A stretch of 38,478 nt of DNA, from positions 1-38,478 of IMG/VR virus record IMGVR_UViG_3300025687_000127. One strand, 5' to 3'. The DNA comes from a virus. Positions 1 to 38,478 of the stretch are shown piece by piece. Made by a program: the position numbers and the translations under genes. Position 1 is the first letter of the stretch. Every line of letters starts with the position of its first letter. The notes under the pieces were generated by a model. It worked only from the letters and a program-made list of their open reading frames with translations. It was not told the origin of the DNA and did no database searches.

Positions 1-5
1 CCATA

Positions 6-182
6 ATGTCTAACGAAAAATATAGTAATGGCTTCACACAGAAGGAATTAAATATAATGATATTAGAAAAGTTAGACAAGATAGAAAATCAATTAGATAC
101 AAAATTAGATAAGTCAGAGTTTCATAAAATACTAGGATTAGTAGGAACAGTAGCTGTAGTTATAGCAGCGTTTATAATGTAA
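6..182 (+). CDS. Small coiled-coil plus C-terminal membrane-segment protein (58 aa)
   Basis: Read directly: ATG at 6, stop TAA at 180-182. The first 40 residues are charged and heptad-like (LEKLDKIENQLDTKLDKSEF), followed by a single hydrophobic segment (about residues 42-58, ending VAVVIAAFIM). A short amphipathic helix plus C-terminal membrane anchor is the architecture of XhlA-type holin-associated proteins, so a lysis role is possible given the holin at 3439 and DUF5675 protein at 763; this is inference from architecture only. The start sits in a TAATG context typical of gene junctions here. If the window's ends are joined, this frame is continuous with the open frame at 38295, so the true gene could be longer. 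Confidence 0.65.
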   Translation: MSNEKYSNGFTQKELNIMILEKLDKIENQLDTKLDKSEFHKILGLVGTVAVVIAAFIM

Positions 183-184
183 TT

Positions 185-271
185 ATGTGCATAGTAGAAA
201 AAAAAGAAGATGGTTCGTTTGTTCAAATTTGTAATTGTAAGCATGGCAGTGATAATTGCAGTAATAAATAG
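185..271 (+). CDS. Possible Cys-rich micro-protein (28 aa), alternative to the overlapping ORF at 210
   Basis: ATG lies two bases after the stop of the preceding gene, which fits the compact layout. The 28-residue product has a cysteine/histidine cluster (ICNCKHGSDNC) of the kind that can bind a metal, but it is too short to assign. It overlaps an ORF at 210-338 in another frame that encodes a hydrophobic segment. I cannot decide from sequence which is translated, or whether both are. Confidence 0.35.
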   Translation: MCIVEKKEDGSFVQICNCKHGSDNCSNK

Positions 272-338
272 CTTTACAAATCAGATATCATTATACTTAG
301 TTAAACGAGAAAACAGGAGATATAATGGCAATACCTGA
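210..338 (+). CDS. Possible small single-pass membrane protein (42 aa), alternative to the ORF at 185
   Basis: The predicted protein begins with a basic end and a continuous hydrophobic stretch (FVIVSMAVIIAVI, about residues 7-19), then a polar basic tail. It starts after a purine-rich stretch and overlaps the next gene's ribosome binding site and start by 14 bases. A lone transmembrane miniprotein beside lysis genes could be a holin, antiholin or lysis accessory. It overlaps the Cys-rich ORF at 185-271 in a different frame. Confidence 0.35.
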   Translation: MVRLFKFVIVSMAVIIAVINSFTNQISLYLVKRENRRYNGNT

Positions 339-618
339 ACGTGTTAAAAACACAATGAAAAAAGAAGGTCTTAGTGGTGTTAATAAACCTAAACGTACAC
401 CTAGCCACAAAACTAAATCGCATGTTGTTATGGCTAAAGAAGGTAATACATACAAGTTAGTTAGATTTGGACAACAAGGCGTTAAAGGTGCTGGTAAAAA
501 TCCTAAAAGTAAAAAAGATAAAGCACGTAAAAAGTCTTATTATGCTAGACATAATGCACAAGGTAAACCTACATCTAAGTTGTCTGCTAAGTATTGGTCA
601 CATAAAGTTAAGTGGTAA
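325..618 (+). CDS. Small basic phage protein with RFG...ARH...YW motif
   Basis: 97 residues, very rich in Lys and Arg, preceded by AGGAGATATA. Central and C-terminal landmarks are KLVRFGQQGVKG, KKSYYARHNA and SAKYWSHKVKW. This pattern (RFG, basic linker, ARH, ending in a YWS-type sequence) recalls a group of small phage proteins found alone or attached to structural or primase proteins, whose function I do not know. The charge suggests nucleic-acid or capsid-interior binding; that is inference. The stop TAA overlaps the ATG of the next gene (TAATG). Confidence 0.75.
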   Translation: MAIPERVKNTMKKEGLSGVNKPKRTPSHKTKSHVVMAKEGNTYKLVRFGQQGVKGAGKNPKSKKDKARKKSYYARHNAQGKPTSKLSAKYWSHKVKW

Positions 619-782
619 TGTCATTACCAGGAGCGTATGTTAACAGAAGTAATACAATTGGTGAGTATTGTAGTAATTGCGAATATTATTCTAATAACTA
701 TTGCATTAAATTCCAAGAACAAGTAGCACCTTATGGTTGGTGTGCAGTATGGGAATCAGTAAATGAAGTACGAAGTTCTTAG
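618..782 (+). CDS. HiPIP-like four-cysteine miniprotein (54 aa)
   Basis: ATG at 618 overlaps the previous stop; stop TAG at 780-782, overlapping the next gene by 20 bases. Cysteines fall at 18, 21, 29 and 42 (CX2C-X7-C-X12-C), with aromatic residues EYY after the second and VAPYGWCAVWE around the last. In high-potential iron-sulfur proteins (HiPIP) the cluster ligands follow CX2C, C, then a GWC-type C-terminal cysteine, often before an aromatic residue. The match suggests a minimal [4Fe-4S] or structural zinc protein. Seen: cysteine spacing and the GWC motif. Inferred: cluster type and any electron-transfer role. No signal peptide is visible. HiPIPs are normally longer, so a zinc site is a serious alternative. 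Confidence 0.7.
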   Translation: MSLPGAYVNRSNTIGEYCSNCEYYSNNYCIKFQEQVAPYGWCAVWESVNEVRSS

Positions 783-1371
783 AGTTAGTAGTCAAAAAGA
801 CTCTACATCTGGATTGCTATTTGAAGTTAACAATGGTAAACGTACATTTCTTTGCTACACATTAGAAGATGAACAACGTGATGTTAAAGTCTGGGGTGAA
901 ACACGTATACCTGCTGGTACTTATAAGTTAGGACTACGTACTGAAGGTGGATTTCATACTAAATACATTTCTAAGTTTGGTGCTGACTTTCATAAAGGCA
1001 TGATATGGGTATTAGATGTACCAGGATTTGAATATATTTTATGGCATATAGGCAACACAGATGAAAATACTGCTGGTTGTTTATTGTTAGGTGACTCGCA
1101 AGAAAGTAATCTTGTTAAAAAAGATGGGTTTGTAGGTTCAAGTACAAATGCGTATAAACTTGTATATCCACGTGTATTAGCAGCTATTCAGTCAGGTTTA
1201 AATGTAGAGGTTGAATATATAGATTATGATGGTAAGCTACCTACACCTGAAGTTTCTAATGCAGCTCCACCAGATATGATACAACCTAAACAAGTAATGG
1301 AAAAATTACAAGAGATAAGTGGTGAAGTTCAGATATTGTCTGCTAAACTAGACGGCAGGAGAATGATATAA
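763..1371 (+). CDS. DUF5675-family protein, possible cell-wall lysis enzyme
   Basis: 202 residues. The N-terminal 115 residues carry the pattern I associate with DUF5675: FLCYTLEDEQRD (29-40), ETRIPAGTYKL (46-56), then WHIGNTDENTAGCLLLGD (94-111). The His-GN...T-GC arrangement (H95, T103, G105, C106) resembles the catalytic His and Cys layout of L,D-transpeptidase-like folds, and the family is common in phage lysis regions, so a peptidoglycan role is plausible but unproven. Residues 150-202 form a separate, proline- then helix-rich tail with no recognised domain. The start lies inside the preceding HiPIP-like gene, suggesting translational coupling; the stop overlaps the next ATG. Confidence 0.75.
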   Translation: MKYEVLRVSSQKDSTSGLLFEVNNGKRTFLCYTLEDEQRDVKVWGETRIPAGTYKLGLRTEGGFHTKYISKFGADFHKGMIWVLDVPGFEYILWHIGNTDENTAGCLLLGDSQESNLVKKDGFVGSSTNAYKLVYPRVLAAIQSGLNVEVEYIDYDGKLPTPEVSNAAPPDMIQPKQVMEKLQEISGEVQILSAKLDGRRMI

Positions 1372-3431
1372 TGCCAAGAAATATGCCATTTAAAGGTAGT
1401 AGTAAGTTAGGTGATGACTACAATCCAGAACGTTGGAAAAAACAAGAGTCTACTACAGGACAATTAGGTAGCTTTGTTGTTGAAGAAAGTGAAAGCTCAG
1501 GAGTTAAATCTCAATTTGATGAAGGTATGCTTAATAAGATAGAAGCACAACTTAAATCTGGACAGTTTCAAAAATTGTATGGTACTAAAGCTACTGAAGA
1601 TGCTTATGATGTAATGCTTAGTAGTGGTCGTGCAACTGAATATCTTAATAAAGAAGGTGTTAGAACAGGTATTCGTTTTCTTAGTGGTAAAACTGTAACT
1701 GATTTTGATTTACCTAGAGCTTCTGGTATGCAGTTTCAAAAAATGGTTGAGTATGGTGAGCCTGGTTCTAGTGAACAACGTGTCTTTTTTGAAGGCGAAC
1801 AAAATCAAATGACTAGAAGTTTAGAAAATGAAATAGAAGATTTAAAAGGTTTAGTTACAGAAATGGAAACATCTGGTACTTATGATAAACCTATTACTGA
1901 ACTTAATGCACGTGATGCTGCTAAAGCTACACGTATTAATAAAGCTAGAGCTAGAGTTGGATTAGACCCTATAGTTAAAGCACAACCTATAACAAAATTT
2001 GATATTAAAGAAAAAACTGTTGGTGAATATTATATGAATCAACTTTTAAAGAAACAAGTTCAGCTTGACACACAAAAAGATTTAATGGGTAAATCAGAAA
2101 AAACATTATTTAATGAAGCCATAATTAAAAAAGCAAGTCCTGGAGCTTCAGAGTTTGAAGTGAAAACATTTTCTGAACCTGTTAATACACCTAGAGCATC
2201 TACAGAAAATCCTACTGCAGGAGTTAGACGTGCTGAAGATATAGTTAAAGGTGTCGTAAATAGAACAACATTTAATCCAGACAAACCAAGTACAGCTTTA
2301 TCTGCATATAAAGGTACAGAGTTTAAATTACAATCTAAAACAGTACAAGATAAAATATTAAAGAATGCTAGCTTTAAAAAGTTAGTAAGTACTTATACAG
2401 AAGATTATATAAAACTTGGTGAAACTAAAGGTGCAGCTGAAATACTAGGAAAGAAAAAAGCAATCAATGATGTAGATTCTATATTGCTAGGCTCTGATGA
2501 TGTAGGTTGGAATTTATCTAAAGTAAAAGGTTTTAATACTAAAGCTACTATTAAAAACTTAATAGAAGATTTAGCTGGAGCAAAATCTATAAATATGCCA
2601 GCATCTTTTACTGGACAAACAAATGATTATCAAGTCACCCAATTTGGTGAAAAACCTAGAAACTTAAATTATAGAATGAATATAGATAAAGAAGCTCGTG
2701 GTGTTGGGTATGACTTAGGCGGTTTAGCTGACCAATCAAGTGCATCACAAACTGTAGATGTTCCTACTACTGGAATAGAACCTGAAGGTTATAGCGTACT
2801 TAATAGAACAACAACATTACCAGGTGAAACTGTTAAGCAAGCACAAAAACGTAATGCAGTACTTGCACAAATATCTGGTTGGAATCCTAAAGAAAATACT
2901 TGGTTTAAAAACTCTGATGTAGCTGCATATGAAAGTAAACAAAAGACTTTACGTACATTAGTTACATCTGGTCAAGTTAATCCAATGGACATAGCATGGG
3001 ATACAATGAAGTCTGACTTTAATACAGGTTCATTTAACCCTGACGATATAGGTAGATATATTAAACCTAGTGCAGCTACAGATACAACAGCGTCTGCACT
3101 TAAACAAGTTGTTGGTAAATCAACTAGTAAAGTAAAACCTACTACTGGAGGAGTACCACAAGTTAAACGTGCAGCTGATGTAGCACCTTCTAATGTAAGT
3201 TATGAAGGTCCTGACATTAATATTGCAGGATTAACTGATAGTCAAATACAAAGAATACCAGCTTATCAAGATGCCTTAGATGCATTAGCTGATGTTGATA
3301 TGGATGATACAGCTAAAGTTAAATACGCTACTCAACGTACAAGAGATGCTTTAAAGCAATTAGATTTACAAGATGCTAATGCTAAGAAAGGATTTCAAAG
3401 AATGTTGAAAGCTATATTAAAAGGATTATAA
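1371..3431 (+). CDS. Large unknown late protein (686 aa), possibly virion-associated
   Basis: Coding potential is strong: one uninterrupted 686-codon frame with codon use like its neighbours, beginning at a TAATG overlap. It is rich in Lys, Thr, Ser and Glu, with long helical, low-complexity stretches (about residues 140-260) and no transmembrane segment or catalytic motif I recognise. Size and position in the rightward late module beside lysis genes suggest a virion component such as an internal or tail-associated protein. I do not recognise the family. Confidence 0.8.
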   Translation: MPRNMPFKGSSKLGDDYNPERWKKQESTTGQLGSFVVEESESSGVKSQFDEGMLNKIEAQLKSGQFQKLYGTKATEDAYDVMLSSGRATEYLNKEGVRTGIRFLSGKTVTDFDLPRASGMQFQKMVEYGEPGSSEQRVFFEGEQNQMTRSLENEIEDLKGLVTEMETSGTYDKPITELNARDAAKATRINKARARVGLDPIVKAQPITKFDIKEKTVGEYYMNQLLKKQVQLDTQKDLMGKSEKTLFNEAIIKKASPGASEFEVKTFSEPVNTPRASTENPTAGVRRAEDIVKGVVNRTTFNPDKPSTALSAYKGTEFKLQSKTVQDKILKNASFKKLVSTYTEDYIKLGETKGAAEILGKKKAINDVDSILLGSDDVGWNLSKVKGFNTKATIKNLIEDLAGAKSINMPASFTGQTNDYQVTQFGEKPRNLNYRMNIDKEARGVGYDLGGLADQSSASQTVDVPTTGIEPEGYSVLNRTTTLPGETVKQAQKRNAVLAQISGWNPKENTWFKNSDVAAYESKQKTLRTLVTSGQVNPMDIAWDTMKSDFNTGSFNPDDIGRYIKPSAATDTTASALKQVVGKSTSKVKPTTGGVPQVKRAADVAPSNVSYEGPDINIAGLTDSQIQRIPAYQDALDALADVDMDDTAKVKYATQRTRDALKQLDLQDANAKKGFQRMLKAILKGL

Positions 3432-3438
3432 TAACAAT

Positions 3439-3648
3439 ATGAGTAACGAATATAAATTAGTATTAGAAAAAACATTATGGACATTTGTTCAAGCATTCCT
3501 TGGTGCGTTAACAGTTGCTCCATTGGTAGGTGTAGATATTAATACAGTACAACTTGCTGCAATATCAGGTGCATCTGCTTCGTTAGTAGTAATAAAAGAA
3601 TTTGCTAAGAAACAATTAGCAGTCGTAGATAAGAAAGTGAGCAAGTAA
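3439..3648 (+). CDS. r1t-type holin
   Basis: 69 residues with two hydrophobic segments, roughly 12-30 (TLWTFVQAFLGALTVAPLV) and 37-56 (VQLAAISGASASLVVIKEFA), and a Lys-rich C-terminus. The TFVQAFLGAL signature after a short amphipathic N-terminus and the small-residue second helix match the phage r1t holin group, which forms membrane lesions that release endolysin or trigger lysis. The basic tail faces the cytoplasm in such holins. The gene follows the 686-aa gene by 7 bases and its stop overlaps the next start (TAATG). Confidence 0.8.
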   Translation: MSNEYKLVLEKTLWTFVQAFLGALTVAPLVGVDINTVQLAAISGASASLVVIKEFAKKQLAVVDKKVSK

Positions 3649-3911
3649 TGGTTCAAAAAATTGAAGGCGGAGGTTCAGGTAAAACTAAAAGACTTGACCC
3701 TATAGGTGGATATAAAAAATGGGATGCAAAAAAAGCTGGTGGTTGGTTACCAGGTGGTGCTGATAATCCAGTAACAACTATTCTTAAAGGTGCTTTTGCT
3801 GGTTTAACTGGAATAGTTCCATTATCTAAAGTTCCTAAAAAAGAACTTCCTGAATTAAAAACTTGGGAAGATAGAAATGTTAACAATATAGGAACAAAAT
3901 TAAATCCATAA
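3648..3911 (+). CDS. Small unknown protein (87 aa), Gly/Lys-rich
   Basis: Uninterrupted frame with TAATG overlaps at both ends. The sequence is Gly, Lys and Pro rich (IEGGGSGKTKRLDP, GGWLPGGADNP) with a weakly hydrophobic middle (ILKGAFAGLTGIVPL, about 45-59) that is too short and broken for a confident membrane helix. No family recognised. An antisense ORF of similar length covers the same bases but lacks supporting context. Confidence 0.6.
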   Translation: MVQKIEGGGSGKTKRLDPIGGYKKWDAKKAGGWLPGGADNPVTTILKGAFAGLTGIVPLSKVPKKELPELKTWEDRNVNNIGTKLNP

Positions 3912-4273
3912 TGCCTAAAAGTAAGAAACAATATTTAGAAAATATAGCTACACTCAGAGCTACAGGTCAAGGTTATGCTGGACTTGGTCAACAAGAATTA
4001 AAACGTAGACAAAATCAAGCTAAATATCTTACTAAGAAAGCTGAAGCTAAAGCTATTCAATATGAAGGTTATGCTAAAAATATAGCTAACAGTAGTTATA
4101 TAGATATATTTGGTGATGAGAAATGGGCTAGAGAAAAAGCTGCAGGTTATCGTAAAGTAGAATCACAATTTGATAAACAATATAGCAAGCTTATGAAAGG
4201 TAAAGTTACTGGTCAAAAAGTACAATCTTCTATTGCTGATTATTATAAATATAAAAATAAACTAGGTAACTAA
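3911..4273 (+). CDS. Small basic helical unknown protein (120 aa)
   Basis: Rich in Lys, Gln, Tyr and Ala, predicted largely helical (QQELKRRQNQAKYLTKKAEA). No catalytic motif or membrane segment. It is packed between genes through TAATG overlaps and is part of the same rightward unit as the holin. It could be a minor virion or DNA-binding protein; I do not recognise it. Confidence 0.6.
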   Translation: MPKSKKQYLENIATLRATGQGYAGLGQQELKRRQNQAKYLTKKAEAKAIQYEGYAKNIANSSYIDIFGDEKWAREKAAGYRKVESQFDKQYSKLMKGKVTGQKVQSSIADYYKYKNKLGN

Positions 4274-4659
4274 TGCCTATACAATTTCCATGGGAAACAC
4301 CACCAGTACAAGGACCACCCTCTCCTTCACAAAAGTTATTAACAAGTGTTACTGGTTTGGGTAAAAAAGGTTTAGAGCCAAAGACTACAGGTACTTATTA
4401 CAATAAAGGAAACTTTGTTAATAGATTTAGAAGTTCATTAGCAGAAAAAGGACCAGGTTTATCTAATAGTATACAATATAATTCTGGTAAAACACATTCA
4501 CCTAAAACATTAAAAACAATAAACAACTACAAACCTTTATGGCTAAATGGTAAAGTCATTAAAGGTTCTACATCTACGTCACTAGCTACACGTGGTGCAG
4601 TTGGATTAGCTATTACTAAATATGGTAGTGGTGGCGGTGGTGGAGAATTTTCTAAGTAG
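4273..4659 (+). CDS. Pro/Gly-rich unknown protein (128 aa), last gene of the rightward module
   Basis: Starts at a TAATG overlap. The N-terminus is proline-rich (PWETPPVQGPPSPSQK), the middle polar and basic, and the C-terminus ends in a glycine run (YGSGGGGGEFSK). Glycine tails of this kind occur in phage structural proteins but are not diagnostic. The stop at 4657-4659 lies 5 bases from the end of the converging leftward HNH gene, with no obvious terminator between. Confidence 0.6.
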   Translation: MPIQFPWETPPVQGPPSPSQKLLTSVTGLGKKGLEPKTTGTYYNKGNFVNRFRSSLAEKGPGLSNSIQYNSGKTHSPKTLKTINNYKPLWLNGKVIKGSTSTSLATRGAVGLAITKYGSGGGGGEFSK

Positions 4660-4664
4660 CGTCA

Positions 4665-4961
4665 TTAGTTTAGTCCGGATTCTCTTTTTAAAAAACCCTT
4701 TAATAAATCTCTGATAGCTTTTTTATGTCCACTAGATTGCCTACCATCATATATATCATGATGCCACTTACATAGTATGGCAACATTATTTATATCATAT
4801 TTTCTTTTCTTGTTGCCACCCATACCAATACCTTGTATGTGTGCTAACTCTAGCCATTTATTATCATTGCAATAAGCCCACTCGCATCTCCCTCCTGCTC
4901 GCTCCATAGCTTCTGCACGTAAAGGTGATAGACTATCCATATACTGTAAAGTAAGCACCAT
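4665..4961 (-). CDS. HNH endonuclease
   Basis: 98 residues with a complete HNH core: C26 and C31 as the first zinc pair, LELAHI with H41 as catalytic His, DINNV (N58, N59), then LCKWHHD with C64, H67 and H68. This is the ββα-metal fold, which makes double- or single-strand DNA breaks. Small phage HNH proteins may be homing endonucleases or packaging-associated nickases; here it lies at the far end of the leftward genes, away from terminase. The first ATG overlaps the upstream gene by 29 bases; an in-frame Met8 (start 4940) would reduce this to 8. Confidence 0.85.
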   Translation of the reverse strand: MVLTLQYMDSLSPLRAEAMERAGGRCEWAYCNDNKWLELAHIQGIGMGGNKKRKYDINNVAILCKWHHDIYDGRQSSGHKKAIRDLLKGFLKRESGLN

Positions 4962-5505
4962 TTGGAAAGTTCCATGTCTTCATTACATCATGCCATCTGA
5001 ACTTACCTTGCTCTGTTGAACCTTCATATAAAAAGTTAGATACATACATAAACAATTGACTGCTGCATTGTCCATTAACTTTACCGATGCTGCCTGATTC
5101 TACCATTGTCATTAACTTCTCTAAGTATCGTATAGTATTGTCTGTAACAGCACCATGGTCTAACTTACTAGCTTCACGCATTGCAAAATCTAAGTTGTTA
5201 AGTGGTTCATTAGTACCTAAAGTAATACGTCTAGGACAGTATTTAGAATTACGTATAGTGTCTATGCTATGTGATAGCTTTAATGTTAATGTTAAAGTTT
5301 CTTTGTCTATCTCATATGATGCATATATAGGTATGTTATTGTCCGTTACTCCTAATAATCTACGACCACCAAACTTAGTAGCTTGACTTGCTAGTTCTTC
5401 TTTTTCTTTATTCCATTGTCTAAATGATTCTTTAGACTTATCAGGTGTAATATGAAACTTTTCTTTAGCTGATACTAAAGATTTAAACTCGGTATTATAT
5501 ACCAT
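4933..5505 (-). CDS. Unknown protein (190 aa)
   Basis: Strong start context: GAGGAGGAATAATGG, in which the upstream gene's terminal Glu codons serve as Shine-Dalgarno. The protein is soluble and mixed α/β in appearance, with segments NIPIYASYEIDKETL and CPRRITLGTNEPLNN. No catalytic motif or family is recognised. An antisense ORF at 5087-5386 is considered a shadow. Confidence 0.75.
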   Translation of the reverse strand: MVYNTEFKSLVSAKEKFHITPDKSKESFRQWNKEKEELASQATKFGGRRLLGVTDNNIPIYASYEIDKETLTLTLKLSHSIDTIRNSKYCPRRITLGTNEPLNNLDFAMREASKLDHGAVTDNTIRYLEKLMTMVESGSIGKVNGQCSSQLFMYVSNFLYEGSTEQGKFRWHDVMKTWNFPNGAYFTVYG

Positions 5506-5705
5506 TATTCCTCCTCTAACTGTGCTAAGTGCCAGTTATAATCTTTGACAAACTTGTCCATTAAAAATCTAAGTTTAATCATGTTAGGTGCAACATTAAA
5601 TGTATCACTGCCACATGCTTGGTCAAACTGTTTTGCCCATACTTTCATAAACTTTGGATTTGTAAATATATTTATTTTATCTATATCAATTTTTTGTTTA
5701 CTCAT
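5505..5705 (-). CDS. Small unknown acidic-tailed protein (66 aa)
   Basis: Starts inside the end of the zinc-ribbon gene upstream (ATGAGTAA overlap) and ends in Leu-Glu-Glu-Glu, whose codons double as the ribosome binding site of the next gene. Mostly helical and charged, with no motif recognised. Tight coupling on both sides supports it as real. Confidence 0.7.
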   Translation of the reverse strand: MSKQKIDIDKINIFTNPKFMKVWAKQFDQACGSDTFNVAPNMIKLRFLMDKFVKDYNWHLAQLEEE

Positions 5706-5868
5706 CTGGTGTGTTTCTTTCTAATTCTTCAATGCAACTATCACAATATGTAATCATATGTAGTGTCGTCATAAATGCATTGTTACAAAGGTCACAAGTA
5801 ACGTTACGTATATCGTTTATATCTATACGAAAACTATAGAATTCTTTATCGTTGCTATAGTAAGTCAT
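5698..5868 (-). CDS. Zinc-ribbon miniprotein (56 aa)
   Basis: Reverse-strand ATG at 5868, TAA at 5698-5700. Two CX2C knuckles, CDLC (25-28) and CDSC (42-45), separated by 13 residues, form a zinc-ribbon pattern; the tail is acidic (EELERNTPDE). The stop overlaps the start of the next gene by 8 bases. Such tiny ribbons usually bind nucleic acid or a protein partner; the function is unknown. Confidence 0.65.
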   Translation of the reverse strand: MTYYSNDKEFYSFRIDINDIRNVTCDLCNNAFMTTLHMITYCDSCIEELERNTPDE

Positions 5869-5956
5869 CTACATGACCCCAATTCTTTGTACAATAATCA
5901 CAATATGCTACGTCAGTTACTGGACATACTGTTAGTTGTGAGCCACAACAATTCAT
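5855..5956 (-). CDS. Cys-rich micro-protein (33 aa)
   Basis: ATG at 5956 follows a good Shine-Dalgarno (AAAGGA, 7 bases before the start) lying within the 3' end of the muramidase gene. The product has Cys3, Cys4, Cys11 and a CDYC knuckle (19-22), consistent with one metal site. It overlaps the 56-aa zinc-ribbon gene downstream by 14 bases. Short length keeps confidence moderate. Confidence 0.5.
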   Translation of the reverse strand: MNCCGSQLTVCPVTDVAYCDYCTKNWGHVDDLL

Positions 5957-6362
5957 TATCAGTTCCTTTCCAGCAGTGTTTACTACTGTTCCAATGATGC
6001 CATCCGTCATTGTAAACTAACCAAGAAGCCACTGCTGTTGATACTTCTACGTTAGTTCTTTTACTTATTATACCTAGTTTAGGTTTTAACCATAACCAAG
6101 TATCATCATTGAATTGCCAGAGTCCGACATCTTTTGTACCATTAGTATTAACTCCAATTGCTTCAGCTTTACCTGAGCTTTCGCAGTATATAACACCTAA
6201 TGCACGTAAGATGTCGTTCTTTTTAAAGTGTTCTTTTACTACCTCATAATGAACTAACACACTTTCTACTTTAGGTAGCACGTCAGTACACTCTAAATAA
6301 TCTGGCAAGTTGTGAGGTGTAAGTAAAATCGGAAACAAACACCCCACAAATACTTCTATCAT
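5913..6362 (-). CDS. Secreted SLT/lysozyme-like muramidase (endolysin candidate)
   Basis: 149 residues. The N-terminus (VFVGCLFPILL, about 4-14) is hydrophobic, suggesting a short signal or signal-anchor. The catalytic domain runs about 50-135: ALGVIYCESSG with E61 as likely catalytic Glu, then DVGLWQFNDDTW (78-89) and YNDGWHHWNSSKHCW (117-131). This E-S-x-G, GLWQ, W...W pattern is that of transglycosylase SLT/resuscitation-factor-type lysozymes, which cut the glycan strands of peptidoglycan. A signal-bearing endolysin could reach the wall without the holin. Oddly it is in the leftward, presumably early, cluster while the holin and DUF5675 gene are in the rightward one. Confidence 0.75.
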   Translation of the reverse strand: MIEVFVGCLFPILLTPHNLPDYLECTDVLPKVESVLVHYEVVKEHFKKNDILRALGVIYCESSGKAEAIGVNTNGTKDVGLWQFNDDTWLWLKPKLGIISKRTNVEVSTAVASWLVYNDGWHHWNSSKHCWKGTDNELLWLTTNSMSSN

Positions 6363-6634
6363 TAGCTAATGGTAGCAGCTTTCTTTGAAGGTAATTTAGT
6401 ACAAAAGTAATGTACTAACCCTCTCTTTTTACTAGGTAAAGTAGTAATTTCATAACCTTCCTGCCTAAGATTATGTATTATCCCACCGAACCTGTGGCAA
6501 TATAAGTCAACCACAAACTCCCAATTACTAATTGGTTCATCATCCATGAACTCAGTGAATGCCCAAGCAATCAATTGTGTTTTGGATTTAATATATGCAG
6601 GTACTTTAGTACCACGAAAGTATTCAGGTATCAT
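6362..6634 (-). CDS. Winged-helix/HTH DNA-binding protein
   Basis: 90 residues. An N-terminal helical part (KSKTQLIAWAFTEFMDDEPI) is followed by RFGGIIHNLRQEGYEITTLP, a recognition-helix plus wing arrangement typical of small phage helix-turn-helix domains (HTH_39-like), and a β-hairpin tail. Overlaps both neighbours by single bases. It may regulate transcription of the leftward genes; no operator assignment is possible from sequence alone. Confidence 0.65.
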   Translation of the reverse strand: MIPEYFRGTKVPAYIKSKTQLIAWAFTEFMDDEPISNWEFVVDLYCHRFGGIIHNLRQEGYEITTLPSKKRGLVHYFCTKLPSKKAATIS

Positions 6635-7176
6635 TAGTTAATACCCCATTCTTCCGGAATGTCACTGTTATCTAACCACCAAGACTTACGCCACTTCCCA
6701 CTATGTCCACCGCATATAGCAGGGTCATTTGTAGAACATGTAAAGTCTGGACTTTTATCTGACTTTTTGCTGTTACGATTATCGTACACCATCTGTCCAC
6801 AGTATGGACATTTTAAGTCATCTCTATATTTCTTTTGTTCTTCCATTTTATTTAATATGCCTCCTAGCATATCACCAGAACCTTGCAATCCTGGCGTTAT
6901 ATCTTTTGACTCTATACCAACTGCTGATAACTTCTCTTGTATAGACATATTGTCAAAGTCATCTTGTGAATATTCAACAGGCATATCAACAAGTCGTTCA
7001 ATCATGTTGAAATACTTATCTAATTGCTTGTCTGTCCATATCTTTTTATCAGCAGGAAACTTCATAGCACTAGCGTATTGATTAGCAGTGCCAAGAATTT
7101 TGTTTAGAGTTTCTTTATTCTGAACTGATGCAGTCATAGACTGTATAGTATTTACTATAAAGTTTAAGTCTTGCAT
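6634..7176 (-). CDS. Zinc-ribbon protein (180 aa), likely DNA-metabolism accessory
   Basis: Starts at a TAATG overlap with the Rad52-like gene, so the two are translationally coupled. The N-terminal 120 residues are helical; the C-terminal part has a zinc-ribbon: CPYCGQMVYDNR, then FTCST and CGGHSGKWRKSWW. The ribbon plus basic/aromatic end suggests single-stranded DNA or RNA binding. Location beside the annealing protein suggests a recombination or replication role. The specific family is not recognised. Confidence 0.7.
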   Translation of the reverse strand: MQDLNFIVNTIQSMTASVQNKETLNKILGTANQYASAMKFPADKKIWTDKQLDKYFNMIERLVDMPVEYSQDDFDNMSIQEKLSAVGIESKDITPGLQGSGDMLGGILNKMEEQKKYRDDLKCPYCGQMVYDNRNSKKSDKSPDFTCSTNDPAICGGHSGKWRKSWWLDNSDIPEEWGIN

Positions 7177-7742
7177 TAGAAAGGTGCTTCGTTATTTTCA
7201 GTATCTAAGATACTATTCATAATGTCATTCATGCGTTGAACATCTTCCTTACTAGGTTTGTTTTCTTTCTTACGCATATCTACTTTATGAACTTCAACCA
7301 TAGCATCTTTATCAGCCATCTCTTGTGTATAACCATCAGGTGCTATAGATGTAGCTTCTTCTTCTGATTGTACTGAACCTGACCATAGCTCTACGCCTAG
7401 ACCAAATCGCATACATGCACGTTTAAATGCATCTGATTCAGCATCTTTAAGGTTAGTACCATCATTGAACTTAGCATTGCCTAGCTTGAATGTATCAACG
7501 TCACCGAAGCCATCAAAGCTACCCATGCCTTCAATAGTTATAGTACCTTTAGCACCTACTATTCTTTTCTCACCGTTATGTGTACCATATACAGGTTCAC
7601 ATTGCCATGAGTATTTCACACCACTATCACGTAATCTTTCTACATAATGTGCGTGTGGAACATAATCACCAAACTTACCAGCTGGTGCTTTTCTTACTAA
7701 CTCCTGTGGAAAAGGGGATAGTAAGTCAACGTTATTTTCCAT
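7176..7742 (-). CDS. Rad52/Rad22-like single-strand annealing protein
   Basis: 188 residues. The conserved Rad52 core is visible: YVERLRDSGVKYSWQCEPVY (33-52), RIVGAKGTITIEGMG (60-74), then LKDAESDAFKRACMRFGLG (98-116) followed by VELW. The family promotes annealing of complementary single strands and phage-encoded members drive recombination-dependent replication. The C-terminal part is a disordered acidic linker ending EAPF, reminiscent of SSB-type tails. Preceded by AAAGGAAG and hairpin H1. Confidence 0.85.
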   Translation of the reverse strand: MENNVDLLSPFPQELVRKAPAGKFGDYVPHAHYVERLRDSGVKYSWQCEPVYGTHNGEKRIVGAKGTITIEGMGSFDGFGDVDTFKLGNAKFNDGTNLKDAESDAFKRACMRFGLGVELWSGSVQSEEEATSIAPDGYTQEMADKDAMVEVHKVDMRKKENKPSKEDVQRMNDIMNSILDTENNEAPF

Positions 7743-7759
7743 AACATACTTCCTTTCTG

Positions 7760-7802
7760 TTTCTTTCTGTCTGACTTCACATGTGAGGAAGACAGAAAGA
7801 AA
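7760..7802 (-). ncRNA. Intercistronic hairpin H1 of the 17-nt-core family
   Basis: Perfect 13-bp stem (7760-7772 with 7790-7802) enclosing 17 nt; gene-sense core TCCTCACATGTGAAGTC. It begins 2 bases after the stop of the 57-aa gene and ends just before the ribosome binding site of the Rad52-like gene. No T-run follows, so it is not a classical terminator. Confidence 0.75.
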
Positions 7803-7804
7803 TA

Positions 7805-7978
7805 CTATTCTTCTTCTTCTAAGTCTAATAAGACTCGTAAGTTATGCACACCACGTTCTAGTGGTACTAACTTAACTTCGCCTTGGTTATTTGTTAGTAT
7901 AAAGAATGGCTTGTCACCAAGTCCACTGTATTCTATACCTGTCAATTTCCATTTAGACTTGACATTTATGTTAGTCAT
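7805..7978 (-). CDS. Small unknown protein (57 aa) with acidic tail
   Basis: ATG at 7978, TAG at 7805-7807. β-rich, polar sequence (WKLTGIEYSGLGDKPFFILT) ending in a run of four Glu. Lies 13 bases after the phosphoesterase stop and directly before hairpin H1. The pre-start sequence is only weakly Shine-Dalgarno-like. No family recognised; the frame fills an otherwise empty gap with typical codon use. Confidence 0.6.
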   Translation of the reverse strand: MTNINVKSKWKLTGIEYSGLGDKPFFILTNNQGEVKLVPLERGVHNLRVLLDLEEEE

Positions 7979-7991
7979 ATGTTTATTATAC

Positions 7992-9056
7992 CTATACTTT
8001 ATCTAGTTTTACAAGGTATTCAGCTGTAACTCCATGATTAGGTTTAGCAAATAGTAACCATTGACATGGTTTACCCATGCTTGCTAATTGTTCTAATGCA
8101 TAGGTGTTATAGCTTTCTGTACTTCCATTTACCCATAAGCGTATGTCATTAACGTACATAGTTGTAGGTGTATGAAAGTGTCCTGCAATAGCGTAATCAA
8201 AGTCAGGCATTAAACCTGCTGATGCTAATGCTTTCCAACCTAATAGTTTTTTACCAAATCCATACCATGGAAAACCACCATGTCCTCTAATATTATCACC
8301 ATGCCATACAAAGAACTTACATCCTTTACCAAGGTCAGCAATATCAAACCAATGATTGTCACCCTTAGAATCAGGAATAGTAAATGATATTCTTTTATCT
8401 TTTTCATATACCATATCCATTATTTTGCCTAGCATTCTGTCTGCATTAGAGTCTGGATGGTAGTCTTTTCTTGCACGTCCACCTAATGAACCGTGATTAC
8501 CTATCACCCAATGTACATCTACTTCGTCAAAGTTTGCTAGTAATATGTCAAAGAACTGTGTCAATATTCTAGGTCCATCAATAGTAACTTGGTTATACAA
8601 TGACGCATCTATAAGATGTGTTTGACCTGGGAATATAAGTTCGCCTTCTACAATATCACCAGCAGCTAGGACTACACATTTGTTAACTGGATGTGCATTA
8701 CGTTGAATGTTTGTCAATTCAACTATCTTATTTGCATATGCAATTACACGTTGTTCAGCTACTTCTGTGTTATAATCTGGTGTTATCTTTGCTAATTGAA
8801 CATCAGATAATACAGCTACTGCTACTTCGCCATTCTTATTTGGTTTGTGTAACGAAGGCTTAGGTATTGTAGGTTTATCCCACGTCCTAAGGTTTGTAGC
8901 AACAGCGTCATAAACTGCATCTATCATATCAGCTTTTTTATTTTTAGCTTTCTCTAATGATTTAAGAAGTTTAAGATTATCTGCTTTGAGTTCTTGAATC
9001 TTAATAGACTCAGCCTCAGCTAATAACTTTTCTATTTCGTTATTATTCTTGGGCAT
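7992..9056 (-). CDS. Calcineurin-like metallophosphoesterase (SbcD/Mre11-type nuclease candidate)
   Basis: 354 residues with the five metallophosphatase motifs in order: SDVQ (84-87, where the usual His is Gln), GDIVE (133-137), GNHG (186-189), WHGD (251-254) and GHFH (292-295). These bind a two-metal centre that hydrolyses phosphodiesters. Related phage proteins sit next to recombinases and are taken as DNA exonucleases. Residues 1-60 form a helical coiled coil. No SbcC-type ATPase partner gene is present. The start lies within the end of the small HTH gene upstream (14-base overlap). Confidence 0.8.
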   Translation of the reverse strand: MPKNNNEIEKLLAEAESIKIQELKADNLKLLKSLEKAKNKKADMIDAVYDAVATNLRTWDKPTIPKPSLHKPNKNGEVAVAVLSDVQLAKITPDYNTEVAEQRVIAYANKIVELTNIQRNAHPVNKCVVLAAGDIVEGELIFPGQTHLIDASLYNQVTIDGPRILTQFFDILLANFDEVDVHWVIGNHGSLGGRARKDYHPDSNADRMLGKIMDMVYEKDKRISFTIPDSKGDNHWFDIADLGKGCKFFVWHGDNIRGHGGFPWYGFGKKLLGWKALASAGLMPDFDYAIAGHFHTPTTMYVNDIRLWVNGSTESYNTYALEQLASMGKPCQWLLFAKPNHGVTAEYLVKLDKV

Positions 9057-9291
9057 TATCTACTAAGTTTTGAAAGTGATTACGTACTGCACTCTCACTT
9101 ATTTTGATACCATAATGTTCTTTAAGCAATCTGCTTACAACAAATGGTTTAATGGGTCTACCAGCTAGAACTCTTGACTCTATACCATCCCAAAAAGGTT
9201 TAGCTTCGTCAGTTATTCTTTCTGATATACGATTAACTTTTCCTGTTTCTGCTTCAGTCAACAGTTGTTCTATATCTATCATAGGTTTCAT
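9043..9291 (-). CDS. Small HTH protein paired with the phosphoesterase
   Basis: 82 residues; the C-terminal half GRPIKPFVVSRLLKEHYGI followed by ISESAVRNHFQNL is a helix-turn-helix with a clear recognition helix (SAVRNHF). This HTH plus phosphoesterase gene pair is a common phage arrangement and the HTH may target the nuclease to DNA or regulate the operon. Overlaps the downstream gene by 14 bases. The start (9291) has no strong ribosome binding site; Met4 is an alternative. Confidence 0.7.
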   Translation of the reverse strand: MKPMIDIEQLLTEAETGKVNRISERITDEAKPFWDGIESRVLAGRPIKPFVVSRLLKEHYGIKISESAVRNHFQNLVDNAQE

Positions 9292-9585
9292 TATAATGTC
9301 GTTTATTATTTATACAAGTATCTAATCGTACAGTCTGAATAACAAGGTTGTACTTACTGCTGTTACAGTTCTATAGCACGGTGCAGAATTAGTATGTGAT
9401 TAAGTTTCGTAACCTCGTGTATGATTGAGTACGCAAGTTATCCTACATAATTACAGTGTTTCTTTTATCACGTCCATAGCGTTCTAGCTATCTTATAGAT
9501 AGTAGTTATACCCTAAGACAGACTGTATCCATAGATTTTTATTTGTATTACATGATTATCCTTCATTATATTCCTCCATAGCTCC
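9292..9585. other. Gene-poor leader between structured region and HTH gene
   Basis: About 290 bases with no convincing long frame. It contains small inverted repeats (CTATC/GATAG at about 9487-9501) and the 17-codon frame at 9513-9566 (listed separately). No tRNA fold was found by eye on either strand. It forms the long 5' leader of the HTH/phosphoesterase unit if transcription continues from the right. Confidence 0.4.
9513..9566 (-). CDS. Possible 17-residue leader peptide
   Basis: A strong Shine-Dalgarno (GGAGGAAT) stands 3-5 bases before an ATG at 9566, followed by an 18-codon frame ending TAG. A site this good in a gene-poor region, immediately downstream (leftward sense) of the GC-rich structured region, suggests translation of a short leader or a remnant start. 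Too short to judge by composition. Confidence 0.25.
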   Translation of the reverse strand: MKDNHVIQIKIYGYSLS

Positions 9586-9819
9586 GTTCCCTTGCTCCTC
9601 AGCGTTTCGCACCTGCGAAAGGTGCTGTACGCTTCGTCGCTGGGAACTACGCTATTCCGTCATGGTATGTGTAGCAGTGTTCACTATGGGTTGATTGTTG
9701 ACATTCAGAGGTTATCACCTGTTGCAGGTTCTCCCTGCACTCTATTCTGCTACTGAGTACAGCTTTAATTAGTGGAAAGGAACACTAACACACTTGCGTG
9801 TTAACTGTATTCCATACCA
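9586..9819 (-). ncRNA. Candidate structured RNA
   Basis: GC-rich island in an AT-rich genome with nested complementary segments. First domain: GTTCCC (9586-9591) with GGGAAC (9642-9647), AGCGT (9601-9605) with ACGCT (9629-9633), GCACC (9609-9613) with GGTGC (9621-9625). Second domain: TGGTATG (9663-9669) with CATACCA (9813-9819), GTAGCAG (9671-9677) with CTGCTAC (9747-9753), TGCAGG (9723-9728) with CCTGCA (9734-9739), TAACAC (9786-9791) with GTGTTA (9798-9803). The outer stem touches the stop codon of the VWA gene at 9820. Strand is assigned from surrounding transcription. No known RNA class is recognised. Confidence 0.55.
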
Positions 9820-11238
9820 CTATAGCACTTGATTTAATTTAAGTGCATGTTCCTTTACTTCCTCTATATCTTTGAGGTTAATAATTCTGTTAGCTGTACA
9901 TATGTTGTAACAATCTTTCAACAAGTTAAAACCTGCTGCGTCACCATAGTTACTACCAAATACTTTCATATCTGATACCCATATTCTACGTTCAGGCATT
10001 GATGCTAACCATTGCAGTGCAGGACCATCAATAACATTGCCTCTACCTACATAGTCAGATATATATTTATCATTAACACGCATACCATTCTTTGCAATGA
10101 TATGTAAATCACCTGTGTTATGACTACCGTTATACATTGCTATGTTAACTGCAGGTAATAACTGCATAATTTCTAGTATGTCATTACCATTAAAGTTCAT
10201 AGAACCTGATGCATCTATAAGTATTGTGCCACCTTTAACACGTTGTTTTTGTTTAAAGATTTTCTTATCAATACAATACCTACTAATGTACTTAGGATTG
10301 TAACCATAATCAGATGGACGATATGACCTACCATTGTTTAATCTACCTTGTAGGTTTACAGACATAGCTGGTGTATGTATAGTCATCTCACCCCAGCGAC
10401 CAATACCACGTCCACTAGAATATTCCATATCTTCTACAAGTTGTTTACGCATACGTTTTTCTAAGTCATCAACAGTAGGACCTAATGTTTCACCATCAGA
10501 TTCATTACTACCTTCAGTGCTTTCACCTTCGCCTTGACCATTACCTGTTTGTTGTTGTGGTTTAACATCTTCAGGTTTAGGTTTATCTATAAATTCATTA
10601 AGAATAAAAGATAATTGTTCTGCTAACTTTTGTGTTTTACGATAGCTTGGAAACTGATTATATTTATGTGTAATCATTCTACGTATAAATCCTAACGCAG
10701 TATTCTTTGCAAACTTTAATTCAGCTTGTCGCAATACTGATATATCAGGACTAGATATACAACTATTTAATACATTTAATACATATTCAAATGGTTCAGT
10801 ATAGTCTTTACGTTTATCAAAAGCAGCTGAAGATATTACATATAATATTACATCAGCTATTGATGCATGAAACATCATATCTGTTACATGTAGTTTTATT
10901 TTATCTTCACATTCTATAAAATTATCCATAGCTAAATTAGCTTTACCTAATCTGTAATTAATACGTACTTCTTCTAACGCTTCTATAGCATCTGACCTTG
11001 TACCACGCATTAGTTTACCCATAGTTTTAGGTGACCATTTAGCATGACCTAGTTCGTGTCTACGTATCATTCTACTGTGATTGACACCACATCTTTCACA
11101 TTCCCTATCCATAGGAACATACATTTGTTTGTTTAAGTTATCTGTTCTAGGTACAGGGTTTGCATCTGTAGGTTCTAGTACATGCCATTCATCCCCAGTT
11201 ACAATCTGGGGATATGGATATGCTTTAGGTTTAGTCAT
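9820..11238 (-). CDS. VWA-domain protein (CobT-like partner of MoxR ATPase) with HExxH motif
   Basis: 472 residues. N-terminal CERCGVNH (47-54) and RRHELGHAKW (59-68), a zincin-type HExxH, precede a helical region. A disordered acidic Gln/Glu/Ser stretch spans about 225-250. The C-terminal von Willebrand A domain has the MIDAS motif LIDASGSMN (340-348, D342, S344, S346). VWA proteins act with MoxR AAA ATPases as metal-dependent substrate adaptors in CobS/CobT-like or RavA/ViaA-like machines. The gene starts 8 bases inside the end of the AAA gene, confirming a pair. Whether HELGH is a true peptidase site is unknown. Confidence 0.8.
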   Translation of the reverse strand: MTKPKAYPYPQIVTGDEWHVLEPTDANPVPRTDNLNKQMYVPMDRECERCGVNHSRMIRRHELGHAKWSPKTMGKLMRGTRSDAIEALEEVRINYRLGKANLAMDNFIECEDKIKLHVTDMMFHASIADVILYVISSAAFDKRKDYTEPFEYVLNVLNSCISSPDISVLRQAELKFAKNTALGFIRRMITHKYNQFPSYRKTQKLAEQLSFILNEFIDKPKPEDVKPQQQTGNGQGEGESTEGSNESDGETLGPTVDDLEKRMRKQLVEDMEYSSGRGIGRWGEMTIHTPAMSVNLQGRLNNGRSYRPSDYGYNPKYISRYCIDKKIFKQKQRVKGGTILIDASGSMNFNGNDILEIMQLLPAVNIAMYNGSHNTGDLHIIAKNGMRVNDKYISDYVGRGNVIDGPALQWLASMPERRIWVSDMKVFGSNYGDAAGFNLLKDCYNICTANRIINLKDIEEVKEHALKLNQVL

Positions 11239-11950
11239 TAGCTTTACTTAATGTAATAGCGTCTACTAATTCTTCAGACTTGTAACCGAATACTAATCTA
11301 CCTGCAGCTTGTGCTGAAAAACCTTTGTCTTGTAAGTCAAAGAATTCTTTCCAAGCACGTACAGATATACGTTCTTCAGGGTCATCAATCATAGTTGTAT
11401 CATTGATAACGCTGTGCCATTCATCTGGGAATTGTGCCATAGCTTTTGGATGTATCTTATCGACATGTATTTTTACAGGAAATCTATCCTTTAACGCAAG
11501 TGGCAATGATTCAGGTGGACTGTTAGTTGTAGCTACAACTTGAAAGCCTTCAGCTGGTCTAACAGTTTCTTTTGTGTCATTGTTTAATGTCAACATTGCT
11601 ATGTCTTGGTCATCCAATATAGCGTGTAAGAAAGTCATAGCATCTGGTGAAGCGTGGTCTATCTCATTGATAACCAATCTACCACCATTACGCCATGCTT
11701 GTATTGCAATACCATCGTGCCATTCAAAGCTACCATCTTTGCTAGGTTTGTAAAAACCTTCTAAGTTAGCAGAAGCTGTGTCTTCTGTCATGGTTATCTG
11801 GTATACGTTAGGGTTGCCATTCATATCTAATGGCGTGCTTTGTGCTACTGCACTGTATGTTTTACCTGTACCTGGTGGACCGTATAGCAATACACGTCTT
11901 GACTTACCTAGTACAGATGATACTAATTTCCAACAATCATTTTCTGACAT
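11231..11950 (-). CDS. MoxR/CobS-type AAA+ ATPase
   Basis: 239 residues. Walker A GPPGTGKT (24-31), Walker B-type LVINEIDHA (92-100, E96, D98) and sensor-1-like VATTNSPPESLP mark an AAA+ ATPase of the MoxR clade, slightly shorter than usual. Such ATPases remodel or insert metals into partner complexes with a VWA protein; the downstream overlapping gene encodes exactly that. CobS-like genes are recurrent in marine phages but their phage role is unsettled. Preceded by AGGAAGGTAA close to the ATG. Confidence 0.85.
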   Translation of the reverse strand: MSENDCWKLVSSVLGKSRRVLLYGPPGTGKTYSAVAQSTPLDMNGNPNVYQITMTEDTASANLEGFYKPSKDGSFEWHDGIAIQAWRNGGRLVINEIDHASPDAMTFLHAILDDQDIAMLTLNNDTKETVRPAEGFQVVATTNSPPESLPLALKDRFPVKIHVDKIHPKAMAQFPDEWHSVINDTTMIDDPEERISVRAWKEFFDLQDKGFSAQAAGRLVFGYKSEELVDAITLSKAND

Positions 11951-11961
11951 TGTTTACCTTC

Positions 11962-12267
11962 CTATTCTTCTTCGTTATTTGTAGTAACAAAACGACAATA
12001 AATATCTATGTTGTTACTGTTTATATTTTTTCTTTGTTGTATCTCAAACTTACCTTTATCGGCAAGATGAGATATATTACGCTGAGTCATAGACTCAATG
12101 TTTTGTTTAACACCACTAATCCATTTGCTTCGCTCAGCAATTCTGAACCATGTGTTAGGTGAAGATAACAACACTTTAACTACATCATTAGATAATAATG
12201 TAGGTTGTTTACCTTTCCTATTCTCATATGGTTCAGGTGGATTAGCTTGGTATATACCTTCAGGCAT
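11962..12267 (-). CDS. Unknown protein (101 aa), possible DNA-binding
   Basis: I place the start at ATG 12267 (MPEGIYQ) after AAGGAAGG rather than the upstream GTG at 12276; this leaves an 8-base overlap with the upstream gene. The sequence is basic in the middle (TWFRIAERSKWISGVKQNIE) with a helix-turn-helix look (TQRNISHLADKGKFEIQ). The C-terminus is acidic (NNEEE). The family is not recognised. Confidence 0.65.
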   Translation of the reverse strand: MPEGIYQANPPEPYENRKGKQPTLLSNDVVKVLLSSPNTWFRIAERSKWISGVKQNIESMTQRNISHLADKGKFEIQQRKNINSNNIDIYCRFVTTNNEEE

Positions 12268-12715
12268 TCTTATCACCTTCCTTTAAGTAATCTTCTACCT
12301 CATCAGATATATTTGTAATTTCTTGATTTAAATTACGCATCGTCATATCTTTTAATTTATCTACATCAGCTCTTAAAGTACATTGAATTGATGTAGGTTC
12401 TACTAACAACCATGATTTAAATACACCAAGGTCTTCAGCATGTTGTCTTATTTCTTCTATCTCATCTAAAGTAAATGTATCTTTATTTTTTATTACTCTA
12501 TCGTCCATAAATTGTGTCATAGTTTCTGCACGACAAATAGTAATTATTTTCATAGCTTCTTCAATAGCATGAGTATTAGATGTTGCACTTACATTAACAC
12601 ACCATACATCTGGTTTATCAAATGATGGTTTGTCACCGTGACTATCGATATTATAATAAGCAACTTGTACTTGATATTCTTTTGTAGGTATTGGGTCAAC
12701 TTCAATGTAATTCAT
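12260..12715 (-). CDS. Unknown protein (151 aa)
   Basis: Starts in a 4-base ATGA overlap with the gene upstream, a strong coupling signal. The N-terminal half looks β-rich (YQVQVAYYNIDSHGD, DVWCVNVSATSN), the C-terminal half helical and acidic. No motif or family recognised. Confidence 0.7.
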   Translation of the reverse strand: MNYIEVDPIPTKEYQVQVAYYNIDSHGDKPSFDKPDVWCVNVSATSNTHAIEEAMKIITICRAETMTQFMDDRVIKNKDTFTLDEIEEIRQHAEDLGVFKSWLLVEPTSIQCTLRADVDKLKDMTMRNLNQEITNISDEVEDYLKEGDKNA

Positions 12716-12918
12716 TCTTGTTCACCTGCTACATTAGAATTGTATGCTTTATTTATTTGGTATTGAACAGCTTCTTCAAGCATTGCACACCAACCTTTTA
12801 TTCTTTCGTCAAGTCCTGAGTAGTTATTAGCTGCGTTATGTAAATCGTTTAACGTCCACAATATAATTGAACGCAATTGTTTATAACTTAAACTATCTAA
12901 CTTGTCTAATGTTTCCAT
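12712..12918 (-). CDS. Small helical unknown protein (68 aa)
   Basis: The longest frame begins at 12978, but that would translate through hairpin H2. ATG 12918 directly follows AAAGGAAATGT, the same ribosome-binding layout as the starts at 14699 and 15918, so I chose it. The product is helical (KQLRSIILWTLNDLHNAANN), with no family recognised. Confidence 0.7.
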   Translation of the reverse strand: METLDKLDSLSYKQLRSIILWTLNDLHNAANNYSGLDERIKGWCAMLEEAVQYQINKAYNSNVAGEQE

Positions 12919-12925
12919 ACATTTC

Positions 12926-12968
12926 CTTTCTTTGTCTGGATTGCAAAAGAGAAGACAGACAAAGAAAG
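12926..12968 (-). ncRNA. Intercistronic hairpin H2 of the 17-nt-core family (divergent core)
   Basis: Perfect 13-bp stem, CTTTCTTTGTCTG (12926-12938) with its complement at 12956-12968, enclosing exactly 17 nt. Gene-sense core TCTTCTCTTTTGCAATC keeps only the family's invariant positions. The 3' foot runs into the Shine-Dalgarno of the 68-aa gene. Confidence 0.65.
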
Positions 12969-13015
12969 ATATGAACATTGGGCATGCGATAATTCTTTAT
13001 CTGTCTATCTCTTAT

Positions 13016-13079
13016 AGCTATCTACTTTCAGTCGTGTAGCGATAGGGTATGAGAACTACACTCTTACTTATAGATAGCT
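13016..13079 (-). ncRNA. Nested inverted repeat, candidate RNA domain
   Basis: AGCTATCTA (13016-13024) pairs perfectly with TAGATAGCT (13071-13079), and inside it GTGTAG (13034-13039) pairs with CTACAC (13056-13061). A milder CTATC/GATAG repeat occurs in the other long leader near 9487-9501. Function unknown; strand follows local transcription. Confidence 0.45.
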
Positions 13080-13174
13080 TGTAACACACAGAGAGTTGGT
13101 ATCATCTTGGCTAAGTGCCTCAAAGGTTTTGTATTGTACTCTCAAATTTCAAACCTTATACCTTTATGTGCTAC

Positions 13175-13233
13175 AAGCTACCTACATTTTGGTCTAATGG
13201 CTTGCAAAGGGGTACAAGCAATGTAAGTAGCTT
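13175..13233 (-). ncRNA. Long intercistronic hairpin
   Basis: AAGCTAC-C-TACATT (13175-13188) pairs with AATGTA-A-GTAGCTT (13220-13233): 13 pairs with a single mismatch, capped by GCTTG (13200-13204) with CAAGC (13215-13219). It starts 12 bases after the stop of the Api92-like gene. No U-tract is seen on the leftward sense, so it may stabilise the 3' end or regulate the next gene. Confidence 0.6.
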
Positions 13234-13245
13234 TTGCGTTATCAA

Positions 13246-13872
13246 TTACAGTGGTTCTGCATTGAAACTTTCTTTAGTTTTCTTGTTTAATATTTCTTTA
13301 TTAATATCTAATACTTTTCTATGGTCACGATAAACATCTAGTGTTTCTTCTGGTGTCCAAGGATACTCAGTAGTAACTGTATCATCTTCAAACTCGTGAC
13401 GAACAGTATTAATTATTGTCAAGTTATATTTATTAGCTATGTCATTAAGTAACATAAATGGTTCTCCCCAAGCAGATTGAAATGTAAATACAAGTTCTCT
13501 TGTACCTTGGGATGTTGTGTCTGATAATAACTCAGTGTCACAATCTCCCCATTTAGTTCCCCAAAATCTATATTGCCAATCAATAGGTGCATATACACCA
13601 TACTTAGCAATGAGTTCGTTCTTAGTTACATCAAGCAATGGTCTTAATCCATCTGCATCGTCATACCATGCGTCACATTTAACACCATCTATCTCACGAC
13701 TACCTTGATGTAATTCTTTCATCTCTGTAGGTAAAGGAAAACAATCAGTTAAATTAAATATAACTTCTGGTTCTCCGTCAACAGTAACTTTGTTTGTAAT
13801 AGTATCCATAAAATCATTAACATCTTTTACAGAACCACTGATTTCTATTGTATTGTCTGTCCAATTAGGCAT
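13246..13872 (-). CDS. Api92/YubB-like ferredoxin-fold protein
   Basis: 208 residues. The opening MPNWTDNTIEISGSVKDV, the central WQYRFWGTKWGDCD and later FTFQSAWGEPFMLL match the DUF1281/Api92-like pattern (N-terminal MPNW.N.v.i.G, WGTKWd, tAW.pP). These proteins have a ferredoxin-like α/β fold and occur on phages and plasmids; biochemical function is unknown. Excellent start context GAGGAGGAATAATG formed by the upstream gene's terminal Glu codons. Confidence 0.8.
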   Translation of the reverse strand: MPNWTDNTIEISGSVKDVNDFMDTITNKVTVDGEPEVIFNLTDCFPLPTEMKELHQGSREIDGVKCDAWYDDADGLRPLLDVTKNELIAKYGVYAPIDWQYRFWGTKWGDCDTELLSDTTSQGTRELVFTFQSAWGEPFMLLNDIANKYNLTIINTVRHEFEDDTVTTEYPWTPEETLDVYRDHRKVLDINKEILNKKTKESFNAEPL

Positions 13873-14063
13873 TATTCCTCCTCATCTTTTATCGTATACA
13901 TATCTATTGACCATTCAATATCTTTAGATACATTCATTAATTCAAATTCAGCTCTACCAACTGCGTCTTTTAATGATGTATCTGTTGGAAAATAAAATGT
14001 AATACTTAGGTCATTAGTTTTTCTTTTATTATCTATATCTTTATATACATAAATGTCATCCAT
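13872..14063 (-). CDS. Small unknown protein (63 aa)
   Basis: The start is set at ATG 14063, which overlaps the upstream stop (TAATG) and follows GAGGAGGAA; a longer frame from 14096 lacks such a site. The sequence shows a β-like segment (LSITFYFPTDTS) and a C-terminal acidic EEE that supplies the next gene's ribosome binding site. Family not recognised. Confidence 0.7.
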   Translation of the reverse strand: MDDIYVYKDIDNKRKTNDLSITFYFPTDTSLKDAVGRAEFELMNVSKDIEWSIDMYTIKDEEE

Positions 14064-14410
14064 TATTCCTCCTCTAAACCTAGATGTGTTTTCCATTCTT
14101 CTTTAGTAACACCAGTCATTGCTATTTTTAAAGCATTAAATGTATCTAATAGTTCAACAAAGAAAACATCGTTCATTGTTTGTTCGCCTTTATCACTGGT
14201 ATGAAATGTAATGTCAAACAAATCTCCCCATGTGTGATGTATTGTAATTGTCATAAGTTTGTTATGATAATTAGGAAACTTAATCTGCAAACCACCTCTT
14301 GATTTATCGCTTTCCTTTATTTCAATTACCTCATCACATTTAGATAAGTCAAAGTTAACTTCTTCTGCATAAGCTTTGATAGCATCTGCACTGTCTGTAT
14401 ACATACGCAT
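14063..14410 (-). CDS. Unknown protein (115 aa)
   Basis: Follows a GAGGAGGAATA ribosome binding site. Contains ITIHHTWGDLFDITFHTSD, an aromatic and His-rich β segment, and ends LEEE. The ending and size resemble its neighbours, suggesting a small-gene cassette, but no family is recognised. Confidence 0.7.
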   Translation of the reverse strand: MRMYTDSADAIKAYAEEVNFDLSKCDEVIEIKESDKSRGGLQIKFPNYHNKLMTITIHHTWGDLFDITFHTSDKGEQTMNDVFFVELLDTFNALKIAMTGVTKEEWKTHLGLEEE

Positions 14411-14411
14411 A

Positions 14412-14699
14412 TTATTCCTCCTCTAATATTGTATTAATGTGTTCATTTATATCCATAGTAAATACTTTAGCTGCGTCACTAACATCATCTCTGTTCATAA
14501 CAAAGTCTGTAAAGTCGTCACGAATATCTTTAACAGATAATGTAGCAGCTACAAATTTAGCCATAAACTTACGGTCTTTATCACTTAGGTTCTCTACTAT
14601 TGTCATTTGTACAATACTTAACAACTTTATTTGTCGTCGCATATTGTCTAGTGTATCTACTATTTGTGATAGTACTTTTTCTGTAGTCTTTGTATCCAT
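14412..14699 (-). CDS. Helical unknown protein (95 aa)
   Basis: The frame is open from 14747, but the first 16 codons would lie in hairpin H3. ATG 14699 follows AAAGGAAATAT, so it is the likely start. The protein is all-helical (TLDNMRRQIKLLSIVQMTIV) with a C-terminal EEE that doubles as the downstream Shine-Dalgarno. Function unknown. Confidence 0.7.
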   Translation of the reverse strand: MDTKTTEKVLSQIVDTLDNMRRQIKLLSIVQMTIVENLSDKDRKFMAKFVAATLSVKDIRDDFTDFVMNRDDVSDAAKVFTMDINEHINTILEEE

Positions 14700-14712
14700 A
14701 TATTTCCTTTCA

Positions 14713-14753
14713 TATTGTGTGTCCGACTCCATAAGGCAGAAGGACACACAATA
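14713..14753 (-). ncRNA. Intercistronic hairpin H3 of the 17-nt-core family
   Basis: Perfect 12-bp stem TATTGTGTGTCC (14713-14724) with 14742-14753, enclosing 17 nt. Gene-sense core TTCTGCCTTATGGAGTC. It lies 9 bases after the stop of the 71-aa gene and just before AAAGGAAATAT-ATG of the next. Confidence 0.75.
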
Positions 14754-14762
14754 ATATATAAT

Positions 14763-14978
14763 TTAGAACGGTATATCTTCGTAATCTGCTTGGTCAACAT
14801 CAATTTTTAAGTCAATGTTTAAAGCTTTCAAATCTGCAGTGTAATTATCTTCTGCTTTGTTCTCATAGAATTTAATAACACCTTGTCCAACCATTCGTTC
14901 TACTTGTGTTATTTCATACTTATCTAACAAAGTACTGAGTGTATTAATTGCATCATTGATTTTTGCTATGTCTAACAT
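14763..14978 (-). CDS. Small protein (71 aa) with SSB-like acidic C-terminal tip
   Basis: The body is helical then mixed (TLLDKYEITQVERMVGQGVI), and the chain ends DQADYEDIPF. The final DIPF with preceding acidic residues is nearly the C-terminal tip of bacterial SSB, the peptide that recruits many replication and repair proteins. The length is too short for a full OB fold, so this may be an SSB-tail mimic or a minimal single-strand binder. The start follows GAAGGGATAAT. Inference from the tail only. Confidence 0.7.
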   Translation of the reverse strand: MLDIAKINDAINTLSTLLDKYEITQVERMVGQGVIKFYENKAEDNYTADLKALNIDLKIDVDQADYEDIPF

Positions 14979-15076
14979 ATTATCCCTTCGTTCATAGTAT
15001 TGTAGTTGTTATACAACACTTACTTAACAAAGTATAAAATATATAAAAAGTTATTTATATATTTATATACTTTATT

Positions 15077-15101
15077 CTGCCTACACATTAAGTATAGGCA
15101 G
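15077..15101 (-). ncRNA. Short intercistronic hairpin, outside the 17-nt-core family
   Basis: CTGCCTA (15077-15083) pairs with TAGGCAG (15095-15101) around an 11-nt loop. It is in the same position as the other hairpins (after a stop at 15120, before the next gene), but core length and sequence differ. A second small dyad GTTGT/ACAAC is at 15005-15017 within an A+T-rich leader. Confidence 0.5.
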
Positions 15102-15119
15102 TATAAAATATACTATATT

Positions 15120-15431
15120 TTATAGTGGTGCTTCATCCTCCATGACTGGAATAGAAGCTTGGACAGATGCAGTAACTTTCTCAGTTACTTTATCTTTCCC
15201 TTGTAATGAAGTAGGACTTTGGTTATGTAGTTCCCAAAGTTGTGCCTGTGCATTTCTAATTACTTGAAGTAATTCTGCAACCTGCGGTTGAGTTTTATCC
15301 AAGTGTAAGAATGATGTTTTAACACCATTAGCTTTTGTACTATAGTAATGCACCGGTGTCATCTCACTCCATTCTGTGAGTTGTCTACCTGTTATTGCAT
15401 CGATTACCTCATAAGGTACTGGTTTTGCCAT
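15120..15431 (-). CDS. Unknown protein (103 aa) with acidic C-terminus
   Basis: Good start context (AAAGGAGTATATAATGG). N-terminal region MAKPVPYEVIDAITGRQLTE, then a helical part with Gln-rich stretch, a disordered linker and the ending MEDEAPL. The acidic-plus-hydrophobic end resembles the two other SSB-like tips in this cluster. Family not recognised. Confidence 0.75.
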   Translation of the reverse strand: MAKPVPYEVIDAITGRQLTEWSEMTPVHYYSTKANGVKTSFLHLDKTQPQVAELLQVIRNAQAQLWELHNQSPTSLQGKDKVTEKVTASVQASIPVMEDEAPL

Positions 15432-15490
15432 TATATACTCCTTTCATTATCTTATTATTTGTATTAATAGCTTGATATATAAATTAATAT

Positions 15491-15539
15491 ATATCGTAGA
15501 GTGTCCGACTCCATGAGTCGGAAGGACACTCTGCGATAT
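15491..15539 (-). ncRNA. Intercistronic hairpin H4 of the 17-nt-core family
   Basis: 16-bp stem with one T:G position, ATATCGTAGAGTGTCC (15491-15506) with 15524-15539, enclosing 17 nt. Gene-sense core TTCCGACTCATGGAGTC. It abuts the stop codon of the 73-aa gene and precedes a 60-base leader to the next start. Confidence 0.8.
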
Positions 15540-15761
15540 TTATTTAACTAGAGATTTCTTATGCCAATCCCATACAGAAACATCGGATGCTATAACTTTA
15601 GCCTTGCAGTCGCCAAAGTAATGTATATTTAACATATACACTTGACCTGTCTTTTTAGACTTTTTCATCCAACAGTCTTTGACGAATACAATGGGATATG
15701 TACAAACTACACATCTTTTATGTTTGAATTTACCAAATAGGTTTATAGAATTACTTTGCAT
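15540..15761 (-). CDS. Small zinc-finger-like protein (73 aa)
   Basis: CVVC (17-20), then C30 and HYFGDC (47-52) could form a Cys/His metal site of treble-clef style. Otherwise basic and aromatic, ending WDWHKKSLVK. Start after AAAGGATAATTAAA. Likely nucleic-acid binding; the function is not known. Confidence 0.75.
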   Translation of the reverse strand: MQSNSINLFGKFKHKRCVVCTYPIVFVKDCWMKKSKKTGQVYMLNIHYFGDCKAKVIASDVSVWDWHKKSLVK

Positions 15762-15782
15762 TTTAATTATCCTTTCTAATTA

Positions 15783-15827
15783 ATCTCTATCTGTCTGACT
15801 TCATAAGTCAGAAAGACAGATAGAGAT
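15783..15827 (-). ncRNA. Intercistronic hairpin H5 of the 17-nt-core family
   Basis: Perfect 14-bp stem ATCTCTATCTGTCT (15783-15796) with 15814-15827, enclosing 17 nt. Gene-sense core TTCTGACTTATGAAGTC. It begins 7 bases after the stop of the 27-aa gene and ends before the ribosome binding site of the 73-aa zinc-finger gene. Confidence 0.8.
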
Positions 15828-15834
15828 AATTTGA

Positions 15835-15918
15835 TTATGACCAACAGTAATCACATTCGCAATAGTATTGGTTTTCATCGTAATCATAGATGAGTTCTTG
15901 TTGACATTGTTCTAACAT
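15835..15918 (-). CDS. Cys-rich micro-protein (27 aa), first gene of the leftward unit
   Basis: ATG at 15918 directly follows AAAGGAAATAT, identical to the site before the gene at 14699; stop TAA at 15835-15837. The peptide is acidic and aromatic with cysteines at 5, 20, 22 and 25 (CECDYC), able to hold one metal ion. Flanked by hairpins H6 and H5. Strong initiation signal makes translation likely in spite of its length. Confidence 0.6.
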   Translation of the reverse strand: MLEQCQQELIYDYDENQYYCECDYCWS

Positions 15919-15980
15919 ATATTTCCTTTCTCTACATAGGTATATTAAATAACTATATATCTCTTTATTTGAAATCAAAC

Positions 15981-16021
15981 TACATACAGTCCGACTTCAT
16001 AAGTCGGAAGGACTGTATGTA
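15981..16021 (-). ncRNA. Leader hairpin H6 of the 17-nt-core family
   Basis: 12-bp stem TACATACAGTCC (15981-15992) with 16010-16021, enclosing gene-sense core TTCCGACTTATGAAGTC. After a 2x2 mismatch the pairing continues six more bases (15973-15978 with 16024-16029). It is in the 5' leader of the first leftward gene, downstream of the proposed leftward promoter. Confidence 0.8.
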
Positions 16022-16060
16022 TGTTGATTACAAATTAGGATATATAGCTATGTATGAGAA

Positions 16061-16097
16061 TGCTATATGTCATACAAGTATGACTAGCATATGTTAA
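16061..16097 (-). promoter_or_regulatory. Leftward promoter overlapped by a dyad operator
   Basis: On the minus strand TTAACA (16092-16097) and TATGAC (16069-16074) are separated by 17 bases, 5/6 and 4/6 matches to the sigma-70 hexamers. The -10 and spacer are covered by an inverted repeat, GTCATAC-AA-GTATGAC (16069-16084), extended by TGCTA (16061-16065) with TAGCA (16085-16089). A repressor binding this dyad would block the promoter. The regulator is not identified; the HTH proteins encoded at 6362 and 9043 are candidates. Confidence 0.55.
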
Positions 16098-16139
16098 CTT
16101 AAGTGTTCTTTATATAGTACGTAAGGTCTAAAAAATATG

Positions 16140-16270
16140 CTGGTAATTTCTGTAGAAACCCAGTAAGAATGGGCGTGAGCGGGCATAGTCTTTATTGATG
16201 CTGACTAAACTTGTTCTAGTGTTCTTGGGTACTGCCTTTGTCTTTCTAGTGTACTGTATTACCAGTCAGC
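16140..16270 (+). other. Foldable region in the divergent control segment
   Basis: Long-range pairing CTGGTAAT (16140-16147) with ATTACCAG (16258-16265), and an alternative GCTGACT (16200-16206) with AGTCAGC (16264-16270); small hairpins TTTC/GAAA (16147-16158) and CCCA/TGGG (16059+100 to 16173) lie within. The two long pairings share two bases, so they could be alternatives. It lies upstream of the rightward promoter, so it would be transcribed only from another start. Could be a regulatory DNA region rather than RNA. Confidence 0.4.
16214..16252. repeat. Direct repeat TTCTAGTGT, 30 bases apart
   Basis: TTCTAGTGT occurs at 16214-16222 and 16244-16252, a start-to-start distance of 30 bases (about three helical turns). 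It is in the divergent promoter region, so it may be a pair of activator or repressor sites. Nine bases twice could also be chance. Confidence 0.35.
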
Positions 16271-16326
16271 AGCTTTTGATGTCCCGGTCACCGCTTTACC
16301 TGTTACAAAATACTACAGTTTAGTGT

Positions 16327-16355
16327 TTGTAATTAACTGAACTATAGCATATAAT
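16327..16355 (+). promoter_or_regulatory. Rightward late promoter before terminase
   Basis: TTGTAA (16327-16332), a 17-base spacer, then a perfect TATAAT (16350-16355). Expected start near 16362, giving a leader of about 30 bases to the terminase ATG at 16394, which is preceded by AAGGAAAG. It fits host sigma-70-type recognition, consistent with no phage RNA polymerase gene being recognised. Confidence 0.6.
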
Positions 16356-16393
16356 TCTCACTATACAAACATCTAAGGAAAGATAGTTAAATA

Positions 16394-18316
16394 ATGGTAG
16401 ATACACCAAAAAATGTAATCTGTATAGCTGAGGGTTGCAGGAAAAAATTAAAGGGGAAACAACGTAAATTTTGTTCAGGTACATGCCAGAAACGACAATT
16501 TGCTAGAGATAAATATTACAACACACAAGATGACGTAAAACCTATTAATATTGAACGTAAGTCTGACGAGGGCGACTACGCTTCCGTTAGACGAGGACAG
16601 TATTACCGAGCTTTCGTAAGTGAAGGTATAGCTGATGAGGTTGCAACTGGCGATATGACAGTAGCACACGCAGCTTCCCTCCTTGGCTGCACTTCTGCTA
16701 CTGTCAGTCGCATGCTTGCTGCCTACAAGATTGACACTAGAAACGCAGTAGCTGCAGAAGACTGGGAACTAACTGCCGAAGCTGAAGCTGCATTAGAAAA
16801 TTTTTCAAACTTCCGACACAAATATTTTCGAACCGAACTAGGTAAACACTACGAAACCGCTGACTTTCATGAGAACTGGATTAATAACATTATAGATTCT
16901 ATAGATAACGGTAAAGAATTATTGATACTGTCACCCCCACGACATGGAAAGACTGAACTGTTAATACACTTTGCTGTATATCAGATATGCAAAAACCCTA
17001 ACATACGTATTATGTGGGTAGGTGGTAACGAAGATATAGCTAAGAACGCATTGTCTGCGGTGCTTGATGTGTTAGATACTAATGAAGAATTACAACAAGA
17101 CTTCTGTCCACCTGGTACAAACTTTAAACCTGATAACAGGTCAGGTAAAAACTGGTCACAAAATCAATTTACTGTAGGTACTAGAACAGTTGCAGGTATT
17201 AAGTCACCTACTATGGTTGCTGTAGGTAAAGGTGGAAAGATATTATCTCGTGACTGTGATTTAATTATTGCAGACGACATTGAGGACCATCAAACTACAA
17301 TGCAACCTGGTGCTAGAGAAAGTACAAGACAATGGTGGACAACAACATTATCAAGTCGTAAAGAGGAACATACTGCTGTTGTTGTAATTGGTTCTAGACA
17401 ACACCCTGATGATTTATATAATCACTTACTTGAATCAGATAACTTTACAAGCATAGTAGAAACTGCACATGCAATAGATTGTCCTATACCAGAACATCTA
17501 GAAGATGAACATATTGATTGTATGTTATGGGCAAGTAAACGTACTTTTAAATGGTTAATGTCTAGGTTACATTCTGCAGAATCTACAGGCGGTAGACAAA
17601 CATTTGAAATGGTATATTACAACCAAGCATATGTAGAAGGTACACAAATCTTTACTATGAATATTATTGACCAATGTATGCGACCTGATTTAGTACTAGG
17701 ACAGGTATATAAAAATTTATATCTTGTTGCTGGACTTGACCCTGCATCATCTGGTTACCAAGCATCTGTACTTTGGGGTATAGACCAATACAGAGGTGAA
17801 TTATATTTAGTAGATTTAGAAAACAGACGTGGTGGTGGTATTAGAGCTGCACTTGACCAAATGGCAGAATGGTTACATAACTATGATGTTAGACATTGGA
17901 TAGTAGAAGAAAACGGATTTCAAACTGCTATACGACAAGATGCTGCTATTAAAGAATTTACATTACGTACTGGTATAACTGTACAAGGACATCTTACAGG
18001 TAAAAACAAGCATGACCCACTTTATGGTGTAGGTGCTATGGCAGACTTATTTGAAGATAGACGTATACATCTTCCTGTAGGTGATGGTGTGTCAAATGCA
18101 AAAGTACAGCAATACAGGCAACAACTGTTATACTTTGATGGTAAACCTGTTTCTAAACGAAACAAGGAAAAAACTGATATAGTTATGGCTAGTTGGTTTC
18201 CAATGAAGGTTTTTAGACGTATGCAAAAAGAGCATGCTGCTGATATAGGATTAGACTACAATCCTAGTTATGGAGATTATAAGATGACAGACATGAATAA
18301 CGCACCATGGGCATAG
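16394..18316 (+). CDS. terL: Terminase large subunit with N-terminal zinc-finger and HTH extension
   Basis: 640 residues, longer than the usual 450-550. Residues 10-31 carry C10, C15, C27 and C31 (CX4C-X11-CX3C), a likely zinc finger. Residues 88-112 form a helix-turn-helix (TVAHAASLLGCTSATVSRML). The ATPase has Walker A SPPRHGKTE (180-188) and Walker B LIIADDIED (290-298). The RNase H-like nuclease begins at VAGLDPASSG (445-454, D449) with ENGFQTAIRQD downstream. It packages DNA into proheads and cuts genome units. No separate small terminase gene is visible, so the N-terminal HTH may supply the DNA-recognition role (inference). Overlaps the portal start by 10 bases. Confidence 0.92.
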   Translation: MVDTPKNVICIAEGCRKKLKGKQRKFCSGTCQKRQFARDKYYNTQDDVKPINIERKSDEGDYASVRRGQYYRAFVSEGIADEVATGDMTVAHAASLLGCTSATVSRMLAAYKIDTRNAVAAEDWELTAEAEAALENFSNFRHKYFRTELGKHYETADFHENWINNIIDSIDNGKELLILSPPRHGKTELLIHFAVYQICKNPNIRIMWVGGNEDIAKNALSAVLDVLDTNEELQQDFCPPGTNFKPDNRSGKNWSQNQFTVGTRTVAGIKSPTMVAVGKGGKILSRDCDLIIADDIEDHQTTMQPGARESTRQWWTTTLSSRKEEHTAVVVIGSRQHPDDLYNHLLESDNFTSIVETAHAIDCPIPEHLEDEHIDCMLWASKRTFKWLMSRLHSAESTGGRQTFEMVYYNQAYVEGTQIFTMNIIDQCMRPDLVLGQVYKNLYLVAGLDPASSGYQASVLWGIDQYRGELYLVDLENRRGGGIRAALDQMAEWLHNYDVRHWIVEENGFQTAIRQDAAIKEFTLRTGITVQGHLTGKNKHDPLYGVGAMADLFEDRRIHLPVGDGVSNAKVQQYRQQLLYFDGKPVSKRNKEKTDIVMASWFPMKVFRRMQKEHAADIGLDYNPSYGDYKMTDMNNAPWA

Positions 18317-20085
18317 AAAATTTAGACGTTAAGTCTTATCAAGAAATTATTAGGAATGCTGCTGAGCTTACATCAGGTAAGTTAGTTCAAGAACGACAAG
18401 TTCAGAAAGCTAGAATAAAAGCTATTCTTAATGGTGGTGCGGATGGTATTAAAGCATTATTAGGTAATACAATGGAAACCTCTGATGCTGATTTATTACC
18501 AGCTCCTAACATGTTGCAATCAGGTATTGACCGACTTGCACAAAAAATTTCAGGTATTCCTCAGGTTAGAGTAGATGTACCTAATGAAAATGATTCAACT
18601 AGAAGTAAACTTAGAGCAGAAAAACTAGAACGTATTGTTACTAACTATGATGATAAACAAAACTTATTAGGACAGTTACAACAAGCAGCTAGATGGTTAC
18701 CTGGTTATGGTTACTGTGCTTGGGTTATTACAACTAAACGAGATACTAATGGATTTGTTTACCCTAGTGCTGAACTACGTGACCCTTACGATACATTTCC
18801 AGGAAACTTTGGACCAGACCAAAAACCAAGAGAACTAGCAGTACTAAGACGTATACCTAGATATAAACTTGCACAGATATATCCAGAGTTTGCTCAACAA
18901 ATTTTAAAACAAGATGAAGATGCTGAAGATGCACAAACAGATAATGCTACACCATTTTTATCTTATGAGAATAACAGAGAACAAGGTTGGGAAGACAATA
19001 CTTATTCTGGTGTAAGAGTTATTGAATATTATGACATGGGTGGTACTTATGTAATATTCCCTGAACGAAATATGATTTTAGATTTTATTCCTAATATTCT
19101 ATCAACACCACCATTTGTATTTATGAAACGTGTGTCATTTGACCAATTAAAAGGACAATATGACCATGTGATAGGTTTGATGGCAATGATGGCGAAAATT
19201 AACATCATGTCGGCAATAGCCATGGAAGATTCTGTGTTTACAGAAACTAACATATCAGGAGAGATAGAATCCGGTCAATACAGAAAAGGTAGATTTGCGG
19301 TCAATTATCTAGCTCCTGGTACACAAGTTTCTAAACCAATGAATAATATTCCATATCAATTATTCCAACAGATAGATAGATTAGAAAGACAATTGCGTAT
19401 GGTTGGTGGTTATCCTGTAACTGACGATAGCCAATCACCTAATAGCTTTGTTACTGGTGCTGGACTATCAGAACTTAACAGTACTATGTCTTTAATGATT
19501 TCTGAATATAGAGATATATTTAAATCAGCATTAGTAGAGATGGACCAAAAAAGATTAGAGTTAGATGTTCTTGTATCTTACTCAACTGGTATTAGTAAAA
19601 AACCTATGGCAGGTTTTCTTAATGGTTCTGCTTTTGCTGAAAACTACCAACCTCTTAATGATATTGGTGGTGATTTTAAAACTAGACGTATCTATGGTGT
19701 TATGGCTGGATTTGATGAACCACAGAAAATTGTAACTGGGTTGCAATTATTACAAGCAGGTGTTATAGACGTAGAAACATTACAAGATAACATTGATGGT
19801 TTAGAAAACATAGCTAAAGTACAAGAACGTATACGTAAAAACAAAGCAGAGAATGTTTTATTTGATTCTATTCTTGCTAGGTCTGCACAAGGTGATATAG
19901 CTGCAACAATGGCTGCTATAGCTATTTATGAGTATCCAGCTGCAATAACTGAAATTATGAAACAGTTTTATACACCTGAAGAACCTCAGATGACACCTGA
20001 ACAAGAAATGATGATACAACAACAGATGATGCAACAGCAAATGGGCGGTGGTATGCCTACTATGGCACAAGCATTTGGTATGTAA
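18307..20085 (+). CDS. Portal protein
   Basis: 592 residues, immediately after terminase as expected. Recognisable portal features are the N-terminal helical region, RVIEYYDMGGTYVIFPE-type wing strands and a long stem/clip region around 265-350, ending in a Met/Gln-rich tail (PEQEMMIQQQMMQQQMGGG). It forms the dodecameric ring through which DNA enters and leaves. The last Met/Gln-rich residues are probably disordered. Starts inside terminase. Confidence 0.85.
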   Translation: MGIENLDVKSYQEIIRNAAELTSGKLVQERQVQKARIKAILNGGADGIKALLGNTMETSDADLLPAPNMLQSGIDRLAQKISGIPQVRVDVPNENDSTRSKLRAEKLERIVTNYDDKQNLLGQLQQAARWLPGYGYCAWVITTKRDTNGFVYPSAELRDPYDTFPGNFGPDQKPRELAVLRRIPRYKLAQIYPEFAQQILKQDEDAEDAQTDNATPFLSYENNREQGWEDNTYSGVRVIEYYDMGGTYVIFPERNMILDFIPNILSTPPFVFMKRVSFDQLKGQYDHVIGLMAMMAKINIMSAIAMEDSVFTETNISGEIESGQYRKGRFAVNYLAPGTQVSKPMNNIPYQLFQQIDRLERQLRMVGGYPVTDDSQSPNSFVTGAGLSELNSTMSLMISEYRDIFKSALVEMDQKRLELDVLVSYSTGISKKPMAGFLNGSAFAENYQPLNDIGGDFKTRRIYGVMAGFDEPQKIVTGLQLLQAGVIDVETLQDNIDGLENIAKVQERIRKNKAENVLFDSILARSAQGDIAATMAAIAIYEYPAAITEIMKQFYTPEEPQMTPEQEMMIQQQMMQQQMGGGMPTMAQAFGM

Positions 20086-20086
20086 C

Positions 20087-20245
20087 ATGCAAGATGGATT
20101 TGATGTAGATTTTTGGGAAATGGTGTATCAAGAATACGGTGTTACAGATGAATTAGATATATTATCTGAAAACGTAGTTGAGTACATTACACCTATGCCA
20201 GGTATTATTATTTTGATTACAAAGGAGTTTTATGGCAAAGAGTAG
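20087..20245 (+). CDS. Small unknown protein (52 aa) after the portal
   Basis: ATG at 20087, one base after the portal stop; a longer frame from 20048 would start inside portal. Acidic N-terminal helix (DFWEMVYQEYGVTDELD), a hydrophobic patch (MPGIIILI) and an end that overlaps the next gene by 14 bases while encoding its Shine-Dalgarno (AAAGGAG). Coupling supports it as real. No function recognised. Confidence 0.7.
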   Translation: MQDGFDVDFWEMVYQEYGVTDELDILSENVVEYITPMPGIIILITKEFYGKE

Positions 20246-20618
20246 ACGAGGCGGATATAGACAACCAAATAAGCCTGCTTATGTAGCTACACCACAAGGT
20301 GGACAAAGAACTGACGGAGGTCCAGGAAGTAAGAAACAACCTCTTAGAAGGCTTCCTGACGCTGATTATGGGCAAAATAAAGCATTTGTTGCACAACAGC
20401 AAGCCGCTCCCCTACCAGTTGCTAATAACCAAGTAGAAGCTCCAAATATATTTGCACCTACAGAAAGACCTGGTGAACCAGTTACTACAGGATTACCGAT
20501 AGGGGAGGGAGTAGGTCCAAGAGCTTTGCCTGATAATACGGATGTTATTTTGCAAGCAATGTATCAAATTAATCCTTCATCTAACATATTGGAGATTATT
20601 AACAATAGGACACTTTAA
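20232..20618 (+). CDS. Disordered Pro/Gln/Gly-rich protein (128 aa) of the head module
   Basis: The N-terminus is basic and glycine-rich (SRRGGYRQPNKPAY, GGQRTDGGPGSKKQ), with APTERPGEPVTTGLPIGEG in the middle and a short helical C-terminus. The ERPGEPVTTGL segment recalls proteins placed after the portal in actinobacterial phages, which is the reason for suspecting such a host. It may be a head assembly or scaffolding-type factor; the role is unproven. The stop overlaps the next ATG. Confidence 0.7.
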   Translation: MAKSRRGGYRQPNKPAYVATPQGGQRTDGGPGSKKQPLRRLPDADYGQNKAFVAQQQAAPLPVANNQVEAPNIFAPTERPGEPVTTGLPIGEGVGPRALPDNTDVILQAMYQINPSSNILEIINNRTL

Positions 20619-23600
20619 TGGGATTTATTCTACATGACAGGAATGAATTTGAGGAGTTACTAAAAGCTAGAAATCAAACTGAGCTTAAAGCTACTCAATA
20701 TTCTGCAATGTTTCAACCAGACCCTATGGTTGTATTAGAAAACGTAAACAAATATACAAATGAAATGCCAGAAATTAATACTTCTGATGCAGCTACTTTG
20801 TCTATGTTAAATGTACCGACTACATATCAAGCAAGTAGAGATATAGCACAAATTACATCTAGTAACAGAATTTATAATGAAGCTAAATTATGGAATGAAT
20901 TACAGTCTGAGTTTCAATATGACCATTTAGAAGACAATATGAAAATGACCATATGGGATTTAGCTACAGCAGGATTTGCTCCAGGTGGTGCTAAACCTTT
21001 TGATGTGCAATATGGTGTATGGTTAGGTGCAGCATTAGACGCATTTTTTCAAACATTTGGTCCTGGTGGTTCAGGTAAATGGTCTGTTGGTTCATTAATT
21101 GTAAATGCTGGAACTCCTGGTCAACCTATGCAAGTTGGTAGGTCTGTAGCTTATTTAAGGGATTTAAGAGAATATAACAAATTATTAAAGCAAGGTTATT
21201 CAGAAGGTCAAGCACAAAAGAAACTATCTATTGATTTAAGTGGTACTACAGTTGCTAACTTAGGTGAAGATTTAAGTGGTCTAGATAAACTTAAACAACA
21301 AATAGATATGATACAAGAAGCACATAGAATGGGTGGAGAACCAGTACTTGCTAATATGTTTAGACAAGTTATACAAGGTAAACCACTTAACTTTGATAGA
21401 GCTACATTATTTACTTTAGAATCTGTTAAAGCAGAAAAGACACCGCATTATATAAAACTTACAACTGAGTATGGTATGTCACCAGATGAAGCTAGAGCTT
21501 TTATTTATAAGAATATTGGTGACCCACTTAAAGCTTTTGATGAAAAGGGAGAAATAAATTACACATCTAGCTATAGACCTAACAGAGTTAATTTTTATGC
21601 AGGTAGGTTTAGACAAAAGTATTTTTTAGCTGGTCAAACAGAACAAGATTATTTTAGACCTGACTGGGCAGATAGAGATATATTACTTGAATATTCACCA
21701 GGTAAAGTAACTGCAGCTGAATTTTATGAACCAGGTACTTTAGCATTTAGAAACATGTCAGGATTAATTGATGCAGCACATCAAATTGTTCCTGACATAG
21801 TTGCTGGTAAAGGTGTTAAAGGAATTAAAAACTTACAAAAAGGTTTAAGAGGTGTTAACCCTGCATTAAAACTTGTAGAAAATGGTAGATTAAAAAAAGG
21901 AACTGCATTAAGTAAATCTAACATTAAGGTATCTGCTAAAAACTTAGCTGACAATGTATTAGAAGAAGTAGGTCCTAGAATTGATGGTGCTACTGGTACA
22001 GGTATATTTGATGATTTAGTAGATAGTAGTTATCAATTGTTAACAAATAAAAATGTAACAAGTGACTTTACACAAACAAGAAAAGCATTAAAGAAAATGC
22101 GTAAAGAAAATACTTTGTTTGGTAGTGTTCCTAGATTCTTTCAATCAACTAAAGATGAAATACTTAATGCTCCTACAAATGTAAATCTATTTAAAGCTAT
22201 AGCAGAAGAAGATAATTTATTTTTTGTAGCTACTAATCCTTGGATTAAAAGAATGGAATTACCTGTACAGATACAAAAAGCATTAGTTGATACAACTGAT
22301 TGGGTAGAAGTACAAAAGATATTTGGTCAAATGATTGATACAGGTTACACAATCCAAAGAGCTGGACAAAATATACCTTATACTTTACCAGGCAAGTTAC
22401 TACCTAAGACAGGTTCATTAGCATTAAACAAACTATTACAAAGCACAGGAATTAAAACTGATGCTGCTTATAGAACTTTTGGTAGTTTTGCTGGTGAAAA
22501 ACTTAGACCTATTAGAGAAGGTGTACGTAAAGCTACTAAAGCTGTATTACCAGGTAAATTAGGACCACGTGACCCTAAGAAATTAGTTAGAGTAGAAAAT
22601 ACTATTGATGCTGCTGTAGTTGATAAAGCATCTGCTATTGCAGAAATGACAGAGTTTCAATCTAAATTAGATAAAGTAAGTCCAGCTTACGCATTAGAAA
22701 AAATGGATAAGATGGGATTACCTAAGTTTGAAAGATATTTAGGTTTTAGTTCTAATTACAACTCAACATACAATCCTTATTACAGAAAATTATTAGGTGT
22801 TGTACCTGAAATGGGTATTCCATTAAATAACTTACAACAAGGTTATAGACAATTAGTTTCTCATTTGCAAATAAATAACTATGACCATATTGAAGGAAAT
22901 AAAATACTTAGAGAATTTCTAGAGATAGACCCATTAGATAAAAATAAATATAGAGATTTTGCTTTTAAACAAGCATCTAGAGATTACAAAAAGATTAAAG
23001 CACAAGGTGGTAACTATGCATATATAGCTGACCATGTTCAAGAAATGTTTGAAGGATTACAAAAATCTAAATTATATGCAACAGATAAAAATAAAAACGT
23101 ATTACCTAACATTGGTACTAACTATAGAGGATTTGAATTAAATGAATTAGGTATGCCTATAGATAACTTTGGTAAAGAAGTTACAACTATTTCAGCATCT
23201 ATGTTGTCAGAAATGCAAGATAACATTGCACCATTGATTGACTATAGATTAATTGAAAGAGCTGTTAGTCCTTTATTTAAAGCTTATCCAAATGGAGAAT
23301 TTAAACGTACAAGTATTCTTTTAGATACACAAAAATATATTAAACATAAAACACAACATTCTAAATTCTGGGGTAAAGCATCTGATGGTGTTGATATTCC
23401 TAATCCATTTGAAGAAGGTATTATTAATGTTAAAAGATTGGAAAATAACTTTATGAGTAATTTAATGTCTTTCTATACAAGAAATGTATTCAAACCATTA
23501 GTTCTTATGAGATTTGCTTTCTTCACTCGTGTATTTATGGAAGAACAAGCACGTATTGCTATGAAAGGTTTACAAGGATTTTATAACAAACCATGGCAAT

Positions 23601-26452
23601 ATTTACAATGGGTAGCTGCTCATAATCCTAATTCAAGAGCAGGAAGATTATTAGAAGCTTTACCATTTAGCAAAAATTACCAAAAAGCAAAATATAGTGA
23701 TGATGCTATTGAGTTTTTAATGGAAGAAGAAGTTATGGAAGCTATGCAAAAAACTATGAGATATGAAGATTTTGCTGGTGGTGCATATAAAACTCGTAAT
23801 AAATTTTTACAATATAAAGGTAAAAGAACTGAAGAATTAACACAAGAACAAATAACTGAAGCTGTGTATCACGAACTTAGATTATTAAGAGGTGACCCAA
23901 TTACACAAGCTGTTGCTAGATATGGTTATGGTAGTGATGAACTTAAAAAATGGATTGCTTCACCTGCTGGTCAAGAAGCTAGATTAAGATATATTGAATA
24001 CAAAGGTAGAAAAGCACAAAACTTTATTGATGATGCATCTTTTGATTTAGACCAACATTTACAATATTTAGAATCAAGAATACGTAAAATATCTGGTGGT
24101 GTTTTAGATTTAGCTAAAGATGCTAAACAAAATAAATCAGGTAAGTTTATATATCAATTAAGAACAGATATAGATACTGGTAACTCATTAATTAGACAAT
24201 TAATTGCTGATGGTAAGTTAGTTAAATTTGGTAAAACAGGTACAAATAAAAAAGATGTTATTGATTTTATGACTGATGATAAGTTAATGAGAACATTTAG
24301 TAAAAACAAAGTATTAGATGAATTAACTCAATATTACAAAAAAAGTGACGGTATTAATCCTGGAGTATTAAATCAAGTAGAAGATATAACTCCTAATCCA
24401 CAAGGTGCTAATAATTTCTTAGGTAGTTTAGAAGATATTATGGAACATTTTTATCAAACATATTTTGATAAGTTAATGACAAAACCTATAGGTATTCTTA
24501 ATAGGTCTACAACATTTAAACAATTTAGATGGATGTATATTCAAGAAAGATTTGAAGATATGTCTACTGCATTGAGAACTAAGTTTATTCAAGAAGCTAA
24601 AGATGCTGCTATACCTAAAGGTATTATACAAGAACTAGAAGGATTAAAACGATTATACAAACCAGGTAAGTTTGATGATTACAATGTGATGCACACAGAA
24701 TCTAAAGCTTATGCATTAGCTGGTGTAAAAGAATTACTATATGACACAAGAAAACGACATACATTATCTGACAAACTTGTAAACATATTTCCATTTATTG
24801 AAGTATGGTTTGAAGTATTCCAAACATGGGGTCAATTATTTGGAGAAAACCCTTATGTACTTAGAAAAGCACATATTGCAAGTAGAGGTGCAACTGCAGC
24901 TAATACATTAGGTAGCAGTAGTACTGATGGGTTTATATCACCAGACCCTATGAATCCAGATAAAGATGTATTTGTTTATCCATTTGGTGGCTTTATGTCT
25001 AACTTAATTTTTGATGATGAACTTGTAGATGGTGAACAAAGAGTACAAATATCTCCTAGAGGACAAGTACAAGGTGTTAACTTACTTGCACAAGGATTTG
25101 TACCAGGACCTAACTCATTTGTAGCTTTTGGTATTGATAGATTATTACCTAAAGTAGAAAGAGCAACTACAGCATTAGGAGTTAAATACGGTTGGGCTAA
25201 TGAATTAGAAAAAAGATTATTTGGTGATTTCCCACCACCTGACAAATTAAGTGATGTATTTAAAGGTTCTCCAGTTTATAGAAAATTATTTGCTGCATTA
25301 AAAGACGAAGATAGTTTTGATTTAATTAGTGATGGTTCTTCAGAAGCTACAAAAATGAGAGCTAAAAAAACTATTGAGTTATACAGATGGGGTGTATCTG
25401 CTGGTGAGCCACTTAGATTATATAACGAAGGTAAGTTAGATAGTTATTTGAAGAAATTATATCCTAATGAAAATATTAGAGGACTTAATCAAGGACAAAT
25501 AGAAAATGGTTATCTTGAATATGCTAAAGAAAAATCAGGTACATTATTCTTTTTTGAATTTATGTATCAATTCTTTGGACCTACAGGATTTAAACCAGAG
25601 TTTTTTATAGAAGATAAACAAGGACATTTATGGGGTCAATCTGCTTTGTATGAAGAATATGTACGTATCAAAGAAGAAAACAATCAAAATGACGTAGCTA
25701 CTTTTAATGAGTTCTTAGAACTATATGGTGTTGAATATCCTTATTTGTTAAGTCCTAGGTCACAAACTGAAGGTGCAAAGATGCCTTCTAGTGTTAGAGT
25801 ACAAAACTTTCAAAAAAATAATCCAGAGATATTTAATGATTTAAAAATAAGTGGTTATTACTTAAACATTGATAATCCTTATGAAGAAAAAAATTATGAT
25901 GAAATACTTGATTACAAGAACGCATTAAGTCCTGACCAGTATCGTAGAGCTGTTAATGATACAATTGGTTTCTTTAGATATAAAACATATTCACAAAAAG
26001 TAGATGGATTAGAAAATTTAAGTTCTGTTCAAAAAACAATTCTTAAAAGAGCTTACAGAAATGAATTAAAACTTAACTTACCTGGTTTCCAAGCAGAAGA
26101 ATATGGATTGATGAACCCACCTGCAGTTATGGATATATTTAATGAAATGAGAACTAAATGGATGAATAATCCTGCTGTTATGGAATTAAATGCTGGTAAA
26201 GGTTTTGCTGAAATAATGCAATACTGGGGATATGCAGAGGCATTATCAATGGAATATTCTACATCACAAAATCCTGACTGGTGGTTATCATCTGAAGACC
26301 CTAGAGCTAAAGCATTAAGAATTTATGTATATAACAGAGCTAATGGTTTAATTGAAAAATACCCAGAGTTTTGGGGAGTATGGACAGGAGTTATGTTAAA
26401 GTTGTATAGAGATGACCAAGAAGTATTAGATTATTTTATTGAGGATAAATAG
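20618..26452 (+). CDS. Giant virion protein (1944 aa), probable internal/ejection protein
   Basis: Single uninterrupted frame, the largest gene here. Mostly helical, rich in Lys, Asn, Tyr and Phe, with many aromatic motifs (LVNIFPFIEVWFEVFQTW, YPFGGFMSNLIFDDELVDG) and no membrane segment. I looked for single-subunit RNA polymerase, lysozyme and MuF signatures and did not see them. It lies between portal and scaffold, not where a tape measure normally lies. Podovirus-type ejection proteins of this size go into the cell with the DNA; this is inference. Its end overlaps a GTG start. Confidence 0.8.
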   Translation: MGFILHDRNEFEELLKARNQTELKATQYSAMFQPDPMVVLENVNKYTNEMPEINTSDAATLSMLNVPTTYQASRDIAQITSSNRIYNEAKLWNELQSEFQYDHLEDNMKMTIWDLATAGFAPGGAKPFDVQYGVWLGAALDAFFQTFGPGGSGKWSVGSLIVNAGTPGQPMQVGRSVAYLRDLREYNKLLKQGYSEGQAQKKLSIDLSGTTVANLGEDLSGLDKLKQQIDMIQEAHRMGGEPVLANMFRQVIQGKPLNFDRATLFTLESVKAEKTPHYIKLTTEYGMSPDEARAFIYKNIGDPLKAFDEKGEINYTSSYRPNRVNFYAGRFRQKYFLAGQTEQDYFRPDWADRDILLEYSPGKVTAAEFYEPGTLAFRNMSGLIDAAHQIVPDIVAGKGVKGIKNLQKGLRGVNPALKLVENGRLKKGTALSKSNIKVSAKNLADNVLEEVGPRIDGATGTGIFDDLVDSSYQLLTNKNVTSDFTQTRKALKKMRKENTLFGSVPRFFQSTKDEILNAPTNVNLFKAIAEEDNLFFVATNPWIKRMELPVQIQKALVDTTDWVEVQKIFGQMIDTGYTIQRAGQNIPYTLPGKLLPKTGSLALNKLLQSTGIKTDAAYRTFGSFAGEKLRPIREGVRKATKAVLPGKLGPRDPKKLVRVENTIDAAVVDKASAIAEMTEFQSKLDKVSPAYALEKMDKMGLPKFERYLGFSSNYNSTYNPYYRKLLGVVPEMGIPLNNLQQGYRQLVSHLQINNYDHIEGNKILREFLEIDPLDKNKYRDFAFKQASRDYKKIKAQGGNYAYIADHVQEMFEGLQKSKLYATDKNKNVLPNIGTNYRGFELNELGMPIDNFGKEVTTISASMLSEMQDNIAPLIDYRLIERAVSPLFKAYPNGEFKRTSILLDTQKYIKHKTQHSKFWGKASDGVDIPNPFEEGIINVKRLENNFMSNLMSFYTRNVFKPLVLMRFAFFTRVFMEEQARIAMKGLQGFYNKPWQYLQWVAAHNPNSRAGRLLEALPFSKNYQKAKYSDDAIEFLMEEEVMEAMQKTMRYEDFAGGAYKTRNKFLQYKGKRTEELTQEQITEAVYHELRLLRGDPITQAVARYGYGSDELKKWIASPAGQEARLRYIEYKGRKAQNFIDDASFDLDQHLQYLESRIRKISGGVLDLAKDAKQNKSGKFIYQLRTDIDTGNSLIRQLIADGKLVKFGKTGTNKKDVIDFMTDDKLMRTFSKNKVLDELTQYYKKSDGINPGVLNQVEDITPNPQGANNFLGSLEDIMEHFYQTYFDKLMTKPIGILNRSTTFKQFRWMYIQERFEDMSTALRTKFIQEAKDAAIPKGIIQELEGLKRLYKPGKFDDYNVMHTESKAYALAGVKELLYDTRKRHTLSDKLVNIFPFIEVWFEVFQTWGQLFGENPYVLRKAHIASRGATAANTLGSSSTDGFISPDPMNPDKDVFVYPFGGFMSNLIFDDELVDGEQRVQISPRGQVQGVNLLAQGFVPGPNSFVAFGIDRLLPKVERATTALGVKYGWANELEKRLFGDFPPPDKLSDVFKGSPVYRKLFAALKDEDSFDLISDGSSEATKMRAKKTIELYRWGVSAGEPLRLYNEGKLDSYLKKLYPNENIRGLNQGQIENGYLEYAKEKSGTLFFFEFMYQFFGPTGFKPEFFIEDKQGHLWGQSALYEEYVRIKEENNQNDVATFNEFLELYGVEYPYLLSPRSQTEGAKMPSSVRVQNFQKNNPEIFNDLKISGYYLNIDNPYEEKNYDEILDYKNALSPDQYRRAVNDTIGFFRYKTYSQKVDGLENLSSVQKTILKRAYRNELKLNLPGFQAEEYGLMNPPAVMDIFNEMRTKWMNNPAVMELNAGKGFAEIMQYWGYAEALSMEYSTSQNPDWWLSSEDPRAKALRIYVYNRANGLIEKYPEFWGVWTGVMLKLYRDDQEVLDYFIEDK

Positions 26453-27822
26453 TGAAAGAAAAGTTAATAGCATTATGGAATGCTTTAAATGAAAAACAAA
26501 ATAATTCTCCACTTAAAGGTTCAATACCTAGAAAGTTAAGAGAGTTTAATCAATTTATTAATGATGAGTTTTGGTCTAAAACACCTTTAAGTGATGAAAA
26601 TGCTAAAGAAGCTCAACGTGAAATTGCTAATTGGTGGAACTCTAACATTGCTACAACTGAAGCAGAACAGATAGAAGTAGAAGATGTAGGCGTACCTACA
26701 CCTAGTAAAACAGAGTTTGAATCACAAGTACCAGCAGAAGTTTCTGGTAAAAAAACTGGTAAGTATTATGAGAATATATTTTCTTATGGTATGTCTGAAC
26801 CATCATTTAATAAGTTATTGTCATTGTTTGGTGTCAATCCAAATGAAGAAGCTGTATATAACTACATAGCGAGTTTAGATGTAGGTGACCCATTTAGAGC
26901 AGAAGCTTTAGATTACTTAGCTTTAATGACTGGTGAAACATTATTAAGACCAGCATATACAGAAGATGGTGTACCAATACTTGATGATAATGAAACACAA
27001 GTATTAATGCCATTTACTGGACATTTTCAGGGAGTTAAAGTAGAAGACTTTATAGATTCTAATGCAACACCAGATGAAATTAACAGATGGCAAACATACT
27101 TAGAACAAAACAATATTGTACCTGATAATTACTTTGCTGAAAGTAGAGGAGAAATGTCAGAGAAATTACGTGCTTCTGTTAAGTATGTTATGAACTGGTT
27201 AGATGAAAATAGATATGTTGTTAAAGGTACAGATATTTATGAAACTATAATGCAACAAACACCTGTGTATTTTACATCTTCATCTGCTGCTTATGATGAT
27301 GCTGATTATCATAGAAATTTATTGCAGTATGCATTAGAAGAAATGGCTGTATCACAAGATGCTTTAGATGATGTAGAAGAAGCTAAAATTGCTAAACAAC
27401 TTGCTGAAGAATATATACCACCAACTAAAGCTAACTTAGAAGATATGGTAGAAAATTACTTTACTACGAAGCTTGGACGTAAACCTACTGAAGAAGAATT
27501 AGACCAATGGTCAACTACTTTTGCTGATAGTTACTCTGTAGCATTTGCACAAGCTAGAAGTAAAGCTAAACAGTTAGCGGATTATAACTTTATGGTTTCA
27601 CAACCAGAGTATTTAGAAATGACATCACAACAAGAACAATTGCAAAAAGATTATCCTGGTGCAGGTTTTATTGATTTGTCTGCATTTAGTACTGCATCAC
27701 CAGAAGAAATTATGAATGAACAATTAGAATCTGAATACGGTAAACAAATAGACGCAGTTGAATCAGGTAGGAGAATTAGAAAACTACAAAGCGATTTGTT
27801 GTCTTATATGGCTGGTAGATAA
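26452..27822 (+). CDS. Unknown virion-type protein (456 aa)
   Basis: GTG start overlapping the previous TAG (TAGTG). Acidic, largely helical, with LEDMVENYFTTKLGRKPTEEELDQW (about 330-354, shown in part), which recalls the LGR.PT..E motif that recurs in phage internal virion proteins. No catalytic residues recognised. Followed by TAATG overlap with the NADAR gene, so probably co-expressed and co-packaged. Confidence 0.75.
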   Translation: MKEKLIALWNALNEKQNNSPLKGSIPRKLREFNQFINDEFWSKTPLSDENAKEAQREIANWWNSNIATTEAEQIEVEDVGVPTPSKTEFESQVPAEVSGKKTGKYYENIFSYGMSEPSFNKLLSLFGVNPNEEAVYNYIASLDVGDPFRAEALDYLALMTGETLLRPAYTEDGVPILDDNETQVLMPFTGHFQGVKVEDFIDSNATPDEINRWQTYLEQNNIVPDNYFAESRGEMSEKLRASVKYVMNWLDENRYVVKGTDIYETIMQQTPVYFTSSSAAYDDADYHRNLLQYALEEMAVSQDALDDVEEAKIAKQLAEEYIPPTKANLEDMVENYFTTKLGRKPTEEELDQWSTTFADSYSVAFAQARSKAKQLADYNFMVSQPEYLEMTSQQEQLQKDYPGAGFIDLSAFSTASPEEIMNEQLESEYGKQIDAVESGRRIRKLQSDLLSYMAGR

Positions 27823-30245
27823 TGTCATTTGCTCTTGTTAATCAAATAGCTAGAGATAGTTTGGATTTTACTAACCCAGATAAATTAACTCCTAGTGACC
27901 CTAGAAGAAAACCTGTATTTGAAACTTTAGAAGAAATTAGAAGATTACAAGCACGATTAGACAATATAAAGAAAACAAAAAATACAGATGTATTTGCTAG
28001 TGAAACTGCTTGGCAACAACAAGTTAATAAATTACAAGTTAAAATAAATAATGCTAATACTTACTTACAAGAATTATTAGGTGAAGGTACAGTAGAAAAA
28101 ACTAGATTGTCTGATGTACAACCTAGAGTATATAGTGCTGACCCACAAACATCTACAGAATTAATTGACAAAAATATTAATATATATTCTACAGAAACAA
28201 GTGAGTTTGCTAAATTATCTAACCCTATGACACCTACATTTGAATATGAAGGTAGAAAGTATAGAAGTGTTGAACATGCTTATCAATCATTAAAATCAGG
28301 ACAGTTTGATGAAACTGCTTATAGAGCATTTTTAAATGCACCTGATAGTAAAAGACCATCACAAGGAACTATGGGTACAGATAAAGACAATAGTATTTCT
28401 TTAATGAAAAAGCTTTATAAAGAAATGTTAAATCAAAATCCTCAACAAGTAGATTTATTATTAAAAACAGGTAATGCAAATCTTACACATCTACAAGATA
28501 AAACTATTTGGAAAGATGAATTTCCTAAAATATTAATGGAACTTAGAGATGAATTTAGTAATACTAATACAATTAAACCAGTAGAACGTGTAGGTAATTG
28601 GACTAGAGCTGAAGTTGAAGCTGATAAAGGTTATACATATTTGTTTGGAGATAATACAGCTGATAGAGCTAGTGGAGTAGTTCCTACTCAAACACAAGCA
28701 GTTATTAGAGGTTTAGATAATGCTGTAGGTATTGATACTAGATTGTCAAGAACTGAAGATTGGGTAGACACAGATGCTAATTATAATAAGTTTACACAAC
28801 ACGTTGACGAACAAATACAAAAAGCATTGGATATGGGTAAACCAATTAAAGTATCTGCTGGTGGTATGGGTACAGGTATGGCTAAAGCATTACCACCTAG
28901 ATTTAAAGAATACTTAGATAATGCTATAAAAAATATAGGTACAAGTGCAACACAATTTAATCAAGTATCACCTGACGCTAATTATCCTATTAGAACAAAA
29001 TATAATGCAGAAAATGCTGCTATTACAATAGATTTTACACAAGATGCATCTAAAGGTAGTGGTGCTACTAAAAAAAATGTTAATGCTTCAGGTAACAAAT
29101 ATCAAGCAGTTGTTGTTGATAGCAATGGTTTAATGAAAAATACTGACAATATAGATGCATTAGCTAAAGTAATTGCAGATAACTTAACAAGTGGACAAGT
29201 AGTTAACATTGCTGGTCATGGTGCATATAAAGCTACTAGATTAGGTTCTGCTGGATTTAACGAAGCAATACAGCAAAGTGTATTTGATAATGAACTTAAC
29301 AAAATATTTGATAGAGTTAAATTTTTTATTGGTGATAAACCTATAACAGGTATGGTTATCAGTGGTGGACAATCAGGATATGATGAAGCTGGTATTAAAG
29401 CTGCTAGAAAAATAGGAGTACCTACACAAGTAAACTACACAGGTGAAGGACTTTATAGACCACCAGAAGCAACTGGTGCTAAAGATGATATTAATAATGC
29501 AGAAGCTTTTAGAAAAAGATTTCAAAGATATGGTCCTGGTGGTATGCCACCTATTGATACACCTGAATTTGAAGTGTGGTCACAAGCAAATATAGAAGGT
29601 AAAACAGAAGCAGAGATACTATCTATGGTATCTAAAGAAACAGGTGTTGAAGAAGAATTACTTAAAAAAGGTATAGGTAATTTACCTGGCTGGGTTTTAG
29701 TTCCACTTGAACAAGCACTTGAAACAGTTTTACGCAATACTAAAGCTGCACCATTATTAAAAAATTTAATTAGATATGAATTAAGTGCATTTGCTGCAAT
29801 GATTATTGGTGGTGCAGGTAGTTTTGCTGCTAGTTATGCACAACAAAGATTTGGCAATATGCAAATGTTTTCTAACTTAATGCCTGGTTCTGCACCTAAT
29901 CAAATGCCTACACAAGATTTAGAACAAGCATTGAATAAAGAACAACTAGATACTGTATTGTTTCAAGATGAAGAAGGTAATGATTTTACAATGCATGATT
30001 TAATAAAGTATGAAGCTGCTGGAAATGCTGGTAAAGTAATGGAAGCAGTAGCTAAAGTAATGCCTTCTTATTATTTAGATGAATTTATATTTAAATTAAA
30101 TCCAGAATTTAGAGAAGAATATGGAGATAAAAAGTTTTTTAGTGAAGGTGGTTGGAGAGCTAGCCTTGCACAACCAACATTAATAGAAAAAGCTTTAAAA
30201 CAATTTGCAGAAAGTATGATAGGATTAAGTAACTATGGTAGATAA
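27822..30245 (+). CDS. NADAR plus SLOG (cpYpsA-like) protein (807 aa) in the virion module
   Basis: Residues 1-100: coiled-coil region. Residues 119-245: NADAR (YbiA-like), with INIYST (119-124), YRSVEHAYQSLKSG (147-160, E151, H152), IWKDE (W230) and MELRDEF (239-245). Around 340-370: GGMGTGMAKALPPRFKEYL (347-365), a glycine motif I associate with NADAR companions. About 425-555: a cpYpsA/SLOG-like domain with VVNIAGHGAYKA and VISGGQSGYDEAGIKAARKI (512-531), the GGQ(T/S)G.D loop that binds nucleotides. Residues 654-673: hydrophobic segment (LSAFAAMIIGGAGSFAASYA). NADAR proteins are N-glycosidases reported to reverse guanine ADP-ribosylation; SLOG domains bind NAD/ADP-ribose-type ligands. Inferred: an injected or late-expressed counter-defence factor. 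No homolog search was run. Confidence 0.8.
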   Translation: MSFALVNQIARDSLDFTNPDKLTPSDPRRKPVFETLEEIRRLQARLDNIKKTKNTDVFASETAWQQQVNKLQVKINNANTYLQELLGEGTVEKTRLSDVQPRVYSADPQTSTELIDKNINIYSTETSEFAKLSNPMTPTFEYEGRKYRSVEHAYQSLKSGQFDETAYRAFLNAPDSKRPSQGTMGTDKDNSISLMKKLYKEMLNQNPQQVDLLLKTGNANLTHLQDKTIWKDEFPKILMELRDEFSNTNTIKPVERVGNWTRAEVEADKGYTYLFGDNTADRASGVVPTQTQAVIRGLDNAVGIDTRLSRTEDWVDTDANYNKFTQHVDEQIQKALDMGKPIKVSAGGMGTGMAKALPPRFKEYLDNAIKNIGTSATQFNQVSPDANYPIRTKYNAENAAITIDFTQDASKGSGATKKNVNASGNKYQAVVVDSNGLMKNTDNIDALAKVIADNLTSGQVVNIAGHGAYKATRLGSAGFNEAIQQSVFDNELNKIFDRVKFFIGDKPITGMVISGGQSGYDEAGIKAARKIGVPTQVNYTGEGLYRPPEATGAKDDINNAEAFRKRFQRYGPGGMPPIDTPEFEVWSQANIEGKTEAEILSMVSKETGVEEELLKKGIGNLPGWVLVPLEQALETVLRNTKAAPLLKNLIRYELSAFAAMIIGGAGSFAASYAQQRFGNMQMFSNLMPGSAPNQMPTQDLEQALNKEQLDTVLFQDEEGNDFTMHDLIKYEAAGNAGKVMEAVAKVMPSYYLDEFIFKLNPEFREEYGDKKFFSEGGWRASLAQPTLIEKALKQFAESMIGLSNYGR

Positions 30246-31527
30246 AAATAATTTAATTGATGGTAATATATCAGTTGAAGATGCAGTAGCAGCCTCAGAA
30301 GGTGCATCTTATAATTTTCAATCAGATTATCCTAATTCAGAAATAGTTTACGTTTATGGTGAAGGTTATAAGATAGCAGTTCAACAAGGTAACTACACAT
30401 ACTTTATGGATTTACCTGATGATTTTGTATTATCTGATATATCTAATGCACCTAGTAGAGGCAGTGATGCTAAACATACAGATGATGCAGAAGTAAAAGC
30501 TAGAGAAGCTAATGGTATTAGAGAAATTAAAAGTGCTAATGATTACAATGCAGGGTTTAATAGTCCTTATGTAGTTCCTGTACCTGTAGGTATAGTAGAA
30601 CTTGGTGAAAATACTGATTATCAAGAGTTAGCTAAAGAATTTTCTATTGTATTAGAACGTAATAAAACCAGAATTACATCTACATTATTTAATGATGCAG
30701 AGTATGTTGGATTACTTACATCAATGTTGTATGAAACAGATGGTGATGTAAGTAAAGCTATTACTAACTTGGCTGGTACAAATACTTATGGTGTAATTCT
30801 TAGACGATTAGGTTTAAAACAATCTCAAATAGATGCTGAAAGAAAAGAATTTACTAATCCTTTAGCATGGGAAGAAGATTTAAGAAGATACAAAAGTTTA
30901 TTTACAACAACAGCTAAAACACAATATGGTGTTGAATTGCCAACAGATGTAGTTGACATATTAGCTGAACTTACTAGAGATGGTTATTTTACTGCTGAAT
31001 CTGCAATAGAACAGATTAATGGAATAGTAGACCCTAATGCAGGTGTAATATTAGATAATAAAATAATTAATGCTTTACAAGGACAAACAGTACCTACTAC
31101 TAAATTAAAAGAAACAGAAGTCCAAGACTTATTAGATAAATATTTACCTGACAATTTACATTCTACAATAGACATTGCTGCTGAAGCTAGTAAGTTTCGT
31201 AACAATGCTGGATATAGAGAAAAGTTTATAGATAATCTAAAGAAAACAAGGTATCAGTTTTACAATATGTATGATGAAGATATTGCTTGGGAAACTATTC
31301 TTGCTGCAAAACAAACACAAGCTAAAAGTATTTTAGGTATTGATGTAGCTAGTGATGACCCATTACTTGATGAGATAATTAAAATGAATGATTACAGTAA
31401 AGAAACTCAAAGACTTAGACAGTATGGTTTAGATAATGGATTACAAAAAACTAAAGATGATTTAACATTATCTATTATGCGTAGTTTTGGTAAAGGTATA
31501 ATTCCAACAGAAAGCTTTAGAGGATAA
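30235..31527 (+). CDS. Unknown virion-type protein (430 aa)
   Basis: Starts within the end of the NADAR gene (11-base overlap). Soluble, charged and helical from about residue 130 onward, with NTYGVILRRLGLKQSQID and EDIAWETILAAKQTQAKSIL. No motif recognised. It lies in the series of large proteins between portal and scaffold and is likely an internal virion component. The stop overlaps the next start (TAATG). Confidence 0.75.
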   Translation: MVDKNNLIDGNISVEDAVAASEGASYNFQSDYPNSEIVYVYGEGYKIAVQQGNYTYFMDLPDDFVLSDISNAPSRGSDAKHTDDAEVKAREANGIREIKSANDYNAGFNSPYVVPVPVGIVELGENTDYQELAKEFSIVLERNKTRITSTLFNDAEYVGLLTSMLYETDGDVSKAITNLAGTNTYGVILRRLGLKQSQIDAERKEFTNPLAWEEDLRRYKSLFTTTAKTQYGVELPTDVVDILAELTRDGYFTAESAIEQINGIVDPNAGVILDNKIINALQGQTVPTTKLKETEVQDLLDKYLPDNLHSTIDIAAEASKFRNNAGYREKFIDNLKKTRYQFYNMYDEDIAWETILAAKQTQAKSILGIDVASDDPLLDEIIKMNDYSKETQRLRQYGLDNGLQKTKDDLTLSIMRSFGKGIIPTESFRG

Positions 31528-32534
31528 TGGCACAAGTTACAGTATATACTTCAGATGGTAGATTTAGTACTACAGCTAACGATGAAAAAAGACCAGGTGA
31601 AGATAGGTCAGAATTAGAAAGATTACTAGCTGGTGCTATTCCAGGTAGAGAAGGTTATGCTGGTGGTAGTGTAGGTGTTAAACCTGAAGTAAGTCAAACA
31701 TCTAGTTCATCAGATTCAGGACGTAGTTATACAACAGGATTAGATTTAGCTAGGTCATTATATAATTTTATGCCTAAAGAAGTTTTAGATGTTTATGCTA
31801 AAGCTTGGGTAGAATCTGGTAGCGAAGACATTGCAATAGGTAAAACTAGAGAATCTAAAGCTTGGGAAAAAGAATTTGGATTTTTAAGACGTAAAGATGG
31901 GACATTAGTTATGAATGAAATAACAGCAATGTCAACTAAAGCTAGCTATAAAGAAACATTAGCTGAAGTAGGTGTTACTGACTTTACTGATTATGAAGAA
32001 GATTTTAATACAATGATTGGTGGAGGAGAAGCAGAAGACCCAGTATCTGCACAAGAGTTTCAAGATAGAGTAGATATTGTATATGCTGGTGTTAAAAATC
32101 AAATACCTGAAGTAGAAAAATTATTTAGAGAAAGATATGGATTAGATTTAGATAAAGGAACTATATTCTCTGCATTAGTTAATCCAAAGATACAAGATAA
32201 AATACTTTCAGGAGAAATTGCTACTTTACAATTACAAGCACAAGCATCATCAAGAGGATTTAGTACATCATTTGCAAGGTTTGAACAACTAAGAAAACTA
32301 GGTTTAACTACTGAAATGGCTTCTGGTTTATATGAATCTGCTGGTGGAATAATTAGTCAAGCTGCTGGTATAGGTAGAGAATTAGATTTACAAACACTTG
32401 AAGGTGCTGCATTAGGTCAACAAGAAGAAACTAAACGATTACAACGTATTCAAGCTGAGCTTGCATCTACACAAGGTATTCAATTAGGTGCTGCTAAAAA
32501 AGATAAACAAATTACTGGACTTATAGCAGATTAG
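31527..32534 (+). CDS. Unknown virion-type protein (335 aa)
   Basis: N-terminus Ser/Gly-rich and probably disordered (GGSVGVKPEVSQTSSSSDSG), then helical to the end (IQAELASTQGIQLGAAKKDK). Last gene before the structured leader of the scaffold/capsid unit. Family not recognised; a minor capsid or internal protein is likely by position. Confidence 0.75.
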   Translation: MAQVTVYTSDGRFSTTANDEKRPGEDRSELERLLAGAIPGREGYAGGSVGVKPEVSQTSSSSDSGRSYTTGLDLARSLYNFMPKEVLDVYAKAWVESGSEDIAIGKTRESKAWEKEFGFLRRKDGTLVMNEITAMSTKASYKETLAEVGVTDFTDYEEDFNTMIGGGEAEDPVSAQEFQDRVDIVYAGVKNQIPEVEKLFRERYGLDLDKGTIFSALVNPKIQDKILSGEIATLQLQAQASSRGFSTSFARFEQLRKLGLTTEMASGLYESAGGIISQAAGIGRELDLQTLEGAALGQQEETKRLQRIQAELASTQGIQLGAAKKDKQITGLIAD

Positions 32535-32536
32535 TG

Positions 32537-32542
32537 TATAAT
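32537..32542 (+). promoter_or_regulatory. Candidate -10 element before the capsid unit
   Basis: A perfect TATAAT sits just after the preceding stop, with a 200-base gene-free leader following. No good -35 hexamer at 16-18 bases upstream, so this is a weak or activator-dependent candidate. Confidence 0.35.
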
Positions 32543-32548
32543 AAATAT

Positions 32549-32702
32549 TAGGCGTTGCGTGGTCCGCTACAAATAGACCTGCAAATCAGCTTTCGAAGCC
32601 TACGTTGAAAGCTCGTATTAAAACCGTAGAGTAATGGACTTATAGCTTGCAGCTACCAGAGAGATAAGTCAAGTGGTAAAGGTAGCACCACGGCAAGATG
32701 CC
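32549..32702 (+). ncRNA. Structured leader or small RNA before scaffold and capsid genes
   Basis: Pairings seen: AGCTTTC (32588-32594) with GAAAGCT (32607-32613), whose loop holds CTACG (32600-32604) able to pair with CGTAG (32625-32629), giving an H-type pseudoknot; GACTTAT (32637-32643) with ATAAGTC (32664-32670); GTGGT (32673-32677) with ACCAC (32687-32691); GGCA (32692-32695) with TGCC (32699-32702). TAGGC (32549-32553) could alternatively pair with GCCTA (32598-32602). No long frame covers it and its G+C is higher than its surroundings. Followed by GTGGAGGT before the scaffold ATG. It could be a translation-controlling leader of the highly expressed capsid genes, or a separate RNA. Confidence 0.6.
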
Positions 32703-32744
32703 TATGGTCTTGTCTGATAGGTTAATACATAGTGGAGGTACAAA

Positions 32745-33209
32745 ATGGAAGAATTTGATGCACCGCAAGAATATGGTGTAAAACAAATGAGAGAAACAAT
32801 TGATAGAAAAGACGATACTATCAAAAAACTAGAGGCAGAGTTAGCTTCTTATAAAGATAAAGAAATTAACAATGTGTTTGGTAAATTAGGATTGTCTACT
32901 GACAAAGGTTTCGGCAAGGCGTTAAAACAAGTGTACGATGGACCTGTAGATTTAGAGTCTATCGCACAGTTTGCTAAAGATGAGTATGGTTTTGAACCAA
33001 CAGGAGCTGTTGAGGCTACACCACAGTCACAACCTGCACCAGTTGTACAAGATGATGCTAGGTCTAGAGTAGCTGCACTTGATGCAAATTCTACTTCAGA
33101 GATACCTCTTGATGTTAATGAGCAATTAGCTAAAGCATTAAAAGGTGCGTCTGTTAAAGATTCACTTAGAGCTAGGTTAACTGCTATGGAACAACAAAAA
33201 AATAAGTAA
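32745..33209 (+). CDS. Capsid scaffolding protein
   Basis: 154 residues, acidic and coiled-coil (KQMRETIDRKDDTIKKLEAE), then a small domain (NVFGKLGLSTDKGFGKALKQ), a Pro/Gln/Val linker and a basic C-terminal helix (DSLRARLTAMEQQKNK), the usual scaffold layout in which the basic end docks on the capsid shell. Position directly before the major capsid gene supports this. Strong ribosome binding site GTGGAGGT. Confidence 0.75.
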   Translation: MEEFDAPQEYGVKQMRETIDRKDDTIKKLEAELASYKDKEINNVFGKLGLSTDKGFGKALKQVYDGPVDLESIAQFAKDEYGFEPTGAVEATPQSQPAPVVQDDARSRVAALDANSTSEIPLDVNEQLAKALKGASVKDSLRARLTAMEQQKNK

Positions 33210-33243
33210 AAGAATTTAATACGACACATACGGAGGTGTAATT

Positions 33244-34371
33244 ATGGCAAATATATCTGGTTTATCCGGTTCAGTGCCAATTTATTCCCAGCAAATTAAT
33301 AACTTTTCTGGGGAGCTTTTCCGTGTAGGTGGTCAAAGAACTCCTTTCTTATCTGCAACAGGTGGATTAAACGGAGGTAAGGTTTTACAATCTACTTTCT
33401 GGCAAATCCAAGCTGCTGACTCACACACTGTATCTTCTGAACCTACTAAAGGTCAAGAAGGTAACACACCAACTGAATATCTCGGTAGAGATAGAGTTGC
33501 TTACACAGGTGTGACACAGATATTCCATAAAGGTGTCAAGATGACTTACACAGCAATGGCAACATTTCAACAACAAAATACTTTCACATTAGGAGCTGCA
33601 GCTTATAACGCTTCTGATGGAGATGGTACAACAACCGCATCTACACAACTTGGACTAGCTGGTTCTAATCCAATCGTTGATGAATTTGCAGAGCAAATGT
33701 CTTTAGCTCTTGAAAAAGTAGCTAGAGAAGTAGAATGGTTCGCATTCAATGGTACTTTTGCTGATGGAGCTAATGTAACTCCAGGAGCTGGTACTAGAGA
33801 AATGCGTGGTATTTCAGAATACTGTTCATTAAATGCTAACGCAGACAATAGCGTTGCTCCAACATTTGTTGGTGGTAACGTCTATTGGAACGGTACAACT
33901 GGTAATGGTGCTACAGGTGATGACCAAGTATTATCTTGGGATGCAATCGCAGAATCATTAAAGAGATTATACGATGCACACGCACCAATGGTACAACCAG
34001 TTCTTTGTATAAGTCCAAAACAATTATTGGACCTTAACAAAGAATTACTAGCTGGTACAGTTGGTATTACAGGTGCTATCCTTCCAAGAGATAGAAACTT
34101 GGCTGGTATTGATATTGACGTAATTGTCACACCATTTGGACAAATTGGTATGATGGTTATTGACCCTAATATCCTACCTGCAAATACCGCATTCATCTTA
34201 GACTTTGCTTTCATACAGCCAGTCTTTACAAATATCCCTGGATACGGAACAGTATTCGTAAGAGATATTGACCAAGATGCAAATGCACAAGTCGCTAAAG
34301 CAATTTACATGGAAATGGGATACGACTTCGGTCCTCCTTCATACCATTTAAAGATAGCTAAAGTAGCTTAA
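33244..34371 (+). CDS. Major capsid protein (SU10/DUF5309 type)
   Basis: 375 residues. Features of the SU10-like HK97-fold group are RTPFLSATGGLNGGKV near the N-terminus, FWQIQAADSHTV, then VTQIFHKGVKMTYTAMATFQ and VAREVEWFAFNGTFADG. The C-terminal half includes ISPKQLLDLNKELL and VIVTPFGQIGMMVIDPN. Codon use changes here: more C-ending codons than neighbours, as expected for a very highly expressed gene. Excellent start context CGGAGGTGTAATT. Followed by a terminator-like hairpin. Confidence 0.88.
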   Translation: MANISGLSGSVPIYSQQINNFSGELFRVGGQRTPFLSATGGLNGGKVLQSTFWQIQAADSHTVSSEPTKGQEGNTPTEYLGRDRVAYTGVTQIFHKGVKMTYTAMATFQQQNTFTLGAAAYNASDGDGTTTASTQLGLAGSNPIVDEFAEQMSLALEKVAREVEWFAFNGTFADGANVTPGAGTREMRGISEYCSLNANADNSVAPTFVGGNVYWNGTTGNGATGDDQVLSWDAIAESLKRLYDAHAPMVQPVLCISPKQLLDLNKELLAGTVGITGAILPRDRNLAGIDIDVIVTPFGQIGMMVIDPNILPANTAFILDFAFIQPVFTNIPGYGTVFVRDIDQDANAQVAKAIYMEMGYDFGPPSYHLKIAKVA

Positions 34372-34386
34372 TTTAATTTGAAGATT

Positions 34387-34416
34387 TGGGGGGAATCCAC
34401 CTTCCTCCCATTTCTT
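34387..34416 (+). terminator. Terminator-like hairpin after the capsid gene
   Basis: TGGGGGGAA (34387-34395) pairs with TTCCTCCCA (34402-34410) with one wobble position, loop TCCACC, then TTTCTT. GC-rich stem plus pyrimidine tail fits an intrinsic, perhaps leaky, terminator that lowers expression of tail genes relative to capsid. Confidence 0.75.
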
Positions 34417-34435
34417 CTGCTATAGTAAGGACAAT

Positions 34436-34768
34436 ATGCAATTATCAAAAGAAGTTTTAATAGATGTTTCAGCAGATGCTAGTAACTCTACAGGAGTACA
34501 GGCAGATGGTTTACTACTATCTGGTATAGTATTTCCAGCAGCAATGACAGGTACAAGTGTAACATTTGACTTTTCATTTAATGGAACTAACTGGGTAGAT
34601 GTAGTAGAAACTGATAATACTGAAGTAACTTATACAGTATCTCCAGGTAATGTAGTAAGAGTTGACCCTAGTGGTTGGGCTTTTGCAACAGCAGGATTTG
34701 TTAGAGTTACATCAGATGCTACTGAAACAGCAGATAGAAACATAGTTTTAATATTTAAACAAAGTTAG
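34436..34768 (+). CDS. Small β-rich structural protein, possible capsid decoration protein
   Basis: 110 residues, β-strand pattern throughout (SVTFDFSFNGTNWVDVVETD, TVSPGNVVRVDPSGWAF), with no charged helical region. This resembles Ig-like or decoration folds. Position after the major capsid gene suggests capsid surface or head fibre. The function is inferred from fold appearance and place. Confidence 0.65.
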   Translation: MQLSKEVLIDVSADASNSTGVQADGLLLSGIVFPAAMTGTSVTFDFSFNGTNWVDVVETDNTEVTYTVSPGNVVRVDPSGWAFATAGFVRVTSDATETADRNIVLIFKQS

Positions 34769-34777
34769 GGGATTATT

Positions 34778-35785
34778 GTGAGTAACACAATAGGTAACCT
34801 AGTAGACAGGGTTTATAGAGAATATCTTGAACCTATGGATTCAGTAGAATCTTATTCTTATTTAACTGGTGGTATATCTAGTTCAGATACAACATTAGGT
34901 TATGCCAATGATATGTTTAGTGTTGAAGAAGAAGATGCATTAGACGCTGGTGCAATAATAGAAGTAGGACAAGAACTTATGTTTTCTACTGCTCTTAATA
35001 CTGTTACTAATGAAATAACAGTTACTAGAGGTGCTAGAGGTACTACTGCTGCAGCTCATAGTGCTGGAGATATAATTAAAATAACTCCTGCATTTCCTCG
35101 TAAGAATGTATTTGATGCAGTATCAGACCAAATTAAAAACCTTTATCCTACATTATTTGCTGTAGAAACCTTATCTTTAGTTGCAAGTACAGGTTATAAA
35201 CTACTTGGTACATATGGTACAGATGGAGATACTTATAATTATTTAGTAGCTCCATTAAAAGCTATATCACAATATACAGATTGGCAAGCAGGTTCAGACC
35301 AAACAGGACTTAAATACAATGGTGTAGCTATAGAAATGATTGACCTTCCTAATCCATTTACATGGACAGATGATACACAAACAGAAAGAACTAAGACTTA
35401 TACTTCAGGTCCTAACGTAGTTCATGCTGTACAGTTTGTAGGTATATCAGCAGGTCATACTGTATATGTAACTTTTAAAAAGAAATTTGTAGCACCTACA
35501 TCAGAAGCTACAACATTATCTACTGTAGGTTTAGAAACAGAATACGAACCAATAATTATGGCTGGTGTAGCTGCTCAAATGCTTGTCGGTAAAGATATTA
35601 AAACAGTTGACGCAAGATATATTACAGAACAAATGGCTACACAAAACTATCCAGTTGGTAGTTCTAATACAATTAGTAGTAGTTTATTACGTTATCAACA
35701 GTTATTAATACAGCAAGCTAGAAGTAATTTAAGGTCTAAATACCCAGAACCAGTTCAGTTAAATAGTATATTGTATCCAACCTAA
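34778..35785 (+). CDS. Head-tail adaptor-like protein (335 aa)
   Basis: GTG start after a GGGGATTATT region. The N-terminal helix (NLVDRVYREYLEPMDSVE), β-rich DTTLGYANDMFSVEEEDALD and VTRGARGTTAAAHSAGD form, followed by PRKNVFDAVSDQIKNLYPTL, are typical of proteins placed between capsid and tail in podovirus-like genomes. Annotated as adaptor/connector by position and helical-bundle look; catalytic residues are absent. The stop overlaps the next start. Confidence 0.6.
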   Translation: MSNTIGNLVDRVYREYLEPMDSVESYSYLTGGISSSDTTLGYANDMFSVEEEDALDAGAIIEVGQELMFSTALNTVTNEITVTRGARGTTAAAHSAGDIIKITPAFPRKNVFDAVSDQIKNLYPTLFAVETLSLVASTGYKLLGTYGTDGDTYNYLVAPLKAISQYTDWQAGSDQTGLKYNGVAIEMIDLPNPFTWTDDTQTERTKTYTSGPNVVHAVQFVGISAGHTVYVTFKKKFVAPTSEATTLSTVGLETEYEPIIMAGVAAQMLVGKDIKTVDARYITEQMATQNYPVGSSNTISSSLLRYQQLLIQQARSNLRSKYPEPVQLNSILYPT

Positions 35786-37770
35786 TGGTTAGAGTAGCTA
35801 ATACAACAAGTATCAAAAACCCTAAAAGATACGGTTACGATTTACAATTAGATAATATTTATTTACGTACAGCTGTAGGTCCTGGTCGTGAAATGACTAT
35901 ACAATCATCTGACGTACAAGCAGGACAACAAGTTAATGTTAAACAAAATCCTGAAGATTTTACATCTAACTTAGGTCGTATATATTCAAGAAACAGATTT
36001 GATGCAGGTCAAGGATTAGATACAGCACATAGAGCTGATGGTAAACCAGATGATGTAAATAGATTTTGGGATAGCAAAGGTATTGATGTATTTCATGGAG
36101 ATGATGAAACAGCTTACAAGATACATTTATTACATCAAACTGCTGACATGAATGTTAGAGGAGCTAGTACATCTTTTGTTAGTGATAATAATTATTTAGC
36201 ACAAACTACAAATGGAACTATTTGGGTAACAGATGGTACTAGCGTATGGTATTCTGCAAATGCTGAAAGTTGGACAGAAATTGATAGTACAGTTAATGGT
36301 GCTACAGATAATTTTACTGGAATAGCTACATTTGGAAATAGTTTATATCTTACTACTAAAGATGGAACATCAAGTTCACAGTTAATATATTATAACGGTA
36401 GTACTTGGACTGAATTAAATAATGCTCAAAGTACTAATGGTGGATTAACAGGTATATGGTTTGTAAAAAATACATTATGGATTACAGGAAATGATGGTAC
36501 TGCAGAATATGTTTGGGATATTAATCCTTTTGATAGTTGGTCAGCATCTAATTTAGCTGTTGCTGATGCAATAATTGAAGTAGAACCTACACATAGAATA
36601 ACAGACATTGTTGATGCAGGAGCTGCAGTATTAGCTGCAAGCACTGATGGTAATATATATTCTTTTAAATTATCTAGTGGAATATTTGTTAATCAAGGAC
36701 AATCAACTATACCTTTTGAAGAAGTACATTCTCTTGCAGCATCTGAAGGAATAATATTTTTTGGTACAAAAGAAAATACTAGAAATATAGGACGTTTGTA
36801 CAGAGCAGAACTTGTAGCAGTTGATGATTTATATGTACTTGCTAACAGACAGTTAATAAAAGAATGGGCTGTAGATAGTATAAACACAACACCTACATCT
36901 ATGTTTACATCAAGAGATAGTGTTTACATAGGTGTACAAGAAGGAACTAACGAAGCAAATTTGTGGCGATACTATTTACCAACAGGTGGTTTGGCTAGAG
37001 ATTTGCAAACAACAGGAACAGGTCCAATATGTGGAATTACACAAACAAATGGAATGTTTGTAATGGTAAGTATGGGTTCTGATGTATATAAAGAACAATC
37101 TACATATGAATCTGAAGGTTATTTAATAACATCTGCTGCAGATTTTTTTACTGCAGAAAGTAAACAATTTGTTGGTGCAGAAATATCTACAGTAAATATG
37201 CCTACAAATACAGAAGTAGAATTATTTTACTCAACCAAATTTGAAGCATTAAATAATCCTAATGATTCATCATTTGTTTCAGCATTAACACAAATATCTG
37301 GTACTGGAGATGTAGAAAAACAAATAGCAGAAGTGTCAAGATATATTATTGGAAAAGTAGTTCTTAAAAGTACAAATAATGTGTCAACTCCTGATGTCAA
37401 ATCTCTACAGTTTCGTGCATTAGCAAGACCAGAACTTGTAGTTGTACAAATACCTATCAATATATCTGATAGAGTAGAAAGACCTGGTAGAAAACCTATT
37501 AGAGTTAAAGGTCTTGGAGATGCTTTATATAGAGCATTAAGAGATAAAGAAGGTACATCAGTAACATTAGAAATATTTCAACCAGAAGAAATTATACGTG
37601 GTGTTGTTGAGCAAATAAGTTATCCAATACAATCTAATGAAGTAGTTGGAAGTGATACACATTATGCTATCATTACAGTGCGTGGTACTAGACAACCATC
37701 TCTTGAAGATGTAACTTCTATTAACACAGTAGGTATTGCAGCTTATGGTATTATGAGATTTGGAGCATAA
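35785..37770 (+). CDS. Tail nozzle-like β-propeller protein (661 aa)
   Basis: The central part (about 125-440) shows blade-like repeats: TTNGTIWVTDGTSVWYSANA, GNSLYLTTKDGTSSSQLIYY and NTLWITGNDGTAEYVWDI, a β-propeller pattern. N-terminal LQLDNIYLRTAVGPGREM and C-terminal platform-like β domain. In short-tailed phages the nozzle (tubular protein B) carries a propeller, and here the gene follows the adaptor-like one, so nozzle is the likeliest role; a receptor-facing tail protein is an alternative. Confidence 0.65.
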   Translation: MVRVANTTSIKNPKRYGYDLQLDNIYLRTAVGPGREMTIQSSDVQAGQQVNVKQNPEDFTSNLGRIYSRNRFDAGQGLDTAHRADGKPDDVNRFWDSKGIDVFHGDDETAYKIHLLHQTADMNVRGASTSFVSDNNYLAQTTNGTIWVTDGTSVWYSANAESWTEIDSTVNGATDNFTGIATFGNSLYLTTKDGTSSSQLIYYNGSTWTELNNAQSTNGGLTGIWFVKNTLWITGNDGTAEYVWDINPFDSWSASNLAVADAIIEVEPTHRITDIVDAGAAVLAASTDGNIYSFKLSSGIFVNQGQSTIPFEEVHSLAASEGIIFFGTKENTRNIGRLYRAELVAVDDLYVLANRQLIKEWAVDSINTTPTSMFTSRDSVYIGVQEGTNEANLWRYYLPTGGLARDLQTTGTGPICGITQTNGMFVMVSMGSDVYKEQSTYESEGYLITSAADFFTAESKQFVGAEISTVNMPTNTEVELFYSTKFEALNNPNDSSFVSALTQISGTGDVEKQIAEVSRYIIGKVVLKSTNNVSTPDVKSLQFRALARPELVVVQIPINISDRVERPGRKPIRVKGLGDALYRALRDKEGTSVTLEIFQPEEIIRGVVEQISYPIQSNEVVGSDTHYAIITVRGTRQPSLEDVTSINTVGIAAYGIMRFGA

Positions 37771-38295
37771 ATGGCGAATATAGAAAGTCAAATAGTTAAT
37801 TTTTATGAGAGTACATTAGCTAGTTTGTTAGCTAGTGCTGCTACATCTACAACAGTTGCTACTGCACCTACAACTAATGGAACTACAGTAATTAATGCTA
37901 GTGCAGGTAGTCCTATTTATTTAGTATTAGACCCAGATAACTCTGGTAACAGAGAAGTTGTATCTGTTACATCATCATCAGGAACTTCGTTAAATACAAT
38001 TACAAGAGATTTGGAAAACAGATATGGTGGTACTCCACCTGACCATCAGATTGGTACAACAATTCGTTTAGCTGTATTAGCTGAACATATGGAAGATTTA
38101 AATGACAGAGTTGATGCTGTATCTACAGTAGCTAATGCTGCTATAGCTGTAGCAGATATACAAGATGATGATACATTTGCAAGTGCAACAGCAACAGATG
38201 TAGCTAGTTCTGAAAGTATTAAAGCCTATGTAGATACTCAAATATCAGGTATTGCTGCAGGTGCAAGTCTTGGTCTTGTAATAGCGTTGTCATAA
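37771..38295 (+). CDS. Tail fibre-associated protein (174 aa)
   Basis: N-terminal helix (ESQIVNFYESTLASLLASA), a Thr/Ala/Ser-rich β region (REVVSVTSSSGTSLNTITRD) with RYGGTPPDHQIGTTIRLAVL, then a coiled-coil-like tail (MEDLNDRVDAVSTVANAAIA). The N-terminal attachment plus coiled coil resembles fibre bases. Stop overlaps the next ATG. Assigned by composition and position only. Confidence 0.55.
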   Translation: MANIESQIVNFYESTLASLLASAATSTTVATAPTTNGTTVINASAGSPIYLVLDPDNSGNREVVSVTSSSGTSLNTITRDLENRYGGTPPDHQIGTTIRLAVLAEHMEDLNDRVDAVSTVANAAIAVADIQDDDTFASATATDVASSESIKAYVDTQISGIAAGASLGLVIALS

Positions 38296-38478
38296 TGGGT
38301 ATATTATTAATTCTTAAAGAAGGTGGAAGTTTAGGAATAGATACTATTGGTAATAAACCAATAGATGAAGATTTAGACTTATTGCCTGATGTAAGTGGTG
38401 GAATTAGTTATGCAATAAGATTAATTAATGAAGCACTTTCTGTTACTAACACGACAAGTTCGCAACCTCGTGCTATAG
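38295..38478 (+). CDS. Partial unknown gene running off the window end
   Basis: ATG overlaps the previous stop (TAATG). The frame is open to the last base: MGILLILKEGGSLGIDTIGN followed by an acidic stretch and an Asn/Thr-rich segment. It has no stop within the window. If the end is joined to base 1, the frame continues through base 5 directly into the frame of the small membrane protein at 6-182, giving about 121 residues. Otherwise it is simply truncated by the window. Confidence 0.6.
   Translation, partial: MGILLILKEGGSLGIDTIGNKPIDEDLDLLPDVSGGISYAIRLINEALSVTNTTSSQPRAI

Follow-up and report, generated by a model that had tools for sequence, protein, structure and literature searches.

Covarying intercistronic hairpins with lineage-specific tips in the leaders of presumed early genes in a group of uncultured bacterial viruses

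The early mRNA of bacteriophage T7 carries intercistronic RNase III sites in the form of hairpins. In the gene 43 operators of phages T4 and RB69, identical hairpin tops are found on hairpins of different size (PMC3014915). Cluster K mycobacteriophages contain start-associated sequences (SAS and ESAS) in many copies per genome, placed immediately before gene starts, with an inverted-repeat consensus that differs by subcluster; the ESAS arms themselves have a conserved consensus of 17 bp, and the study saw little support for hairpins (PMC3203893). The stoperators of Cluster A mycobacteriophages are asymmetric double-stranded DNA sites that terminate transcription. They are dispersed, have a phage-specific consensus, and are read by one phage factor (PMC9283540).

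We have analyzed a family of hairpins in a virus record of 38,478 bases (the window, i.e., the whole stretch of DNA studied) and in its relatives. On the features tested, these hairpins cannot be filed under gene 43 operators, SAS or stoperators. In manner of working the gene 43 operator would be, by analogy, the closest precedent. Like it, the hairpins adjoin a ribosome-binding site, here at a median of 17 nt from the start codon, and like it they place a conserved tip on variable stems, here within genomes and with an outer stem that covaries. However, gene 43 has a single operator serving one autoregulated gene, whereas several lineages here have six to nine hairpins per genome, and the stems are longer and the tips differ between lineages. 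In genomic layout, SAS (PMC3203893) and stoperators (PMC9283540) are the closest. The hairpins resemble SAS/ESAS in being present in many copies per genome immediately upstream of gene starts, but their arms are free and covarying with no common arm consensus, and the 13-bp SAS GGGATAGGAGCCC before the start codon was absent from the leader sequences read out; membership of that class was therefore rejected. With stoperators they share dispersed sites of phage-specific sequence, here in the form of variable-arm hairpins in gene leaders. Like the T7 sites they are intercistronic hairpins of early phage mRNA, but the uninterrupted helix is mostly short (median 11 bp) and the tips are genome-specific. 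Literature searches, covering open-licence papers, found no earlier description of such hairpins.

The terminase gene of the window lies at 16394 on the plus strand. A leftward block of genes, presumably the early genes, holds an annealing protein and an Mre11-like exonuclease, and all six hairpins (H1 to H6, all on the minus strand) sit inside this block. H1 (7760-7802; 13-bp outer stem, core TCCTCACATGTGAAGTC) is placed 2 nt past the stop codon of f7 (7805-7978, minus strand, 57 aa), which lies immediately upstream, and 12-17 nt ahead of f8 (7176-7742, minus strand). The latter encodes a Rad52/Erf-like single-strand annealing protein, matching PHROG 3290 with E = 2.5e-10, and Pfam Rad52_Rad22 with E = 0.007, a match that falls under the curated cut-off. 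H2 (12926-12968; 13-bp outer stem, core TCTTCTCTTTTGCAATC) precedes f10 (12712-12918), with a Shine-Dalgarno sequence that begins at the foot of the 3′ arm. H3 (14713-14753; 12-bp outer stem, core TTCTGCCTTATGGAGTC) is followed by a start codon at 14699, 13 nt downstream. H4 (15491-15539; core TTCCGACTCATGGAGTC) has a 16-bp outer stem and precedes an ORF at 15120-15431. H5 (15783-15827; 14-bp outer stem, core TTCTGACTTATGAAGTC) precedes an ORF at 15540-15761 that starts 21 nt downstream, and H6 (15981-16021; 12-bp outer stem, core TTCCGACTTATGAAGTC) precedes an ORF at 15835-15978.

The six hairpins with a 17-nt interior that had been proposed from the sequence alone are confirmed at these positions, and they are the only ones with such an interior in the 38.5 kb window. 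Perfect arms of at least 12 bp occur six times, five of them with a 17-nt interior; 25 dinucleotide shuffles gave means of 0.16 and 0.0 respectively. On the coding strand each copy folds 3.5 to 6.4 standard deviations better than its shuffles. The single odd pair reported in the stem of H4 exists, but in gene sense it is a C⋅A mismatch, and it becomes a wobble pair on the opposite strand only.

The interior, 17 nt long as described earlier, is less simple than a plain loop. An inner stem of 5 bp, GACTY:RAGTC (GACTT:AAGTC in H6), is present in the cores of H4, H5 and H6; it is closed by an ATG triloop and has on its 5′ side a 4-nt bulge, which can migrate because of flanking repeats (CC-TT-CC in H6). 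H3 and its counterpart in the relative L006 adopt another register, C(UUAU)G or C(UUCG)G, and H1 and H2 have weaker inner pairing. Some stems run on beyond a mismatch; that of H6 extends as AATCAA:TTGATT.

Covariation was examined in eight distinct copies, taken from the window and the relatives nearest to it. In the outer stem 97.9% of cells are paired, compared with 70% on shuffling, a percentage that is partly built in because the sequences were picked as hairpins. Nine of the 12 outer pairs have changes on both sides, and the outer stem covaries strongly, with a covariation score of 0.77 compared with 0.24 for shuffles and no more than 0.31 for slid controls. The double changes between orthologous copies, such as the one in L005 that turns T-A into C-G in the uppermost part of H5, are not built in by selection of the sequences. 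The inner stem varies little, with double changes in one pair. The claim that the stems are all different has to be qualified: the outer stem does covary, but the three outer pairs GTC:GAC beside the core are constant in the eight-copy set, and in the A-type copies except H2.

We retrieved 54 related loci from IMG/VR via the exonuclease. Among cultured relatives no near nucleotide match was found and protein matches were distant only; the carriers of the hairpins are a group of uncultured bacterial viruses. Nearly all of the ∼55 related virus contigs have the same hairpin design, oriented with the early genes. A search of the relatives with a covariance model of the window-type hairpins, the check that had been suggested, did find copies: independent ones in L061, with a best E of 2.5e-11, and less strongly scoring ones elsewhere among the lineages and in L082, a contig assembled from a metagenome (E about 0.005).

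A search for long-armed hairpins showed that each lineage has its own set, with apical cores of 17, 13, 10, 7 nt and other lengths. The core type is TTCYGACTTATGAAGTC in the window and L061, CTGACTTAAAAGT in L055 and L010, ATCCTTGCGG and TACCTTACGT in L011, L012 and L027, ACTTATG in L026 (which mixes core types), CTCTTTATGAGAA in the L019 group, TTATCGG in L034, L036 and L033, CTACTAATAGTATC in L024, and TTTCCTACTGGGATTT in the outgroup L056. The core is changed even in very close relatives (L005, L006), L006 having UUCG at its apex in place of UUAU. A single fixed 17-nt core is thus rejected in favor of lineage-specific cores, and the core columns thought invariant vary in relatives; T1, T16 and C17 persist on the varied stems of the window and of L061. 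At the f8 site of L050 to L053, the most divergent loci, there is no more than a short hairpin. In Streptomyces phage Dagobah the region around the related exonuclease gave, at a stricter threshold, few long hairpins, which have no core in common.

The place of H1, between f7 and f8, is kept in 19 of 19 representative loci, where the distance from stop to start is 52-71 nt. At this site there are 26 distinct leaders among 55 loci, which fold at a mean of −15.7 kcal/mol, compared with −5.9 when shuffled. Each half of a leader pairs with its own partner (−15.7) and not with halves from other leaders (−6.7). Between the window and L055 the nucleotide sequences of f7 and f8 are 96.6% and 94.4% identical, while the hairpin between them has 59% identity, compared with 48% for shuffled letters; identity breaks at the stop codon and the Shine-Dalgarno sequence. 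The hairpins turn over far faster than the neighboring genes.

Within a single genome the cores are alike without being identical. Among 55 hairpins in 11 genomes, the similarity of cores is 0.22 inside a genome and −0.09 from one genome to another, and the difference was reached in none of 2000 label shuffles, a count that is not a strict probability because the limits of cores and arms were set manually on the scan results and the hairpins of a genome share descent. Cores at the f8 site compared across genomes have a similarity of −0.12. The standard deviation of core length is 3.9 nt for the whole set but 0.8 nt inside genomes. For the 9 nt of arm adjoining the core the effect is smaller, with 0.07 within and −0.06 between genomes.

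Placement is regular. A Shine-Dalgarno-like start signal lies downstream of 64 of 71 hairpins, the median distance to the start being 17 nt, and in 50 of the 71 an open upstream frame stops a median of 5 nt before the hairpin. The start signal is left free by many hairpins, and that of f2 (12260-12715, minus strand, 151 aa), a gene right behind a hairpin in most relatives, is partly or wholly inside the 3′ arm in L010, L034 (contig group of L031), L033 and L036. The elements are oriented with transcription, since the 5′ arm is pyrimidine-rich in 63 of 72. A T-run follows the stem in only one of 71 hairpins, and H1 to H6 are absent from a terminator scan, so that intrinsic terminators are rejected and the earlier statement that these are not normal terminators was right. 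A scan for sigma-70-like promoters gave fewer matches than shuffles, and Rfam 15 gave nothing at gathering threshold in the window, the best sub-threshold match scoring 25.4 against 55 bits.

The choice of strand is less direct. G⋅U outnumber A⋅C oppositions by 24 to 17 over all structures (P = 0.17), a balance that reverses without the G⋅U pairs from other elements, and among 72 structures the antisense strand has the better predicted stability in 42. On the sense strand, loops of UUCG and UACG recur (L006, L026, L033). We prefer RNA because of placement, orientation and these recurring loops, which is an argument rather than a proof.

A selected, transcript-oriented structural element upstream of the early genes is supported by the covariation, recurrence and placement by stop codons and Shine-Dalgarno sequences. 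To that extent the initial proposal of a selected RNA structure stands, without its fixed 17-nt recognition core. We tentatively favor the explanation that the hairpins act as post-transcriptional operators in early mRNA and are recognized by a factor specific to the phage. The early polycistronic mRNA would fold, past the stop codon of a gene, into a stem of ∼11-17 bp whose sequence is largely free while its pairing is kept. This stem would serve as a pedestal displaying a genome-specific apical motif, comprising a bulge, a short inner stem and a loop of 3-5 nt, just upstream of the ribosome-binding site of the next gene. A putative phage-specific trans factor, most likely a protein, would read the motif on every copy and block (or possibly promote) initiation on the early genes, which would then constitute a dispersed regulon. 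We infer RNA as the active form, the existence of the candidate factor and the sign of its effect.

The sets of tips within genomes, together with the fast turnover of the hairpins relative to their neighboring genes, suggest an undescribed way of jointly controlling early genes. If this were so, a group of uncultured phages would coordinate its early genes post-transcriptionally via multi-copy RNA operators, with an operator code that changes between close relatives; this would be a natural system for studying the co-evolution of RNA sites with the factor that reads them, and orthogonal RNA parts might be drawn from it.

The sequence-only reading had offered a processing site, an mRNA stabilizer or a protein-binding element; our best guess is a site bound by a protein or by some other trans factor. 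It is possible, if rather unlikely, that the hairpins are instead processing or stability elements, which either direct endonuclease cleavage to themselves or their immediate flanks or block exonucleases, making each early cistron a separately stable message. The intercistronic location directly past the stop codons of a long early operon, and the presence of stable stems at the f8 site in nearly all relatives, are consistent with this. RNase III, however, prefers a helix of roughly two turns, and the longest uninterrupted helix here has a median of 11 bp with a range of 7-17 bp (71 hairpins), which disfavors processing. Roughly 20 hairpins have a mismatch, usually without G, ∼9-14 bp below the core, so that even in long stems the uninterrupted helix stays under 18 bp; by our own reasoning this may help to evade double-strand-specific nucleases. 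Nor would a general nuclease explain why cores agree within genomes and differ between them.

We consider it unlikely that the hairpins are passive spacers, stably separating cistrons with no dedicated reader. On this explanation the likeness of cores within a genome would come from descent and copying between sites, and the strict pairing would be aided by replication-time repair of imperfect palindromes. The scarcity of wobble intermediates in some 1000 stem pairs would fit, as would the variation of the apex among close relatives (UUCG for UUAU in L006) and the slight likeness within genomes of the arms adjoining the core. However, similar cores on different stems in one genome are not produced by simple whole-hairpin copying, and T1, T16 and C17 are kept on different stems and in different genomes (the window, L061). 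Even without a reader, the replacement of paired hairpins between near-identical genes would be an unusual mode of evolution that needs explanation.

A more elaborate form of the operator reading strikes us as doubtful: a private RNA code, in which one factor would read a single apical motif in every early leader, and diversifying selection from phage competition or immunity would have changed the code throughout the genome from one close relative to the next, as an RNA counterpart of heteroimmunity.

DNA-level elements, i.e., extruded or single-stranded DNA hairpins such as replication signals or N4-type virion RNA polymerase promoters, are very improbable: the almost strictly Watson-Crick arms, and an antisense strand that often folds equally well or better and so leaves the RNA sense strand unproven, are in their favor, but the steady position relative to stop codon and Shine-Dalgarno sequence suits mRNA better, N4 promoter hairpins are short and the arms here far longer, and no RNA polymerase match was seen among the window genes scanned (Pfam, PHROGs), in what may be an incomplete record whose 1944-aa protein has no significant match.

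As a candidate for the factor in the operator reading, f2 was promising at first but fails a test controlled for backbone divergence. Its AlphaFold model (pLDDT 75, pTM 0.57) gave no significant match in Foldseek. It is outranked by f7, with a partial rho of 0.33 (8 of 2000 permutations) as one of 15 families tried, but f7 is 98% identical between the window and L055 despite their different cores. The small early genes that follow hairpins are for the most part strongly divergent between these two genomes, and for this reason the trans factor could be the product of one of them.

The gap upstream of H2, the family hairpin that precedes gene f10, contains a sequence-conserved element (13046-13237, - strand) with two helices. 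The first is formed by AAGCTACTTACATT:AATGTAGGTAGCTT, and the second, of approximately 20 bp, by GTAGGTAGCTTGTAGCACATA:TGTGTGTTACAAGCTATCTAT. Because the segment GTAGGTAGCTT is common to both, the two helices are mutually exclusive. The second helix is retained across 16 aligned lineages, including the outgroups L052 and L056, and in this alignment double changes are seen at 8 of its 22 pairs. The element looks like a bistable, riboswitch-like leader.

Small early proteins of family f0 are encoded at 15120-15431 and 15540-15761 in the window, both on the - strand; each genome has two or three members of this family. Its genes frequently sit directly behind a hairpin. The f0 proteins of many relatives carry a CxxC...HxxxC pattern suggestive of zinc binding. 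Downstream of the ORF at 15120-15431 lies a set of overlapping AT-rich hairpins (15034-15127), and similar hairpins are found in the related loci L005, L010 and L055; these are not members of the H1-H6 hairpin family.

Elsewhere on the - strand, an AAA ATPase (AAA_5, 11231-11950) adjoins a protein with a DASGSM motif (9820-11238), and the pair (9820-11950), which resembles a MoxR-VWA pair, is present in all 19 mapped relatives. The DASGSM motif is typical for von Willebrand A domains. In the late operon, an 807-aa protein (27822-30245, + strand) has a match to DUF7831 that exceeds the curated cut-off, whereas its matches to the NADAR domain and a SLOG (cpYpsA) family fall below it; the protein possibly performs NAD or nucleotide chemistry.

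Terminase relatives in genome_contigs are carried by contigs L083 (77%) and L082 (69%). L083 was binned into an Actinomycetota MAG and L082 into a gammaproteobacterial one; these assignments are only hints at the host, and the binning may be wrong. L082 also carries two hairpins with window-like cores of 18 nt.
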